Assembly: GCF_003384935.1 (NCBI RefSeq)
Contig: NZ_QTTQ01000011.1
Span: 310,001-374,000, forward strand
Reading direction: 5' to 3'
Source of the DNA: Lutibacter oceani
GTDB lineage: Bacteria > Bacteroidota > Bacteroidia > Flavobacteriales > Flavobacteriaceae
DNA length: 64,000 nt
In this document: in pieces, positions 1 through 64,000 of the stretch
Numbering within the stretch: the first letter of the stretch is position 1
How the letters are laid out: the number at the start of each line of letters is the position of its first letter
Made by a program: the position numbers and the translations under genes
The notes under the pieces: model-generated
What the model saw: only the letters and a program-made list of their open reading frames with translations
What the model was told of the DNA's origin: nothing
Databases searched by the model: none

Positions 1-980
1 ACCAACAAAGTACCTATAGCTCCACATACTCCATGTACCGAAACAGCACCTACAGGATCATCAACTTTTAGAGTTTTATCAATAAAATCAATTGAAAGAA
101 CAACAACAGCCCCACCAATAATACCTATTATAAAGGCACCCATTGGACTAACAGCTGCACAACCAGCAGTTATCGCAACCAAACCAGCTAATGCTCCGTT
201 TAATGTCATTGAAATATCAGGTTTTCCATATTTTACCCAAGAAACAACCATTGCAGTAAATGCACCTGCTGCTGCTGCTAAATTTGTTGTAATTACAATA
301 CCAGCTACAGCATTTGCACTATCACCAGAAATTGCCAATTCAGAACCTGCATTAAATCCAAACCATCCTAACCAAAGAATGAAGATACCTAAAGCACCTA
401 TTAATAAGTTATGCCCTGGAATTGCATTTGATTTTCCATTTGTATATTTTCCAAGTCTTGGACCTACCAAAATAGCACCAACTAAAGCAGCCCATCCACC
501 AACAGAGTGCACTACCGTTGAACCTGCAAAATCCACAAATCCAAGTTCAGTTAACCAACCATCTCCTTGCCACACCCAGTGACCTGAGATTGGGTAAATC
601 ACAACCGTCATTATAAATGAAAATATGATATACGTAGAAAATTTAGTCCTTCCTGCTACCGCACCCGAAACAATTGTTGCAGCTGTAGCGGCAAATACTG
701 TTTGAAAGAATAAATTGTGCATGTTTTCCACATCATCAAAAAACAATGTTGGACTTCCTATAAAAGATCCAATTGATTCTCCATACATAACAGTATAACC
801 GATTGCCCAAAAACCTATGCTACCAATACAAAGGTCCATGATATTTTTCATAATTATATTCCCTGCGTTTTTTGATCTGGTAAATCCAGTTTCGACTAGC
901 GTAAATCCAGCCTGCATAAAAAACACTAAAATTCCGCAGATTACAATCCACATTAAGTCTAATACAGCGTTAGCTTCCAT
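1..980 (-). CDS. amt: Ammonium transporter Amt family (3' end cut by window edge)
   Basis: Inner-membrane ammonium channel. The first 326 residues are visible and the C-terminal part lies beyond the left edge. The protein is strongly hydrophobic with repeated membrane helices. The Amt hallmarks are present: the first conserved pore histidine in FAGSTVVHSVGGWAAL, and the second in VSVHGVCGAIGTLL just before the edge. The start is the ATG at 980, giving MEANAVLDLMW. It lies 39 bases downstream of the PII gene on the same strand, the usual glnK-amt arrangement in which the PII protein plugs the channel when nitrogen is plentiful. Transcription probably comes from the promoter upstream of the PII gene. 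Family assignment is firm; the exact substrate range is inferred. Confidence 0.93.
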   Translation of the reverse strand, partial: MEANAVLDLMWIVICGILVFFMQAGFTLVETGFTRSKNAGNIIMKNIMDLCIGSIGFWAIGYTVMYGESIGSFIGSPTLFFDDVENMHNLFFQTVFAATAATIVSGAVAGRTKFSTYIIFSFIMTVVIYPISGHWVWQGDGWLTELGFVDFAGSTVVHSVGGWAALVGAILVGPRLGKYTNGKSNAIPGHNLLIGALGIFILWLGWFGFNAGSELAISGDSANAVAGIVITTNLAAAAGAFTAMVVSWVKYGKPDISMTLNGALAGLVAITAGCAAVSPMGAFIIGIIGGAVVVLSIDFIDKTLKVDDPVGAVSVHGVCGAIGTLL

Positions 981-1019
981 AATTTTATATTTTTGTAATT
1001 AGTTAATTTTTTTTATTTA

Positions 1020-1358
1020 TTAGTTTACAGCGTCAGTACCCTTTTCTTTAGTTCTTATTCTATAAACTTCGTCGATTGTAGATATAAATAATTTACCATC
1101 TCCAACAGTTCCTGTTGCTGCCGATTTCAATATTGCGTCAACCGTTCTATCCAAAAACGGATCCGAAACCACAATTGATAAAAATCTTCGCTGTATATCC
1201 GATGTACTATAACTTACACCCCTATAAACATGCCCCTGTTTTTCGTTGCCAACTCCAGTTACATCCCAGTAACTAAAAAAATTGACTTCAATTTGATGCA
1301 AAGCTTCTTTTACTTCATCAAATTTTGACTTTCTAATAATAACTTCAATTTTCTTCAT
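1020..1358 (-). CDS. glnK: Nitrogen regulatory protein PII (GlnK/GlnB family)
   Basis: Trimeric signalling protein that reads 2-oxoglutarate and ATP/ADP and controls partner proteins, here most likely the adjacent Amt channel. The 112-residue length is standard. The start MKKIEVIIRKSKFDEV is typical of the family. The T-loop carries VYRGVSY, with Tyr50 in the place of the uridylylated Tyr51 of E. coli GlnB. The B-loop TGTVGDGK and the C-loop RIRTKEK that bind nucleotide are intact. It is the first gene of an operon with amt, so GlnK is more likely than GlnB. Whether Tyr50 is modified here cannot be told from sequence. Confidence 0.94.
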   Translation of the reverse strand: MKKIEVIIRKSKFDEVKEALHQIEVNFFSYWDVTGVGNEKQGHVYRGVSYSTSDIQRRFLSIVVSDPFLDRTVDAILKSAATGTVGDGKLFISTIDEVYRIRTKEKGTDAVN

Positions 1359-1389
1359 AATAAAGTGATTTTTATAATTGATTTCGAGA

Positions 1390-1397
1390 CAAAAATA
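1390..1397 (-). promoter_or_regulatory. Predicted -7 promoter element of glnK-amt
   Basis: On the minus strand this reads TATTTTTG, matching the Bacteroidota housekeeping -7 consensus TAnnTTTG, about 30 bases before the glnK start. No TTTG stands at the -33 position. That place is occupied by the dyad at 1412-1434, which suggests a promoter under regulator control. Confidence 0.55.
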
Positions 1398-1411
1398 TAA
1401 TTATATTTTTT

Positions 1412-1434
1412 TACCCCCTAATTTTTTAGGGGTA
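1412..1434. promoter_or_regulatory. Dyad operator candidate 1 upstream of glnK
   Basis: Inverted repeat with arms TACCCC (1412-1417) and GGGGTA (1429-1434) around an A/T-rich centre. It covers the -33 region of the predicted glnK promoter. A second copy lies 54 bases further upstream, about five helical turns away. The binding protein is unknown. Confidence 0.5.
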
Positions 1435-1465
1435 TGACTATCATTTTTATATAATATTAATTTTT

Positions 1466-1487
1466 TACCCCCATTTTTTTGAGGGTA
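1466..1487. promoter_or_regulatory. Dyad operator candidate 2 upstream of glnK
   Basis: Second copy of the TACCCCC...GGGTA dyad, with the same preceding T-run and an A/T centre (arms 1466-1470 and 1483-1487). Two similar dyads at a helical-turn spacing upstream of a nitrogen operon suggest cooperative binding of a regulator. This is inference from spacing only. Confidence 0.45.
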
Positions 1488-1579
1488 TTCAAATATTTAT
1501 GTTCTATTTTATCATATTAAGACATACAGAATTACCTATATCTTTAATACGGGTTAAAAAAGAACAAAAAAGAGGTAAA

Positions 1580-1951
1580 TTAAAATACTTTTGAAAAGTA
1601 GAAACCAATAAAAACTGCTAGTAAGCCCAAAATAATTGAACCTATAGTATAAAGAAGAAAAGAAAAATAATCACCATTCCTTAAAAAAAGGTGATTTTCA
1701 TAAGCAAAAGCAGAAAAAGTTGTAAAGCCACCGCAAAAGCCTGTAGCTAATAAAAAAACATAATCATTTGAAGTATCTGAAACTTTTATAAAGTAGCCAA
1801 TAACAAGCCCTATTATTAAACTTCCAAGTACATTTACTAAAAGTGTTGCATAAGGAATTGTATTTTCTGTACTGTTAAACCACCTGCCAATAATATAACG
1901 CATCACACTCCCAAAACCTCCACCAAAAAACACTAATAGTAGCTGCTTCAT
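1580..1951 (-). CDS. crcB: Fluoride channel Fluc/CrcB
   Basis: Small dual-topology membrane protein of 123 residues that exports fluoride. Four hydrophobic segments are evident. Family motifs are present: GGGFGSVMRYIIGR at the N-terminus, LLVNVLGSLIIG in helix 2, and GFCGGFTTFSAFAYE in helix 3, which contains the Phe-box and the Na+-binding break. Its start is 3 bases after the stop of the DoxX-like gene at 1955-2917, so the two are co-transcribed. That leaves no room for a fluoride riboswitch immediately upstream. The role in fluoride tolerance is known for the family. Confidence 0.93.
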   Translation of the reverse strand: MKQLLLVFFGGGFGSVMRYIIGRWFNSTENTIPYATLLVNVLGSLIIGLVIGYFIKVSDTSNDYVFLLATGFCGGFTTFSAFAYENHLFLRNGDYFSFLLYTIGSIILGLLAVFIGFYFSKVF

Positions 1952-1954
1952 TTA

Positions 1955-2917
1955 TTAAAAGTTAATATTATCAACATCAACCCAACTGTATTTTCCAATT
2001 ACAGTTCCCTTTTGAAGTATTACAATACCTGGATTTGAACGAATAACAGTTTTCAACATGGTTTCATCACCAAACAACATGTCAAAATTTAAATTATATT
2101 CATTTTTAATTTCAGTAAATTCTTCATTCATTGAAGAAGATAAAGCATAAACTGTATAGCCACTTTTTATCGCTTCGTCTGTTACCTCTTTAATATTATT
2201 AAAACCTTTTTTATCGCTAATACTTATATTATAGGAAATAACAAGCATTACTTTATCCTGCTCTAAAACTGTATTTGTTAAATCTTCTCCATCTTCAGTT
2301 TCCAAAAAGAAATCATGTATTGGAGGTTCTTCATCTCCACGATACTCCATACCTTCTGGAATATTTTTCCCAACAGCATAAGGTCTAAAATCTATTATAG
2401 GTAAATGTATTAATACATAATATATAATATATAGGAATAGAAAAAAAGAAAGAAAAGTTGTCCACTTTGCAAAAGCCATACTAAATAACGGTTTAATATG
2501 TTTGGATCCTTTAACTAAAATTAAAATAAACACAACTAAAACTATATTTTTATAAAACGTACCCCAACTAGACAGTTTAACTGCATCACCAAAACAACCA
2601 CAATCTGTAACCTTATTGTAGTAAGCTGAATACCATGTTAAAAACAAGAAAACCAAAATTATACCTAACAAACTCCACACTGTTAACTTTGGCAAATAAC
2701 CTACTAGCAACATAACACCTAATACAATTTCTGCTAGAATTAAAATAATTGAGAATGGCAATGCATATGGAATTAAAAATTCCATATTTAATACATCTGC
2801 ACTAAAATATTCTTGAAACTTATACGCTGAACCTAAGGGATCTACTAATTTTACAAATCCTGAAAAAATAAATGTAACAGCAACAATAAAGCGAGAAAGG
2901 TATACAAGTAATTTCAT
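1955..2917 (-). CDS. BT_3928-type membrane protein (DoxX/MauE-like N-terminus)
   Basis: A 320-residue protein with an N-terminal membrane domain of about 160 residues in DoxX/MauE style (helices near 8-25, 52-74, 80-98 and 122-140) containing CGCFGDA at 106-112. A further helix near 150-170 is followed by a soluble C-terminal domain (about 185-320) whose pattern resembles a thioredoxin fold but lacks a CxxC pair. In Bacteroidota this family (BT_3928) usually stands beside DUF1599 and triose-phosphate isomerase. Here DUF1599 is next to it, but crcB occupies the other side. The physiological role is not known; a link to thiol or quinone redox is only suggested by the MauE relationship. Confidence 0.75.
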   Translation of the reverse strand: MKLLVYLSRFIVAVTFIFSGFVKLVDPLGSAYKFQEYFSADVLNMEFLIPYALPFSIILILAEIVLGVMLLVGYLPKLTVWSLLGIILVFLFLTWYSAYYNKVTDCGCFGDAVKLSSWGTFYKNIVLVVFILILVKGSKHIKPLFSMAFAKWTTFLSFFLFLYIIYYVLIHLPIIDFRPYAVGKNIPEGMEYRGDEEPPIHDFFLETEDGEDLTNTVLEQDKVMLVISYNISISDKKGFNNIKEVTDEAIKSGYTVYALSSSMNEEFTEIKNEYNLNFDMLFGDETMLKTVIRSNPGIVILQKGTVIGKYSWVDVDNINF

Positions 2918-3008
2918 TTGTTATTAATTATAATTTTTTTAAGATCTAATATATTCTGCTATAAATCGTTCTTTTATTTTTTCCAAGAAAAAGAACATTT
3001 TATAGTAA

Positions 3009-3548
3009 TTAATCTTCATTAATATGAATTAAAGCAAAAACTGCGTAATTGATCATATCCTGATAATTTGCATCAATTCCTTCAGAAACAATTGTTTTTC
3101 CTTTATTGTCTTCAATTTGTTTTACACGCAATAATTTTTGAAGAATTAAATCTGTTAAAGAACTTACGCGCATATCTCGCCAAGCTTCACCATAATCATG
3201 ATTTTTATCTTCCATTAATTGTTTTGTAATAGCAATGTGTTTATCGTACAATTCAATAGCTTCGTCATTTGATAAATCTGGTTGTTCAACAACTCCTTTT
3301 TCTAACTGAATTAAAGCCATTACCGAATAATTAATAATTCCTATAAACTCTGAAGCTTCACCTTCGTCAACTTTACGGGTAGTATTTTGCTGCAACTGTC
3401 TAATGCGCTGTGCTTTTATAAAAATTTGATCCGTAAGTGATGGCAACCTTAAAATTCGCCAAGCACTGCCATAATCTTTTAATTTATTTATATATAATGA
3501 TCGGCATTTTTCAATAACCTCATTATATTGTTTTGAAGTTTCTTGCAT
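3009..3548 (-). CDS. DUF1599 protein with two tandem DUF1599 repeats
   Basis: A 179-residue soluble protein built from an internal duplication. Residues about 8-85 and 100-178 each carry Y...KLKDYGSAWR/NHDYGEAWRDMR, then R(L/V)SSLTD or LPSLTD, an ILQKLLRVKQIE-type helix and a (I/M)INYxVxALI ending. DUF1599 is an all-helical domain found widely in Bacteroidota and in phage nucleotide-modification loci. Its biochemical activity is not established to my knowledge. The gene is divergent from the LOG gene at 3614. The start is the ATG at 3548, downstream of a TAAATTTG element. Confidence 0.8.
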   Translation of the reverse strand: MQETSKQYNEVIEKCRSLYINKLKDYGSAWRILRLPSLTDQIFIKAQRIRQLQQNTTRKVDEGEASEFIGIINYSVMALIQLEKGVVEQPDLSNDEAIELYDKHIAITKQLMEDKNHDYGEAWRDMRVSSLTDLILQKLLRVKQIEDNKGKTIVSEGIDANYQDMINYAVFALIHINED

Positions 3549-3578
3549 GTAACTTTAATTATTTCCGTAAATTTCGAA

Positions 3579-3586
3579 CAAATTTA
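3579..3586 (-). promoter_or_regulatory. Predicted -7 element for the DUF1599 gene
   Basis: Minus-strand TAAATTTG matches TAnnTTTG and lies about 30 bases before the ATG at 3548, in the 65-base gap shared with the divergent LOG gene. Confidence 0.5.
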
Positions 3587-3613
3587 ATGAATTAAAAAAT
3601 CTAATATTAAATA

Positions 3614-4195
3614 ATGAAGAAAGTTGCTGTTTTTTGTGGTTCAAGCTTAGGGTTTAGTGAAATTTATAAAAATGAAGCCATAAAACTTGGCAATTATTTT
3701 GCTAAAAATAAAATTGGCCTAGTGTATGGCGGTGGAAAAATTGGAATGATGGGCGTTATAGCTGATACTATAATTGAAAAAAAAGGAGAAGTTATTGGAG
3801 TTATTCCCGGATTATTACGCCATGAAGAAGTTGCCCACACCAATATTACCGAAATGATTGTAACCAAAACAATGAGTAAAAGAAAGGTTAAGATAAGTAG
3901 ATTGGTTGATGGTTACATTGCACTTCCCGGTGGATTTGGAACTTTAGATGAAATTTTTGAGGCATTAACTTTGGGGCAATTAGGTATAGAGCAAAAGCCG
4001 GTAGGCATTTTAAACACCAATGGTTTTTTTAATTATTTAATTAAACAATTAGATGTTATGGTTACTGAAGGCTACTTAAAACAAACTAATAAAGACATGT
4101 TAATTGTAACGGATTCTATTGATGATTTATTAACCCAAATGTTCAATTACAAAGCTCCGGTAATGACTAAAGTAATTAACAAGGTTGTACGCTAA
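3614..4195 (+). CDS. LOG family protein (TIGR00730), nucleoside-monophosphate phosphoribohydrolase
   Basis: Rossmann-fold enzyme of 193 residues that releases the base from (often N6-modified) adenosine monophosphate. Visible motifs are VYGGGKIGMMG at 37-47 and the family signature LPGGFGTLDE at 104-113. MSKRK at 88-92 stands where the usual M-x-x-R-K lies. Length is typical. The stop overlaps the folP start by one base (TAATG), so the two genes are translationally coupled. Cytokinin production is known for plant-associated homologues. In this organism the substrate is uncertain and a housekeeping nucleotide role is as likely. Confidence 0.88.
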   Translation: MKKVAVFCGSSLGFSEIYKNEAIKLGNYFAKNKIGLVYGGGKIGMMGVIADTIIEKKGEVIGVIPGLLRHEEVAHTNITEMIVTKTMSKRKVKISRLVDGYIALPGGFGTLDEIFEALTLGQLGIEQKPVGILNTNGFFNYLIKQLDVMVTEGYLKQTNKDMLIVTDSIDDLLTQMFNYKAPVMTKVINKVVR

Positions 4196-5022
4196 TGAAA
4201 AGTATTAACTGTAACGGAAAATTAATTGACTTATCATTACCAAAAGTAATGGGAATTTTAAATATTACTCCTGATTCTTTTTTTGATGGAGGCAAATATA
4301 AAAATGAATCCACTATTGTTACTCAAGTTAAAAAAATGCTGGATGAAGGAGCTACATTTATTGATGTTGGCGCATATTCTTCTCGACCTGGAGCTAAACA
4401 TATTTCTGAAGAAGAAGAATTAGAACGCTTACTACCAGTAATAAAACTTCTAATAAATGAATTTCAAAATATTACAATATCAGTTGACACCTTTAGAAGT
4501 AAAGTTGCTGAAAGCTGTATAAATTATGGGGCTTGTATTGTAAATGACATTTCAGCAGGAGCTATGGATGCATCCATGTTTAAAACAATTGCGAGCCTTC
4601 AGGTGCCTTATATTATTATGCATATGCAAGGAACCCCTCAAAATATGCAACAAAATCCATTTTATGAAGATATTGTAAAAGAAGTTTTATATTACTTTTC
4701 AAAAAAAATTAACGAATTACGTTCACTTGGTATAAATGATATTATCGCCGATCCCGGATTTGGATTTGGAAAAACTACTGAACATAATTACAAACTATTA
4801 AAGCATTTGGATTTATTTAAAAATCTTGAAATTCCAACTTTAGTTGGTTTATCCAGAAAATCTATGCTTTACAAACCTTTAGAAATAACAGCTGAAAAAT
4901 CTTTAAATGCCACAACAACTGCAAATACAATTGCCTTATTAAAAGGTGCTAACATATTAAGGGTGCACGATGTTAAAGAAGCTGTTGAAGCAATTAAAAT
5001 AGTTGATTTATTAAAAAATTAA
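4195..5022 (+). CDS. folP: Dihydropteroate synthase
   Basis: Joins p-aminobenzoate to 6-hydroxymethyl-7,8-dihydropterin diphosphate in folate synthesis. The 275 residues form a TIM barrel with all signature segments: MGILNITPDSFFDGG near the start, FIDVGAYSSRPGA, SVDTFRS, NDISAG, IIMHMQGTPQNMQ, ADPGFGFGKT with the following HNY, LVGLSRKS, and C-terminal RVHDVKE. It is fused by a one-base overlap to the LOG gene and followed after one base by a lipoprotein gene, so this is a tight operon that probably continues into cdaA. Confidence 0.96.
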   Translation: MKSINCNGKLIDLSLPKVMGILNITPDSFFDGGKYKNESTIVTQVKKMLDEGATFIDVGAYSSRPGAKHISEEEELERLLPVIKLLINEFQNITISVDTFRSKVAESCINYGACIVNDISAGAMDASMFKTIASLQVPYIIMHMQGTPQNMQQNPFYEDIVKEVLYYFSKKINELRSLGINDIIADPGFGFGKTTEHNYKLLKHLDLFKNLEIPTLVGLSRKSMLYKPLEITAEKSLNATTTANTIALLKGANILRVHDVKEAVEAIKIVDLLKN

Positions 5023-5023
5023 T

Positions 5024-5734
5024 ATGAAAAAACTTTATATATTATTCTTTTTGTTAGCACTTTTTAGCTGTACTAAAAAAGAGCTTAAAATACCAACATT
5101 GGCTGTGAAGGGAATTCAAGAAGTACATGACCACTCGCAAGTTTGGATGTTTTTTGAAATAGTGAGTAATGATACAATAGCAAAATTAAACAGAAAAAAT
5201 ACCATAAGTTCAACCCATTGGATTTATAATATTGACAAAAAATTACCTTTAAAAACCTTTATACCTTCAATTGTTAAATTACAAGACAAACACGCTAATG
5301 GCGTGCATTCTAAAAAAGGAATGCACAATTATTTTAGCTTTTCCGATACCATTTCAAAAAAACTTTCTTTTATTAAATTTGATGCCGTAATTTTTAAAAC
5401 TGATAGTATTTTATCAAAACAATATATAAAGGATAACAGCAACGATTACCTAAACTATAACAACATTAACCTTACTTTCAACCCTTCAAACACTTGGATT
5501 AATGATGCCAAAATGGAAAATAGCGAACTGGAATCCACTTTACTTGAGTTTATAGAATTTTCTTCGGAAGGAAAGCAAACAATGCTTCATTTAAATTTCA
5601 ATCAAAATTTAACGTATCAAGATTATTTATTCTATTTCACATTAGTGAAATCTATAAGTACTCCTAATATTTTAATAAATAATTTAGAATTTATATTTGA
5701 CCCAAATAAAGTTCCAGATTGTGGATGTGAATAG
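5024..5734 (+). CDS. Predicted lipoprotein of unknown function
   Basis: A 236-residue protein starting MKKLYILFFLLALFSC, a lipoprotein signal with the modified cysteine at residue 16 followed by TKK. The mature part is polar with mixed beta-strand and helix character. It contains HSQVWMFF near 38-45, a His-rich HANGVHSKKGMHNYFSF segment and ends in PDCGCE. I do not recognise a characterised family. It begins one base after the folP stop and precedes cdaA by 47 bases, so it is part of the same operon. A membrane-anchored role facing the periplasm is inferred from the signal only. Confidence 0.75.
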   Translation: MKKLYILFFLLALFSCTKKELKIPTLAVKGIQEVHDHSQVWMFFEIVSNDTIAKLNRKNTISSTHWIYNIDKKLPLKTFIPSIVKLQDKHANGVHSKKGMHNYFSFSDTISKKLSFIKFDAVIFKTDSILSKQYIKDNSNDYLNYNNINLTFNPSNTWINDAKMENSELESTLLEFIEFSSEGKQTMLHLNFNQNLTYQDYLFYFTLVKSISTPNILINNLEFIFDPNKVPDCGCE

Positions 5735-5781
5735 TTATTAATAATGCAATCTTTTTCATATTTTTACAAAAAACAATCCTA

Positions 5782-6555
5782 ATGCTAGATTTTTTAGATT
5801 TCACTTTTCTTGATGTATTAGATATAGTATTAGTTGCAGTTTTACTATATTACATCTATAAATTACTAAAAGGAACTGTTGCAATAAACATATTTATAGG
5901 AATAGCATTAGTGGTTTTAATTTGGAAAATTACTCAAGCTTTACAAATGGAAATGCTTAGTGGGTTACTAGGAACACTAATAAGCTTAGGTGCAATTGCA
6001 ATTTTAATTGTATTTCAACCAGAGGTTAGAAAGTTTTTATTAATGTTGGGATCTACAAATTTTACAAACAAGCGCAACTTTTTAAATCAACTTAAATTTC
6101 TTAAAACAGAAATTCATACAAGTATGGATGTTGAAGTAATTGTAGCTGCTTGTGAAGCTATGGCTTCAACAAAAACTGGTGCGCTAATTGTTTTGGAACG
6201 TACACATAATTTAGATTTTGTAAAAAATACTGGAGACAGCATGAACGCTGAAATCAACCAAGCTATTTTAGAAAGTATATTTTATAAAAATAGTCCACTA
6301 CATGATGGAGCTATGATTATTAAAGAAAATTTTATTATTGCTACAAGGGTTATATTACCGCTTTCTAAAAAACAATTGCCTTCTCGTTTTGGATTAAGAC
6401 ACAGAGCCGCAATTGGCATTACAGAAAAAACGGATGCTTTATGTTTAGCCATCTCTGAGGAAACAGGTAAAATATCTTATATAAAAGATGGTGAATTTGT
6501 GTTATATAAAAACACTAATGAACTAATTGAAACTATTAGATACGATCTTACCTAG
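5782..6555 (+). CDS. cdaA: Diadenylate cyclase CdaA (c-di-AMP synthase)
   Basis: Makes the second messenger c-di-AMP from two ATP at the inner membrane. The N-terminus has three membrane helices (about 12-28, 33-51, 62-80), followed by the DisA_N (DAC) domain. Both catalytic motifs are intact: DGA at 175-177 in SPLHDGAMII, and RHR at 206-208 in GLRHRAAIGI. Length 257 fits CdaA/DacA. No cdaR or glmM lies beside it, unlike in Firmicutes. The gene follows folP and a lipoprotein, an order I recall from other Flavobacteriaceae. The signal probably concerns osmolyte or potassium and envelope control, by analogy. Confidence 0.94.
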   Translation: MLDFLDFTFLDVLDIVLVAVLLYYIYKLLKGTVAINIFIGIALVVLIWKITQALQMEMLSGLLGTLISLGAIAILIVFQPEVRKFLLMLGSTNFTNKRNFLNQLKFLKTEIHTSMDVEVIVAACEAMASTKTGALIVLERTHNLDFVKNTGDSMNAEINQAILESIFYKNSPLHDGAMIIKENFIIATRVILPLSKKQLPSRFGLRHRAAIGITEKTDALCLAISEETGKISYIKDGEFVLYKNTNELIETIRYDLT

Positions 6556-6626
6556 TAGCTGGTTTTTAGTTTTTAAAACGAATACTTTACTTCTTTACCT
6601 TTCAACGTTTTCAAACTTTTAAACTC

Positions 6627-8390
6627 CTAAGCCACTTCATTAGCAAATTGCATATTATACAAGGTTTTGTAATAACCATCTTTCTCCAGTAATTCTAAAT
6701 GTGAACCTTGCTCAACAATTTCACCTTTGTCCATAACAATAATTCTATCCGCATTTTTTATGGTAGTTAACCTGTGTGCAATAATAATTGAAGTTTGATG
6801 TTTTGTAATTTTATCAGTTGCTTCTTGAATCAATTTTTCTGAATAAGAATCTATTGAAGAAGTTGCCTCATCTAAAATTAACACACTTGGATCACTTATA
6901 TAAGCTCTAAGAAATGCAATTAATTGACGTTGACCAGCAGAAAGCATTGCTCCTCTTTCCTTAACATTATAATTATAATTTCCTGGCAAAGTCATAATAA
7001 AATCATGAATACCTATTTCTTTTGCAGCATTTTTAACATCGTTTAAAGTAACTCCTTCTTTATTTAAAACAATATTATTAAATATTGTATCTGAAAATAA
7101 AAACACATCTTGTAACACAACAGCAATTTGATTTCTTAAAGATTGAAGTGTATATTGTTCAATATTATGATCATCAATGCATATTTCACCCGAATTTATT
7201 TCATAAAAACGATTTACTAAATTTATGATAGTTGATTTTCCAGCTCCTGTAGCACCAACAATTGCAACGGTTTCTCCTGCATTTACATTAAATGAAAGTC
7301 CTTTTAAAACTTCTTCACCTTGTATATAACTAAAATGAACATTTTTAAAAGCAATATCTCCTTTAAAGTGTGTTGCTTCCACTGTTCCAGTTTTTGTAAT
7401 TTGGCTTTCAGTATCTAATACCTCAAAAACGCGATTACCTGCAACCATACCCATTTGAAGCGTGTTAAATTTATCTGCAATTTGCCTTAAAGGTCTAAAC
7501 AACATTTGTGACATCATAATAAATGCTATAATTTCACCTGCATTTGTAATACCGGAGTCCACAATATCCAGTCCACCAAACCACACCATTAAACCTACTG
7601 CAATTGACGATAAAATTTCAGCAATTGGGAAAAATATTGAATAATACCAAACTGTTCTAATATGTGCTTTCTTATGCTTATCATTAATTTTTACAAAATT
7701 TTGGTACTCTAATTTTTCACGATTAAAAAGCTGAACTATATTCATTCCAGTAACTCTCTCCTGAACAAATCCATTTAAATTTGCAACTTGAGTTCTCACT
7801 TCCTGAAAAGCCGATTTTATTGCAATTTGAAATAATTTTGTAGCATATATTAAAATTGGAAGTATGGTAAAAGCTATTATTGCTAATTTCCAGTTCATAA
7901 ATAACATTACAACTGCAACTACAAACATTTTTAAAATATCGCTTATTATCATAAATAAACCTTGTCCAAAAAACTGCGCTATGGTTTCAGTATCTGAAAC
8001 CAATCTGGTAACCAATTTTCCTACTGAAGATTTATCGAAATATGCCATTTTAAATTGCAACATATGGTTTTGCAACTTAATTCTAATATCTTTTATAATG
8101 TGTTGTCCTAACCAATTAACTTTATAGATGAATAAAAATTGAAGAAGTACCTCAGCCAATAAAAATCCACACATTAATAATGAAAAATATAAAATTCCTT
8201 CCTTATCTTTTTCTTCAAAATAGGTGTTTACTATTTCTTGTAATAAAATTGGTTTTGCCACAGAAACCAAAGAAAGTAATATAGCTGCAAGTGTGCTAAT
8301 AATAAACTCCCAACGATAAATTTTAGCAAAAGACATAAGCCTGCTAAAAATTTTTAAATCAAAGGCTTTCCCAGTAACTTTTTCACTCAT
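6627..8390 (-). CDS. ABC transporter, fused membrane and ATPase domains (MsbA/multidrug exporter type)
   Basis: Half-transporter exporter of 587 residues. Residues about 20-310 form the six-helix ABC_membrane domain and 335-580 the ATPase. Walker A is GATGAGKST with Lys near 384, the Q-loop is VLQDVFLF, the signature is LSAGQRQL (the common G replaced by A), Walker B is SVLILDEATSSID near 500, and the switch His is in IIIAHRLTTI. It works as a homodimer or a heterodimer. No partner is adjacent, so a homodimer is likelier. Its start overlaps the truA stop by 8 bases, giving an operon truA-ABC. The substrate (lipid or drug) cannot be told. Confidence 0.92.
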   Translation of the reverse strand: MSEKVTGKAFDLKIFSRLMSFAKIYRWEFIISTLAAILLSLVSVAKPILLQEIVNTYFEEKDKEGILYFSLLMCGFLLAEVLLQFLFIYKVNWLGQHIIKDIRIKLQNHMLQFKMAYFDKSSVGKLVTRLVSDTETIAQFFGQGLFMIISDILKMFVVAVVMLFMNWKLAIIAFTILPILIYATKLFQIAIKSAFQEVRTQVANLNGFVQERVTGMNIVQLFNREKLEYQNFVKINDKHKKAHIRTVWYYSIFFPIAEILSSIAVGLMVWFGGLDIVDSGITNAGEIIAFIMMSQMLFRPLRQIADKFNTLQMGMVAGNRVFEVLDTESQITKTGTVEATHFKGDIAFKNVHFSYIQGEEVLKGLSFNVNAGETVAIVGATGAGKSTIINLVNRFYEINSGEICIDDHNIEQYTLQSLRNQIAVVLQDVFLFSDTIFNNIVLNKEGVTLNDVKNAAKEIGIHDFIMTLPGNYNYNVKERGAMLSAGQRQLIAFLRAYISDPSVLILDEATSSIDSYSEKLIQEATDKITKHQTSIIIAHRLTTIKNADRIIVMDKGEIVEQGSHLELLEKDGYYKTLYNMQFANEVA

Positions 8391-9135
8391 TTATAAATAC
8401 TTTTTTAGGATAGCTTACTTTAGTTAAAAATAATCCTTGTGCAGGTGCTGAAGGTCCAGCATTTCTTCTATCCTCGCTTTCTATAATCTTTTTAAATTCT
8501 TCTATTGTTGTTTTACCTGTTCCAACTTCAATTAATGTTCCAACTATTGCCCTAACCATATTTCTTAAAAAACGATCTGCAGTAATATGAAAAATCAAAA
8601 GCTGATTTGTATATAACCATTCAGCTTTAACAACATCACAATTATAAGTTCTTACATCAGTATTTGAACGGGAAAAACACTTAAAGTTGGTGTAAGTTAA
8701 CAAAATTTTTGCGGCCTCATTCATTTTATCAACATTTAACTTTTTATTAATAAGTTGCCATGTTGTTTCTGTTAAAAAAGGATTTCTTCCACAAAAAATA
8801 CGATATTCATACGTTCTGCTTAAAGCATCAAAACGGGTATGGGCTTCAGGAATTACTTTTAAAATATTTAAAATTACAATATCTTTTGGTAATAAAGAAT
8901 TTACCTTATACTTAACTTCATCTATATTAAAATCTTCATCTAAATCTAAATGAGCAAATAATTGTTCGGCGTGTACACCCGCATCTGTTCTTCCTGCTCC
9001 AACCACATCAATATTTCTTTTAAAAATTAACGATAATGCTTTGTTAATTAATTCCTGAACTGCAACTGCATTAGGCTGGTATTGCCAACCGTGAAAATTT
9101 GTGCCTTTATATGCTATTTCTATAAAATATCTCAA
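8383..9135 (-). CDS. truA: tRNA pseudouridine(38-40) synthase TruA
   Basis: Isomerises uridines 38-40 of the anticodon arm. The catalytic motif GRTDAGVHA is present, with Asp51 counted from the start chosen here. FHGWQYQP near the N-terminus and the RNMVRAIVGTLIEVG segment are also typical. I place the start at TTG 9135, giving (M)RYFIEIAYKG, the normal TruA beginning. The longer reading from ATG 9174 runs through the predicted -7 element TATATTTG at 9161-9168 and adds 13 residues not expected in the family. Length becomes 250, as usual for TruA. The gene is divergent from the phosphoesterase gene at 9203. Confidence 0.93.
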   Translation of the reverse strand: MRYFIEIAYKGTNFHGWQYQPNAVAVQELINKALSLIFKRNIDVVGAGRTDAGVHAEQLFAHLDLDEDFNIDEVKYKVNSLLPKDIVILNILKVIPEAHTRFDALSRTYEYRIFCGRNPFLTETTWQLINKKLNVDKMNEAAKILLTYTNFKCFSRSNTDVRTYNCDVVKAEWLYTNQLLIFHITADRFLRNMVRAIVGTLIEVGTGKTTIEEFKKIIESEDRRNAGPSAPAQGLFLTKVSYPKKVFINE

Positions 9136-9160
9136 CTGAAATGCTAATTTTGTATGGCTG

Positions 9161-9168
9161 CAAATATA
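9161..9168 (-). promoter_or_regulatory. Predicted -7 element of truA
   Basis: Minus-strand TATATTTG is a perfect TAnnTTTG, 25 bases before the TTG start at 9135. It decides the truA start against ATG 9174. On the plus strand a one-mismatch element CATATTTG (9172-9179) overlaps this region and may serve the divergent gene, so the two promoters would be back to back. Confidence 0.6.
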
Positions 9169-9202
9169 AGGCATATTTGTGAGTTTAATTTTTCAAAATA
9201 AA

Positions 9203-9697
9203 ATGAAAAAAATTTTATTGCTTTCTGATACGCATAGTTATATTGATGATAAAATATTAAAATATATAAAACAGGCAGATGAGGTTTGGCATGCTGGTGA
9301 TATTGGTTCTTTAGATGTAGTTGATACTATTTCTAATTTAAAACCACTGAGAGCTGTTTATGGAAATATTGATAATAAATTAATTAGAGCGGAGTTTCCT
9401 ATAGATAACAAATTTGTAATTGAAGATGTTTCGGTTTGGATTACGCATATTGGAGGCTATCCAAACAGATACGATGTTAGAATTAAAAATGACATTTCAA
9501 ATAATCCACCTAAAATTTTTATTAGCGGACATTCTCATATTTTAAAAGTGATTTATGACAAAAAACTAAACTTGCTTCATTTAAACCCGGGTGCTGCTGG
9601 AAAACACGGTTTTCATAATGTAAGAACAATGCTTCGTTTTGAAATTAATGACGGAAATATTACTAATTTAGAAATTATAGAATTAGAAAAACGCTAA
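9203..9697 (+). CDS. Metallophosphoesterase, YfcE/MJ0936 family phosphodiesterase
   Basis: Calcineurin-like phosphodiesterase of 164 residues. Metal-binding motifs stand in order: LLSDTHSY (DxH), WHAGDIGS (GDxxS/D), VYGNIDN (GNxD/H), WITHIGG and SGHSHI (GHxH). I use the ATG at 9203 (MKKILLLSDTH). A GTG at 9179 would lie inside a predicted promoter element and add an unconvincing leader. The stop overlaps the tail of the convergent histidine kinase gene by 4 bases. Family members hydrolyse phosphodiesters with Mn or Ni; the natural substrate is not known. Confidence 0.9.
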   Translation: MKKILLLSDTHSYIDDKILKYIKQADEVWHAGDIGSLDVVDTISNLKPLRAVYGNIDNKLIRAEFPIDNKFVIEDVSVWITHIGGYPNRYDVRIKNDISNNPPKIFISGHSHILKVIYDKKLNLLHLNPGAAGKHGFHNVRTMLRFEINDGNITNLEIIELEKR

Positions 9698-11433
9698 TAT
9701 ATAATTGGAACCGATATAAAAATTCGTGTTCCTTCATTTGTAGATTTTATATTTAGCAATCCGTTTAACATTTTTATTCTTGCTTTTATTTGACTTAACC
9801 CTATTCCGCTTTTAACTTCAATTTCATTTTCATTAAAACCAACTCCATTATCAAAAACAATAATTTGTAAATTTCCATTTAGTTGTTCTAACTTTATAGT
9901 TCCATTTTTAGCTTGGCTATGCTTTAAAATATTATTAACCAATTCATTTATTATATTAAATATTTTTATTTCAAAATTTTGATTGAAACGTTCTATATTT
10001 TTCGAATCACTTTTTAATAATATAGTTGAATTGGAAGATTTTTCACATAAATCCTGTATTGCTACACCTAAACCAAATTTTAATAAAACAGATGAAATTA
10101 ATTTATGAGATAAATCTCTTATTTGCTCTGAAGCTTCTTCTAAAATATTTTGCGCCTTATCAATTTCAACTGGCAGCTTATCTTTCAATTTCTTTTTACT
10201 GGCATATAAATGCAAATTAGTTGCAGATAGCAATGCACTTACATTGTCATGCAGTACATTAGCTATTTTTTTACGTTCTTCTAACCCACCATCTAAAGTT
10301 GCTACTAAAATTTTAGCTTGTGAATCACTTTTTATTTTTTCAATCTTATTTTGATTTAGTAGCTGTTCTTGACTAATTTGAAGCGCGTGGTTTTTTTTGC
10401 TTAATTTATAAAGTTTATATAAAAAATAAATACCTGTTAAGAGTACTAAAATTGCAAAACCTAATCCATATGTTAAAACTTCGGCATCTCTTCTTTTTGC
10501 TTTTTCAATTTCAGTTTCATTTTCCTTGGTAGCCAAACTATATTTGGATTGAATTTCGGCAATTTCCTTGTATTTAAGTTCTTGCTGTAAAGAATCATTT
10601 AAAGAGAAAAATTTGTCTTGATACTCAAATGCTTTTTTATAGTTTTTAAGCCCACTATAAGCATAAGCCATATTTATAAAAGAGGTATTTCGGGTTTGTT
10701 TCTGCAAATCGCTTTGTCCATAACCAACTAAATTAAAAGCCTGTTCAAACATTTCTAAAGCATTTTTATAATTACCTTGCATATAATATACACCTCCAAG
10801 ATTATTTAAAATTCCGGCTTCAATATCTTTATTCCCTAAAGTTTTCTGAAAATCTGCAGCAATTTTAAAATTTTCAATTGCACTTTCATAATCCCCATTT
10901 AAATAAAAAATTCCAGATAAATTAGCATAAATTTTGGCTTTTAAATCTTCCTTACCTTCAATATTTTTATTAAAAGAAATTGCCTTTTCATAATTAAATT
11001 TTGCAGAATCTATTTGGCTATCTAACTGAAAATTGCCTCCTTTTTTAAAATAAATATATTGAAGGTTTTCATAGTCGTTAGAAATTGAAGGTATAATGCT
11101 ATTAAATATTTCCGTTGATTTTTTATAATCACCATTTTCGCGAAAAATATCTGCTAACAAAATATTGCCTTCAATAATTAATTTTGTTTCATTATTTTTT
11201 TTAACAACTTCAATAAATTCATATAATTTTTCTAAGGCTTCTTCTGTATTTCCTTGTTCAATAAGTTCTTTAATAAATTTTATTCTTTCATCATCTGAAT
11301 AAAATAAGTCAGCATCAATTTTGCTAACAATAATTTCATTACTAAATTTTGCAAAAACATTATAATTTACTAACTGAAAAAAAATAAAAAATAATACTAT
11401 TATTTTGAGTTTAAACATTTTTAAATATGACAA
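9694..11433 (-). CDS. TPR-containing sensor histidine kinase (HisKA_3 type)
   Basis: A 579-residue sensor. An N-terminal signal or anchor (about 8-28) leads into a periplasmic region of tetratricopeptide repeats (about 50-290, with NNLGGVYYMQGNYKNALEMF as a clear repeat). A membrane helix near 318-340 and a coiled coil follow. The HisKA_3 dimerisation box ERKKIANVLHDNVSALL carries phospho-acceptor His395. The HATPase_c domain has NELVNNILKHSQA, DNGVGF and SGIGLSQIKARI. It lies 15 bases downstream of its cognate NarL-type regulator. The signal sensed is unknown; TPR sensors in Bacteroidota often bind proteins or peptides. Confidence 0.93.
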   Translation of the reverse strand: MSYLKMFKLKIIVLFFIFFQLVNYNVFAKFSNEIIVSKIDADLFYSDDERIKFIKELIEQGNTEEALEKLYEFIEVVKKNNETKLIIEGNILLADIFRENGDYKKSTEIFNSIIPSISNDYENLQYIYFKKGGNFQLDSQIDSAKFNYEKAISFNKNIEGKEDLKAKIYANLSGIFYLNGDYESAIENFKIAADFQKTLGNKDIEAGILNNLGGVYYMQGNYKNALEMFEQAFNLVGYGQSDLQKQTRNTSFINMAYAYSGLKNYKKAFEYQDKFFSLNDSLQQELKYKEIAEIQSKYSLATKENETEIEKAKRRDAEVLTYGLGFAILVLLTGIYFLYKLYKLSKKNHALQISQEQLLNQNKIEKIKSDSQAKILVATLDGGLEERKKIANVLHDNVSALLSATNLHLYASKKKLKDKLPVEIDKAQNILEEASEQIRDLSHKLISSVLLKFGLGVAIQDLCEKSSNSTILLKSDSKNIERFNQNFEIKIFNIINELVNNILKHSQAKNGTIKLEQLNGNLQIIVFDNGVGFNENEIEVKSGIGLSQIKARIKMLNGLLNIKSTNEGTRIFISVPIIY

Positions 11434-11447
11434 GGAAGTTAAATTTA

Positions 11448-12107
11448 TTAAACAATGTTGTTTTTAATGGCATAAATGGCAAGACCAACAACATTTTTTA
11501 CTTTTAATTTATGAATTAAATTTTTTCGATGAGTTTCTACAGTATTTATGCTTATATGGAGGGTTTTACTAATTTCATTTGAATTATACTGTTTACAAAT
11601 TAGTTTAAGTACATCTGTTTCTCTTGGAGTTAATGGACTAAAAAATGTGCCGTCTTGAGATATTTTATCAATACTCAAATTATTTTTTGTGAAAGAGGAT
11701 AGTAATTTATCCTTAACACTTTCACTAAAGTATTGTTTTCCACAGTAAACAGCATTTATTGCTTCAACAATATTTTCGCCAGCGCATTTTTTAGCTAAAA
11801 ACCCATTTGCTCCAATTTTCAGCACTTCTTTAATTAGTTTTGCATCATCATAGCTTGAAAGCACAATAACTTTTTGCTGAAAACCACTTTTCACAAAACT
11901 CTGCAAAACAGCAATTCCATCAACTTTTGGCATATTAATATCTAAAATTAAAATATCAGCTTCATTTAAAGCAAACCAATTTAAAACATCTTCGCCGTTG
12001 AGTGAACTTCCAACAACTTCAATATTATTTTCAGAAGATAAAACTGCATTAATACCATCAATTAATAGTTGATGATCATCTGCAATATGAACTTTGATCT
12101 TTCTCAT
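11448..12107 (-). CDS. Response regulator, NarL/LuxR family
   Basis: A 219-residue transcription factor. The receiver domain (about 3-125) has the acidic pair D10-D11, phospho-acceptor Asp56 in ILILDINMP, and Lys in LAKKCAGENI. The C-terminal LuxR-type HTH (about 153-215) reads LTPRETDVLKLICKQYNSNE followed by HISINTVETHRKNL. It is the first gene of the two-gene operon with the TPR kinase at 9694-11433. A -7 element TATATTTG (12121-12128) precedes it, and an imperfect dyad at 12151-12168 could be an autoregulation site. Confidence 0.94.
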   Translation of the reverse strand: MRKIKVHIADDHQLLIDGINAVLSSENNIEVVGSSLNGEDVLNWFALNEADILILDINMPKVDGIAVLQSFVKSGFQQKVIVLSSYDDAKLIKEVLKIGANGFLAKKCAGENIVEAINAVYCGKQYFSESVKDKLLSSFTKNNLSIDKISQDGTFFSPLTPRETDVLKLICKQYNSNEISKTLHISINTVETHRKNLIHKLKVKNVVGLAIYAIKNNIV

Positions 12108-12120
12108 AATTTTCCCTTTT

Positions 12121-12128
12121 CAAATATA
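12121..12128 (-). promoter_or_regulatory. Predicted -7 element of the response regulator/kinase operon
   Basis: Minus-strand TATATTTG is a perfect -7 match, 13 bases before the ATG at 12107. An imperfect dyad ATCACTAAAAGTAATGAT at 12151-12168 is centred about 45 bases upstream of the expected transcription start, a position suited to an activator. Confidence 0.5.
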
Positions 12129-12200
12129 TTACTTATTAAAACTTTAAACTATCACTAAAAGTAATGATATTTTTGCATCACCAAAAACCGTTAGAAACAA

Positions 12201-12231
12201 AAAACCATTTTAATAAAATTAAAATGGTTTT
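12201..12231 (-). terminator. Terminator after the DUF4293 gene
   Basis: Perfect 14-base-pair stem AAAACCATTTTAAT / ATTAAAATGGTTTT with a three-base loop. On the minus strand the stem is followed by T-rich sequence. It lies 31 bases past the DUF4293 stop and separates it from the next operon. Confidence 0.75.
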
Positions 12232-12261
12232 CCTTGCACTAAATATACTAAGATGTTAGGT

Positions 12262-12696
12262 TTATCGCAATCTATCCACAGATTTTACAAGTTCCTCATC
12301 CTTTTTAATTGCTTTATTAGCTAATACTACTAAAACAATTGTAAAAATTGGAATAAGCAACCCAATACCCTTCTCTGAAACGTTAATTTCTCCAGATAAA
12401 TTTTGTGCAAAATATACGAGAATACCTAATAAAATAAAATTGATCAAAATTGTTAATCGCCCCAAAACAAATTGCAATTGTCTTTTCTTATACTGAAAAA
12501 TAGCTACAATTGTTATTAGTGATGATATAAAAAATAGTACTGACATTATATTTAATAATGTGTTGTTTGTACTAAATGAATCAATTACAAAAAATTTAAC
12601 TCCTTCATTATTAGTCCATAAATTCAAAAGAAAAATTAATCCTCCAGAAAATAAGGTTGCTAATAGTAAATAAATAGTTTGTACTCTTTGAATCAT
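12262..12696 (-). CDS. DUF4293 membrane protein
   Basis: A small integral membrane protein of 144 residues with four helices (about 7-27, 43-62, 74-93, 105-127) and a charged C-terminal tail. The N-terminus MIQRVQTIYLLLA is the characteristic beginning of the Bacteroidota DUF4293 family. I use the ATG at 12696. A start at 12717 would sit inside the -7 element at 12715-12722. The gene is divergent from rho, an arrangement I recall as common in Flavobacteriaceae. Function is unknown. Confidence 0.85.
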   Translation of the reverse strand: MIQRVQTIYLLLATLFSGGLIFLLNLWTNNEGVKFFVIDSFSTNNTLLNIMSVLFFISSLITIVAIFQYKKRQLQFVLGRLTILINFILLGILVYFAQNLSGEINVSEKGIGLLIPIFTIVLVVLANKAIKKDEELVKSVDRLR

Positions 12697-12714
12697 ATTA
12701 AAAATATTCGGACA

Positions 12715-12722
12715 CAAAAATA
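12715..12722 (-). promoter_or_regulatory. Predicted -7 element of the DUF4293 gene
   Basis: Minus-strand TATTTTTG matches TAnnTTTG and lies about 19 bases upstream of the ATG at 12696. It rules out the longer reading from 12717. Confidence 0.5.
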
Positions 12723-12768
12723 CGTTTTATTTTTAAAGATTTAAACTTTAATATGTAAAATAATTTTA

Positions 12769-12776
12769 TATATTTG
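12769..12776 (+). promoter_or_regulatory. Predicted -7 element of rho
   Basis: TATATTTG is a perfect -7 match. The expected transcript would start near 12783, leaving a leader of about 125 bases before the rho ATG. The leader is A/C-rich and G-poor, of the kind Rho itself can bind, so attenuation by Rho is possible but unproven. Confidence 0.55.
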
Positions 12777-12908
12777 CAATATCAATTGTATACAACAAAG
12801 CAATTTAACTACAACTAAAACAGCTAATCACCACTTAGTTTTAATCACAAAAAAAATTCTTATAAAGAATAACAAATTACGTATTTATATATTAACACAA
12901 ATAACATA

Positions 12909-14585
12909 ATGTTTGAAATTTCCCAACTAAAGGAGAAAACTCTTGTAGAATTACAAGAGATAGCAAAAACTATTGGAGCAAAAAAATACAGTCAGCTTAA
13001 AAAATTAGATTTAGTTTATTTAATATTAGACATTCAAGCTTCAACCCCACAGAAAGTAACGAAAAAAGAACCTTTAAATAGTGATAACAAGCCAAGACGA
13101 AAAAGAATCGTAAAAAAAGCTGTTGCACCAAAAGGACAAAAACCAGTAGCTGCTGAGCTACCAAAAAAGGAAGCAGCAACTGAAATAGCAGCTAATGTTG
13201 CTAAACCCGAAGTTAAAAAAACGGTTAATACAATGGCTGCTAAGCCAAAAACTGAACCCGTTATAGTTAAAGAATTAGATAATTCAGATAAAACTGAAAA
13301 ACCTAATCCACCTAAAAGCAAACAACAAGCCAAACCAGCTCAAAATCAGCAAAATACAAATCAACCGAACAGACCAAAACAACACCAAAATAAACAACAG
13401 GTAAATCAGCCTAGAGATAATAAAGGTCAACGCAAAAATGGAAATCGCTACAGAGATCCAGATTATGAATTTGACGGTATTATTGAAAGTGAAGGCGTTT
13501 TAGAAATGATGCCTGATGGGTATGGTTTTTTACGTTCTTCAGATTATAATTATTTATCATCACCTGATGATATTTACTTATCGCAATCTCAAATAAAATT
13601 ATTCGGATTAAAAACGGGTGATACTGTTAAAGGTGTAGTGAGACCTCCAAAAGAAGGAGAAAAATATTTTCCATTAATTAGAGTTTCAAAAATTAATGGG
13701 TTAAACCCAAATGTAGTTAGAGATCGAGTTTCTTTTGAACATTTAACACCATTATTTCCTCAAGAGAAATTTAATTTAGCAGGTAAATCGAACACATTAT
13801 CAACAAGAATAATAGATTTATTTTGCCCAATAGGAAAAGGACAAAGAGGTATGATTGTTTCTCAACCTAAAACCGGGAAAACAATGTTACTTAAAGATAT
13901 TGCAAATTCAATTGCATCTAATCATCCTGAAGTGTATCAAATAATTTTATTAATTGATGAACGTCCTGAAGAGGTTACAGATATGCAGCGCAGCGTAAGA
14001 GGTGAAGTTGTAGCTTCAACTTTTGATGAACCTGCTGAAAAGCATGTAAAAGTTGCAAATATTGTTTTAGAAAAAGCAAAAAGATTGGTTGAATGTGGAC
14101 ATGATGTAGTTATTTTATTAGACTCAATTACACGTTTAGCCAGAGCCTATAACACCGTAGCACCAGCATCTGGTAAAATTTTATCAGGAGGTATTGATGC
14201 TAACGCTTTGCACAAACCAAAACGCTTTTTTGGTGCTGCACGTAATATTGAAAATGGAGGTTCTTTATCTATTATTGCTACAGCTTTAACAGAAACTGGT
14301 TCAAAAATGGATGAAGTAATTTTTGAAGAATTTAAAGGAACAGGTAATATGGAACTTCAATTAGAAAGAAATATTGCTAACCGTAGAATTTATCCAGCTA
14401 TTGATTTAGTGAAATCTAGTACCCGTAGAGATGATTTATTGTTAGATGAAAAAACAGTAAAACGTATGTGGGTATTAAGGAAGTATTTAGCAGATATGAA
14501 TCCAGTTGAAGCTATGGAATTTATTAAAGATAAAATTCAATTTACAACTTCAAACGAAGAGTTTTTAATTTCTATGAACGGATAG
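12909..14585 (+). CDS. rho: Transcription termination factor Rho, with long basic insertion
   Basis: Hexameric RNA helicase/translocase that ends transcription. The 558 residues exceed the usual 420. Residues 1-45 are the Rho_N helical domain ([20 protein letters not shown]). About 48-185 form a low-complexity insertion rich in Lys, Asn, Gln and Pro. About 190-265 form the cold-shock-like RNA-binding domain ([19 protein letters not shown]). The rest is the RecA-type ATPase. Walker A is SQPKTGKT at 318-325. The catalytic region [12 protein letters not shown], the Q-loop [11 protein letters not shown] and the R-loop region are intact. Such insertions are known in Bacteroidota and Actinobacteria Rho and tend to add RNA affinity. 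Confidence 0.97.
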
Positions 14586-14605
14586 ATATTTTAAATATAT
14601 CACTT

Positions 14606-14642
14606 AAAAAAGCCTTTAATTTCTAAAATTAAAGGCTTTTTT
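14606..14642 (+). terminator. Intrinsic terminator after rho
   Basis: Perfect stem AAGCCTTTAATTT / AAATTAAAGGCTT with a CTA loop, preceded by A's and followed by T's, 20 bases after the rho stop. Confidence 0.9.
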
Positions 14643-14770
14643 GTTATCTCTTTTTATTTTATAAATAATCTATCACCAAGTCCAAAATAAAATTTTAAAA
14701 CATGTACTTTGAATTTCAAATAAAAACAACTTACTGTAGATATTTTTTATACTTATTATCTTTTTACATA

Positions 14771-14798
14771 AAAAAAGCGAGCTAATGCTCGCTTTTTT
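14771..14798 (-). terminator. Bidirectional terminator after the PpiD-like gene
   Basis: Stem AAAAAAGCGAGC / GCTCGCTTTTTT with a TAAT loop. A and T runs flank the GC stem on both sides, so it can act in both directions. It lies 20 bases past the stop of the minus-strand foldase gene. Confidence 0.9.
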
Positions 14799-14818
14799 TT
14801 ATTTATTATTTAAAATTC

Positions 14819-16978
14819 TTAAAAGAATTTACCTCTATTATCTTTAATATCTGCAGTTTCTTCTAATACTTGAAATATTTGATTACTTCTACCTTGTAGT
14901 TGACCAACTATCTTTTTACGGAAATTGTCATAATTTTCTAAATCAACTGGAGCATCACGTTTAGTTACTTTTACTACAAACACTCCTTTTTCTCCATTTA
15001 TTAATTCAGAAACTTCATTTAATTTAATAGTTGACATTGCTCCAACAACAGCTGGCTCATTTCCAACACCCGAAATTAAAGGACTTGATAAACCTACAGA
15101 TGATGCGCTACGAACATTAGTACCGCTATTTTTAGCAATTTCTTCTAAAGTAGCACCTGTCATTTTCTTTTTAATCAACTCAGCTTTTTTCTGATCAATT
15201 AATTCTGGACGAATTTTTGACAATAAGTCTGAACTTACTACTACACCACCATCTTCTTCTGTTTTCCCAGTAAGAGTTGCTACTGCATAACCTCTTTTAC
15301 CATTCACATCAATATCAAATCTTTTTGAATCTCCAACTTGTGTTCCAAAAGCCCAAGTTACCATTTGACGTTGTGCACCTAAACCGGGAATAGCTTCTGC
15401 TAATACCTTTAAATTAAGTGCTGTTTGAACGTTATAACCTTTTTCTGTAGCCAGTTCATTTAAATCTTTTCCTTCAGCTATATTAGCATTTAATGTTTCT
15501 GCTTCTTCAAAAATATTGTTTTCAGTTTCTTCTGAAGCTTCAACTAAACGAGCAAAAGTTGCTAATCTAACTGCTTTTTCAGGTTTTGTTTGTTCATCAA
15601 TTCTAATAATATGAAAACCAAAAGCAGTTTCAACAATTTGAATACTACCAACTTTATTTTTGTAAATAAAATCTGCAAAATCTCTATCAAAACTTGGAGA
15701 AAAAGCTTGATCTTTTCTAACCCATCCTATATCTCCACCTTTTCCTTTAGTACCATCTGTGTTAATTTCATTAGCTATTTCAGTAAATTTAGATTTACTA
15801 TTTCTTACTAATGCGTATACACTATCTGCTGTTTTTTTAGCTTCTTCTTTAGTTTTTGTTGAAGTTGAACGTGTTGTTCCAGCATAAGGAATTATAATAT
15901 GACTAGATTTAACAGAGTCAGGTAATTGAACAGTTTCAACAACTTTAGATATTTTGTAGTATCCATTTTGTTTATATGGACCAATAACATCTCCAATTGA
16001 TGCGTTAAATACTTCATCTGAAACTTCAGCTAAAATTTGATTTTTAAACTTATACCCATTATCAATTGCCAAGTCTGATCTGTTATTACTTAAAAATTCT
16101 TCGTAATTTGTAGTGTTCTTTAAACCTGCAATTTTAACAGTAGTTTTAGCAGCATTACTATATTCCTCTTTATCATTTATAAAGCTCTCCACTAGGTTTT
16201 TTGCTTCTGCATCATCTTCTTCAGAAGGTACAATATCAAATTTCACATATTGCAAAGTACGCGTTGCTTCAGGCTTAAATCTTTTAGTATTATCATTTAA
16301 ATACTTTTGAATTTCTTCTTTTGAAACATAACTTAAACTATCAGGAATTGAAGTATAAGGAACATATACAAATTGAGCATCCATTTTTGTATTATTAAAC
16401 AAATAATCTCTTTCTCCTTCTTCTAAAGAAGCACCTAAACCAGCTTTAACTAAAGACGTATAAGATTGACGTTGTAAGTTTCTCTTAATGTTTTTTTCAG
16501 TAGATAACCAATTCATCCAAGCTTGTGTGTTTCCAGACTCGGCATCATCTTTCATATTGGCTATATATTCTTTCAATTTTTCTTCATCAAAAAGATTTGC
16601 TTCATTTTTGAAAAGTGGTGAATTTTGAATTTCAGGTAACGCTACCATAGCATCCCATATATCTTTTTCACCAATTACAATACCTGCTTTTTCAAGCTGA
16701 TCTTCAAATATTTTTTCAGCTACCATTCCGCTCCAAACAGCATTAACAGCTTGCATTTGAGTAGCTCTACCTCCACTTTGAGTTCTATAAGCCTCAACTT
16801 GTTGTGCAAACTCTTCTCTATCTATGTCCTCTCCATTAACTTCACCTATTGAGTTAACTTTACTTGAACTGAAAAATTGTTGTATTGAGCTTGGATCTAG
16901 AACAAATGCAAAAAGTGCTAATCCTACGATAAGGATTAAGAACATTGAACGATCTCTAATTTTTGATAAAATTGCCAT
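14819..16978 (-). CDS. PpiD-like membrane-anchored peptidyl-prolyl isomerase
   Basis: Periplasmic foldase of 719 residues with a SurA/PpiD layout. The N-terminal cytoplasmic stretch MAILSKIRDRSM is followed by one helix (about 12-30). A SurA_N-like chaperone domain (about 40-240) starts with GEVNGEDIDREEFAQQVEAY. A parvulin domain (about 345-455) contains SSHIIIPYAG, GGDIGWVRKDQAFSPSFDRD and FGFHIIRIDE. A second, weaker rotamase-like part lies near 540-690. It lies downstream of the CorC-type gene after a 112-base gap, so it may have its own promoter. It probably assists outer-membrane protein folding with the LptC and barrel genes upstream. Confidence 0.9.
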   Translation of the reverse strand: MAILSKIRDRSMFLILIVGLALFAFVLDPSSIQQFFSSSKVNSIGEVNGEDIDREEFAQQVEAYRTQSGGRATQMQAVNAVWSGMVAEKIFEDQLEKAGIVIGEKDIWDAMVALPEIQNSPLFKNEANLFDEEKLKEYIANMKDDAESGNTQAWMNWLSTEKNIKRNLQRQSYTSLVKAGLGASLEEGERDYLFNNTKMDAQFVYVPYTSIPDSLSYVSKEEIQKYLNDNTKRFKPEATRTLQYVKFDIVPSEEDDAEAKNLVESFINDKEEYSNAAKTTVKIAGLKNTTNYEEFLSNNRSDLAIDNGYKFKNQILAEVSDEVFNASIGDVIGPYKQNGYYKISKVVETVQLPDSVKSSHIIIPYAGTTRSTSTKTKEEAKKTADSVYALVRNSKSKFTEIANEINTDGTKGKGGDIGWVRKDQAFSPSFDRDFADFIYKNKVGSIQIVETAFGFHIIRIDEQTKPEKAVRLATFARLVEASEETENNIFEEAETLNANIAEGKDLNELATEKGYNVQTALNLKVLAEAIPGLGAQRQMVTWAFGTQVGDSKRFDIDVNGKRGYAVATLTGKTEEDGGVVVSSDLLSKIRPELIDQKKAELIKKKMTGATLEEIAKNSGTNVRSASSVGLSSPLISGVGNEPAVVGAMSTIKLNEVSELINGEKGVFVVKVTKRDAPVDLENYDNFRKKIVGQLQGRSNQIFQVLEETADIKDNRGKFF

Positions 16979-17090
16979 TATATTATTTGTTTTATTACAG
17001 TTTGCGAAAATACAATTAAGTATTTAATTATGAAAGTGAAATTGTTATAATTAAATTGGAAATACAGTTAATTTTAGATATAATTTATTT

Positions 17091-18356
17091 TTAATCTGCT
17101 TTATCTAAAAGTTTAAGGTAAACTTCCATAATTTTAGAGGAATCCACCTTTAACATTTTAAAATGTAAATTATCTATTTCTATTATTTCTCCTTCTTTAG
17201 GTATATCTTCATGAAAGTAAACAATAAATCCTCCTAGGGTTTCATAACCTTCATTTTCTATAAGGTTTAAATTATATGTTTCATTTAAATAATCTACTTC
17301 TAAACGTGCCGAAAACTCAAACTCACGGTCGTTTATTTTATTTTCCAATAATTCTACTGTATCATGTTCATCTATAATTTCACCAAAAAGCTCTTCAACA
17401 ATATCCTCAACTGTTATAACTCCAGAAGTTCCTCCAAATTCATCTAAAACAACTGACATACTCCTCTTTTTCTTGGTTAAAATATTTAAAACATTATTTA
17501 TCATCATACTTTCAGGAACCAATTCAACTGGCAATATAATAGACTTTATACTTTTTGGCTTTTTAAATAATTCAAACGCATGCACATATCCTAAAATATT
17601 GTCTAATGATTCTTTATAAACTATTATTTTAGAATAACCGGTTTCAATAAACAACTTTTTTAAATTAGTTATAGTATCATTAATATCAACAGCTACAACT
17701 TCAGTTCTAGGAATCATTATTTCCCTTGCTTTAACATTATCAAAATCTAAAGCATTTTGAAAAATTTGAATTTCAGAATCCACTTCTTCAAAATCTTTTG
17801 CATGCTCTAACTGTTTTGATATATAATTTCCAAGTTCAACTTTTGTGAATTCAATTTGTTTAGTGTCTGTTATTGAATTGAAAAAAAATCTCAAGAAAAA
17901 ATCTGAAATAAAAGTTATAAAATCTGAAACAAAATGAAATATAACATAAAAAAAATAGGCGAATGGAGCAAAGAGCCACAATGTTTCATTTGCATAAATT
18001 CTAAACAAAGCTTTTGGTAAAAACTCTGCAGTTACTAAAATTATAATTGTAGAAATTATGGTTTGAATAAATAATATAGTGAATTCATTTAGTGATCCTT
18101 CGGGAATAAATCCTGTAATAAATTCACCCATAAAAAAACTATAAACTACTAATGCTATATTGTTCCCAACAAGCATTGTGGTAATAAATTTGGATGATTT
18201 TGATGTAAGCCTACTTAATATTTTTGATGTAAATCCTTCTTTCTTTTTTTCAAGTTCTACTTGAAACTTATTTGCAGAAACATATGCGATTTCCATACCA
18301 GAAAAAAAGGCTGAAAGCAATATTGAAATTAATATTACAATTATATCAATCTCCAT
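17091..18356 (-). CDS. CorC/HlyC family membrane protein (CNNM + CBS pair + CorC_HlyC)
   Basis: A 421-residue protein. The DUF21/CNNM membrane domain (about 1-190) begins with ILISILLSAFFSGMEIAYVS. A pair of CBS domains follows (about 205-325, with MIPRTEVVAVD and MSVVLDEFGGTSGVITVEDI). A CorC_HlyC domain ends the protein (about 345-418). Homologues are linked to magnesium or divalent-ion handling; GldE of flavobacterial gliding belongs to the same family. The start directly abuts the stop of the 64-residue gene upstream, so it is in the lptC operon. I do not claim it is GldE, because gldD is absent here. Confidence 0.88.
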   Translation of the reverse strand: MEIDIIVILISILLSAFFSGMEIAYVSANKFQVELEKKKEGFTSKILSRLTSKSSKFITTMLVGNNIALVVYSFFMGEFITGFIPEGSLNEFTILFIQTIISTIIILVTAEFLPKALFRIYANETLWLFAPFAYFFYVIFHFVSDFITFISDFFLRFFFNSITDTKQIEFTKVELGNYISKQLEHAKDFEEVDSEIQIFQNALDFDNVKAREIMIPRTEVVAVDINDTITNLKKLFIETGYSKIIVYKESLDNILGYVHAFELFKKPKSIKSIILPVELVPESMMINNVLNILTKKKRSMSVVLDEFGGTSGVITVEDIVEELFGEIIDEHDTVELLENKINDREFEFSARLEVDYLNETYNLNLIENEGYETLGGFIVYFHEDIPKEGEIIEIDNLHFKMLKVDSSKIMEVYLKLLDKAD

Positions 18357-18551
18357 TTATTTTTTATTTCTTTTTTCAACTTTAGACCTAAATCTTTTCT
18401 TGAAAAAATACATGAAAATTGCTAAAACTGAAAATATCAGAAGCATATATGCTCTTGGTCTATCAGTTTTCCAATTATTTACAGTTTCTACAATAAATAC
18501 AACTGCAATTACTAAGTAACCGTATTCAAATAATTTTGAAATTTTATTCAT
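18357..18551 (-). CDS. Small two-helix membrane protein in the lptC operon
   Basis: A 64-residue protein with two hydrophobic segments (about 9-24 and 35-50) and a strongly basic C-terminal tail (KKRFRSKVEKRNKK). It is not recognised as a named family. It lies 3 bases after lptC and directly abuts the CorC-type gene, so it is certainly expressed with them if real. The tight packing supports it as a true gene. Confidence 0.7.
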   Translation of the reverse strand: MNKISKLFEYGYLVIAVVFIVETVNNWKTDRPRAYMLLIFSVLAIFMYFFKKRFRSKVEKRNKK

Positions 18552-18554
18552 TTT

Positions 18555-19115
18555 CTACTCTTTTAATTCAATAACACCACTTTGATTTTTAATCCACCAA
18601 ATATTTAAATCTTCTGATGCTTCAAAACCCGTTCCATAAATAGTATCAGTTAATGTATAAAATACAAATCTTTTTTCAGTAAAAAAATAGTGTGTTTTCT
18701 GATCCCAAAATATTTCCGATGTTTCTAATTTATTTTTTTTAGCGTAATTAATAATTACAACATTATCTTTTATTTCAGATACTTCTGTTTTACTGTAACT
18801 TTTAGCATAATCTCCCTGAATTGTAGTTGAGTCTCCATTTTTTTCAATAGTTGTAATAAAAATACCTTTAGGAAATTCTGAATAAGGGTGATTTTCTCTA
18901 TTTGCAAAATCCAACATTAATGGCGCCTTCATTTTTACATCTACTCTACCCGAATCTGTATGTTTTAAACTAATATCCAATGCTTCACCAATTGGTAAAT
19001 TTTTATCTGCTAAAAAATCTCTTACTTCTTTTGCATCATTGGTACATGAAAAAAACATTGCTATTGAAATTACAATAGCAATGTTTCTTACTTTATGTAC
19101 AATTGATTTTGTCAT
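18555..19115 (-). CDS. lptC: LPS export ABC transporter periplasmic protein LptC
   Basis: Links the LptBFG transporter to the LptA bridge that carries LPS to the outer membrane. The 186-residue protein has an N-terminal hydrophobic segment ending AMFFSCTND, a possible lipobox with Cys24, so it may be lipid-anchored rather than a simple transmembrane protein. The beta-jellyroll pattern matches LptC, including the FPKGIFITTIEKNGDSTTI and ETSEIFWDQKTHYFFTEK segments. It is fourth in a minus-strand operon from coaX down. The barrel, TPR and foldase genes around it fit a shared envelope role. Confidence 0.85.
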   Translation of the reverse strand: MTKSIVHKVRNIAIVISIAMFFSCTNDAKEVRDFLADKNLPIGEALDISLKHTDSGRVDVKMKAPLMLDFANRENHPYSEFPKGIFITTIEKNGDSTTIQGDYAKSYSKTEVSEIKDNVVIINYAKKNKLETSEIFWDQKTHYFFTEKRFVFYTLTDTIYGTGFEASEDLNIWWIKNQSGVIELKE

Positions 19116-19152
19116 TTAACAAATATATCAATTATAATATTTTAATTCTAAT

Positions 19153-20502
19153 TTAAGGTACTCTAACTGTTTCATTAATCCAACATCCAATTTTATGGAT
19201 TGAGCCCGATTTAACACCTGCAACAAATAAATCTTTTGTAGTAGGAATATTATCAGCATAAGAATTTATAAATCTATTTGCAATTGAACTAATACTTGGA
19301 TCTACTGATTTTGCTTTTCTTGCCTTATTTAAAGCAGCTACATACACCATTCTTTTAGAAACAACATCATCACCACATGAGTTTGCACTTGACGCATACA
19401 TACTAGCTATTAACAAATAAGCTCTACCCATTGTTGGTTGTAAATCTAAAGCCTGATAACAGTAATTTCTTGCTTCTGATTTTCTTCCTTTTTTTCTTAA
19501 AATATCAGCAATTTTATATAAGTATCCTGCTTTTTTATAAGTGTCAGTTTCCTGATCTACGGCTCTTTTAAAGTACTCCATGGCTTTATTAGTTTCCCCG
19601 TTTTTCATAAGAATGCCGGCATAAAACACTGATGCATTTGGAGAAGGATCTGCGTGTACATAAGCCTCAACCAACTCATCATATAAAGGATCTTCAGTAC
19701 ATTCTTTATTATACATTCTTGATACAGCTCTTTTCAACCAAACTCCATTAGTTTTATTAGCATCAAAATTCTTTCTGTTAAATGGAATTAAACGCTCACA
19801 AGTTGAAATTGAAGCTAATTTTTGATCTAAGCCACCTTCAACTATAGACAAATTCGTCATTAATTGTTGGTATATTTTTCTGTTTTTAGTATCTTTTTTA
19901 CTTAAACTAGTTGAATCTTTGGCATTAATAACATCAATTTTCTTTGTATAATATTCTCTTTTAAGTTCAATAGCTTCTCCAACCTCATCATAAGTATCAA
20001 AAACTCTTTGGGTATCAGAATCTTTATATTTATTTAAAATAATATCAAAAAACTTATAAATATTTTTTGGTGACAATTCAGTAGGATCTTCTTTAAAAGT
20101 TTTATCCAACCAACTATACACTTCTTCCTCAGGAGCGCCCTGTTCACCTTTAAATGTAGCAATAGCGTCATAAATACTACCTTTATCTTTAGGATAATGC
20201 TCTAATCTTTGGTTGTATACCCTCATTACCAAATCAGCAGCAGCAGCTTTATCAGCTTCGGCAGCATTTTCTAACTTATACTCAGCTATTTTAATACCAT
20301 ATTTATAAATATTAACTGATAATGTTGGACAATTATCCATGCACCACATCCAGTTTTCATAAGCTGCGTCATAATTTTTCGCATTGTAATCTCCCTTAAA
20401 AAGATTGTATTTAATAGTACAATCTGCATTAGCCTGCGCAAAAACTATTGGTGTTGTAACTAATAAAAATAATAAGGTAAATAAAAGTCTCATTTTTTTC
20501 AT
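19153..20502 (-). CDS. TPR-repeat secreted protein
   Basis: A 449-residue protein with a signal peptide (MKKMRLLFTLLFLLVTTPIVFA|QA). Its alpha-helical repeats are clearest at about 285-385 (ASVFYAGILMKNGETNKAMEY, YKIADILRKKGRKSEARNYC). Several cysteines (CTIKYN, CMDNC, CGDD, IGCW) may form disulfides. It lies between the barrel gene and lptC with short gaps of 24 and 37 bases. I infer a periplasmic scaffold for outer-membrane assembly. No catalytic motif is visible. Confidence 0.82.
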   Translation of the reverse strand: MKKMRLLFTLLFLLVTTPIVFAQANADCTIKYNLFKGDYNAKNYDAAYENWMWCMDNCPTLSVNIYKYGIKIAEYKLENAAEADKAAAADLVMRVYNQRLEHYPKDKGSIYDAIATFKGEQGAPEEEVYSWLDKTFKEDPTELSPKNIYKFFDIILNKYKDSDTQRVFDTYDEVGEAIELKREYYTKKIDVINAKDSTSLSKKDTKNRKIYQQLMTNLSIVEGGLDQKLASISTCERLIPFNRKNFDANKTNGVWLKRAVSRMYNKECTEDPLYDELVEAYVHADPSPNASVFYAGILMKNGETNKAMEYFKRAVDQETDTYKKAGYLYKIADILRKKGRKSEARNYCYQALDLQPTMGRAYLLIASMYASSANSCGDDVVSKRMVYVAALNKARKAKSVDPSISSIANRFINSYADNIPTTKDLFVAGVKSGSIHKIGCWINETVRVP

Positions 20503-20526
20503 TTTTATAATTTTTATAATTTTTAA

Positions 20527-21810
20527 TTAAAATATTTCTCGTTTTTTAAACCATTTATCATTTAGTGAAAAACTTAATCTAAAATTTATATAGTTTTCCT
20601 GAACCAAACCTTTGTCAATTTTTCCTCTTTTCCCAAATTCAAAACCAAGATTTAAGTTTGATAATTGATTACTTACTGGTAAACCTACTCCAAAAGATAT
20701 GCCAAAATCATCTATTGCTGTAAAATCACTATTATTTCCAAGTCCATCAACCATTAACCCTGTCTTTTCTAACTTAACACCCGCTCTATAAGTAACTCTC
20801 TCCCAGTAACTTGTAATTGATGTATATTTAGGTGTATAAAAACCTCCTATTGAAATTTTACTATACTTATTATATTTAATTCTTGTATAATTATTAAATA
20901 TACTTCCTTGAGGATCCAACGCATCTTGAAAACTGTAATCTAAACCTGCAAACCATTTATTATCTTTTCCAACACCTACTCCTAACGAAGTTTTAATTGG
21001 GGATTTTAACATTCCCTCACTTTTCGTATTTAAGATTGTATCACGTGGTATTTCTCCAGATGCCAAAGATACAGAATAAATATATTCTTCATCTTCAGTA
21101 TTTAATTCATTTTCTAAATCAAAATTAGCTCCTAAATGCAAATTCACATTTTTATTTAATTTTGTTTTATATTGAAACCCTCCATTTAAAGTAAATCCTT
21201 TAATAGATGATAATGTTTCGTATTTAGATGCCAGAGAAACATCTTTTAGCTGATTTGTAATATTGTTTTCGATTTTACCAAAAATATAATTCCCTTGAAA
21301 ACCAACACTAAACCCCTTAAAAACCTGTATACCAAATCCTAAAAACACTTTATTTGTTCCTCCTTCGCCATTATATGCTGAAATTTCAGTCAATTCATTA
21401 TTCGCATCATAAATACTTGATATAAGCGAATAACCTACCGAAGAGTTCGGTAATAAACCAAAAGAAAGGCCTGCATTTTCACCTAACGGAACTCCCATTG
21501 CTAAATAGGACAAATATGTTGTACCTCCTTGTTGGGTATCTGTACCATCTTTTGCCCAAATATTTTTGTTTTCTATTGCTAATGAATATGTAGTGAATTT
21601 TAAACTAGACAATGAAGCTGGATTTGATAAATTTAATCGAAATTCATCACTTAAAGAAACACCAATACTACCCATACTTGTTTGTTCAACTGTGTTGGTA
21701 TTATTTTTATCTCCAATCCCAAAAAACGAATATGCCGAAGCATTATTTTTTTGAGCGAAACTGATAATTGATACAAATAGCGTTAATACTACTATTATTT
21801 TTTTGATCAT
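20527..21810 (-). CDS. Outer-membrane beta-barrel protein
   Basis: A 427-residue protein with a signal peptide (to about residue 19, ending SFA|QKN), then alternating short strands typical of a beta barrel. The early segment NASAYSFFGIGDKNNTNTVEQTSMGSIG resembles FadL-like and related Bacteroidota barrels. The C-terminus ends with a strand pattern INFRLSFSLNDKWFKKREIF. Its start is 3 bases after the coaX stop. Function is not known; a conserved place beside lptC and a TPR gene suggests a core envelope protein. Confidence 0.82.
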   Translation of the reverse strand: MIKKIIVVLTLFVSIISFAQKNNASAYSFFGIGDKNNTNTVEQTSMGSIGVSLSDEFRLNLSNPASLSSLKFTTYSLAIENKNIWAKDGTDTQQGGTTYLSYLAMGVPLGENAGLSFGLLPNSSVGYSLISSIYDANNELTEISAYNGEGGTNKVFLGFGIQVFKGFSVGFQGNYIFGKIENNITNQLKDVSLASKYETLSSIKGFTLNGGFQYKTKLNKNVNLHLGANFDLENELNTEDEEYIYSVSLASGEIPRDTILNTKSEGMLKSPIKTSLGVGVGKDNKWFAGLDYSFQDALDPQGSIFNNYTRIKYNKYSKISIGGFYTPKYTSITSYWERVTYRAGVKLEKTGLMVDGLGNNSDFTAIDDFGISFGVGLPVSNQLSNLNLGFEFGKRGKIDKGLVQENYINFRLSFSLNDKWFKKREIF

Positions 21811-21813
21811 TTA

Positions 21814-22536
21814 TTATAAATTATAGGTCAAAATTGTGTTTAATCCTTCTAATAAAAAATTAGGATTGGCAAATATGCCATTTTTTAATTTATTTGACAA
21901 GAAATTAACGTCTCCTCCTGTTAAAACTACTGTTAAATCTTCATTTTTTTGTTTATATTGATTAATTGCACCATTTATTTCATTAATTACACCATTTATA
22001 ATACCTGAATGAATGCTTTTTTCTGTTGAATTTCCAATTAATTCATTAGGAAATTCCGGCACTAAATCAGGTAACTTTTCAGTAAATATATTAAGTGATT
22101 TATATCTCATTTTAATCCCTGGTGAAATTGCTCCTCCTAAATAACAGTTTTCTTTATTTACAAAATCATATGTAATGCAAGTTCCAGCATCAATTATTAA
22201 AACATTTTTATTTGGGAATTCTGAAACCGCTGCAGCTACCAAGGCAATTCTGTCAACTCCTAAGGTTTTTGGAGTAGAATAGTTGTTTAAAAATGGAATT
22301 TTAGTAGAAGAATTTAATAGTATTAGCTTAATTTTTGAATTAATTTTGGCTATTTCGTTTTTTTTTAGAAAACCTACTGAAGAAATAATTGCGTTCTCAC
22401 AATTATATTTTTCTATTAATTTCAGAAGGCTTTTAACAAAGTTTTCTTTTATAATAACTTCATTATAAACCAATTCACTACAATTAAAAACTGCGGTTTT
22501 AATTCTTGTATTTCCAATGTCTACTATTAAGTTCAT
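21814..22536 (-). CDS. coaX: Type III pantothenate kinase
   Basis: First step of coenzyme A synthesis from pantothenate and ATP. The 240-residue ASKHA-fold enzyme has the phosphate-1 motif VDIGNTRIKTAVF at the N-terminus, LGVDRIALVAAA (the G-x-D-R segment), IDAGTCITYDFV (phosphate 2), and GGAISPGIKMRYKSL. It heads the minus-strand run that continues into the barrel, TPR, lptC and CorC genes. Confidence 0.95.
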   Translation of the reverse strand: MNLIVDIGNTRIKTAVFNCSELVYNEVIIKENFVKSLLKLIEKYNCENAIISSVGFLKKNEIAKINSKIKLILLNSSTKIPFLNNYSTPKTLGVDRIALVAAAVSEFPNKNVLIIDAGTCITYDFVNKENCYLGGAISPGIKMRYKSLNIFTEKLPDLVPEFPNELIGNSTEKSIHSGIINGVINEINGAINQYKQKNEDLTVVLTGGDVNFLSNKLKNGIFANPNFLLEGLNTILTYNL

Positions 22537-22586
22537 TCAGATTTTTTAACAAGTTTCAAAAATACAACAGATTTTTTAAAAATTGT

Positions 22587-22618
22587 TTTGATTAGTATAA
22601 AAAATACATTTATATTTG
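22587..22618 (+). promoter_or_regulatory. Promoter of tRNA-Phe
   Basis: TTTG (22587-22590), a spacer of 20 bases and TATATTTG (22611-22618) form a full Bacteroidota promoter. Transcription would begin near 22625, 10 bases before the tRNA. It is the best two-part match in the window. Confidence 0.8.
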
Positions 22619-22634
22619 CATCCGCTAACGCAAT

Positions 22635-22710
22635 GGTGCCTTAGCTCAGTTGGTAGAGCAAAGGACTGAAAATCCTTGTGTCCCTGGTTCGATTCCTGGA
22701 GGCACCACCA
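22635..22710 (+). tRNA. tRNA-Phe (anticodon GAA)
   Basis: A 76-base cloverleaf with encoded CCA. The acceptor GGTGCCT pairs with AGGCACC, the D-arm GCTC pairs with GAGC, the anticodon stem AAGGA pairs with TCCTT around loop CTGAAAA (anticodon GAA), and the T-arm CCTGG pairs with CCTGG around TTCGATT. Discriminator A and CCA complete the 3' end. Confidence 0.98.
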
Positions 22711-22711
22711 T

Positions 22712-22741
22712 AAAAACCCGAACAATTTGTTCGGGTTTTTT
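22712..22741 (+). terminator. Intrinsic terminator after tRNA-Phe
   Basis: Stem AAAAACCCGAACA / TGTTCGGGTTTTT with an ATT loop, directly after the CCA end. Confidence 0.9.
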
Positions 22742-22754
22742 AATTTTAGGATAT

Positions 22755-22791
22755 AAAAAAAGCAGTAAGTTTTAAAACTTACTGCTTTTTT
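22755..22791 (-). terminator. Bidirectional terminator after the acidic 100-residue protein gene
   Basis: Near-perfect palindrome with arms AAAAAAGCAGTAAGTTTT and its complement, 20 bases past the stop of the minus-strand gene at 22811. Confidence 0.85.
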
Positions 22792-22810
22792 GTGCTTAAT
22801 AATTATGTTG

Positions 22811-23113
22811 TTAGTCGTCATCTAAATCTGCATCAAGATCTGCGTCATCAACATTTATATCTAAATCGTCACTTATTACAACCTCATCATCTTCATCATC
22901 TTCATGATTTTCCATACTATCAATCAATTCATCACTAATTTTAACTAAATACATGGTATCATCAGTAGAAACTTCAACTGCCTCAACATATTTTCCTTTT
23001 GGATTGGTAAATTTTATAATATCTCGAATACCATAACCATCAGGAAATTTTTCCACTAGCAAATTAAGAATTTCAGGAGTTAATTTTTTGTAATCTACTA
23101 TTATTCGCTTCAT
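22811..23113 (-). CDS. Conserved acidic small protein
   Basis: A 100-residue protein. Residues 1-70 form a compact alpha/beta domain (MKRIIVDYKKLTPEILNLLV, then GYGIRDIIKF). The last 30 residues are almost all Asp and Glu. Such proteins are common in Bacteroidota and are sometimes labelled DNA primase in databases, a label I do not support from the sequence. The acidic tail suggests electrostatic contact with a basic partner. It has its own terminator and stands between the tRNA and rluB. Confidence 0.75.
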   Translation of the reverse strand: MKRIIVDYKKLTPEILNLLVEKFPDGYGIRDIIKFTNPKGKYVEAVEVSTDDTMYLVKISDELIDSMENHEDDEDDEVVISDDLDINVDDADLDADLDDD

Positions 23114-23269
23114 AATAAATAAATTATAATTCTAAATTAAAAGTTAAAACTATGCCCTTTTAAAATTTAAGGGTTTTTCAAATATATAAAAATAATTTTA
23201 TGAAAAAATAAAATTTAACTCATTAATTGTATTTTTTTAATTTACTACATATCAGTATTTTAAATAAAA

Positions 23270-23295
23270 AAAAGCCAAGTTAATACTTGGCTTTT
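23270..23295 (-). terminator. Intrinsic terminator after rluB
   Basis: Stem AAAAGCCAAGT / ACTTGGCTTTT with a TAAT loop, 22 bases past the rluB stop, flanked by A and T runs. Confidence 0.85.
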
Positions 23296-23317
23296 AATTT
23301 GGTGATTTACTATATAT

Positions 23318-24187
23318 CTACAACATTTTTAAGTTGTTAACTTCCATTTCTGTTAAATGACGCCAATGTCCTCTTGGTAAATCTTTTTTTGTTAAGCCTG
23401 CAAAAATTACTCTATCTAATTTTACAACTTTATAATTGAAGTGTTCAAAAATTCGACGTACAATTCTGTTTCTACCTGAATGAATTTTAACCCCAACTTC
23501 ACTCTTTGGTTGGTTTATTATATACGATATTTCATCAACTATAACTTTTCTTTCATCAAGTATAAAACCTTCAGCAATTTTATTTAAATCGGCATTTGAA
23601 AGTTTTTTATCCAATGATGCGTGATATATTTTCTGAATATTATGTTTTGGATGTGTTAATTTTTTAGCTAATTCACCATCATTTGTAAATAATAAAAGCC
23701 CTGTGGTATTTCTATCCAATCTACCAACTGGATAAATTCGTTCTTTAGAAGCATTACCTACTAATTCCATCACGGTTTTTCTTCCGCGGTCATCTTCCAT
23801 AGTAGTAATAAAATTTTTAGGTTTATTTAATAACACATATCTTTTTTTCTCAGGACTAATTAAAGATCCATCAAATCTTACTTCATCAGTTAATTTAACC
23901 CTATAGCCCATTTCTGTAACTATTTTACCATTTACTGTAGCACTTCCAGCTGCAATAAAAACATCTGCTTCACGACGAGAACAAATCCCTGCATTTGCAA
24001 TGTATTTATTTAAACGTATTCCATCTACTTCAGGATTACTTATAGTTTGTTTTTTTGGCTTTTGAGAAGAATTATCTCTTTTGTCGTTTGAAAATTTCTT
24101 TTTGTTGTCAAACTTTTTTGTAAAAGTATTTTGAGGTTTCTTTTTTCCTGGTTGTCGTCCTCTCGACGAGTTTTTATTTGAATTCAT
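23318..24187 (-). CDS. rluB: 23S rRNA pseudouridine synthase, RluB/RsuA family
   Basis: Modifies a uridine of 23S rRNA (by homology U2605) or 16S rRNA. The 289-residue protein has a disordered basic N-terminal extension (about 1-55), an S4 RNA-binding domain (about 58-105, IRLNKYIANAGICSRREADVF) and a catalytic domain. The signature GRLDRNTTGLLLFTNDGELA holds the catalytic Asp. ATG 24187 (MNSNKNSSRGR) is chosen. A start at 24205 would overlap the -7 element TATTTTTG at 24203-24210. RsuA is an alternative, but the long basic N-terminus fits RluB-type better. Confidence 0.9.
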   Translation of the reverse strand: MNSNKNSSRGRQPGKKKPQNTFTKKFDNKKKFSNDKRDNSSQKPKKQTISNPEVDGIRLNKYIANAGICSRREADVFIAAGSATVNGKIVTEMGYRVKLTDEVRFDGSLISPEKKRYVLLNKPKNFITTMEDDRGRKTVMELVGNASKERIYPVGRLDRNTTGLLLFTNDGELAKKLTHPKHNIQKIYHASLDKKLSNADLNKIAEGFILDERKVIVDEISYIINQPKSEVGVKIHSGRNRIVRRIFEHFNYKVVKLDRVIFAGLTKKDLPRGHWRHLTEMEVNNLKML

Positions 24188-24202
24188 TATTTTAATTTTT
24201 TG

Positions 24203-24210
24203 CAAAAATA
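24203..24210 (-). promoter_or_regulatory. Predicted -7 element of rluB
   Basis: Minus-strand TATTTTTG, 15 bases before the ATG at 24187. It rules out the six-residue-longer start. Confidence 0.5.
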
Positions 24211-24333
24211 ACTTTAATCCTTTAATAATCTAATAAATAGAGATATATAAATTAAAAAAGGCAACAAAATTAATACAAAAAATACTATTAAAAATAATAA
24301 ATAAGGTAATCCAGATAAAAACCAGAAATAATT

Positions 24334-25263
24334 TTATAAAAGTTTATTAATTATAACAGAATAATCAATTAATGCCAAACTAAAAACACCTGCTAAAATA
24401 AGAAGTTTAAGCGCCACATGTAATAATGTATAGTGGCGTTTATTTTTACTAAACCATAAAAAACAAACAAATAAAATCAATACTACAATGCTTACATAAA
24501 AATAATACCTCATTCCTCCAATTTCGGGATATTTCAATAAAAAGTAAATTGGATTTAATGTTAACAATGCCAAGAATGTAATTAAAATTTTAGTAAAATA
24601 TTCTCCATATTTTACAGCAATAGTTTGGTAATTTTTCACAAAATCACCTTTTATTTTTTCTAAATCTTTTATTAATTCTCGTATCAATAAAATAAAAAAT
24701 AAAAAAGCTGCGTGTGTAAAAATGATTTCAGAAAAATTTTTATAATAAACAAACACTGCAAAAAATGGCAACAATGCCAATACAGCAGCTGAAAACAAAC
24801 CTGTTAATGGGTATTTTTTTAATTTATGAGAATACAACCAAATTAAAAAAATATAAACTGAAAAAAACAAAGCGGCTCTCCAAGAAACCAAAAACCCAAA
24901 ACAAACACCTAGAAAATTTAAGAAAAAGTAAATTCTTAATTTAATTTTTTGACTAACAAGTGCATCAATTTTAGATTTTATTGGTTTATTGATTTTATCG
25001 GTTTCAAAATCGTAAAAATTATTAATAATATAACCTGCAGCTATTACACAGGTTGTGGCTAATACAATAAAATATAAATCAATATCAAGTAGCACATATC
25101 TTAAAGATTTTTCAGGTGAAAAAATAAAAATTGATGCTAAATATTGAGCAATAACAATTAATAAAATATTATAGCCTCTAACCACAGAAAACAAGCTCAA
25201 CATTTTAACATAAAAAGGTTGATTTTTTTTAGTGTTATTTTTAGCAATTTCTAATAAATCCAT
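24334..25263 (-). CDS. UbiA-family prenyltransferase
   Basis: An integral membrane prenyltransferase of 309 residues with about eight to nine helices. Both Asp-rich motifs for prenyl diphosphate binding are visible: NNFYDFETDKINKP in the first half, and IRELIKDLEKIKGD in the second. Flavobacterial homologues are usually annotated as geranylgeranylglycerol-phosphate geranylgeranyltransferase. It lies 70 bases after mevalonate kinase in the same operon, which ties it to isoprenoid supply. The acceptor (glycerol phosphate lipid or a quinone ring) cannot be fixed from sequence. Confidence 0.85.
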   Translation of the reverse strand: MDLLEIAKNNTKKNQPFYVKMLSLFSVVRGYNILLIVIAQYLASIFIFSPEKSLRYVLLDIDLYFIVLATTCVIAAGYIINNFYDFETDKINKPIKSKIDALVSQKIKLRIYFFLNFLGVCFGFLVSWRAALFFSVYIFLIWLYSHKLKKYPLTGLFSAAVLALLPFFAVFVYYKNFSEIIFTHAAFLFFILLIRELIKDLEKIKGDFVKNYQTIAVKYGEYFTKILITFLALLTLNPIYFLLKYPEIGGMRYYFYVSIVVLILFVCFLWFSKNKRHYTLLHVALKLLILAGVFSLALIDYSVIINKLL

Positions 25264-25333
25264 CTGTAATAATCATAAAGATTTAAAATCAACTAAGTAA
25301 TGTAAACCTTATTGTGTAGTAATTAATATTATT

Positions 25334-26260
25334 TTAAAATCTATAAACCAGTTCCAGTTTATAATCTTTTAATATTTTTTTAGTTTTTTCAAAATTTTCA
25401 GTGAAACCTAAAATATAACCGCCTCCACCAGAACCACATAACTTTAAATAATAATCATTAGAGTCAATTCCTTTTTGCCATACTTTATGAAAAGCTGTCG
25501 GAATCATTGGTTTAAAATTATCTAAAACTACTTTTGACAGGTGTTTTACATTACCAAATAAAGATTTCATATTTCCATGTAAAAAATCGTCAATACAAGC
25601 ATCGGTATATTTAGCAAAATCTTCATCAATCATTTTTCTAAAACCTTCGTTTTTCATTTTGTTCATAAAAATAGTTACCATTGGCTCTGTTTCACCAATA
25701 ATTTCAGAATCTAATAAGAAAACAGCTCCTTTTCCTTCCTTTTGAGATGGAATACCAGTTGCTTCTAAATTATCTTTTGAATTTATTAATATTGGTAAGC
25801 TTAAATATGAATTTAAAGGGTCTAATCCTGAACTTTTCCCGTGAAAAAATGATTCCATTTTAGAGAAAATTTGTTTCAATTTTAACAATTTATCTCTTGT
25901 TAAATTTTCCAGAACCGTAATTTTATCATCAGCATATTTATCGTAAATAGAAGCAACTAAAGCTCCTGAACTACCAACACCATAACCTTGTGGAATACTT
26001 GAATCAAAGTACATACCTTCTTCAATATCTTTTTTAAATTCTACTAACCTAAAAGTTACCAAAGTTGTTTCTAATCCAACTAAATAATCAAAATATTTTT
26101 TCAAATTTTCATTTGATTTTTTTGAAACCTCTGATAAATTTTTTGACTTTTTTAAAGCTCCTTGATATGTATTATAAGGAATGGCTAAACCTTTGGAATC
26201 TTTAATAATTCCATATTCACCAAAAAGTAAAATTTTCGCGTAAAAAAGTGGTCCTTTCAT
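25334..26260 (-). CDS. Mevalonate kinase (GHMP kinase family)
   Basis: Phosphorylates mevalonate at the 5 position. The 308-residue GHMP kinase starts KGPLFYAKILLFGEYGIIKD, typical of bacterial mevalonate kinases. The ATP-binding motif is IPQGYGVGSSGALVASI, the catalytic-region segment is SFFHGKSSGLDPLNSYL, and the C-terminal glycine motif is KLCGSGGGGYILGF. It lies 5 bases downstream of the decarboxylase gene, so the two mevalonate genes form one unit. Confidence 0.92.
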   Translation of the reverse strand: MKGPLFYAKILLFGEYGIIKDSKGLAIPYNTYQGALKKSKNLSEVSKKSNENLKKYFDYLVGLETTLVTFRLVEFKKDIEEGMYFDSSIPQGYGVGSSGALVASIYDKYADDKITVLENLTRDKLLKLKQIFSKMESFFHGKSSGLDPLNSYLSLPILINSKDNLEATGIPSQKEGKGAVFLLDSEIIGETEPMVTIFMNKMKNEGFRKMIDEDFAKYTDACIDDFLHGNMKSLFGNVKHLSKVVLDNFKPMIPTAFHKVWQKGIDSNDYYLKLCGSGGGGYILGFTENFEKTKKILKDYKLELVYRF

Positions 26261-26265
26261 AAAAT

Positions 26266-27366
26266 TTAAATATTGGATAATTGCTTTGCACCAAACCCAA
26301 TTCTATCGCAAATATAATGATTTTCTTGACAAAATTGAATTAACTCATTTATTATAAAATTGTTAACACTTTCTTTTTCATTTTCGGGAAACAATATATG
26401 TACATTGGCCCCTGCATCTAAAGTAAAACAAATATTTGAGTTGGTTTTTGCTCTAAACTCCCATATTTTATTAATTATTTTTAATGTATTTGGTTTCATT
26501 AAAATAAAATATGGATTACTTGTCATCATCATTGCATGTAAACTTAATGCTTCACTTTCTACAATAGCAATAAATTGTTTCAAATCTCCATTTTGAAGTG
26601 TCTCTGTAATTTTTGAAATATTATCATTTGCCTGTGAAAACCGTTGTTTTGCAAATGGATGATTGTGCATTAATTTATGCCCAACTGTACTCGACACTTT
26701 TTTTTCACCTTCATCAACCAATAAAATAGTATCGTGGTAATTTTTAAAATTTTTATGAATTTTATATGGAAATTTCACTCCAAATAAGTTTGAACTTCCT
26801 TCAATTATTGAGTGATTTCCCCAAACAATTAATTCACCTTCAATACTTCTACAAGCACTTCCTGAGCCTAAACGAGCTAAAAAAGAGGCTTTTTTATTGA
26901 AATATTCATCCTTCATTTCAGGATTTAATTGTTTTTCAATACTCACAATACACAAAGCCAACGCACTCATTCCACTTGCTGAAGAAGCAATTCCGCTACT
27001 ATGAGGAAATGAATTTCTAGATTTTATAACAAAATCATATTCATTCAAAAATGGAACATATTGTGCTATTCTTTCAAAAAATTTATTGATTTTTGGTTTA
27101 AAATCATCTTTTTTTTCACCTTCAAAATAAATTTCAAAATTAAATCCAGTTTCGCCAGATTGACGGTTTTTCAATTTATAATCTAAAGTGGTTAATGTAA
27201 AACAAGCATCCAACGTAAAACTAATTGATGTGTTTTTAGGAGTTTGAGGATCTTGCTTGCCCCAATATTTTACCAAAGCAATATTACTTGGTGTTTTCCA
27301 TGTTACACTTCCTTCAGTTAATTTTGAAGCATCAAATTCATATAAAATAAAATCGGTTTCTGTCAA
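26266..27366 (-). CDS. mvaD: Diphosphomevalonate decarboxylase
   Basis: Makes isopentenyl diphosphate from diphosphomevalonate with ATP. The 366-residue GHMP-fold protein has the N-terminal WKTPSNIALVKYWGKQD segment, the ATP loop FPHSSGIASSASGMSALALC, RLGSGSACRSIEGELIVWG with the catalytic-region Ser/Arg, and the late FTLDAGANVHILFP motif with the catalytic Asp. It is the first gene of the operon mvaD-mevalonate kinase-UbiA. The pathway is completed by HMG-CoA reductase and the GYDIA kinase at 39-41.6 kb. Confidence 0.95.
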   Translation of the reverse strand: MTETDFILYEFDASKLTEGSVTWKTPSNIALVKYWGKQDPQTPKNTSISFTLDACFTLTTLDYKLKNRQSGETGFNFEIYFEGEKKDDFKPKINKFFERIAQYVPFLNEYDFVIKSRNSFPHSSGIASSASGMSALALCIVSIEKQLNPEMKDEYFNKKASFLARLGSGSACRSIEGELIVWGNHSIIEGSSNLFGVKFPYKIHKNFKNYHDTILLVDEGEKKVSSTVGHKLMHNHPFAKQRFSQANDNISKITETLQNGDLKQFIAIVESEALSLHAMMMTSNPYFILMKPNTLKIINKIWEFRAKTNSNICFTLDAGANVHILFPENEKESVNNFIINELIQFCQENHYICDRIGFGAKQLSNI

Positions 27367-27449
27367 AGCAAAAAAATTTCTCCAAATATACTGTTTAATA
27401 TTTAATTAAAAAGGTAAAACAAAACTTAAATTCATTACTCTAAAAAGTT

Positions 27450-28166
27450 TTATACATTTTCTAATCTTAGCAATACATCCTTTTTATAACTTCTGCTTAT
27501 AGGAAGTGCTTTCTTATGAATTTCAATAAACTCATTAGTAAATGATTCAATTTTTGAAATTGAGATAATAAAGGAACGGTGAATTCTTAAAAAATCTGCT
27601 TTCGGAAGTTTTGCTTCAATACTTGATATGGTTTCTCGTGTAATAATTACTTTATCCTTTAAATGAAACTTAATATAATCACTAAAACTTTCAATATAAT
27701 TAATTTCAGAAAAATTAATTTTTACCATTTTCCTATCGGAACGCACAAAAATAAAGTCACTTTTTTCATTTATTATTTCTGAAGTAGATTCAGTAATATT
27801 TAATGTGTTTTCACCCAAATATTTATTAACTGCTTGTAACAAACGCTCAAAGGAAATTGGTTTTAGCAAATAATCAACAGCCTGTAAATTAAATCCATCA
27901 ATAGCGTATTCCCGATAAGCTGTTGTAAAAATTACCTTAATATTTTTATTGATTGATTTAGCAAAGGACAACCCTGAAATTTCAGGCATATTTATATCTA
28001 AAAAAATTAAATCTACTTGATTTGAATTTATTTGATTAAAAGCTTCAATGGCATTTTTACAAGTTGCAACTACTGTAACAGCTTCAATTTTCTGCAAATG
28101 ATTTTCTAAAATTTCACGCGCAATTGGTTCGTCATCTACAATAATACATTTAACTGTTTTACTCAT
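27450..28166 (-). CDS. LytTR-family response regulator
   Basis: A 238-residue transcription factor. The receiver domain (about 5-120) has acidic D11-D12, phospho-acceptor Asp57 in LIFLDINMPE, and Lys in LKPISFERL. The LytTR DNA-binding domain (about 138-236) contains FVRSDRKMVKINFSEINYIES and FLRIHRSFIISISKI. The start overlaps the LytS-type kinase stop by 8 bases, so they are translationally coupled. Likely targets are the repeats in the divergent region at 29274-29363. Confidence 0.95.
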   Translation of the reverse strand: MSKTVKCIIVDDEPIAREILENHLQKIEAVTVVATCKNAIEAFNQINSNQVDLIFLDINMPEISGLSFAKSINKNIKVIFTTAYREYAIDGFNLQAVDYLLKPISFERLLQAVNKYLGENTLNITESTSEIINEKSDFIFVRSDRKMVKINFSEINYIESFSDYIKFHLKDKVIITRETISSIEAKLPKADFLRIHRSFIISISKIESFTNEFIEIHKKALPISRSYKKDVLLRLENV

Positions 28167-29229
28167 TTTTTAAAATATTTATATTGAAAATTTTTAACGC
28201 TACAACAAACCTATTTTCTATAGTTGTTACATTTAATACGTAATTATTTTTATATAATAAATTTAATCTTTTTTTAATATTTTCAAGTCCAATTCCATTT
28301 TCATTTTCCTCAATTTCAGAACTTATAACTGTATTTTTTATTGAAAATTCTAATTGATTTTCATTTAAATTAACATCAATATCCACCGTTAAATAACCCT
28401 CAATTAAGCTTCCATGCTTAAAAGCATTTTCAACAAATGGAATTAATAACATTGGAGCTATTTGAATTTCTTCTGAAATATTTTTAGACGTAAAATTTAC
28501 GTTCAAAGTATCTTGAAATCTAATTTTTTCTAATTCAATATATTCTTTAATGTGTAACACCTCTTCTTTTAAACTCACTTTTGGTTTATTTACCTGGTAC
28601 AAAATATAGTCTAAAAGGTTAGACAACTTCAAAATAATTTCTGGAGTATCTTTGGACTGTTTCAAGGCAAAACCATAAATTGTATTCAACGTATTGAATA
28701 AAAAATGTGGATGAATTTGCTTTTTTAAATACTGTAATTCCTGATTTTTAATTTGTAATTGTGTTTCTAATATTTTGTTTTGTAGTTCTTTATTTTTTGA
28801 AATGGTTTTGAAATTATTATTTAACAGACTTACAAAACTTACCAAACCTACAATTAAGTAAACTAAAATGAGAATAAAAATATAGTTTCTACTCATAGGT
28901 GGCATATTAGTAACATTAAGGTTAGATAAAAAGAAGAAACATCCAACCATTGTAATTACTATTAAATACATTGAGAAAATCAACGTGTATATTCCATAAA
29001 GTATAAAAAGAACATATTTTTTAAGCAATAAATACCTAGGAATTAAATAGTAAACTACAAAATAAGTTGTAACCATTGTTACAGGCAATAAAAAACTTGA
29101 AAACCAAGTTACATATTTAGAGTTTGTAGAATTGTAACTAAAAAAATAAATAAAAAAGAACCAAACCCCTACCCAAAATAAAAAATGGAAAGCGACAAAT
29201 TTTGTTTTATTTAATATTGTTAGAAACAT
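28159..29229 (-). CDS. LytS-type sensor histidine kinase
   Basis: A 356-residue kinase with four N-terminal membrane helices (about 10-30, 43-63, 73-102, 114-137), a coiled coil (about 138-170), the His_kinase box LKKQIHPHFLFNTLNTIYGF with phospho-acceptor His175, and an HATPase_c region with LLIPFVENAFKHG and NGIGLENIKKRL. It lacks a periplasmic sensor domain, so it likely senses a membrane signal. It is paired with the LytTR regulator and divergent from the ExbB/TolQ-like gene at 29440. Confidence 0.93.
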   Translation of the reverse strand: MFLTILNKTKFVAFHFLFWVGVWFFFIYFFSYNSTNSKYVTWFSSFLLPVTMVTTYFVVYYLIPRYLLLKKYVLFILYGIYTLIFSMYLIVITMVGCFFFLSNLNVTNMPPMSRNYIFILILVYLIVGLVSFVSLLNNNFKTISKNKELQNKILETQLQIKNQELQYLKKQIHPHFLFNTLNTIYGFALKQSKDTPEIILKLSNLLDYILYQVNKPKVSLKEEVLHIKEYIELEKIRFQDTLNVNFTSKNISEEIQIAPMLLIPFVENAFKHGSLIEGYLTVDIDVNLNENQLEFSIKNTVISSEIEENENGIGLENIKKRLNLLYKNNYVLNVTTIENRFVVALKIFNINILKNE

Positions 29230-29273
29230 CCTTGCAATTTAAAATTTAAAATTTTAAAAACATATTTTTATAG

Positions 29274-29363
29274 ACCAATCACCAATTTTTAATGGGATTT
29301 ACCAAAACAAACAAGAATCTATAAAAAAACGCTTAAATTTGTTATTAACCAATCTAAATTGGT
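29274..29363. promoter_or_regulatory. ACCAAT repeats: candidate LytTR binding region
   Basis: Tandem copies ACCAATC (29274-29280) and ACCAATT (29281-29287), plus a perfect dyad ACCAAT-CTAA-ATTGGT at 29348-29363, lie in the 210-base gap between the kinase and the divergent ExbB/TolQ-like gene. The dyad is centred about 60 bases before the expected start of the latter, whose -7 element TATATTCG (29403-29410) deviates from consensus. This suits an activator. Binding by the LytTR protein is inference. Confidence 0.45.
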
Positions 29364-29439
29364 AATCCATCTTAAATTAAATAATTAGCGTAAAATCAAC
29401 TTTATATTCGAAGTAATTATAAACTTAAAACTTATTATT

Positions 29440-29796
29440 ATGACACAATTTTTTGACAGGTTAAACGAAGGTGGTCCATTATTTATGTATACCATATTTT
29501 TTGTTCTAATTTTAATAATTGCATTAACCATTAAAGGAATTTTAAACAGAAAAAATGATAACTCAAAAACAATTTCATTAATTTCTCAATTCGGATTATT
29601 TATTATTGCCTGGGGATTTTTAGGTCAAACCATTGGTTTAATATCTGCTTTTGATGCTGTGCAAGCAGCAGGAGATATTTCACCGGCAATGGTAGCAGGA
29701 GGTTTAAAAGTTGCATTACTAACAACTGTATTCGGACTTTTTACTTTTGTTGTTAGCCGAATTGGAATCATAATTTTAACTATCTTAAAAAAGTAA
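29440..29796 (+). CDS. Half-size MotA/TolQ/ExbB-like membrane protein
   Basis: A 118-residue protein with three membrane helices (about 12-32, 46-66 and 84-114). GLKVALLTTVFGLFTFVVSRI resembles the conserved last-helix region of ExbB/TolQ/MotA proton channels. The family is normally about 200 residues or more, and the large cytoplasmic loop is missing. No ExbD/TolR partner is adjacent. It faces a LytS/LytTR pair and is probably their target. A proton-channel function is not certain in this minimal form. Confidence 0.75.
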   Translation: MTQFFDRLNEGGPLFMYTIFFVLILIIALTIKGILNRKNDNSKTISLISQFGLFIIAWGFLGQTIGLISAFDAVQAAGDISPAMVAGGLKVALLTTVFGLFTFVVSRIGIIILTILKK

Positions 29797-29804
29797 ATAA
29801 TATT

Positions 29805-29843
29805 AAATTCGTTAGTCTTGATTTCTTTTAGACTAACGAATTT
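29805..29843 (+). terminator. Stem-loop after the ExbB/TolQ-like gene
   Basis: Perfect 14-base-pair stem AAATTCGTTAGTCT / AGACTAACGAATTT around an 11-base loop, 8 bases past the stop. Only a short T-run follows, so it is either a weak terminator or a 3' stabilising structure. Confidence 0.6.
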
Positions 29844-29945
29844 ACATAGTAGCTCAGCTATCAATTCCTATTCTTATTTCTATAAAAAAGTAGTGTCTCA
29901 AAACAGATTGCTTCTACTTTTACGCTAAAAACTTATTTATTTAAA

Positions 29946-31202
29946 ATGAAAACATTTTTACTTGTTATAATTACCATAATCACTTTTGGTATAAACACAC
30001 CTATAATTAAGGCTCAAGAAAACTTAAACCCTCATTATTTATTAGAGATTGGTATAGTGGATAGTTTAAATTCTAAAATACTAAATGAACAAAGAAATTT
30101 TTGGGTGCAGTTACCTGAAAATTATAACCCAAATAATCCTGAGAAATATCCTGTTGCTTATATTATAGACGGAGGTATTCATTTAAATACCGTGCAAACT
30201 GTACAGAACTATTATAGTGGAGGGTATTTTCCAGAAATGATTCTCGTCGGCATTTCAAATAGCACAAACAGAACAAGAGACTTAACCACTTCTCAAGTAA
30301 ACAAATTCAATTCTACAGAACTAGATGAAAATACCGGTGGTGCAGAAAAATTCACCCAATTTATTGCACATGAACTAATCCCTTATATAGACCGTAAGTA
30401 CGCAACAACTTCTTATCGCACTTTAATTGGACATTCATACGGCGGTTTATTTACTATAAATACCTTAATAAATCACCCATATCTTTTTGAAAATTATTTA
30501 GCAATCGACCCTAGTTTAGATTGGGATCATCAAAAATTGTTAAATGAAGCCAAAATTAAACTTCAAAATGAAAACTATCGTGGAAAATCTCTTTTTATAT
30601 CTTTAAACGGACAATTGCATATGCAAAATAGTGACATTACAATTAACAATGTAATGCAAGATACTTCAGACTTCACACTATTTGCTCGTTCCAATATTAC
30701 ATTCTCAAATATTGTTAAACAAAACGAAAAAAATGACTTATTTTTTGAATGGAAATTTTATCCAAAAGACATTCACGGTACCATAACTTTACCATCTGTT
30801 ATAGATGGTTTAATAGCAGTTTTTGATTGGTTTCAAATGGAAAACACCTCTAAAATAAATTCATTTGACACACCAAAAGAAGAAATTTATAACATTATAA
30901 AATATCGAGCAAAAAAACTTAAAACTCATTTTGGCTATGCCGTACCGCCTTATCCTGCAGACCTCTTAAATATGTCTGGTTATATGAACCTAGATATGCA
31001 ACAACCAGAAAAAGCAAAAATGTACTTTGAACAAGCTATAAAATATTATCCAAAAAATCCAAATGTTTACGACTCTATGGCTGATTATTATGAATCTCAA
31101 AACGATCAAAAAAACGCTATTAATTATGTTTCAATAGCTTATGTTATAAGTGGAAATGACATTTACAAGCAAAGACTAAAAAAGCTTCAACAAAAAAACT
31201 AA
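29946..31202 (+). CDS. Secreted alpha/beta-hydrolase (esterase D-like) with C-terminal TPR
   Basis: A 418-residue protein with a signal peptide (about 1-24, cut near IKA|QEN). The hydrolase domain (about 30-290) belongs to the IroE/Fes-like putative esterase family. It has FWVQLPENYNPNNPEKYPVAYIIDGG, the nucleophile elbow TLIGHSYGGLF, and a late His in PKDIHGTIT. Residues about 340-415 are TPR-like (MNLDMQQPEKAKMYFEQAIKYY, then NVYDSMADYYESQN). Homologues hydrolyse siderophore or carbohydrate esters. The substrate is not predictable from the sequence, and no TonB receptor is adjacent. Confidence 0.85.
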   Translation: MKTFLLVIITIITFGINTPIIKAQENLNPHYLLEIGIVDSLNSKILNEQRNFWVQLPENYNPNNPEKYPVAYIIDGGIHLNTVQTVQNYYSGGYFPEMILVGISNSTNRTRDLTTSQVNKFNSTELDENTGGAEKFTQFIAHELIPYIDRKYATTSYRTLIGHSYGGLFTINTLINHPYLFENYLAIDPSLDWDHQKLLNEAKIKLQNENYRGKSLFISLNGQLHMQNSDITINNVMQDTSDFTLFARSNITFSNIVKQNEKNDLFFEWKFYPKDIHGTITLPSVIDGLIAVFDWFQMENTSKINSFDTPKEEIYNIIKYRAKKLKTHFGYAVPPYPADLLNMSGYMNLDMQQPEKAKMYFEQAIKYYPKNPNVYDSMADYYESQNDQKNAINYVSIAYVISGNDIYKQRLKKLQQKN

Positions 31203-31235
31203 TTTATATGGTCTTTTTCATTATTTTTGCTGTCT

Positions 31236-31844
31236 ATGAAAACGAAAAAAGCATTTATTTTACTAAACGGCTCGGAACCTTCAAATTTTCCAGACCTAAG
31301 TAATTACGATATTGTATGTGCTATAGATGGTGCATACAATTATTTTGAAGCTAAAAATATTACACCAAATTTAGTTACTGGAGATTTTGACTCTATTAAT
31401 ACTATTCCAACAACAGTTGAAGTAATTAAAACTCCCAATCAAGAATTTACTGATTTTGAAAAAGCCTTACAAATTTTAAAACAACGCGGCTATTCTCATA
31501 TAGATGTTTACGGTGGAAGCGGAAAAGAACATGACCACTTTTTAGGAAATATTAGTACTGCTTTACAATGGAAAATGGGTTTATTAATTTCCTTTTTTGA
31601 TGATTTTGGTAAATATTTTTTTATTGAAGATAGTATTATTTTAACTAATGTAAAAGGGAAAAACATTTCATTAATTCCTTTTCCAACAGCAAATGGAATT
31701 GTTACAAAAGGTTTAAAGTACCCTTTAAATAATGAAACTTTATCTTTTGGAGAACGCATTGGCACCCGCAATAAAGCTAGTGATGATACTGTTCTTATTT
31801 CGTTTGAAAATGGAGACTTATTAATTTACATAAGTCATAATTAA
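31236..31844 (+). CDS. thiN: Thiamine pyrophosphokinase
   Basis: Converts thiamine to thiamine diphosphate. The 202-residue protein shows AIDGAYNYFEAKNITPNLVTGDFDSI, with the TGDFDS motif, then EFTDFEKALQ, and GGSGKEHDHFLGNI in the place of the usual G-x-x-D-H segment. ATG 31236 (MKTKKAFILLNG) is chosen. A TTG at 31227 lies within a TATTTTTG sequence (31222-31229) that may be the -7 element. If that element is real, the transcript is nearly leaderless. No TPP riboswitch is visible. Confidence 0.9.
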   Translation: MKTKKAFILLNGSEPSNFPDLSNYDIVCAIDGAYNYFEAKNITPNLVTGDFDSINTIPTTVEVIKTPNQEFTDFEKALQILKQRGYSHIDVYGGSGKEHDHFLGNISTALQWKMGLLISFFDDFGKYFFIEDSIILTNVKGKNISLIPFPTANGIVTKGLKYPLNNETLSFGERIGTRNKASDDTVLISFENGDLLIYISHN

Positions 31845-31852
31845 AGCCTATT

Positions 31853-32086
31853 TTGAACAGAAAACTTAAACTTATTTGGGATTTTAGAGGGCCTGCTTCA
31901 CAAAAAACTGCTGAACACCACTGTATTCATTTAAAAGAATTTTCAGAAATTGAGAAACTACATTATCATCAAATTGATTTTTCAATACTATCTGAAATGC
32001 ACACCATAGCCTTTATAATTGTTGATGAAATTAATATGAAAATTTATAGAGATGCTTTAAAACCACATAGAGGTCAGTTAGCTTAG
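31853..32086 (+). CDS. Small conserved protein after thiN, TTG start
   Basis: A 77-residue soluble protein beginning (M)NRKLKLIWDFRGPASQKTAEHH. The frame is closed by TAA at 31838 upstream, and TTG 31853 is the best available start. It lies 8 bases after thiN and its end overlaps the convergent glycerate kinase end by 4 bases. The WDFRGP and His-rich AEHHCIHLKEF segments look conserved in flavobacterial neighbours as I recall, but I know no function for it. Confidence 0.65.
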   Translation: MNRKLKLIWDFRGPASQKTAEHHCIHLKEFSEIEKLHYHQIDFSILSEMHTIAFIIVDEINMKIYRDALKPHRGQLA

Positions 32087-33207
32087 CACATACTTTTAGC
32101 AAATTTCACAGCCATTTCAACTACGTATTTATAACTATTTTGCATTGCATCGTCAAAATTTTTGGCCTTTGAAATAACGGTATCACAATAATTAATATGT
32201 ATTGCTTTCAATTCATCTGTGCTTAAATTGGAACTTCCACAAAAAATTGCAGTTTTAATTCTATGCTTTAAAGCTGATTCTAAAACTCCTTGAATTGTTT
32301 TTCCTGAAAGTGTTTGTGAATCTAATTTTCCTTCACCGGTTATTATCCAATCTGTATTGTTTAAATGCTCCTCAAATTTTGCTAATTCTTTAATTAGTTT
32401 AATACCCGAAATTAATTTACCATTTAAAAAAACCATACAAGCTATTCCCATTCCTCCGGCAGCACCTGCTCCATTTATTTTTTGAGGATTTACATTAAAC
32501 TTTTTTTTAATAATTTTCGAAAAATCTTTAAGGCCTTTATCTAACAATTTTATATCTTTTAATAAAGCTCCTTTTTGTTCAGCATATACATAAGCAGCTC
32601 CATTTTCTCCATATAATGGATTGGTTACATCACAAGCAATTTTAAATGAAACTTCTTTTAATTTAGGATGAATATTGTCTGCAACTATTTTATTTATTTT
32701 AGATAGATTTGTTCCTATGGGCTTAACTTTATTATTATTTTTATCTAAAAATTGATACCCTAATGCTGTTGCCATTCCAATACCACAATCATTAGTTGCA
32801 CTTCCTCCAATTCCTAAAATAATATTTTTTGCACCTTTTTCAATTGCATTAATTATTAATTCTCCCGTACCAAAAGTGGTAGCATTTTTGCAATCTAATT
32901 CTGATTTTTTCAATAATTTAAGTCCAGAAGCCTCTGCCATTTCAATAAAAGCTGTTTTTGTATTTTCTGCATACAAATAAGTAGCTTCAACTAGCTTAAA
33001 AAATGGGTTATTTACAATTATATGTATTATTTCACCTTGTAAATAGTAATTTGCAACTTCAATAGTACCGTCACCTCCATCTGCTAATGGAAGCTTTATA
33101 ATTTCAGTATTTGAAACTATTTTATGAATGCCTTTTTCAACTGCATCACAAAACTCTATGCCTGTTAATGAACCCTTAAACTTATCTGGAGCAACTACTA
33201 TTTTCAT
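32083..33207 (-). CDS. Glycerate kinase (GlxK/GarK family)
   Basis: Phosphorylates D-glycerate, giving 2- or 3-phosphoglycerate. The 374-residue protein has all family marks: MKIVVAPDKFKGSLTGIEFC at the start, KLPLADGGDGTIEVA, GIGGSATNDCGIGMATALG, GAAGGMGIACMVFL and TGEGKLDSQTLSGKTI. Its start directly follows the stop of the GH13_18 phosphorylase gene, so the two are translated together. The pairing suggests that the phosphorylase releases glycerate, which this enzyme feeds to glycolysis. Confidence 0.95.
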   Translation of the reverse strand: MKIVVAPDKFKGSLTGIEFCDAVEKGIHKIVSNTEIIKLPLADGGDGTIEVANYYLQGEIIHIIVNNPFFKLVEATYLYAENTKTAFIEMAEASGLKLLKKSELDCKNATTFGTGELIINAIEKGAKNIILGIGGSATNDCGIGMATALGYQFLDKNNNKVKPIGTNLSKINKIVADNIHPKLKEVSFKIACDVTNPLYGENGAAYVYAEQKGALLKDIKLLDKGLKDFSKIIKKKFNVNPQKINGAGAAGGMGIACMVFLNGKLISGIKLIKELAKFEEHLNNTDWIITGEGKLDSQTLSGKTIQGVLESALKHRIKTAIFCGSSNLSTDELKAIHINYCDTVISKAKNFDDAMQNSYKYVVEMAVKFAKSMC

Positions 33208-34905
33208 TTATAAAACTTTAAGCCATTTATACTCGTAAGGTTTAAATTCCCATTGTTTATCTAAAAATATTTCATTTGTTAAAACATCCTGAACATTATT
33301 TTTTAAAGCCTTCATTTTTTGATTATTGTCACTAAAATTATGAACAACATAAAAACAACTACCTCCTTTTGTTCTTTTAATAATAAATAAGTGCTCCGAA
33401 GGCTGTATAAATACAGCTTCTGCATAAGGATTAAACGCTTCTTCATTTACGCGAAATGCCAGTACTTTTTTGTATAAATTATATAGTTTATTTCTTAATG
33501 TTCCTTTTGTGTTCAAGTTTTGAATAAGCGTATCGAAATCTAGTTTTTCTCTATTGATTCTTCTATTTATTCCCGATTCAATTCCTTGATAATAATTTTG
33601 AGATCCTACCAAAGAATGAAAATAAATACCTGGCACACCTGGCATTGCTAACATTACAGATTGAGATAGCATCATTTTTGCAATTCTTATTTCATCATTT
33701 TCATTAGGATTACTTAATAAATCCATATAATTACAATTCAGCTCATAGGGAGATTGGCTTCCGTCTTCGTTATTTTTATAAGATACCCTGCCTCCGTGGG
33801 CTTCGGCTCTTTTAGCCAATTCAAAAATTTCATCATCATTAATAATTCCTTGAAGAGGTCTAACTCCAACACCATCATGACTGGCTGTGAAATTGAAAAA
33901 ACAAACTTTATTACTAGGCATTTTAAGCGATTGTGCCCAACGGGTTAAAACACTTACATTTTCTTTCATTATTGAATATGCTAACAAAGGAGGCAATGTA
34001 AAATTATATACCATTTGCGCTTCATTAAAACCATTTCCAAAATAAGAAATGTTTTCTTGGTGAGGTACATTTGTTTCAGTTATAATATATACATTTTGAG
34101 TTAAGGTTTCAATAATAGCTCTATATAACTGAATTATTAAATGTGCTTCGGGCAAATGTATACAACTGGCACCTATTTTTTTCCAAATAAATCCAATTGC
34201 ATCTAACCTAATAAATTTTGCTCCTTTTGAAATATAAAAAAGTAATACTTCTAAAACTGCTATAAAAACTTTAGGCGAAGCATAATTTAAATCTATCTGA
34301 TCTTCACTAAAAGTTGTCCAAACATTTTTTACAGAACCATTAGATTTTTTAAATGGAGACAACAATGGTAATGCCCTTGGACGCATAACTTTTGATACAT
34401 CAGTTTTTGGATCTACATCTATAAAAAAATCATTGTAAAACGCATCATTTTCAAGGTACTTTTTAAACCAATTTGATGATTTTGAAATATGATTTACCAC
34501 TGCATCAAACATTAATTTTGTTGTTTTTGAAAAATTTTCAACAGCTTCCCAATCACCTAGAGTTTCATCAACTTCAAAATAATCTTTTACAGAAAATCCA
34601 TCGTCTGATGTAAAAGGATAAAATGGTAAAATATGTGTACCATTAATTTCGGGTGCACAATATTTATCTACAAACTGTTGAAGTGTTTTTATATGTGGTT
34701 GCCCTTTTTTTTGCACATTATCACCATAAGTTATTAGAATAACATCTTTTTGGCTTAATTCACCCTTTTTAAATTCAACTTTAGAAGCATATTTGTTTTG
34801 TAATGTTTCAATTTTATTAAAAACCCATGCTACTTCATAAGGTTTATAAAGCTGTTCTAATTGCGAAATTAATTTTTGCTTATCTAATTTATTAAATGAA
34901 TTCAC
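33208..34905 (-). CDS. GH13 subfamily 18 sugar phosphorylase, probably glucosylglycerate phosphorylase
   Basis: A 565-residue GH13 barrel of the sucrose-phosphorylase type. Catalytic residues are visible: nucleophile Asp235 in FIRLDAIGFIWK, acid/base Glu277 in IITETNVPH, and the third acid Asp344 in TASHDGVGVRP. The early VVNHISKSSNWFKKYL segment and late GVPGIYFHSLVGSQN are typical of GH13_18. This subfamily contains phosphorylases for sucrose, sucrose 6-phosphate, glucosylglycerol and glucosylglycerate. The adjoining glycerate kinase makes alpha-glucosylglycerate the best prediction, giving glucose 1-phosphate and D-glycerate. No signal peptide, so it is cytoplasmic. Specificity is inference from context. 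Confidence 0.85.
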   Translation of the reverse strand: MNSFNKLDKQKLISQLEQLYKPYEVAWVFNKIETLQNKYASKVEFKKGELSQKDVILITYGDNVQKKGQPHIKTLQQFVDKYCAPEINGTHILPFYPFTSDDGFSVKDYFEVDETLGDWEAVENFSKTTKLMFDAVVNHISKSSNWFKKYLENDAFYNDFFIDVDPKTDVSKVMRPRALPLLSPFKKSNGSVKNVWTTFSEDQIDLNYASPKVFIAVLEVLLFYISKGAKFIRLDAIGFIWKKIGASCIHLPEAHLIIQLYRAIIETLTQNVYIITETNVPHQENISYFGNGFNEAQMVYNFTLPPLLAYSIMKENVSVLTRWAQSLKMPSNKVCFFNFTASHDGVGVRPLQGIINDDEIFELAKRAEAHGGRVSYKNNEDGSQSPYELNCNYMDLLSNPNENDEIRIAKMMLSQSVMLAMPGVPGIYFHSLVGSQNYYQGIESGINRRINREKLDFDTLIQNLNTKGTLRNKLYNLYKKVLAFRVNEEAFNPYAEAVFIQPSEHLFIIKRTKGGSCFYVVHNFSDNNQKMKALKNNVQDVLTNEIFLDKQWEFKPYEYKWLKVL

Positions 34906-34916
34906 GTTGTTATATA

Positions 34917-36569
34917 TTATAAAAATAGTGTTGGAATAAAATAACTAAATACTAAAATTGCAAAGAAAAATGCTGAAAGTATATACACTTCTTTAATCAT
35001 AAAGTCAGATTTTTTAAGTTTTATATGCATTCCTTCAACATGCTTAACAGGAACATTTTTAGTGAAAGCCGAAACTATATGCGCAATAACAAATGCTAAA
35101 ATTACACCCGTAAAGTTTAACCAAATCCAAAAAACATCAAAACCTAAATCTATATTAAAAATTTCCTGCATTGTTTTTGAAAACACTAAATTGATTAATA
35201 CAGCACTTATTATTCCTGCATTCATACCAATATGATTTACTTTTTTAGAGAAAAAAGCCAATAAAAAAGTAACTAATACTGGTCCATAAAACACCGATCC
35301 AATTGCATTAATTATTTCAATAACGGCACTTTTACTTCCTCCAAATAAAAAGGATGCTGCAATACAAACAACTCCCCAAAATACAACCGCTCCTTTTGAA
35401 ATAAACATATATTTTTTTGAAGAAAGCATTCCTTTATTTTTACCTCTATTAAAAAAATCTTCAACCGTTACTGCGGATAATGAATTAACTGTTGAGCTTA
35501 ATGAAGACATTGCTGCTGATAAAATTCCAACCATTAAAATACCAATTAATCCATTTGGTAAATATTTAATAATAAAAACAGGAATCATTAAATCTGCTTT
35601 TATGCCATTTCTGGCAAATTCTTCAGGAAAATATTTTTGAGTTGTTAAACTTATATCAGATAAAAAATCTGGTGCAACAGTAATTAATCCTCCAATAATT
35701 AATCCCATTAAACAATAAATTAAAACAACCGGAAAACGAAATAGTCCATTGGCCAATAAAAGTGTTCTAATTGTTTTTTCATTTTTTGCAGACAATAATC
35801 TTTGTGCCTGAGTTTGGTCACAGCCATAATAGGACACATATAAAAAGAAACCGCCAATAATCATAGGCCAAAAACCATATTCATTACCTGCTCCAATTCC
35901 TAAATTAAAATCTATTACTTGCAATCTTTCAGGGTCAAAGCCATTTACCAAACCACCGTGTTCGTGTAATAAACTCCACCCAAAAAACAAGCAAATAATT
36001 AAACCTGCAAAAAGTATTATCATTTGAATAGCATCACCCCAAACTACAGCTTTCATACCTCCTTGCCAAGAATATATAATGGTAATTACACTAATTATTA
36101 ATATTGTATATACATAATCAATGTCTAAAACCGCCTGTAAAATAATGGCTATAGTATATACCATTACACCAGTTCCCAGGGCTCTACTTATTTGAAAAAC
36201 AATACTTAAAATTAACCTAGTTGATGCGCTAAAGCGTTTTTCAACATATTCATAAATACTAACAACTCCCGATCTAAATAATGGCGGAATTATAACAATC
36301 ATTATAAAAAGCATCGCTAAAGGAACTGCAAATTCAAAAGTAAGCCATTTCATACCCCCACCTAATTTTAACCCTACAAAAGCTGGTGCCGAAATAAAAC
36401 TAATTGCAGACAATTGAGTTGCCATAGTTGATAAACTTAAAGGAAACCACCCCAAACTTTTTCCTCCTAAAAAATAATCTTTAGAATCTTTATTTTCTTT
36501 AAAGAAATAACCCATTCCTAAGAAGAAAATAATGTATATCAAAATAATGCTATAATCGAGCCAATTCAT
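34917..36569 (-). CDS. Sodium:solute symporter (SSS/SGLT family)
   Basis: A 550-residue membrane protein with about 13-14 helices, starting MNWLDYSIILIYIIFFLG. Family features are KDYFLGGKSLGWFPLSLSTMATQLSAISF near residues 31-60 and GLIGILMVGILSAAMSSLSSTVNSLSAV, which supplies the Na2-site Ser/Thr. It is the first gene of the operon, 11 bases before the phosphorylase gene, and presumably imports the substrate of that enzyme with sodium. The LacI operator at 36666 lies 97 bases upstream of its start. Confidence 0.92.
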   Translation of the reverse strand: MNWLDYSIILIYIIFFLGMGYFFKENKDSKDYFLGGKSLGWFPLSLSTMATQLSAISFISAPAFVGLKLGGGMKWLTFEFAVPLAMLFIMIVIIPPLFRSGVVSIYEYVEKRFSASTRLILSIVFQISRALGTGVMVYTIAIILQAVLDIDYVYTILIISVITIIYSWQGGMKAVVWGDAIQMIILFAGLIICLFFGWSLLHEHGGLVNGFDPERLQVIDFNLGIGAGNEYGFWPMIIGGFFLYVSYYGCDQTQAQRLLSAKNEKTIRTLLLANGLFRFPVVLIYCLMGLIIGGLITVAPDFLSDISLTTQKYFPEEFARNGIKADLMIPVFIIKYLPNGLIGILMVGILSAAMSSLSSTVNSLSAVTVEDFFNRGKNKGMLSSKKYMFISKGAVVFWGVVCIAASFLFGGSKSAVIEIINAIGSVFYGPVLVTFLLAFFSKKVNHIGMNAGIISAVLINLVFSKTMQEIFNIDLGFDVFWIWLNFTGVILAFVIAHIVSAFTKNVPVKHVEGMHIKLKKSDFMIKEVYILSAFFFAILVFSYFIPTLFL

Positions 36570-36665
36570 ATTATTTAGTTTTTTATTAATTGAATAAATG
36601 GTGAAACAAATGTAAATTTAGTATAACAACCTTTTAGATTTTACAAAAAAAAGTTCATTTTCAAT

Positions 36666-36677
36666 GCAAACGTTTGC
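36666..36677. promoter_or_regulatory. LacI-family operator between symporter and regulator genes
   Basis: GCAAACGTTTGC is a perfect 12-base palindrome with a central CG, the classic LacI/GalR-type operator core. It lies 35 bases before the regulator start and 97 bases before the symporter start, in the 142-base shared region, so it can control both directions. Confidence 0.85.
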
Positions 36678-36711
36678 GGGAATATTTGAAATATATTTTT
36701 ATTTTTGATTT

Positions 36712-37746
36712 ATGAAAAAAAAGATTTGCACTTTAAAAGAGTTGGCGCTAAAACTTAATTTATCTATTTCAACAGTATCCAGAGCTTTAAATAATCATCC
36801 TGACATAAGCAATGAAACCAAGTTAAAAGTAGTAAATCTGGCTAATAAGCTAAATTATACTCCCAATTTATTTGCCCAAGGTTTTAGAAAAAATAAAACA
36901 AATATGATTGGTGTTATTTTACCAAATGTTACACATTACTTTAGTGCTACCATTTTAAAGGGAATTTTAAAACAAGCGGAAGTTAAAGGATATAGAGTGT
37001 TTATTACAGAATCTAACAACAATGTAAAAAAACAGAGTGAAATGTTACATACAATGATGCAATTTGGTGTAGATGGCATCCTTATGAGCATTTCAAAAAA
37101 GACTAAAAACATTAAAGATATTTTAGATTTATTAGATAAAATACCAATTGTTTTGTTTGATAAGGTTTCATATAAAATACCTTGTACTCAAATTGTGGTA
37201 AATGAAGAAGAAGCTTCTTTTAAAGCTATTGAACATTTAATTCATACTGGAAAAAAAAGAATTGCAATTATTAAAGAAGATGAATTTTCTTTTAGTTCTG
37301 AAAGAAGATTTGAAGGTTACTTAAGAGCTTTAAAAGAAAACGCTATTGATATAGATAAAAATTTAATAATTAGCTGTGAAGATTTATCGTTAGAACAAGG
37401 TAGAAGAATGACTAAATTATTATTAGGCCTTAAAAATAAACCTGATGCTATTTTTGCAATTACAGATACTGCAGCAATAGGTGTTATTAAAACCTTAAAA
37501 AAGTTCAACATTAAAATCCCTGAAGACATTGCAGTAATTGGTTTTAGTAATTCATTACATTCAACCATTATTGAACCAAAATTAACTACAGTTGATCAAC
37601 CTGGAGAAAAAATTGGAAAAACTGCTATCGAATATTTAGTTAAAGAAATAGAAAGTTCTGAAGCCTATGTTTCAAGTAAAACAATTGAGATTAAAACAAC
37701 TCTTATTGTAAGAGATTCTTCATTAAAAACAACAAGTTTTATATAG
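36712..37746 (+). CDS. LacI-family transcriptional regulator
   Basis: A 344-residue repressor. The N-terminal HTH (about 5-50) reads TLKELALKLNLSISTVSRAL, followed by the hinge helix KLNYTPNLFAQGFRKNKTNMIGVILPN. A periplasmic-binding-protein-like effector domain (about 62-335) has DGILMSISKKTKN, PIVLFDKVSYKI, AIFAITDTAAIGV and VIGFSNSLHSTIIEPKLTTV. Divergent from the symporter-phosphorylase-kinase operon, it is the obvious regulator through the palindrome at 36666. The effector is likely the imported glycoside or a breakdown product. Its 3' end overlaps the convergent oxidoreductase gene by 8 bases. Confidence 0.95.
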   Translation: MKKKICTLKELALKLNLSISTVSRALNNHPDISNETKLKVVNLANKLNYTPNLFAQGFRKNKTNMIGVILPNVTHYFSATILKGILKQAEVKGYRVFITESNNNVKKQSEMLHTMMQFGVDGILMSISKKTKNIKDILDLLDKIPIVLFDKVSYKIPCTQIVVNEEEASFKAIEHLIHTGKKRIAIIKEDEFSFSSERRFEGYLRALKENAIDIDKNLIISCEDLSLEQGRRMTKLLLGLKNKPDAIFAITDTAAIGVIKTLKKFNIKIPEDIAVIGFSNSLHSTIIEPKLTTVDQPGEKIGKTAIEYLVKEIESSEAYVSSKTIEIKTTLIVRDSSLKTTSFI

Positions 37747-38944
37747 ATTTAGCTACAATCCAAGCTCCTGTCCAAGCATTTTGAAAATTAAATCCGCCTG
37801 TAACAGCATCAATATTAAGAACTTCACCGGCAAAAAATAAATTTGAATGTAATTTACTTTCAAAACGTTTAAAATTAATTTCTTTTAAATCTATTCCACC
37901 GGCAGTTACAAATTCATCTTTAAAAGTACTTTTTCCATGTACTTTAAAAACACTTTGAGTTAATTGTTTTGAAATATCTTCTAACTGTTTATTACTTAAT
38001 TGCGCCCATTGAGAATCTGATGAAATTTGAGAAGCAACTATCATTTTCTCCCAAAATCGTTTTGGGATTTCTTCATAAACTGATTGTAAAATTACTTGCT
38101 TTTTAGCACGTTTTTTCTTTTGAGATTTTAAAAATTCTAAAACTGATTCCTGTTTTTTAGACAACCAATTTACCTCAATTTCAAAATTATACCCCTTCTT
38201 ACTTAATTCAAGTGCTCCCCAAGCTGAGAGTTTTAAAATCCCAGGCCCACTTAAACCCCAATGTGTTATTAACAAAGGTCCTTGTTCTGCTAATTTTGAA
38301 TTTAAAACTTTTACATATGCCTTTGGAACTGAAATTCCTGGAATGTCTTTTAACCTTGCATCATTAATATTAAAAGTAAACAAGGAGGGAACTGGTTTTA
38401 TAATTGTATGACCTAATTCTTCCATTATATTCCAAACTTTAGTATTACTTCCGCTTGCAATCAATAAATAATCGGCAATAAATTCTTCTGTATTTGTTTT
38501 AACAACAAACTGATCATCTTTCTTCTCTATGCAATCAACTCTAGCACTTGTTTTTAAAATAACGCCTGCTTTTTGTGCACTTTCCAAAAAACAATCAATA
38601 ATAGTTTGTGAAGAATTTGATTCTGGAAATATTCTATTATCGTCTTCAATTTTTAATGAAACTCCTCTAGTTGAAAACCACTCCATAGTATCTCCAGTCA
38701 TAAATTGATGAAACGGCCCTAACAATTCCTTTTTACCCCTTGGATAAAACTCCACCAACTCGTTTGGTGTAAAACACGCATGCGTTACATTACATCTTCC
38801 TCCACCACTAACTTTTACTTTTTGTAAAACTTTATTGCTTCCTTCTAAAATTAGTACTTCCAAATCAGGATTGAGTTCTGCTGCGTTTATTGCTGCAAAA
38901 AATCCTGCTGCACCTCCTCCAATTATTATAAATTTTTTCTTCAT
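37739..38944 (-). CDS. NAD(P)/FAD-dependent oxidoreductase, HI0933/BaiN family
   Basis: A 401-residue flavoprotein. The N-terminal FAD-binding GGGAAGFFAAINAAE and the KVSGGGRCNVTH motif are typical of the HI0933 family. The C-terminal AGEVLNIDAVTGGFNFQNAWTGAW closes the FAD site. Homologue BaiN takes part in bile-acid dehydroxylation, but in most bacteria the substrate is unknown. It follows the GYDIA kinase gene by an 87-base gap that holds a REP-like hairpin, so it is probably at the end of the second mevalonate operon or separately expressed. Confidence 0.88.
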   Translation of the reverse strand: MKKKFIIIGGGAAGFFAAINAAELNPDLEVLILEGSNKVLQKVKVSGGGRCNVTHACFTPNELVEFYPRGKKELLGPFHQFMTGDTMEWFSTRGVSLKIEDDNRIFPESNSSQTIIDCFLESAQKAGVILKTSARVDCIEKKDDQFVVKTNTEEFIADYLLIASGSNTKVWNIMEELGHTIIKPVPSLFTFNINDARLKDIPGISVPKAYVKVLNSKLAEQGPLLITHWGLSGPGILKLSAWGALELSKKGYNFEIEVNWLSKKQESVLEFLKSQKKKRAKKQVILQSVYEEIPKRFWEKMIVASQISSDSQWAQLSNKQLEDISKQLTQSVFKVHGKSTFKDEFVTAGGIDLKEINFKRFESKLHSNLFFAGEVLNIDAVTGGFNFQNAWTGAWIVAKSI

Positions 38945-39001
38945 TCAGTTCATCTGTTACTTTTTGTAATTCTAAACTCTTTTTAGAATCAAATTTATGA
39001 G

Positions 39002-39022
39002 AACCTGAAACGAGTTCAGGTT
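39002..39022. repeat. REP-like hairpin
   Basis: Perfect inverted repeat AACCTGAA-ACGAG-TTCAGGTT in the gap between the oxidoreductase and GHMP kinase genes. It resembles short dispersed hairpins common between genes in Flavobacteriaceae, as I recall, and is GC-richer than its surroundings. Confidence 0.6.
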
Positions 39023-39031
39023 TACGTTATT

Positions 39032-39961
39032 TTATAAAATTAAATCTTGATACGAAATTACAGTTTCAAACCCTTTTTGTTTAAAATACTTTGGGGTATC
39101 GGCATTTCCGGTTGCTAAAATAAAATCGCCACCCCAAGCACCTAAACTTTTTGTTTGTCCAAAATAATCCGAAAAGTATTTTTCTTGAACTGTTTTTAGT
39201 TTAATAGTTTTTGAAACAAGCTGCTCATGGTTAATTAGTAGCTTTTCAAATTCTTTCAAATTAGTGCAATTTACAAATGCATCAGTTAATTCTGAAACAT
39301 GCTTTATTTCTGAAGTTAAATTTCCCTTTAACTCTTTAAAACGCTGAATTCCTTCTCTACTATTTTGTTTTTTATTTAAATATATAAAATACAATTGCTC
39401 TTTAAAAACTGGGTTGAAATTTACTTTTTCAATAAATGGATTTACACCATTTCGTGTATATAAAATTGGTGTATTATTTTGTGCACAAGCAATATCATAA
39501 CCACTGCCTCCAAAAGTTTTTTCCAACAATTGATAAGGATTTATCTTTGCCCAATTAGCTAAATTATTTATTAATGTTGAAGAAGTTCCCAACCCCCAGT
39601 TTTTTGGAAAAGTAAGATTGGTTTTTACTATAAATCCATTTTTTGAATTTAAAAATGTAGGATTTAAAACTCTAACTTCTTGTAAAATTTTCATTAAATT
39701 TTCTGCTAGTGTATCATTTCCTCCATCTTCTGTTGCTTCAAAATCAGCTGAAATCAAGCGTAATTTTGGTAAATCAAAAATTGCTTCTAACCAACATTCA
39801 CCTATATTGGTAAAACTTTGCCAAATTAATTGTGGTTCTTTTATTGATTTAATGGTTAAATCCTGTCCACAAGTTGTTGGCACAGCTAAAGATTTTGCAC
39901 CTTCTAACACAAAATATTCACCTGTTAATAATAATTTACCGTTGCTGTAAAATTGTTTCAT
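39032..39961 (-). CDS. GYDIA-family GHMP kinase, candidate phosphomevalonate kinase
   Basis: A 309-residue GHMP-superfamily kinase. The N-terminal segment FYSNGKLLLTGEYFVLEGAKSLAVPT resembles mevalonate-type kinases. The ATP loop is NWGLGTSSTLINNLA, and the name-giving GGSGYDIACAQ lies at about 158-168. The late LGAWGGDFILATG is the third GHMP motif. Position 5 bases after the GIY-YIG gene and near HMG-CoA reductase suggests that it supplies the phosphomevalonate kinase step missing from the 25-27 kb cluster. This assignment is inference; no canonical phosphomevalonate kinase lies in the window. Confidence 0.8.
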   Translation of the reverse strand: MKQFYSNGKLLLTGEYFVLEGAKSLAVPTTCGQDLTIKSIKEPQLIWQSFTNIGECWLEAIFDLPKLRLISADFEATEDGGNDTLAENLMKILQEVRVLNPTFLNSKNGFIVKTNLTFPKNWGLGTSSTLINNLANWAKINPYQLLEKTFGGSGYDIACAQNNTPILYTRNGVNPFIEKVNFNPVFKEQLYFIYLNKKQNSREGIQRFKELKGNLTSEIKHVSELTDAFVNCTNLKEFEKLLINHEQLVSKTIKLKTVQEKYFSDYFGQTKSLGAWGGDFILATGNADTPKYFKQKGFETVISYQDLIL

Positions 39962-39965
39962 TAAT

Positions 39966-40310
39966 CTATCTCCTTTTTTTCAGGTGGTTGAGCGAATTCG
40001 AAACCTTTTTATTGCTAAAATGAGTTTCATTTTTACATTCTGAAAGTTTAGGTAAATCCTTTAATTTATTATTTATTAAAGAAAGTTTCTTCTTCCTGCT
40101 CCAACCTTGAATTTGTTTTTCTCTATAAAAAGCTTCTGATATAGCAGTAAACTCTTCAAAATAAATTAAACTCACAGGTAATCTTTTAGCTGTATGTTTT
40201 GCTCCAACTCCATTTTTATGTTGGGTTAGTCTCAACTCTAAATTTATGGTGCTTCCTGTATAAAATATTCCATCAGCACATTCCAATATGTAAACAAATC
40301 CTTTTTTCAT
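39966..40310 (-). CDS. GIY-YIG domain nuclease
   Basis: A 114-residue single-domain protein. The motif appears as FVYILECADGIFYTGST (VYI ... FYTG), with Arg27 in ELRLTQH and catalytic Glu64 in FYREKQIQGW. It belongs to the UvrC/URI-type GIY-YIG group with no further domain. It sits between HMG-CoA reductase and the GYDIA kinase on the same strand. A 23-base sequence in its 3' end is repeated inverted just upstream of its start, so gene plus repeats may be a small mobile unit. Confidence 0.88.
   Translation of the reverse strand: MKKGFVYILECADGIFYTGSTINLELRLTQHKNGVGAKHTAKRLPVSLIYFEEFTAISEAFYREKQIQGWSRKKKLSLINNKLKDLPKLSECKNETHFSNKKVSNSLNHLKKRR
39983..40005 (+). repeat. Left inverted repeat around the GIY-YIG gene
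   Basis: GGTGGTTGAGCGAATTCGAA and three further bases match the reverse complement of 40320-40342 at 19 of 23 positions. It lies inside the 3' coding end of the nuclease and encodes part of its C-terminal tail (SNSLNHL). Confidence 0.6.
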
Positions 40311-40319
40311 AATATATAT

Positions 40320-40342
40320 GGCTTCGACTCCGCTCAGCCACC
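40320..40342 (-). repeat. Right inverted repeat around the GIY-YIG gene
   Basis: The minus strand reads GGTGGCTGAGCGGAGTCGAA plus three bases, 10 bases upstream of the nuclease start. It is markedly GC-rich in an AT-rich region. With 39983-40005 it forms inverted ends of a 360-base unit. Confidence 0.6.
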
Positions 40343-40346
40343 TCGT

Positions 40347-41624
40347 TTACTTATCGCCCACCAATTTATTATAGGCTTCAACCACAGCATTGTGCGTAAT
40401 GGTTTTATTTTCAAAATAATCAATTAAATACTGTTTTTCTTCATCACTTGCACCTAATTGTTTAATAATATTAGTTAGGTGCATTTTCATATGTCCTTTT
40501 TGAATTCCAGTTGTTGTTAAAGCTCTTAAAGCAGCAAAGTTTTGAGCCAAACCAGCAACTGCTATAATTTCCATCAATTCTTTTGCAGATGGATTATCTA
40601 ACATTTTTAGTGACAATTTTGATAATGGATGTAATTTTGTTAAGCCACCTACTGTTCCTAAAGCTAAAGGAATTTCAATCCAAAATTTAAAAATTCCTTT
40701 TTCTATAGTTGCATTTGTTAAACTTTTATAATGTCCACTTTTAGCCGCATATGCATGTGCTCCTGCTTCAATAGCTCTAAAATCGTTACCTGTAGCAATT
40801 ACAACAGCATCAACACCATTCATAATTCCTTTATTATGAGTAACTGCTCTATGAGGTTCTGCATTAGCAATTTGGATAGCTTGTACAAATTTCTGTGCAA
40901 ACAATGCTGAATTTTCTGCATACAATTCTTCAACTTTACAGCTTACTTCAGCGTGTACCAAACATTCCGGAACGTAGTTGGATAAAATACTCATTACAAT
41001 TTGAATATTCTCTTTTTGGAACTCATTTGCAATAGCTTCTAAACAAGAATTTATAAAGTTTGCCCCCATACTATCCACTGTTTCAAAAGTAACATGTAGC
41101 TGGTAATAATTTTCTAATTCTGAAGTTTTATTACGTAATTCAATAGTTAAAATACCACCACCACGTTTTTTCATGTTTTGGGTAATAGCTTCTGTAACTT
41201 TAAAAAGATTTTCCTTTTTTGAATTAAAATAATTCTCAAGTTCAATAGCATCTCCTTCATACATAAAATGTACCTGACCCACTTTTTTGGTTGAAATAAC
41301 TGAAGCTTTAAATCCACCTCGAGTACTCCAAAATTTTGCCACTAAAGAAGCTGCTGCAACAACAGAACTTTCTTCAATTACCATAGGAATAGTATAATCT
41401 TTTCCGTTTATTACAAAATTTGGTGCAATTCCGAACGGCAAATAAAAGTTTGAAATAGTGTTTTCAATAAAATCATCGTGCAAATCTTGTAATACAGGAT
41501 TAGAGTTCCAATACTGCATTAATACTTGCTTTACTTTTGTATCATTATTAAAAAAATTTGACACCAACCAATCTATCTTTTCTAACTTGGTCAATTTTGA
41601 AAACCCATTAATGGTTTTAGACAT
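40347..41624 (-). CDS. Hydroxymethylglutaryl-CoA reductase, class II (degradative type)
   Basis: Interconverts HMG-CoA and mevalonate; here it surely feeds the mevalonate pathway. The 425-residue class II enzyme shows IEESSVVAAASLVAKFW (catalytic Glu region), HNKGIMNGVDAVVIATGND (catalytic Lys and Asp) and TTGIQKGHMKMH (catalytic His). ATG 41624 (MSKTINGFSKLTK) is chosen. The longer reading from 41651 would overlap the -7 element at 41649-41656. It leads an operon with the GIY-YIG gene and GYDIA kinase. The cofactor (NADH or NADPH) is not evident. Confidence 0.94.
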   Translation of the reverse strand: MSKTINGFSKLTKLEKIDWLVSNFFNNDTKVKQVLMQYWNSNPVLQDLHDDFIENTISNFYLPFGIAPNFVINGKDYTIPMVIEESSVVAAASLVAKFWSTRGGFKASVISTKKVGQVHFMYEGDAIELENYFNSKKENLFKVTEAITQNMKKRGGGILTIELRNKTSELENYYQLHVTFETVDSMGANFINSCLEAIANEFQKENIQIVMSILSNYVPECLVHAEVSCKVEELYAENSALFAQKFVQAIQIANAEPHRAVTHNKGIMNGVDAVVIATGNDFRAIEAGAHAYAAKSGHYKSLTNATIEKGIFKFWIEIPLALGTVGGLTKLHPLSKLSLKMLDNPSAKELMEIIAVAGLAQNFAALRALTTTGIQKGHMKMHLTNIIKQLGASDEEKQYLIDYFENKTITHNAVVEAYNKLVGDK

Positions 41625-41648
41625 TACAATAGCTATTTTATATTTTGA

Positions 41649-41656
41649 CAAAGATA
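41649..41656 (-). promoter_or_regulatory. Predicted -7 element of the HMG-CoA reductase operon
   Basis: Minus-strand TATCTTTG matches TAnnTTTG, 24 bases before the ATG at 41624, in the region divergent from the peptidase gene. Confidence 0.55.
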
Positions 41657-41772
41657 AATTATTAAATGTAAAAAAAGTTAAAATTACTAAATGTGGATTT
41701 TTATGATTTATTTCAGGTTCATTTTGCGAAATTTTTCTTAAACTTGAAAATTCTTTTAAGAAATCGTAATTA

Positions 41773-43962
41773 ATGAGAAAAATACTTATCCTGTTTATAG
41801 CTATAACTTCTTTAGCTACAGCCCAAAAAAAAGATATTAAAATTGAAGAAATTTGGAATGGTTCATTCAGAACTGAACGTATGAATTCACTAAATTCTAT
41901 GAATGGTGATTTTTATACACTTTTGAATTTCAACAACATATTTAAAAATTCAACAATTGACAAGTATAGTTATGCAACTTTAGAAAAAGTTGAAACCATA
42001 GTTGACAGTAAAAATTTAGAGGCTTTAAATTACTTTGAAAGTTATAGTTTTAACAATAATGAAACTAAATTAATTTTAGGAATAGACGCTGAACCAATTT
42101 ACAGACACTCTAGTTTGGGTGTTTATTATGTGTATGATATTGTTTCAAAAAAATTACAATTAATTGACACCGATAAAATTCAAGAACCTACATTTTCTCC
42201 TGATAGTAAAAAAGTAGCATACGCAAAGGGCAACAATATTTTTGTTAAAAATTTAGAAACTAATAGTGTTACTCAAATAACTACAGACGGATTAAAAAAT
42301 AACATAATTAATGGTATTTGTGATTGGGTTTACGAAGAAGAATTTTCTTTTGTTAGAGCTTTTGAATGGAGTGGAGATAGTAAAAATATTGCGTTTTTAA
42401 GATTTGATGAATCTGAAGTTCCAACTTTTTCTATGGATATTGTTGGTTCAGAATTATATCCAAAACAACAAGTGTTTAAATACCCAAAAGCAGGAGAAAA
42501 AAATGCTGTTGTAACATTGCATCTTTACAATATAGAAACTAAATACACTTCAAAAATAAATTTAGGAGATTATGAATATATTCCAAGAATAAAGTGGACA
42601 AATAATTCAAACATTTTATGTGCTACAACTTTAAATCGTCATCAAAATAATTTGAATTTGTATTTTGTAAATGCTTCGGATTTTTCTTCAAAAGTTGTTT
42701 TAAATGAAACTGATAAAGCTTATGTTGACATTAATGATAACTTAACATTTTTAGAAGATAATAGCTTTATATGGACTAGTGAAAAAGATGGATTTAATCA
42801 TATTTATTATTATGATGAAAATGGGAATCTAATAAATCAAGTTACAAGTGGAAATTGGGAAGTAACCAATTTTTATGGTGTAAATGAAAAAACAAAAACT
42901 GTTTATTACCAATCGGTTGAAGATGGATCAATTAATAGAACTATTTATTCCATAAAATTAGATGGAACTGACAAAAAACGTTTAACCAATGATTCTGGAA
43001 CAAATAAAGCAGCATTCAGCAAAAATTTAGACTATTTTATTAATACTTTTTCAGATGCAAATACACCTCCAATTTACACACTTCACAATGGGAACGGTGA
43101 ACTTTTAAAGGAAGTTTTAAACAACAATAATCTATCAAAAAAATTAGCCTCCTATAAATTATCAGAAAAAGAATTCTTTACACTTCAAACAAAAAACGGC
43201 GAATTTAATGCCTGGATGATAAAACCTGTAAATTTTGATTCAAATAAAAAATACCCATTATTTATGACTCAGTATTCTGGACCAGGATCACAGTCTGTTA
43301 GTAATAGCTGGAATGGTGCAAATGATTATTGGTATCAACATTTAGCGCAACAAGGCTACATAATAGTTTGTGTTGATGGAAGAGGAACAGGATTTAAAGG
43401 TGCGGATTTTAAAAAAGTGACTTATAAAGAATTAGGTAAATATGAAGTTTTAGATCAAATTGAAGCCGCTAAAAAATTAGGTGAAAGATCTTATATCGAC
43501 AAAAATGAAATTGGTATTTGGGGATGGAGTTATGGTGGCTTTATGTCTAGCAACTGTTTGTTAAAAGGAAACGATGTTTTTAAAATGGCTATAGCTGTTG
43601 CTCCAGTAACTAGTTGGCGCTTTTACGACAGTGTTTATACAGAACGTTATATGCAAACACCACAAGAAAACCCAAGTGGATATGATGAAAATTCCCCACT
43701 AAACTTTGCTCCTTTATTAAAAGGAAAGTTTTTGCTGGTACACGGTTCTAGTGATGATAATGTACATGTACAGAATACAATGCGTTTAACAAATGAATTA
43801 ATAGCCGCAAATAAACCTTTTGATCAGGCGATTTATCCAGACAGAACTCACGGAATTTATAGAGGAATAAATACGAGATTACATTTATACAATAAAATGA
43901 CTACATTTATCAAAGAAAATTTAAGTAGTAAAAAACAAACAGTAGAATTACTAAATCAATAA
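41773..43962 (+). CDS. Prolyl oligopeptidase family S9 (dipeptidyl peptidase IV-like)
   Basis: A 729-residue secreted peptidase with a signal peptide (about 1-17, ending LATA|QKK). It has an eight-bladed propeller region (about 60-480, DPPIV_N) and a C-terminal alpha/beta-hydrolase domain. The triad is visible: Ser586 in GWSYGG, the Asp pair at 661-662 in SSDDNVHVQ, and His693 in DRTHGI. The propeller contains WVYEEEFSFVRAFEWS, whose double Glu binds the substrate N-terminus in DPP IV. It probably removes X-Pro dipeptides in the periplasm or at the surface. The three peptide transporters immediately downstream would import the products. Confidence 0.94.
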   Translation: MRKILILFIAITSLATAQKKDIKIEEIWNGSFRTERMNSLNSMNGDFYTLLNFNNIFKNSTIDKYSYATLEKVETIVDSKNLEALNYFESYSFNNNETKLILGIDAEPIYRHSSLGVYYVYDIVSKKLQLIDTDKIQEPTFSPDSKKVAYAKGNNIFVKNLETNSVTQITTDGLKNNIINGICDWVYEEEFSFVRAFEWSGDSKNIAFLRFDESEVPTFSMDIVGSELYPKQQVFKYPKAGEKNAVVTLHLYNIETKYTSKINLGDYEYIPRIKWTNNSNILCATTLNRHQNNLNLYFVNASDFSSKVVLNETDKAYVDINDNLTFLEDNSFIWTSEKDGFNHIYYYDENGNLINQVTSGNWEVTNFYGVNEKTKTVYYQSVEDGSINRTIYSIKLDGTDKKRLTNDSGTNKAAFSKNLDYFINTFSDANTPPIYTLHNGNGELLKEVLNNNNLSKKLASYKLSEKEFFTLQTKNGEFNAWMIKPVNFDSNKKYPLFMTQYSGPGSQSVSNSWNGANDYWYQHLAQQGYIIVCVDGRGTGFKGADFKKVTYKELGKYEVLDQIEAAKKLGERSYIDKNEIGIWGWSYGGFMSSNCLLKGNDVFKMAIAVAPVTSWRFYDSVYTERYMQTPQENPSGYDENSPLNFAPLLKGKFLLVHGSSDDNVHVQNTMRLTNELIAANKPFDQAIYPDRTHGIYRGINTRLHLYNKMTTFIKENLSSKKQTVELLNQ

Positions 43963-44007
43963 ATAACTTTCTATAAACAAAAAAATATAATTTAAATAAA
44001 ATAAAAC

Positions 44008-45501
44008 ATGACTGACAAAACTATAAAAAAAGGACATCCTAAGGCGTTATATACGCTATTTGCTACTGAAATGTGGGAACGATTTAGTTACTATGGAATG
44101 CGTGCGTTACTTACTTTATATCTTACTGCTGAATTAGCGAATGGAGGTTTTGGATTAAACAGAGAAGAATCCTTAGCCATTTATGCAATTTTCACCGGTT
44201 TAGTTTATCTGACTCCTATTCTTGGTGGTTGGGTTGCCGATAATTTTTTAGGCAAACGAAAAACGGTTTATATTGGTGGATTGGTTATGGCGGTAGGGCA
44301 GTTTTTACTTGCTTCTAGTGCATTTATGGCACATTCTTTAGATCCAGTAACTCGTTTATTTGTTTTTAATTTAGGTTTAGGTGTACTTATTATTGGAAAT
44401 GGCTTTTTTAAACCTAATATTTCAACTATTGTAGGAGATTTTTATGATGATAACGATCCAAGAAAAGATTCAGCATTTAATATTTTCTACATGGGTATTA
44501 ACCTTGGTGCTATTTTAGGTCCATTTATTGCTGGTGCATTAGGAGAAAACGTATCTTGGGGATGGGGTTATTTTGCTGCTGGAGTTGGTATGATAGTAGG
44601 TGTTCTTTGGATGAAATCTAGAGAAAGTTCATTAGAACAAAAAGGACTTCCACCAAATTCACCTGACAATAAATTTGTTTTAGACAGTAAAGATTGGCGT
44701 GATATTTTTGTATATGCAATTGGATTAATTGTTGCTACTTTTATAGTTGTATTTCTTTGGAGAATGCTACCAGATAATGTAACTAGTATAATTACTTATA
44801 TTGGTTTTGCAGTTGGAATTATTGGCTTAGGTTATGTCATTTTTAAAGGAACTAATGGTTCTGCTGAATGGAGCCGTATGATTGTAATTTTGGTACTTGC
44901 ATTTTTTAATATTGCTTTTTGGGCCGGCTTTGAACAAGCAGGAGGAACTATGAATTTATTTGCAAAAGAAAACACTGACAGGCTTCTTTTTGGCTGGGAT
45001 GTACCTGCAACCTGGTTCCAAAATATAAATCCTATTGCTATTTTAATTTTCGCTCCAATATTTTCAGTAATGTGGTTAAAACTAGATGCAATGAAATTTA
45101 ACCCAAGAACACCTATTAAATTTGCAATTGGTTTGTTTTTAGGTGCTTTTGCATTTTGGATTATGACACAGGCAAGTAATGCAGCTGATGGTGGAAACTT
45201 AGTTTCACCTTGGTGGTTAGTAGTTGTTTATGTTGTATTAACATTAGGAGAATTGATGCTTTCACCAATAGGTCTTTCAATGATAACAAAACTAGCTCCA
45301 AAAAAATTAGTTTCAGTTGTCATGGGATTATGGATGGCAAGTTTTGCAGCAGGTAACTATTTAGCAGGGATGTTAGAAAGTATTTTACACAAATATGATT
45401 TTGACCTTTATCCATTTATTACAATGTTAATGTTAGGTTCTGGTATTTGTTTAGTTGTTTTATCTCCTTTCTTAAATAAAGCAATGAAAGGAATTCACTA
45501 A
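44008..45501 (+). CDS. POT family proton-dependent peptide transporter 1
   Basis: A 497-residue MFS-type transporter with 12-14 helices. The POT signature FATEMWERFSYYGMRALL (ExxERFxYY) stands near residues 13-30 and GNGFFKPNIST near 130. EQAGGTMNLFAKENT in the TM7-TM8 region is the second conserved segment. It lies 45 bases after the peptidase gene and imports di- and tripeptides by proton symport. A strong terminator follows its stop. Confidence 0.95.
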   Translation: MTDKTIKKGHPKALYTLFATEMWERFSYYGMRALLTLYLTAELANGGFGLNREESLAIYAIFTGLVYLTPILGGWVADNFLGKRKTVYIGGLVMAVGQFLLASSAFMAHSLDPVTRLFVFNLGLGVLIIGNGFFKPNISTIVGDFYDDNDPRKDSAFNIFYMGINLGAILGPFIAGALGENVSWGWGYFAAGVGMIVGVLWMKSRESSLEQKGLPPNSPDNKFVLDSKDWRDIFVYAIGLIVATFIVVFLWRMLPDNVTSIITYIGFAVGIIGLGYVIFKGTNGSAEWSRMIVILVLAFFNIAFWAGFEQAGGTMNLFAKENTDRLLFGWDVPATWFQNINPIAILIFAPIFSVMWLKLDAMKFNPRTPIKFAIGLFLGAFAFWIMTQASNAADGGNLVSPWWLVVVYVVLTLGELMLSPIGLSMITKLAPKKLVSVVMGLWMASFAAGNYLAGMLESILHKYDFDLYPFITMLMLGSGICLVVLSPFLNKAMKGIH

Positions 45502-45533
45502 AATATGAAAACAATCTATTAAAAATAATATTC

Positions 45534-45570
45534 AAAAAAAGCTCAAGTATTTTCGTACTTGAGCTTTTTT
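45534..45570 (+). terminator. Intrinsic terminator after the first POT gene
   Basis: Stem AAAAAAGCTCAAGTA / TACTTGAGCTTTTTT with a TTTTCG loop, 33 bases past the stop. It lies just before the second POT gene and covers a TTG that would otherwise be an earlier start for it. Confidence 0.9.
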
Positions 45571-45588
45571 ATTCTAAAAACTAAACTA

Positions 45589-47070
45589 ATGAGTACAAAA
45601 AATAAATCTTTTTTTGAAGTAATGAAGTCTTATAACAAGAACTTCTGGGTTGCAAGTGCAATGGAATTATTTGAACGTTGGGCTTGGTATGGACTTTTTG
45701 CAGTATTAGCCTTATACCTAACTGGATCTACGGATGAAGGTGGTCTGGGTTTTACACATACAGAAAAAGGACAAATAATGGGTATTGTAACAGCAATTTT
45801 ATACTTACTCCCAATGATTACAGGTGTAATTGCTGATAAAATTGGATACAAACTTTCATTAATAATAGCATACGTATTATTAATTACCGGCTATTATTTT
45901 ATGGGAGAAGTTTCAAGCTATACATCTGTATTTTTAGTTTTTTTATGGGTTGCTGTTGGAGCCGCAATGTTTAAACCAGTTGCTTCTGCAATTATCACTA
46001 AAAACACTGACAAATCAAATTCAACTTTAGGTTTTGGTATTTTTTATATGATGGTAAATATAGGAGGTTTTATTGGTCCAGCATTTTCATCAACATTAAG
46101 AACACAATATGGCTGGAAAATTGTTTTTCTTCAAGCTGCAATTGTAATAGGAATTAACTTATTAATTTTAATATTCTTTTATAAAGAAGCCGATAGGGTT
46201 AAAAAAGAAGAATCTATTGCTGATGCCATATCAAGTTCCATAAGAAATATTTGGGAAGCTGTAAAAGACAGCCGCCTATCTGTTTTACTTGTAATTATGG
46301 TAGGTTTTTGGACTATGTTTAATCAATTATTTTATACACTTCCTACTTTTATTGAAGATTGGGTAAACACAAAAGCATTGCATGATTCAATAGCTCAAGT
46401 TTCTCCTTGGTTAGCAAGTTTTATGAGTGGTGGTGGGAATTCTATAAACCCAGAAATGCTTATAAATTTAGATGCTGGTTCAATTATATTATTCCAATTA
46501 ATTGTTTCATATTTTGTATTAAAAATGCGTCATGTTAGTGCAATGATTACAGGATTTATTATTGCTTCAATTGGTATTGGTATTACATTTTATACAGGAA
46601 ACGGCCTATATACTATTTTAGGAATTATGATTTTTGCAATTGGTGAAATGATGACAAATCCAACTTTCTCTTCATTTATAGCTTTAATTTCCCCTAAAGG
46701 AAAAGAAGCATTATATATGGGTACTTATTTTTTACCTATATTTTTAGGTAATTTTTTAACAACATTTGTTTCTGGTAATTTATACCAAGCTTGGTCAGAC
46801 AAATTAAGTTTGCTTCAAACAGAAATGGGTAATCGGGGCTTGGAAATGCCTGAAGTAACAAAAGAATTTACTAAAAACGATTATTTTGCTTTAGCCTCTG
46901 AAAAATTGGAAATGACACAAACTCAAATGACCCAATTAATTTGGGATACATATAACCCAAATAAAATTTGGTATGTAATTGTTGCAATTGGTGTTGTTAC
47001 AATTTTAGCTTTAACAATTTATGACAGGGTTGTAATTAGACCTAAGGAAGCTGCTGAAAAAGTGGCTTAA
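45589..47070 (+). CDS. POT/MFS peptide transporter 2 (divergent signature)
   Basis: A 493-residue membrane protein of the POT family with about 12-14 helices. The signature is altered: SAMELFERWAWYGLFAVLALYL has ExxERW in place of ExxERF. The FKPVASAIITKN segment stands where FKPNxS is usual. The TM7 region has GFWTMFNQLFYTLP instead of the FEQAGGS-type motif. It may therefore carry a different substrate or use different coupling. The ATG at 45589 (MSTKNKSFFEV) is chosen because the earlier TTG lies within the terminator. It has 18 bases to the next POT gene. Confidence 0.88.
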   Translation: MSTKNKSFFEVMKSYNKNFWVASAMELFERWAWYGLFAVLALYLTGSTDEGGLGFTHTEKGQIMGIVTAILYLLPMITGVIADKIGYKLSLIIAYVLLITGYYFMGEVSSYTSVFLVFLWVAVGAAMFKPVASAIITKNTDKSNSTLGFGIFYMMVNIGGFIGPAFSSTLRTQYGWKIVFLQAAIVIGINLLILIFFYKEADRVKKEESIADAISSSIRNIWEAVKDSRLSVLLVIMVGFWTMFNQLFYTLPTFIEDWVNTKALHDSIAQVSPWLASFMSGGGNSINPEMLINLDAGSIILFQLIVSYFVLKMRHVSAMITGFIIASIGIGITFYTGNGLYTILGIMIFAIGEMMTNPTFSSFIALISPKGKEALYMGTYFLPIFLGNFLTTFVSGNLYQAWSDKLSLLQTEMGNRGLEMPEVTKEFTKNDYFALASEKLEMTQTQMTQLIWDTYNPNKIWYVIVAIGVVTILALTIYDRVVIRPKEAAEKVA

Positions 47071-47088
47071 TTCAAAATATTTTCATTT

Positions 47089-49119
47089 ATGAACAAATCT
47101 TCAAACGAATTTTTCAAAACTCAAGTATTAGGGCATCCAACAGGTCTATTTGTACTATTTTTTACTGAAATGTGGGAACGTTTTTCATTTTATGGAATGC
47201 GTGCTTTATTGGTTTTATTTTTAGTAAGTGCATTAGGAATTGGTGGCTGGGATTGGCCTAGAGAAAACGCTTTAGCATTATACGGAACCTATTTGGCATT
47301 GCTGTATTTAACACCAATAATTGGAGGTACTTTGGCCGATAAATATTTAGGAAATAGAAATGCAATTATTATTGGAGCATTAATTATGACGCTTGGACAC
47401 GCAAGTATGGCTGTGGAATCTAATCCGTTTTTCTTGTATTTAGGCTTAGGGTTATTAGTTATTGGAACTGGTTTTTTTAAACCAAATATGACTTCCTTTA
47501 TTTCAATTCTTTATAAAGATTTTCCTGAGAAAAAAGATGGTGCATACACAATATTTTATATGGGTGTAAATGCTGGAGCTTTTTTAGGAATTATGCTTTG
47601 CGGTTACTTAGGTGAAATACTCGGTTGGAGTTGGGGATTCGGATTGGCTGGTATTTTTATGTTGTTGGGTTTATTGCAATTTTTATTTGCGCAAGGTATT
47701 TTTGGAGAAGTTGGTAAAAAGCCAAATAAGATAGATAAAACTATTGAAACTGATGATCATACAGAAATTGAAGATAAATTAAATCCGTTTACAATTATTG
47801 ATAAAATATTAATAATAATTGTTGCAATTGCAGGTTTAACTTGGGTAATAAATGATCCCTTATCAAAAATTGGGGATTTTAACTTATTAAGTTTTGGTGG
47901 TTCAGATTTTTCAAATACTACTATCATAATTACGTTAATTCTATTTGTGTTTTTATTAGGTTCAAGGATAATTAGGTATAGTAGCATTACCAGAGATAAA
48001 ATGATTGCTGTTGTTATATTTGCCTTTTTCATAATATTCTTTTGGGCTTCATTTGAACAAGCCGGTGGTTCTATGAGTATTTTTGCAAAAGACTATACAA
48101 ATAGAGTGTTATCAGGTAATTCCGCATTAATTTTTAATATTGTTGATATTATTATTACAGTTGTTCCAATAGCAATTATAACTTATGTATTGTTTTTACT
48201 GTTTAAACAAACCTATAAAAAATACATTATTTCAAATTTAATTTTAGGATTTAGTTTTGTACTGATTTGGGTTATTGTTGTATGGAAGATATACAATAAC
48301 TTCAATACTTACTCGTATGAAATCTCTTATAAAACTTATCAAATAACTGAAACTAATACTACTGGAGATAAAGTTGTAAAAGATTTTGCTATTACGGCCG
48401 AAACTGTTATTCCTGAAAACGCGCAATTAATAGATAATTTAACAGTGATAAGATCTTCAAATGATTTTGTAAAAAATGATAAAATTTCTATTATTGATTT
48501 GGATAAAAAAGGAACAAATTTTAAATATTTATCTGATGAACAAGCCGAATTAATCAGCACAAATATTTCGGCAACAATTATAAGAAAAAAAGAAAATGAA
48601 ATTCAAATTCCGGCAACGTGGTTTTTAATTTTAAATTCATTATTTATAATTGCATTTGCGCCTTTATTTTCAAAATGGTGGGAAAGTAAATACAATCCAA
48701 AACCAGCAAACAAATACGCAATCGGATTGTTTTTCTTGGGTATTGGTTTTGCATTTTTAGCTTACGGAGCATCAGGAATTCCACAAGGGGCAAAAACGGC
48801 TTCAGTAAGCATTATTTGGCTAATTCTTGCTTATTTATTTCATACGTTGGGTGAATTATGTGTGTCGCCTGTTGGTTTATCATATGTTAGTAAATTAGTA
48901 CCTCCACGTATGATTGCCTTTATGTTTGGTGTATGGTATTTAGCCTTGGCAATTGGAAACAAAACATCGGGTAAATTAGGATCAATGATTGATGATATCA
49001 CTACAAAATATGATATCTCAACCTTCTTTTTAATATTTACATTTGTACCAATTATTATTGGTATTATTGCAATTCTATTAAACCCTGTTTTAAAAAAATT
49101 AATGCACGGAGTAAAATAA
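47089..49119 (+). CDS. POT family peptide transporter 3 with large insertion
   Basis: A 676-residue protein, about 170 longer than usual. The N-terminal signature FFTEMWERFSFYGMRALL and FFKPNMTSF are canonical, as is SFEQAGGSMSIFAKDYT. Between that segment and IPATWFLILNSLFIIAFAP lies an insertion with two extra hydrophobic segments (about 350-372 and 380-402) and a soluble polar domain of about 95 residues (405-505). In POT proteins this loop between TM7 and TM8 faces the periplasm, so the inserted domain probably does as well. It is the third transporter in the cluster with the DPP IV-like peptidase. Confidence 0.92.
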   Translation: MNKSSNEFFKTQVLGHPTGLFVLFFTEMWERFSFYGMRALLVLFLVSALGIGGWDWPRENALALYGTYLALLYLTPIIGGTLADKYLGNRNAIIIGALIMTLGHASMAVESNPFFLYLGLGLLVIGTGFFKPNMTSFISILYKDFPEKKDGAYTIFYMGVNAGAFLGIMLCGYLGEILGWSWGFGLAGIFMLLGLLQFLFAQGIFGEVGKKPNKIDKTIETDDHTEIEDKLNPFTIIDKILIIIVAIAGLTWVINDPLSKIGDFNLLSFGGSDFSNTTIIITLILFVFLLGSRIIRYSSITRDKMIAVVIFAFFIIFFWASFEQAGGSMSIFAKDYTNRVLSGNSALIFNIVDIIITVVPIAIITYVLFLLFKQTYKKYIISNLILGFSFVLIWVIVVWKIYNNFNTYSYEISYKTYQITETNTTGDKVVKDFAITAETVIPENAQLIDNLTVIRSSNDFVKNDKISIIDLDKKGTNFKYLSDEQAELISTNISATIIRKKENEIQIPATWFLILNSLFIIAFAPLFSKWWESKYNPKPANKYAIGLFFLGIGFAFLAYGASGIPQGAKTASVSIIWLILAYLFHTLGELCVSPVGLSYVSKLVPPRMIAFMFGVWYLALAIGNKTSGKLGSMIDDITTKYDISTFFLIFTFVPIIIGIIAILLNPVLKKLMHGVK

Positions 49120-49135
49120 ATTTAAATAAACTTTG

Positions 49136-49143
49136 TAATTTTG
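49136..49143 (+). promoter_or_regulatory. Predicted -7 element of the thioredoxin-like gene
   Basis: TAATTTTG matches TAnnTTTG, 53 bases before the ATG at 49196. It suggests the gene has its own transcript, separate from the POT genes. Confidence 0.45.
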
Positions 49144-49195
49144 GCAACGTTTTTGCGTCAAAAAAAAAGTACAAACTAAAAATTATAGCATAAAA

Positions 49196-49735
49196 ATGAA
49201 GAAATTATTAATAGTAACCATTACCTTATTTAGCATTTCATTATCTGCCCAAAAAATTAATTGGATGAGTTTTGAAGAGGCTGTTGAAGCTCAAAAAGTG
49301 ACTCCAAAAAAGATATTTGTTGATGCATATACCGTTTGGTGTGGACCTTGTAAAATGCTGGATAAAAATACTTTTCAGAATAAAGATGTAGCAGCATATG
49401 TAAATGAAAATTATTATGCTGTAAAATTTAATGCAGAAGGAAACGAAACCATAAATTTTAAGGGTACTACATATACAAATCCAAATTTTGATCCTAATAA
49501 ATCTGGTAGAAATAGCTCTCATCAATTATCAGGTTATTTTGGTATTAGAGCTTATCCAACTTTATTATTTTTAGATGAAGAAACAAATTTTATTACACCA
49601 TTACCAGGTTATAAAACACCGAAACAATTAGAGCTCTATTTAAAATTATTTAAAACTGATGCTTATAAGACATTAACTGAGCAAGGTGATTGGGAAAATT
49701 ATCAAGCTAATTTCACATACGAATTTAAAGAGTAA
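49196..49735 (+). CDS. Secreted thioredoxin-like protein
   Basis: A 179-residue protein with a signal peptide (about 1-18, ending LSA|QKI). It has one thioredoxin fold with the redox motif WCGPCK (Cys49 and Cys52 by count) in VDAYTVWCGPCKMLDKNTF, a cis-Pro region IRAYPTLLFLDEE, and an insertion near 75-105 rich in Asn. It is likely a periplasmic disulfide reductase or DsbD-type C-terminal homologue. Its terminator lies in the 3' end of the convergent comEC gene. Confidence 0.9.
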   Translation: MKKLLIVTITLFSISLSAQKINWMSFEEAVEAQKVTPKKIFVDAYTVWCGPCKMLDKNTFQNKDVAAYVNENYYAVKFNAEGNETINFKGTTYTNPNFDPNKSGRNSSHQLSGYFGIRAYPTLLFLDEETNFITPLPGYKTPKQLELYLKLFKTDAYKTLTEQGDWENYQANFTYEFKE

Positions 49736-49740
49736 CTAAT

Positions 49741-51783
49741 TTATTCTTTTAATATAAAAGCTCCTTTTTGCACGCTATTGTAAAAAGGAGTTTTATTTTT
49801 TATACACGTATTTTCCCAGTTTTTAATATAACTATTGTAATTCGAGCCATCTGAAATTACAAGTTTTGGCTGTTGTAATTTTAACAACCGTTCTAAATTT
49901 ATTTTTGGAGAATTTTGTAATACAATAATTGAAGGTTTACTGTTTTTAAAATTATAAATACCTAAACTATCAATTAACAAAATAGTTTCATTCTTAAACT
50001 TAAATAAATTTTTAGGCTTTTCAGATTTAATCACATTCCTTAAACCCGTTCCTAATAAATAAGCTTGAATACTATATAAATTTTTTATTGAATCCTTTTT
50101 TGAATAAACAGTTACATCACTTCCATATTTAGTAGCTAATACGGAAGATTTATTTTCATTAAAAACAATAAACTCATTAGTAGATTGTCTATTTCTCTTT
50201 TCAAAAATTATAATTGCTTGAATTGCAATAAAAGCTACCAAAACAAACACTAAACGTAAATAATTTTTCTTTTCAGTCCATTTAAATAAAAATAAAATCA
50301 ATAAATAAAACCCTATCATTAAAGCAAATGACAACGAAACGTCCTTAATTATAAAATAATGCTGGCTAGCAATCCATTCAACAAAATTGTTCATTAACGT
50401 TATTAAATACTTAAATATATCAGCTAAAAACTGGGGTAAAACTCCAATAAGTGAAAATGCAATTACCACAATTCCAAAGATTAAAATAAATCCTAAAAAA
50501 GGAATTATTACCAAGTTAGAAATAAAAAATAAACCTGGAAATTGATGAAAATAAAAAATACTTAAAGGTAAAACTCCAATTTGTGCTGCAATTGATACTG
50601 TAAAAAGTTGCCATATTTTTCGAAGCAACCAAAAATTTGGAGTATATAAACTATTTATTTTTGGTTGAATCCATACAATTGAAAACACCGCTAAATAACT
50701 CAATTGAAAACCAACTTCAAACAAATAAAATGGATTAAATAATACTAAAAAAAACATTGAAATTACCAATGTATTGTAAATATTTGAAGGCTTATTTAAA
50801 TGTATACCTATTGCAATTGCGGTAAACATAGTAACTGCTCTAACAACTGAAGCCGATAAACCTGCAATAATTGCATAAATCCATAACAAACAAATTATTA
50901 TAATACTAGCAATAAATTTTCCGTTCTTAAAATTGTGTAAAGGCTTAAATAAAAAGGTAAGTATTAATAAAATAATTCCAACATGTAAACCTGAAACAGC
51001 TAAAATATGAATAGCTCCTGCATCTGAATAGTCTTCAATTAAATCAACAGAAATGGTTTGTCTTTGCCCTAATAATAATGCATTTATAACTGCTAATTCA
51101 TTATTCTTAAATCCATAATTTATTAATGATTTATTTATTTTTTCTCTAAATTTTGCTGCAATACCTTTAATTGAAAATACAGACCGTGGCAGTTTTAATA
51201 TTTGATTGCTTTTAACATATACCTGATGGTGAATTTGTTGATTTTGTAAATATTTTTTGTAGTTAAAAGTATATGGGTTCAAAGGTTCATTTATTTCAAA
51301 AAATGAAGTCTCAACAAGCAATAAATCATCAACTTTCAATGTCTTATTAAGGCTGTCTTTTTTAAAATTAACAAGTATTTTTCCAATACTTTTTTCACCT
51401 TCAACCTGAACAACGGAAGCTTCATATTTACTATAAAAAGCATTTGATTTCAAAACTTTTTGAACGGAAAAAGTAATCGTTAAACCTGTTTTAATTTGAA
51501 ATATTGATGCATTTGAATAATGCTGTTCCTTATTAATTTCATTTTTATAAGTAATTGCAGCAATACCAATAAAAAAAGTGGTTAAAAAAGCTACTAAAAC
51601 ATAAAAAACAGTTGATTTAAATAGCTTATTTGAATAAAGATAAACAGCTATAAAAACAATTGTTAATACAACAGAAATTTGAGCCAAATGAATTGGATCA
51701 ATAGCATAATAATTACCAACTAAAACACCAACAATTAAAAAGAAAGTAAGTTGAATAGGTACAAACTTTAAAAACTTTATCAT
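49741..51783 (-). CDS. comEC: ComEC/Rec2-family DNA uptake channel protein
   Basis: A 680-residue membrane protein. DUF4131-like helices and an OB-like part (about 1-190) precede the Competence domain (about 215-500), with the signature HILAVSGLHVGIILLIL and VVRAVTMFTAIAIG. The C-terminal 165 residues occupy the place of the metallo-beta-lactamase domain, but no HxHxDH metal motif is present. Only an end segment PKLVISDGSNYNSYIKNW resembles the family. The channel would carry single-stranded DNA across the inner membrane in natural transformation. Loss of the nuclease motif is known in many Bacteroidota ComEC proteins, so a separate nuclease may be used. Confidence 0.9.
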   Translation of the reverse strand: MIKFLKFVPIQLTFFLIVGVLVGNYYAIDPIHLAQISVVLTIVFIAVYLYSNKLFKSTVFYVLVAFLTTFFIGIAAITYKNEINKEQHYSNASIFQIKTGLTITFSVQKVLKSNAFYSKYEASVVQVEGEKSIGKILVNFKKDSLNKTLKVDDLLLVETSFFEINEPLNPYTFNYKKYLQNQQIHHQVYVKSNQILKLPRSVFSIKGIAAKFREKINKSLINYGFKNNELAVINALLLGQRQTISVDLIEDYSDAGAIHILAVSGLHVGIILLILTFLFKPLHNFKNGKFIASIIIICLLWIYAIIAGLSASVVRAVTMFTAIAIGIHLNKPSNIYNTLVISMFFLVLFNPFYLFEVGFQLSYLAVFSIVWIQPKINSLYTPNFWLLRKIWQLFTVSIAAQIGVLPLSIFYFHQFPGLFFISNLVIIPFLGFILIFGIVVIAFSLIGVLPQFLADIFKYLITLMNNFVEWIASQHYFIIKDVSLSFALMIGFYLLILFLFKWTEKKNYLRLVFVLVAFIAIQAIIIFEKRNRQSTNEFIVFNENKSSVLATKYGSDVTVYSKKDSIKNLYSIQAYLLGTGLRNVIKSEKPKNLFKFKNETILLIDSLGIYNFKNSKPSIIVLQNSPKINLERLLKLQQPKLVISDGSNYNSYIKNWENTCIKNKTPFYNSVQKGAFILKE
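49757..49800 (+). terminator. Terminator of the thioredoxin-like gene, inside comEC
   Basis: Stem CTCCTTTTT (49761-49769) / AAAAAGGAG (49782-49790), extended by A/T pairs, with a 12-base loop and a following T-run on the plus strand. It lies entirely in the final codons of comEC on the other strand. Confidence 0.8.
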
Positions 51784-51902
51784 AGCACTATAAAACTACA
51801 AAAAATAATTAAACCTGATTTTATCTAAATCATTTTTAAAAATTGCAACAATTGTTACATAGCATAATGATTAATGTCATAAACAACAGTAGTTATATAG
51901 TC

Positions 51903-51910
51903 TAATTTTG
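51903..51910 (+). promoter_or_regulatory. Predicted -7 element of the DUF302-like gene
   Basis: TAATTTTG matches TAnnTTTG. It contains the TTG that would give a longer reading of the gene, so the ATG at 51935 is preferred. Confidence 0.5.
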
Positions 51911-51934
51911 AAGAGATATTTTAAAATCAAAAAA

Positions 51935-52822
51935 ATGAAAAAATTTATTCTTACCAGTTTAGCAATATTACTTATTACTGCATATTCTTTTGCTCAGGAA
52001 ATTGCTCCTTATATAAAAGTTACAGAATCTTCTGAAGGCATTGATCAAATTTCTGAAAAAGTAATTGATGCATTAAAAAATGACAATTTTACAATTTTAG
52101 GAACTTATAATCCTTCAAACAAAAAAACATTAAAAGTAATTGCATTTACTAGAAACGATTTAAAAAATACGGTTATAAAAATTACAGACAGAGGTGCTTT
52201 AGCTGCAACTTTTAAAGTTGGCTTCATTGAAGAAAACGGAAAAACAACAGTTTCGTACACAAATCCAGATTATATTTTAAGAGCTTATTTAGGAGCTAAT
52301 TACAATACTTTTGTAAGCACTTTCAAAAAATTTAGTACCGATTTAAAAACTAGTTTAACGTCAATTGGAAATGATTTTAAACCTTTTGGCGGAACAGTTG
52401 CTGCAAATAAATTAGGAAAATATCATTATAAAATAATGATGCCTTATTTTACAGATCCTATTACTTTAAAAGAATTTTCATCATTTGAAGAAGGTTTAAA
52501 AACAATTACGGCAAATTTAAATGCTAAAAAAGGAAAAACAACTCAAGTTTATAAACTGGTTTATGAAAATGAAAAAGTAGCAGTTTTTGGAGTTGGATTG
52601 CAAAGTAATGAAGATGGAGAAGCATATTTTTTACCTAAAATTGGAGAAACTCATGTTGCTGCTTTACCTTACGAAATTATTTTACAAGGAAACAAAGCAA
52701 CTATGTTGCACGGAAAATATAGAATTGCATTGCATTGGCCTGAATTAACAATGGGTACATTTATGAAAATTATGAGTACACCAGGTGATATTGAAGATAC
52801 ACTTGAAGGGCTTTGCAACTAA
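51935..52822 (+). CDS. Secreted protein with two DUF302-like halves
   Basis: A 295-residue protein with a signal peptide (MKKFILTSLAILLITAYSFA|QE). Two halves of about 130 residues look related. The first begins YIKVTESSEGIDQISEKVIDAL, an opening typical of DUF302, and the second ends YRIALHWPELTMGTFMKIMS, like the P-x-x-L-G-x-F end of that family. Assignment to DUF302 is from pattern only. I know no firm function; some DUF302 proteins are linked to sulfur or redox loci. The gene stands alone between comEC and lpxB. Confidence 0.65.
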   Translation: MKKFILTSLAILLITAYSFAQEIAPYIKVTESSEGIDQISEKVIDALKNDNFTILGTYNPSNKKTLKVIAFTRNDLKNTVIKITDRGALAATFKVGFIEENGKTTVSYTNPDYILRAYLGANYNTFVSTFKKFSTDLKTSLTSIGNDFKPFGGTVAANKLGKYHYKIMMPYFTDPITLKEFSSFEEGLKTITANLNAKKGKTTQVYKLVYENEKVAVFGVGLQSNEDGEAYFLPKIGETHVAALPYEIILQGNKATMLHGKYRIALHWPELTMGTFMKIMSTPGDIEDTLEGLCN

Positions 52823-52850
52823 ACAATAACAATTAATTTCAATTATTTCT

Positions 52851-52890
52851 AAAAAAACTCTGAAGCATTTAATCGTTTCGGAGTTTTTTT
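52851..52890 (+). terminator. Terminator of the DUF302-like gene, overlapping the lpxB 3' end
   Basis: A-run, stem ACTCTGAAGC / GTTTCGGAGT (with G-T pairs), 8-base loop ATTTAATC, then seven T's. The 3' arm is also the end of the lpxB coding region on the opposite strand. Confidence 0.8.
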
Positions 52891-53987
52891 AATATTAAAT
52901 CTGCTGTTTTTTCAGAAGCACCTTTACCTCCTGACTTTTTTTCTAATTCAAAATAATTTAAATACATTTTTGAACGAATTTCATCATTCAGTATGTTTTT
53001 CAGTTCCTTTTCTAAAGTAATTTCGTTAAAATCGTTTTGAATTAGTTCTTTTACAACCTCTTTATCCATTATTAAATTCACCAATGAAATATACTTTAAA
53101 TCAACCAACCTTTTACCTATTTGATAAGACAACCAGCTTGTTTTATAACATACTATTTCAGGTACTTTAAACAGTGCAGTTTCTAAAGTTGCCGTACCTG
53201 AAGTTACAATTGCAGCATAGGAAACAGAAAGTAAATCGTACGTTTTATTACTTATAAACTTTACATTATCCTTAACAATAAATTTCTTGTAAAATTCGTA
53301 ATCCTGACTAGGAGCACCTGCAATTACAAATTGATAATCTTCAAATTTATCAGCCATTTTTAACATTACTGACAACATTTTTTTTATTTCTTGCTTTCTG
53401 CTTCCAGGTAATAATGCAATAATTGGTTTTGAAGATAATTGGTATTTTTTTCTGAATTCATTTTCATCAATTTGGCTTCTATTAGCAATTGCATCTAACA
53501 ATGGATGCCCTACAAAATTAACCGGAAAATTATGTTTTTGTTCATAAAATTCTTTTTCGAAAGGCAAAATAACGTACATTTCATCAACGTCACGTTTAAT
53601 TTTATGAATGCGATTTTCCTTCCAAGCCCAAATTTGAGGCGAAATATAATAATGAATTTTAATTCCTTCTTTTTTTGCAAATTCAGCAATTCGCATATTA
53701 AACCCAGGATAATCTATTAGAATTAAAACATCTGGTTTAAACTGTAAAATGTCATTTTTACAATATTTAATATTATTTAAAATAGTTCTAATATTCATTA
53801 AAACCTCTGCAAATCCCATAAAGGCTAAATCACGGTAATGTTTTACTAAAGCACCTCCTACTTTTGCCATTAAATCACCTCCCCAAAATCTAATTTCAGC
53901 ATCTGCATCTTTCTTATACAATGCTTTCATTAAATTAGATCCGTGTAAATCACCAGATGCTTCTCCTGAAATAATATAATACTTCAT
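52869..53987 (-). CDS. lpxB: Lipid-A-disaccharide synthase
   Basis: Joins UDP-2,3-diacylglucosamine and lipid X into the lipid A disaccharide. The 372-residue GT-B enzyme begins MKYYIISGEASGDLHGSNLM, the LpxB hallmark. It continues with VLILIDYPGFNMRIAEFAKK, YISPQIWAWKENRIHKIK, NFVGHPLLDAI, ALLPGSRKQEIKKMLSVML and VTSGTATLETAL. It is third in the operon surE, 94-residue gene, lpxB. With lptC at 18.5 kb it shows a complete LPS route in this organism. Confidence 0.96.
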   Translation of the reverse strand: MKYYIISGEASGDLHGSNLMKALYKKDADAEIRFWGGDLMAKVGGALVKHYRDLAFMGFAEVLMNIRTILNNIKYCKNDILQFKPDVLILIDYPGFNMRIAEFAKKEGIKIHYYISPQIWAWKENRIHKIKRDVDEMYVILPFEKEFYEQKHNFPVNFVGHPLLDAIANRSQIDENEFRKKYQLSSKPIIALLPGSRKQEIKKMLSVMLKMADKFEDYQFVIAGAPSQDYEFYKKFIVKDNVKFISNKTYDLLSVSYAAIVTSGTATLETALFKVPEIVCYKTSWLSYQIGKRLVDLKYISLVNLIMDKEVVKELIQNDFNEITLEKELKNILNDEIRSKMYLNYFELEKKSGGKGASEKTADLILKKLRND

Positions 53988-53994
53988 TTTAAAA

Positions 53995-54279
53995 TTACTT
54001 GGAAAATAAGGTTAATAATAACACTAAAAAGGCAATAAAAAAAGTTTCAAACAAAACACCTCTTGCTCTATAAATTTGTTTCTTTTTTAGAAATACAAAA
54101 AACACAAAAAAGTTTGCAATTGCACCTAAAACCAGCACTTTACCTTCTAAACCCCCTTCTTTAATTAAATCTAAACTTGTGTAAAAGTCATATTTAGAAA
54201 AAAATTCAATAAAAATAAAAGAACCAAAAGCAGTTGCTAATAAAGCTACTAAAAAACCAATTAATATTTCTTTTTTCAT
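53995..54279 (-). CDS. Small three-helix membrane protein between surE and lpxB
   Basis: A 94-residue hydrophobic protein with three helices (about 4-28, 48-63, 72-92) and short charged loops (KKKQIYRARG). I do not recognise a named family. It lies 12 bases after surE and 7 bases before lpxB, so it is part of that operon; such a protein at this place is, as I recall, found in other flavobacteria. A role in lipid A supply is only a guess by position. Confidence 0.72.
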   Translation of the reverse strand: MKKEILIGFLVALLATAFGSFIFIEFFSKYDFYTSLDLIKEGGLEGKVLVLGAIANFFVFFVFLKKKQIYRARGVLFETFFIAFLVLLLTLFSK

Positions 54280-54291
54280 TTGAAAATTGAG

Positions 54292-55056
54292 CTATAAATT
54301 CCAGCTATTTAATTTTTGAATAAAATGATGTGCCGTTAAATCAAATTGAACTGGCACAACTGATATGTAATTATTTGCCAACGCCCATTCATCAGTATCT
54401 TCACCTTTATCCATATTAACAAACTTACCTGTTAACCAATAATAAACTCTTCCTTGTGGATTTATACGCTTGTCAAATTCTTCTACCCAATTTGCGCGCG
54501 CTTGCCTACACACTTTAATGCCTTTAAAGGTTTCATTTTTTGGAAAATTGACATTTAATACAACTCCATCGGGCAAGCCGTTTTCCAATACATTTTGCGC
54601 TACTTGTTTTATAAAAGGTTTTAATGGATTAAAATTAGCATTCCAAGAATAATCTAACAACGAAAATCCAATTGCTGGAATTCCTTCCACACCAGCTTCA
54701 ACCGCGGCACTCATTGTACCAGAATATATTACATTTATGGATGAATTTGAACCGTGGTTAATTCCTGACACACATAAATCTGGTTTTCTATCTAAAATTT
54801 CACTTACTGCCAACTTAACGCAATCAGCTGGAGTTCCAGAAGATTTATATTCTTTTTGTGGCCCTTCATCCACATTTATTTCATTACAATACAATGTTTC
54901 ATTAATAGTAACTGCGTGTCCCATACCACTTTGGGGGCCATCTGGTGCAACTACAACAACATCACCAATTTCATTCATAACAGCTATTAAGGTTCTAATT
55001 CCTGGAGCAGTTATACCATCATCATTGGTTACTAAAATTAAAGGTCTTTTTTTCAT
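54292..55056 (-). CDS. surE: 5'/3'-nucleotidase SurE
   Basis: A survival-protein phosphatase for nucleoside monophosphates, 254 residues. Motifs are ILVTNDDGITAPGIRTL (metal-binding Asp pair), VAPDGPQSGMGHAVTI, and SGINHGSNSSINVIYSGTMSAAVEAG. Length and start are standard. It heads the operon that continues to lpxB. A minus-strand -7 element TAGTTTTG (55074-55081) lies 17 bases before the ATG. Confidence 0.95.
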   Translation of the reverse strand: MKKRPLILVTNDDGITAPGIRTLIAVMNEIGDVVVVAPDGPQSGMGHAVTINETLYCNEINVDEGPQKEYKSSGTPADCVKLAVSEILDRKPDLCVSGINHGSNSSINVIYSGTMSAAVEAGVEGIPAIGFSLLDYSWNANFNPLKPFIKQVAQNVLENGLPDGVVLNVNFPKNETFKGIKVCRQARANWVEEFDKRINPQGRVYYWLTGKFVNMDKGEDTDEWALANNYISVVPVQFDLTAHHFIQKLNSWNL

Positions 55057-55296
55057 CTTTCTAAATTAAATAACAAAACTACTATATTTTATTTGGTTTA
55101 AATAACTTAAACTTTAACATTTTGTAAAGTCATTAAATTCGTGAAAATCATTATAATTGTGCATTACTTGTTTGATTTTTAAAACTAAAAATGGAATAAC
55201 ACATAAAAAAAAGTTAAATTAGTTGCCAAGCTATAACAATGGCATTGTTTTAGTAGTTATCATAAAGTAAAAATTTAATACTATTAGTTCACGAAA

Positions 55297-57405
55297 ATGA
55301 TAAGAAAACTCAGAATTTTATTACCTATACTTATAGCTGTAAGTATTTTTACCAGTTTTAAAAAAGTTGAAAAAACGGATCCAAAAGATAAAGTTTTAAT
55401 CACTATTTTAAATTACGTTTTAACACAATGGCATTATCATCCGCATGAGATAAATGATTCCTTTTCAGAAAATGTTTACACTAAGTTTCTTGAAAGATTA
55501 GATCCTTCTAAAAGATATTTTATTCAAGCAGATATTGATGAGTTTTCAAAATATAAGTTTGACATTGACGACCAAATTAAAAAAGAAAATTTGAGCTTTT
55601 TTAATTTAGTATATGAACGTTTTAAACAACGTACCGAAGAATCTAAAACATACTATAAAGATATATTAGCAAATAAATTCGACTTTAATACCGATGAATA
55701 TTTAGATGTTGATTACGATAAAAAAGCGTATTCCAAAAATCAAAATGAAATAATTGTTAATTGGAACAAGCAATTAAAATTCAGCACATTATCCAGACTA
55801 TACGACAAAGAAAACGATGAAAATGATAAGTTTAAGGAAGATAATACCTACAAGAAAAAATCATTTAATGAATTAGAAATTGAAGCCAGAGAAACTACAC
55901 TAACTAATATGGATGAATACTATATGAGGTTAGATGAATTAACTGAATCAGACTGGTTTTCTACATATATAAATTGTATTTCAGAAGAGTTTGATCCGCA
56001 TACAACTTATTTTGATCCAGTTGCAAAAAAAGGATTTGACCAAGATATTTCAGGAAAACTAGAAGGTATTGGGGCAAGACTTCAAAAGAAAAACGATTAC
56101 ACAAAAGTAAGTGAATTAGTGTCGGGAGGGCCAGCTTGGAAACAAGGAGAGTTAGAAGCCGAAGATATTATTTTAAAAGTTGGACAAGGAGATGAAGAAC
56201 CTTTGGATATTGTTGGAATGCGTTTAACAGATGCAATACAATATATTAAAGGTAAAAAAGGAACTGAAGTTAGGTTAACGGTTAAAAAAGTAGATGGTTC
56301 TATAAAAGTAATTTCTATTATTAGAGATATTGTTGAATTAGATGAAACTTTTGTAAAATCGAGCGTTGTAAAAAAAGATGGTAAAATATTTGGAGTAATT
56401 GATTTACCAAAATTTTATATAGACTTTGATGAAGAAAATTATCGCAACTCCACCAAAGATATGGCGCAAGAAATTGAACGCCTAAAAAAGGAAAATATTG
56501 AGGGTTTAATAATTGATTTAAGAAATAATGGAGGAGGTTCCTTAACAACTGCTGTAGATATATCTGGATTATTTATAAATAAAGGTCCAATAGTACAAGT
56601 AAAATATAGAGATAAAGCTGCTGATGTAAAAGCCGATAAAGATCCCAAAATTCAATGGGATGGTCCTTTAGTTATTTTAGTAAATGAGTTTTCAGCTTCG
56701 GCTTCAGAAATATTTGCAGCCGCAATGCAAGACTATAAAAGAGCTGTAATTATTGGAGGTAAACAAACTTATGGAAAAGGAACAGTACAAAGTGTATTGG
56801 ATTTAAATAGGTACCATAATTTAAATGAAGATATTGGAGCACTAAAAATGACGATTCAGAAATTTTATAGAATAAATGGTGGTTCAACACAATTAGAAGG
56901 TGTACATTCTGATATTATGCTACCTAGCAGATATAGTTATATGGAAATTGGAGAGCGCGATTTAGAAAACCCATTAAAATATGATAAAGTACCTGCTGCA
57001 ACTTACTCACTTTGGAATAATTACGAAAATTTTAATGAAGTAATTAACAACAGTAAAAAGCGAATTGCAACTAATAAATACTTTAAATTAATTGATGAAA
57101 ATGCCAAATGGCTGAAAAAAGCCCAAGATGATTCTGTAATTTATTTAAATTATGAGGCTTATAAAAAAGATTTAGAATTTCATAAAAATGAATCTGCTAA
57201 ATTTAACGACATTAAAAATTATACAACCAATTTAACATTTACTTCTCCAAATTATGAATTGTCTATACTTGAAGCTGATAAAGATTTAGAGGTAAAACGA
57301 GAAACTTGGCATACAAATTTGAAAAAAGATATTTATGTTGCTGAAGCTTTAAATGTATTGGAAAATTTAAAAATGAAACCTCAATACCATTTAGTTAAAA
57401 ATTAA
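55297..57405 (+). CDS. Carboxy-terminal processing peptidase Tsp/Prc (S41A)
   Basis: Periplasmic tail-specific protease of 702 residues. The N-terminal signal or anchor (about 1-22) is followed by a helical region (about 30-220). A PDZ domain (about 240-330) includes GKLEGIGARLQKK and VSGGPAWKQGELEAEDIILKVG. The S41 protease core (about 350-560) has LRNNGGGSL, NEFSASASEIFAAAMQDYKRA with the Ser motif at 466-471, and TYGKGTVQS with the catalytic Lys near 494. A C-terminal DUF3340-type region is present. It is divergent from surE. The target is likely lipoprotein or cell-wall enzymes, as for E. coli Prc. Confidence 0.94.
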   Translation: MIRKLRILLPILIAVSIFTSFKKVEKTDPKDKVLITILNYVLTQWHYHPHEINDSFSENVYTKFLERLDPSKRYFIQADIDEFSKYKFDIDDQIKKENLSFFNLVYERFKQRTEESKTYYKDILANKFDFNTDEYLDVDYDKKAYSKNQNEIIVNWNKQLKFSTLSRLYDKENDENDKFKEDNTYKKKSFNELEIEARETTLTNMDEYYMRLDELTESDWFSTYINCISEEFDPHTTYFDPVAKKGFDQDISGKLEGIGARLQKKNDYTKVSELVSGGPAWKQGELEAEDIILKVGQGDEEPLDIVGMRLTDAIQYIKGKKGTEVRLTVKKVDGSIKVISIIRDIVELDETFVKSSVVKKDGKIFGVIDLPKFYIDFDEENYRNSTKDMAQEIERLKKENIEGLIIDLRNNGGGSLTTAVDISGLFINKGPIVQVKYRDKAADVKADKDPKIQWDGPLVILVNEFSASASEIFAAAMQDYKRAVIIGGKQTYGKGTVQSVLDLNRYHNLNEDIGALKMTIQKFYRINGGSTQLEGVHSDIMLPSRYSYMEIGERDLENPLKYDKVPAATYSLWNNYENFNEVINNSKKRIATNKYFKLIDENAKWLKKAQDDSVIYLNYEAYKKDLEFHKNESAKFNDIKNYTTNLTFTSPNYELSILEADKDLEVKRETWHTNLKKDIYVAEALNVLENLKMKPQYHLVKN

Positions 57406-57446
57406 TTTTTAAAAGTTGTAACTTTACAATTATAAAGCTATAACTA

Positions 57447-58541
57447 TTGAAAACAACAAATAATTCCTTAACAACACTAGCACTCCAGAAGTTTAAAAAA
57501 AATACTACTGGAGTGCTTAGTTTTTGGTTTATAGTTTTATGCGGATTTATTGCTGTTTTTGCCTATTTATTAGCTCCAGACAATAGTAGTAACGCCAATC
57601 AAATGCATTTAGAAATTCATTCTAAAAAACCGGGATTTGAAGTTTTAATGCTAACAATTCCTACTATAAAAGAAGAAAATCAGTCTTTCATTAATAAGTT
57701 ACTCTATGGAAAAAAGCAACAATTTACCGAAATTCCAATCTCTAAATACAACCTAGAATCTAATTCATTAACAGTAAATACTTTTACAGAAAATAATATA
57801 GAAAGTAGTACCAAAACCTATCCTATTTCAGTATTTCAAAATAAAGATATTTCCGAATTTATAAAAACCAAAAAATTCTATTTAGGAACTGATAAATATG
57901 GAAGAGATTTATTAAGCAGAATGCTTATTGGTACACGTATTTCATTTTTTATTGGTTTTATAGCTGTATTTATTTCATTGGTAATTGGAATTTCCATTGG
58001 TGCAATAGCCGGTTATTTTGGTGGTAAAGCTGATGCATTTATAATGTGGCTTATAAATATTACTTGGTCTATTCCTACACTATTATTGGTAATTGCAATT
58101 ACATTAGCATTAGGAAAAGGTTTTTGGCAGGTGTTTATTGCTGTTGGTTTAACTATGTGGGTTGAAGTAGCTCGCGTAGTACGCGGACAAATTTTAAGTG
58201 CTAAAGAAATGCAATATGTTGAAGCTGCTAAGGCTTTAGGATTTTCAACTTTCAGAATAATTTTTAAACACATTTTACCAAATATTATGGCGCCAGTTAT
58301 TGTTATTTCTGCAGCAAATTTTGCAGGTGCAATTTTAATTGAAAGCGGATTAAGTTTTTTAGGAATTGGCGCACAACCTCCTACTCCATCTTGGGGTGCT
58401 ATGATAAAAGATCACTACAGTTATATTATTTTAGGAAAAGCATATTTAGCAATAATTCCAGGCTTAGCCATTATGAGTTTAGTTATGGCATTTATGTTAA
58501 TTGGAAATGCACTTCGTGATGCGTTGGATGTTAAAAATTAA
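57447..58541 (+). CDS. OppC-like ABC transporter permease, orphan
   Basis: A 364-residue permease of the peptide/nickel (DppC/OppC) type. The OppC_N helix (about 25-43) is followed by an unusually long periplasmic part (about 45-150). The region DKYGRDLLSRMLIGTRISFF starts the BPD_transp_1 domain, and the EAA loop is EAAKALGFSTFRIIFKHILPN. The C-terminus SGLSFLGIGAQPPTPSWG is typical. TTG 57447 is used as the start; no ATG is available before the first helix. It lies 41 bases after the protease gene. No OppB, OppD/F or binding protein is adjacent, so partners must be elsewhere. Confidence 0.88.
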   Translation: MKTTNNSLTTLALQKFKKNTTGVLSFWFIVLCGFIAVFAYLLAPDNSSNANQMHLEIHSKKPGFEVLMLTIPTIKEENQSFINKLLYGKKQQFTEIPISKYNLESNSLTVNTFTENNIESSTKTYPISVFQNKDISEFIKTKKFYLGTDKYGRDLLSRMLIGTRISFFIGFIAVFISLVIGISIGAIAGYFGGKADAFIMWLINITWSIPTLLLVIAITLALGKGFWQVFIAVGLTMWVEVARVVRGQILSAKEMQYVEAAKALGFSTFRIIFKHILPNIMAPVIVISAANFAGAILIESGLSFLGIGAQPPTPSWGAMIKDHYSYIILGKAYLAIIPGLAIMSLVMAFMLIGNALRDALDVKN

Positions 58542-58778
58542 TGCATTTTAAAAAAATGAGTTATGTAACAAATGTTGCATATTAAATTATTTTTTGTATT
58601 TTAATTTCATTCAAAAGAATCAAACAATATTTTTTATCCATTTAAAATCAACCAAATAAAATAAAAAACTTATACTTTTTCAATCCAAATAGGGTAACAA
58701 TTCATTGATTTTTTTGATATACAAATAAGGGCATTATTTTTCTAATAATGCAATTATAAACAAAAATCAAATTAAATT

Positions 58779-60878
58779 ATGAAAAAATTAAGCATCCTTA
58801 TTTTTTTTGTGTTTACAACCGCTATGTACTCACAAAAGAGGGCAAATGAATTAGACAAAAGTAATTCTAGTCTGGTTGAAGTTTTGGTATCTACGGGTAT
58901 TTCCTCAGCCACCTCAACATTTAGTGATAATTCTTATGCTGCTGATGGTAGTTTTTTTGAATTATCGTCAACCTATTATTTTTCTAAAATTGGACTAGGA
59001 GCTTCCCTTGGAAGTTTTTCAAACCCAACAGAAGGAAACCTATTGAAATTTGCTGAAAAAGTAGCATATCCTATTGAATTTAATTCAGAAAAATGGAAAA
59101 CCACTTACTACGGTATTGGCCCAAGTTATAAAACAAATATCGGTAGTTTAGAAGCAATTATTTTTGCACAAGTTGGTAGTATGTCGGTAAAACCAATTGA
59201 CTTAGAAGGAAGTTTTAATTCCGAAAATGCAGATGCTGCAACATCTATTCCAGTTTATAATTATAGCACCAACGAAACTTCTAAAACAGGATTTTATAAT
59301 GCTGGTATTAGATTGGGTTATAAATTAAATCCAAATTTAGGATTGTACATAACTGCTAATTATTTATCAGCCTTTTCGGATAAAATTATTGCTCGGGATG
59401 GCAGCAAACAATTTGCTGACATTAACAAAGATGGCATAATAAACGAAATAGATATTATTAGACAAGATGGTGTGCTGGTAGATTTTCAATACACAGAAAA
59501 AAATATACAACCTCAAGTATTTAATTATGGCTTCGGAGTAAGTTATAGTTTTGGAAAAAGAACTATTAAAATTGGAGGAACTGAAAAACCTTATTCAAAA
59601 GGAAATTCAGATATTAATACTAAAAAACCAATGAATACAGGTTCTATTGTTTTTACAAATCCTTCAAAAGAAAATAAAAAAAGACAACAAAAATTAATAG
59701 GTATTTTACCAAAAAATAACAGCACTTTTAAAAACGCTCGTGAAATCAAAAATTTTACTTGGGAAATAATTGGTACTAAAATTCCGAATCCTCAATTTAT
59801 TATTGAAGTAACAAAAATTACAAATAACCAACAATCACAACGCACTTTTATTGAAAAAACTTCAAGCACTTCATTAAGCGCAACAAGAATTTTTAAAGAA
59901 AATAAACTAAGTGATGGGCAATACAGGTGGAAAGTAACAGAAACAACTACTGGAAACTCATCAGCAAATATGTATTTTACTTTTAGTAACTGCGAAATAG
60001 ATTTTACAATTTCAAATGAAGAAATTGAATGCTTAGGCTATGAACAGGAAAACAGAAAATATAAAATTTGTTTTGATTCAACATATTCAAGTACTTCAGG
60101 AGATTTAACCTTTGCCAATCCAGGTTCAGGCTTGTCAGTTTTCGATCAAACGTATGCACCAATATCTTATACATTGGTGAGTCCAAACCCAACAATTTTA
60201 ACTCAAATTGGAGCTTCTACCACTACTGTAAGCTATTGTTTTGAAGTAACAGTTTCAGCCAGTGTAACCCAAATTGGTTTTGGTTTACAGGGAGATGATT
60301 TAGATCCAAGTCCGGTTTTATGCCAACCAGGGGTTAGTGCCAATTTTGATGAATTACCAGACTGTATTTGTAATGAATGTGAAGAAATAGAACTCTCTTT
60401 CAATAATTTTAATATTTCGTTAAACGGAACAAGTGGCAATCAATTTAATTTTGATGGAGATATTAATGTAAACGTTCCTATTTACGGAATTGAATTCCAA
60501 ATTCAATCTTACAGTTATTCAGCTAGCCCTAATGCTTGTTCTGAAGGCGTTAGCAGTGTTGAAGAATCGGGTATGCTATTAATGCCAGGAACTACCATTA
60601 ATGGTTCAACTTCTTTACAGTTATTTAATGAAACTGCTTCTGGCAGTCCAAGTTCAAATAACAATGCAACAAAAAGCATAAAATATACCAGTAATTCAGC
60701 TTTAACTGGAGCAATTCCAGTAAATCTCACAGTTGGCTTACCAGGACCAATTTCTGGTCTTGATCCAAGTTGCTGTACTATTAATTACAGCGTTTGTATT
60801 AAAGTAAAAGTATTTTATGAAGAAAGCAATTGTAAATCGTGTGTATTTACACACTGTTTCAACTTTAATAACCAATAA
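58779..60878 (+). CDS. Outer-membrane barrel protein with Ig-like and cysteine-rich C-terminal domains
   Basis: A 699-residue protein not assigned to a known family. It has a signal peptide (1-18, ending TAMYS|QK). A beta-barrel-like region (about 30-267) ends FGFGVSYSFGKRTIKIGG; one of its loops contains DINKDGIINEID (214-225), an EF-hand/dockerin type calcium loop. A linker (268-305) leads to an Ig/Fn3-like domain (306-404) that ends SDGQYRWKVTET. A cysteine-rich domain follows (405-533) with LPDCICNEC. The last module (534-699) ends CC-x6-CIKVKV-x6-C-x2-C-x4-CF and is shared with the next protein. The gene lies 11 bases before that gene, so the two form an operon. Confidence 0.75.
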   Translation: MKKLSILIFFVFTTAMYSQKRANELDKSNSSLVEVLVSTGISSATSTFSDNSYAADGSFFELSSTYYFSKIGLGASLGSFSNPTEGNLLKFAEKVAYPIEFNSEKWKTTYYGIGPSYKTNIGSLEAIIFAQVGSMSVKPIDLEGSFNSENADAATSIPVYNYSTNETSKTGFYNAGIRLGYKLNPNLGLYITANYLSAFSDKIIARDGSKQFADINKDGIINEIDIIRQDGVLVDFQYTEKNIQPQVFNYGFGVSYSFGKRTIKIGGTEKPYSKGNSDINTKKPMNTGSIVFTNPSKENKKRQQKLIGILPKNNSTFKNAREIKNFTWEIIGTKIPNPQFIIEVTKITNNQQSQRTFIEKTSSTSLSATRIFKENKLSDGQYRWKVTETTTGNSSANMYFTFSNCEIDFTISNEEIECLGYEQENRKYKICFDSTYSSTSGDLTFANPGSGLSVFDQTYAPISYTLVSPNPTILTQIGASTTTVSYCFEVTVSASVTQIGFGLQGDDLDPSPVLCQPGVSANFDELPDCICNECEEIELSFNNFNISLNGTSGNQFNFDGDINVNVPIYGIEFQIQSYSYSASPNACSEGVSSVEESGMLLMPGTTINGSTSLQLFNETASGSPSSNNNATKSIKYTSNSALTGAIPVNLTVGLPGPISGLDPSCCTINYSVCIKVKVFYEESNCKSCVFTHCFNFNNQ

Positions 60879-60889
60879 AAATTACTATC

Positions 60890-63800
60890 ATGAAAAATAT
60901 AATATATACATTCAGAACATATATGTTGCTAGTAGTTTTATTCGCAACAACAATAAGCTATTCACAAATAGTATTAAATACTTCACCAAACATAAATACA
61001 TGTAATTTAAGTGGAGATAATGTAACAGTTTCTGTTCCAACAGAAATATTAACAGGAGATAATATTGCTTTAAATATTACCTTACCAGGTAGTTATGATG
61101 CCGGTTGTACAAAAACAGTTAGCATTACTAAATCATCAAATTTAGTTTTTCAAAGTTCAGGAGCTATTCCATTTACTGATATGGGAGGTGGAATTTATCA
61201 AAATGATGCTTCACCTACTTTAAACGGAAACGATGGACAAAATTTTAATGTCTTTTTTAAATTCCCTAATTATACAACTTGTAACGGGACAGTAGGTACT
61301 TTTGATGTTACAGTAACTTTAGATTGCGCAGGTGTTATAACAACTTGCACAACTTCAGTAAATGTAATTGCAAGAGCTGCAAATTATTGGTCTTTAACTA
61401 AAGAATTTGTAACTGGAGATTTAACTTGTGGAATTTCAAAATGGAGAATTAAATTAAATCATAACAATCCTAATGGGGCTGGACTTGGAAATTATAGAAT
61501 TGTTGGAACCATTAGCGAAAGTGCATTAGTTACAGTGCCTATTGTTGGAACTGCTTCTTATTCTGTATCAAATAACGGTGCATCTAATGGAACTTGGTAT
61601 TATAATGTTTATTTACAAAATTGTGCACCTGATGGAAGTTCAATAACAAATATTGCAGATTACAGTTTTGCTTTAGGCGATGGTACTTGTGGAACAATGG
61701 CAGGTTCAGTTACAGATACTTCGCCCCCATTGGCGAGTCCAAATGCATCTATTTCATTCACTAAATCGGTATCAAATCCAACTTATACAAATTTAACGCC
61801 TGGTTGTGATGCTCGTTATTATATTTCAGTATGTAATAATGGAAATGTACCTTGGACTGATTTACAAATTACAGATAATTTAAATATTCCCGGTATTAGC
61901 ATTACAGGAATGAATCTTGGTGGCTGGACTTCATCACCTACTGTGCCACCTTATCCTGCAACAACTTACACTTTTACCCGACCTGGTTTTATTTTAAACC
62001 CAGGAGAATGCACAACAATTTATATTGATTTTATAATAGATGCTGGCGCAACAATTGGAAGCACAATTAGTAATACTGCATATTTAAGTTATACTGCCGC
62101 TGGAACAGGTGGAGCTCCTGGAGGACTTCCAGTTGACCCTTGCCCTGGAATTAGTTGCCCAACAATAGATACAACAATTCAAAATACTGAAGATGATGCG
62201 GAATTTATTGTAGAAGCACCTAAATCGATTCCTTCAATAAAAAAATGTATTGTTGATCCACCAAATGCACTTGTTCCTCCAATTTACCAAATTGGCGATG
62301 TAATTACATATAGCATTATGGCAGGAAATTCAGGTGCTGCAGATTTAAACACAGTAATAAATGACGCATTTGGAATTCCTCAAAATTTACAAATAGTACC
62401 CGGATCAAGTGTTTTCGAATATTATCCTAACCAAAATGCTGGTTATAAAAATAGTTGTAATCCACCATTTGGAGCACCAGTTCCTCCACCATTTCCTGTA
62501 TCGGAAGATGCAACTGATTTACAAAATCCATTTTGGAATATCTCTAATATGCCTGGAATTTGTGAATGGAATAAATCTAATTTTTTAATTATCACTTTTG
62601 ATGCTGTAATATTACCACAATTATCTGGCACAAAAACAAATACTGCAACTGTTCCTTTCGGACCAAGTAGTTTAAGTAGCTCGGTAAATTACAGTATAGA
62701 TCAGGTTGGTATTTTAGGGATTTTTAAAGAAGCCGATGCAGAAATTGTTGAAAACGGACAATCATTCAACTATATTATTACAGTTTCTAATAATGGAAGT
62801 GTACCTTTAGATAACATTGTAATTACAGATCTTTTACCTGATTGTATTTCAATAAATGGACAAATTTCCATAGAAGATGAGTTTGCAACTCCAATTCCGT
62901 TTACAACATCAGGAGGTTTAATCATAAACATTAATTCTTCCACACAAATTATGCCTGGAAATGATTTTACAATCACTATTCCAGTTGTTAAATCTGGAGG
63001 AGGAAATTGTTGTAATGAAAGTGTTTCTGTAACTGCAGAAATGACAACTTCAGGAATTGAATTAAATGCAAATTATGGAAGCGAAGAAGCCCCAGCAGCT
63101 TGTGTAACGGGAACAGAATGTTGTGATATTGAAGATTTTGAAGCTTCAATTCAAGAACATAACGGTTCTTTTAATGTTACTATAAATGGAGGAAGTGTTC
63201 CTTTACAAGAAGTAGAAATATCCATGGTGGATTACCATATCGAATATTCTGAAGAAGCTTGTAAACCAACTGATTTAGGTGTTTTTGGTACTTTAACAAC
63301 TTCAACTCCAAATCTTAGTAATTTAATTTTAAATGCTGGAGATAATGGGACAAGCAGTTTAGCGTGGTTGTTAGGAAATCCTTCCATTATAAATTCATCA
63401 GTTAATTTAGATATTTTATATCCTGATGTTTTAAATTTAGACTGTTGTGATGTAGCTTTCTATTTCTGTTTAAAAGTAAAGGTTAAAGATGTAAACTGTA
63501 ATGTTTGCGAAAAAATTATTTGTTTTTCATCTGATGATCAGCAAAATAACCCAGAGCCCTGCGAAATTGACATCAAACCATTTGACCAAGGTCAAAAATA
63601 TTGTATAGGAGATACTATTAATTTAAATTGGTCTGGTACTACACCAACTGGTCAAGTTAATATCTCATTATTTGACAATACAAACGGAGTAGTTTATTCA
63701 GTTTTAGCTACTGGAATTCCAAATACTGGTGCATTTACATATACCATTCCACCATCATTACCTTGTGACCCTCCAAGATCGTGGTCATTAATTGTTGAAG

Positions 63801-64000
63801 ATGCTGAAAAATTATGCTTTGATAGAAGTGATCCATTTATTATTGAATGTTGCAATCAACATGGAGATTGTGATTGCGGAGAATGGTTAACAAATAGTGT
63901 TTTAATAAAATGGGATACTAAACAAACTCCATATAAACCAAACCAAAAAATAAACTATCAAAACTATCTTGAAAAGCAATTGGATTGTGGTAACGAAATT
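60890..64000 (+). CDS. Large secreted DUF11-repeat protein with cysteine-rich module (3' end beyond window)
   Basis: The frame is open from ATG 60890 to the right edge, 1037 residues without a stop. A signal peptide (1-26, ending TTISYS|QI) is followed by beta-rich domains. There are at least three DUF11-like repeats (about 290-430, 450-600 and 611-740, each with a (A/S)NxGxxxL or NNGxVPxxDLxITD pattern). A cysteine-rich module (744-885) closely matches the end of the upstream protein. A Ser/Thr-rich, KNH-like Ig domain follows (890-995), then a Cys-rich link (CCNQHGDCDCGEW). A long surface fibre or adhesin is inferred. A T9SS C-terminal signal, if present, is out of view. Confidence 0.8.
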   Translation, partial: MKNIIYTFRTYMLLVVLFATTISYSQIVLNTSPNINTCNLSGDNVTVSVPTEILTGDNIALNITLPGSYDAGCTKTVSITKSSNLVFQSSGAIPFTDMGGGIYQNDASPTLNGNDGQNFNVFFKFPNYTTCNGTVGTFDVTVTLDCAGVITTCTTSVNVIARAANYWSLTKEFVTGDLTCGISKWRIKLNHNNPNGAGLGNYRIVGTISESALVTVPIVGTASYSVSNNGASNGTWYYNVYLQNCAPDGSSITNIADYSFALGDGTCGTMAGSVTDTSPPLASPNASISFTKSVSNPTYTNLTPGCDARYYISVCNNGNVPWTDLQITDNLNIPGISITGMNLGGWTSSPTVPPYPATTYTFTRPGFILNPGECTTIYIDFIIDAGATIGSTISNTAYLSYTAAGTGGAPGGLPVDPCPGISCPTIDTTIQNTEDDAEFIVEAPKSIPSIKKCIVDPPNALVPPIYQIGDVITYSIMAGNSGAADLNTVINDAFGIPQNLQIVPGSSVFEYYPNQNAGYKNSCNPPFGAPVPPPFPVSEDATDLQNPFWNISNMPGICEWNKSNFLIITFDAVILPQLSGTKTNTATVPFGPSSLSSSVNYSIDQVGILGIFKEADAEIVENGQSFNYIITVSNNGSVPLDNIVITDLLPDCISINGQISIEDEFATPIPFTTSGGLIININSSTQIMPGNDFTITIPVVKSGGGNCCNESVSVTAEMTTSGIELNANYGSEEAPAACVTGTECCDIEDFEASIQEHNGSFNVTINGGSVPLQEVEISMVDYHIEYSEEACKPTDLGVFGTLTTSTPNLSNLILNAGDNGTSSLAWLLGNPSIINSSVNLDILYPDVLNLDCCDVAFYFCLKVKVKDVNCNVCEKIICFSSDDQQNNPEPCEIDIKPFDQGQKYCIGDTINLNWSGTTPTGQVNISLFDNTNGVVYSVLATGIPNTGAFTYTIPPSLPCDPPRSWSLIVEDAEKLCFDRSDPFIIECCNQHGDCDCGEWLTNSVLIKWDTKQTPYKPNQKINYQNYLEKQLDCGNEI

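Follow-up and report, generated by a model that had tools for sequence, protein, structure and literature searches.

The window, a stretch of 64,000 nucleotides from Lutibacter oceani, closes with two adjacent genes on the same strand, whose products we refer to as p1 and p2 (Table 1). Only 11 bases separate the two frames. Further upstream in the window, reading of the sequence gives a dipeptidyl-peptidase-like ORF (41773-43962) ahead of three consecutive POT-family-like peptide transporter ORFs (44008-49119, + strand). The domain order of p1 was taken from an AlphaFold2 model of the full-length protein (mean pLDDT 80.1), in which the placement of the domains is unsure because the pTM is 0.39; "FnIII-like" is a name that we chose for one of its sandwich domains. 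Foldseek matched the barrel of p1 with NspA, OmpA, OmpW, and Ail among others, the three top-ranked rows being integrins with TM below 0.15, and the Pfam OMP_b-brl model reached E 0.15 on it, below cut-off. The barrel of p1 is modeled as an eight-strand, OmpA/NspA-like one, in keeping with the initial annotation, which had described a barrel able to sit in the outer membrane. A search with the whole of p1 in 149 genomes (family sample, own genome included) returned p1 itself and a barrel-only relative (G128) and nothing else, and the module described below was therefore searched separately. No match to p1 was found in a plasmid collection.

Table 1. Features of the p1-p2 locus (window positions unless prefixed L009; all on the + strand)
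Feature	Position	Strand	Basis or remark
p1 (A-type protein, 699 aa)	58779..60878	+	ORF list and AlphaFold2 model
Domain order of p1: signal peptide, barrel, linker, FnIII-like domain, second beta-sandwich, module A	58779..60878	+	
Eight-strand barrel of p1 (predicted), residues 32-258	58872..59552	+	AlphaFold2 model, Foldseek
Two beta-sandwich domains of p1 (predicted), residues about 305-402 and 407-523	59691..60347	+	Strands in model
Module A, p1 residues 529-699, ten invariant cysteines	60363..60875	+	
p2 (B-type protein, 1327 aa)	60890..64000, then 873 bases past the window; L009:5890-9873	+	ORF and contig beyond the window
DUF11-type repeat of p2	62714..62983	+	Pfam/NCBIfam
Module B, p2 residues 744-884, nine of ten cysteines	63119..63541	+	Cys738 (first cysteine) lies just upstream
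Ig-like stretch of p2 after module B, residues about 889-985	63554..63844	+	Recurs in relatives (presence only)
Unnamed cysteine-containing domain of p2, start (CxCGxW)	63848..64000	+	Sequence past the edge
FISUMP domain, p2 C terminus	L009:9268-9870	+	PF09603, 38.7 bits (cut-off 33.9)

The second protein had been described as a long DUF11-repeat fibre continuing beyond the edge. It does run past the edge, but its DUF11 content is modest: Pfam DUF11 scores 28.9 to 29.5 bits (cut-off 24.6) over one or two stretches, and TIGR01451 matches two or three. Read past position 64000, p2 yielded neither a further copy of the module nor a T9SS tail, both of which had been looked for at the suggestion of the initial annotation, and the type B CTD (TIGR04131) gave no match in it at E 0.1. 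The C-terminal FISUMP domain scores 29.4 bits with the NCBIfam model, below the 41.65 cut-off of that model, and was also matched in 5 of 35 p2 relatives. The own genome has one reverse-transcriptase match, relevant to FISUMP as a target of diversity-generating retroelements, on a contig other than that of the pair. At the end of the window's contig, a 1699-codon open frame (G000:C3:812865-817607, - strand) carries 13 DUF11 matches.

Both proteins contain a cysteine-rich module of about 140 to 170 residues, which we call module A in p1 and module B in p2. The common pattern noticed at the outset, CC-x6-C-[IL]-K-V-K-V-x(4,6)-C-x2-C-x4-C-F with an upstream PNAC or EEAC, is exact in both proteins: p1 reads CCTINYSVCIKVKVFYEESNCKSCVFTHCF at residues 665-694 with PNAC upstream, and p2 reads CCDVAFYFCLKVKVKDVNCNVCEKIICF at residues 852-879 with EEAC upstream. 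Local alignment of p1 506-699 with p2 721-895 scores 111, a value reached by 0 of 2000 shuffles (mean 36.8, sd 6.3, maximum 68), and a BLASTP comparison limited to p1 and p2 gives E 4e-6. With phmmer, the whole proteins match weakly (best stretch E 0.007), and a profile-profile comparison of 11 p1-type with 35 p2-type modules gives 98.1% at E 9.4e-14. The modules of p1 and p2 are homologous, beyond anything expected by chance. In each, the cysteines follow the order 3-1-2-1-2-1; all ten are present in 30/30 p1-type rows, and each of the ten is present in 34 or 35 of 35 p2-type rows. Module A ends 0 to 2 residues before the C terminus in 30 of 31 A proteins, and module B is internal or near the end of the B protein.

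The modules also agree in predicted structure. AlphaFold2 models module B as a beta-sandwich (mean pLDDT 86.2), and module A inside the full-length p1 model has the same order of main strands, bearing out the similar strand order proposed earlier rather than two different folds. In both p1 and p2, the module is outside all accepted Pfam and NCBIfam matches, the best Pfam result over 35 B modules being E 0.0015 (DUF4321, 7/35), and no PDB sequence matched the module at E 1. Foldseek searches with module B gave a best E of 5.5e-3, with TM below 0.45 among the matches listed; these matches (MyfA/PsaA pilins, ACE19, and p53) were set aside as remote sandwiches only.

We scanned GTDB genomes for the B-type module and obtained 35 loci, of which 31 hold adjacent same-strand pairs of proteins with one module each. 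In all 31 pairs, the A gene comes first, with a gap of at most 22 bases or an overlap, depending on the ORF start taken. At three of the remaining loci (L104, L116, and L117), the contig stops inside B, and the fourth (L110, Sphingobacterium nematocida) is a 5'-truncated B remnant, similar to its relative from residue 429 onward only, for which no A was found in 5.5 kb upstream, as expected if neither protein is kept alone. The module profile search proposed at the outset thus found co-occurrence, and genes that are never adjacent, the outcome that would have spoken against it, were not what it returned. Carriers include Lutibacter, Sphingobacterium, Parapedobacter, Lacihabitans, Kaistella, and several uncultured Bacteroidota; the 35 loci are not independent, as 10 of them are from Lutibacter and L122 and L123 are near-copies. 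L102 (which contains letters X) and L123 were left out of A5, and L123 also out of A6 and the module tree.

Taxon-based samples gave a similar picture, although they overlap, so that their counts are not additive, and only a fraction of the first-look candidates was scored in the genome searches (e.g., 9/24), so that some carriers may have been missed. In the genus sample, 14 of 38 genomes matched, 13 with both members close together on one contig, and 0 of 38 had just one confident pair member; G172 gave one match, but its adjoining barrel protein has a divergent module, found by reading, and we count it as a divergent pair. Each of the 7 matching genomes among 397 in the family sample had matches in two neighboring ORFs, with a further remnant in G327. 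The phylum sample yielded 8 of 395 genomes: the own genome, G438, G549, and G721 with one module in each of two neighbors, G561 with two modules in each of two neighbors, and G527, G530, and G655 matched once. In the class sample (5/345), the own genome, G438, G549, and G1332 have pairs and G1313 has one module, and in the order sample a broader profile (A3) matched the own genome only, of 296. The G655 match (22 bits, falling to 14.8 with a better profile) looks like chance and was not counted as a relative.

With the better profile, the lone modules of G527, G530, and G1313 score 43.1, 52.6, and 64.4 bits, respectively, and no second module was found among the ORFs of the 14 to 17 kb stretches around them. 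The lone-module proteins of G1313 (35.5 bits) and G527 (23.9 bits) carry a type A T9SS tail (cut-off 23), and that of G530 gave none at E 0.1. Lone modules with such a tail lie at L136:7946-9262 (+) and L089:4240-7860 (+), the opposite of what the paired proteins show. At L088:3895-8610 and 9107-14266 (-), two adjacent ORFs have two modules per chain, in which both halves are perhaps fused.

What surrounds the pair varies between loci. A barrel is present in 22 of the 31 A proteins and absent from 8, and one protein is cut. The survey of barrels and Ig-like stretches was used for presence only, as Ig-type seeds cross-match, and key loci were rechecked by separate domain searches. The B heads of the window, L120, and L124 are of DUF11 type, that of L111 has seven FG-GAP repeats, and Pfam found no DUF11 in the B heads of L103, L113, L118, and L126. 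The module pair is therefore present in all four combinations: a barrel with DUF11 (the window), a barrel without DUF11 (L111 and L126), DUF11 without a barrel in A (L120 and L124), and neither (L103, L113, and L118). Genes of one large barrel-like family, separate from A, occur near the pair at L086, L087, L088, L120 to L124, and L137, the only nine loci where this family was found in a search of the ORFs of L009, L039-L051, L080-L126, and L136-L138. None of the nine has a barrel-bearing A protein, by the survey for seven of them and from reading alone for L088 and L137. At L087 and L088 the barrel-like gene also has the N-domain of the local module proteins, and the copy at L086 is incomplete because the stretch ends within it. 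From the sequences, we read this family as putative outer-membrane barrels; Pfam leaves most of its members unmatched, with one sub-cut-off DUF2120 match at L088.

Other neighbors recur as well. A separate OmpA-domain protein (PF00691) is encoded beside the pair at L120 and L124, with relatives at L121, L122, and L123. A lysyl-oxidase-like gene lies beside the pair at L051:4669-5997 (-; PF01186, 39.6 bits) and, 61% identical, at L086:8823-9470 (+). A small family with a lipoprotein-like start recurs beside the pair (L113:6745-7335, L116:1255-1887, and L118:10488-11090, +). Within A proteins, a T4 gp19-like stretch (PF06841) was matched in 3 of 30 (best E 1.1e-5), and a p1 relative at L048:4101-6629 (+) has a weak one at residues 386-425 (16.2 bits, cut-off 28.2).

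Could the arrangement be no more than an ancient tandem duplication, held together by operon inheritance, with modules that are functionally untied? Sandwich domains often duplicate, and duplication with operon inheritance would also yield adjacency. A tree of 82 modules groups 31 A modules in a single clade (100/100), and on the other side stand 40 B modules (88/71), 37 of these at 96/87. That side also has a weak group (93/63) in which divergent A modules are joined by both modules of L087 and the four of L088; the grouping of the L087 A and B modules would fit duplication, although that join is flagged as long-branch. The A and B modules thus appear mostly distinct in the tree, with long branches leaving its deepest parts unsure. 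However, the pair persists across lineages whose neighborhoods differ, and both partners swap their other domains without losing the module, which makes duplication without a functional tie highly improbable.

The predicted topology bears on where the two proteins would meet. Barrel strands 1-2, 3-4, 5-6, and 7-8 of the p1 model are joined by long loops of 12, 21, 30, and 47 residues and strands 2-3, 4-5, and 6-7 by short turns of 3, 2, and 4 residues. Long loops of such barrels usually lie outside, and as the long loops of p1 follow the odd strands, both barrel ends and module A are predicted to be periplasmic. Among the 35 B-type C termini (last 300 aa; E 0.1), none has a T9SS tail, whereas the own genome has 26 matches to the type A tail. 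The nearest approach is L087-B, with sub-cut-off matches of 15.2 bits (cut-off 23) and 14.8 bits (TIGR04131, cut-off 35), which count somewhat against the reading that we prefer below. On account of the loop pattern and the missing tails, we assign a putative A-B joint to the periplasm, but with no more than moderate confidence, because the B heads and the lone modules point outward: DUF11 and FG-GAP repeats are domain types usually found on surfaces, and the FG-GAP and similar B heads look surface-type.

The same outward-pointing evidence is what a surface fibre would predict, with p2 outside the cell, the p1 barrel anchoring or exporting it, and the module outside; the DUF11, FG-GAP, and other surface-type heads and the T9SS-tailed lone modules of G1313 and G527 fit such an arrangement. 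Against it stand the predicted periplasmic position of the barrel ends and the lack of T9SS tails in p2 and the other B proteins, and an eight-strand barrel is no known protein pore. We consider a surface fibre of this kind unlikely. The initial annotation had suggested that the barrel protein anchors or exports the fibre. Anchoring is supported by the barrel in p1 and by the putative barrels encoded beside the pair at nine other loci. Export by p1 is unsupported, because the barrel is small and its C terminus is predicted to be periplasmic; we know of no barrel of this size that passes proteins.

The reading that we favor makes p1 and p2 the halves of a modular docking pair at the outer membrane, and we assign it a probability of roughly 0.58. 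The A protein would form the outer-membrane end, with its eight-strand barrel and a C-terminal arm of three beta-sandwich domains, module A being the last, and the B protein would be exported and form a head or fibre that bears the homologous module B. The two ten-cysteine sandwiches may bind one another as a heterodimer, A with B, which would fix p2 to the outer membrane, most likely on the side facing the periplasm. The head differs between lineages (DUF11 chain, FG-GAP repeats, or other domains), and so does the anchor (own barrel, neighboring barrel gene, or none in view), with the A/B pair kept. We infer A-B binding from co-retention, domain exchange, and the presence of a barrel in A or beside the pair, and the stoichiometry, compartment, disulfide or metal link, and physiological role suggested for it are likewise inferred. 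With ten cysteines per module, five internal disulfides are possible, so that a link between A and B could form but need not. Two further observations weigh against docking: the lone modules of G1313, G527, and G530, and L103, L113, and L118, where A has no barrel and no gene of the barrel-like family is in view.

Alternatively, the modules might not bind each other, each instead binding a common third thing such as a metal, a glycan, or another envelope protein. The ten conserved cysteines of each module could hold a metal, and the lysyl oxidase or OmpA-domain proteins at some loci make third partners possible. A common ligand alone, however, fails to explain strict co-retention of A and B with distinct sequences, and we regard this explanation as quite improbable.

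For a subset of loci, docking may be under dedicated control. Eight loci adjoin a related LytTR two-component system: a regulator and a kinase lie near the pair at L104, L111, L114, L116, L118, L126, and L084, and at L117 the contig ends within the kinase gene. Domain matches at L126 are Reg_prop, Y_Y_Y, and His_kinase for the kinase and Response_reg and LytTR for the regulator. When the L104 regulator was used as the query in 12 genomes, the linked gene ranked first in six, at 46 to 59% identity; these include every directly linked genome of the close group (6/6), where the next-best matches reach 27 to 41%, except in G074 (unlinked paralogue, 50%). In the genome of L117, the best match (50%) lies at the start of another contig; in that of L124, the linked regulator is the best match, but at 36%; and in G438 the linked regulator (31%) is not the best match of the genome. 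The genomes of the window, L103, and L107, which have the pair and no linked system of this group, give regulator matches that reach 33 to 35%. LytTR matches number 2 to 19 per genome. The LytTR system is probably a regulator of the pair in one subset, the window not included. A fuller plug-and-socket scheme, in which homologous modules dock interchangeable heads on interchangeable barrels, without T9SS tails, locked by disulfides and switched by LytTR in one subset, is offered as a tentative extension that we hold to be less likely than not.

If A and B bind, they would constitute an unnamed docking pair found across several Bacteroidota genera and a way of holding large multidomain proteins at the outer membrane without a T9SS tail. 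It would also give a meaning to proteins known to the libraries used only as DUF11, or undescribed. None of the open-licence papers listed in our literature searches described the A/B pair.

Among known systems of the phylum, PorP/SprF-like barrels and type B CTD adhesins are often genetically linked, the barrel holding its partner at the membrane (PMC9143113, PMC12618676). The p1-p2 pair is alike in combining an outer-membrane barrel with an exported partner encoded by a linked gene. It differs in that 0 of 35 B C termini have the type B CTD, in that p1 is modeled as an eight-strand barrel with no PorP/SprF match (Pfam and NCBIfam, E 1), and in that the joint would consist of two homologous modules. 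Nor was the PorP/SprF family among the matches listed, of 14 families, for 30 A-type proteins (Pfam, E 0.1). With both the type B CTD and a PorP/SprF-family barrel missing, identity with that system was rejected. A covalent joint has a parallel in PorG, an eight-strand outer-membrane protein, and SprF, which are reported to be disulfide-bonded through C-tail cysteines to periplasmic GldK, with a Cys-Xaa-Cys tail in SprF and Flavobacterium johnsoniae PorG (PMC12635249). The p1 protein resembles PorG in its eight-strand barrel and its predicted periplasmic C-terminal cysteines, and unlike the short PorG/SprF tail, the cysteines of p1 would lie in a folded sandwich, and a neighboring gene product carries a homologous domain. 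We found no nearer precedent in the phylum for such a covalent link than PorG/SprF-GldK.

Like OmpA-type proteins, p1 has an eight-strand barrel in its model and by Foldseek, but it lacks the C-terminal peptidoglycan-binding OmpA domain (PF00691). Family names reach p2 only in part: it passes the Pfam and NCBIfam DUF11-type cut-offs and the Pfam Fib_succ_major cut-off, and the DUF11 and FISUMP names cover its head and tail, not the module. Cohesin-dockerin systems attach exchangeable heads to an anchor by modules that pair across separate proteins, and cohesin and dockerin are mutually unrelated. The A/B pair would be like them in principle, with heads swapped on an anchor through paired modules, and unlike them in that A and B are homologous to each other. 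It is not a cohesin-dockerin pair itself, since cohesin gave no match and Dockerin_1 reached E 0.036, below cut-off, inside the p1 barrel (residues 195-226). By analogy, then, homologous modules on an anchor and on the product of a neighboring gene would resemble, in principle, the known anchor-and-head systems.
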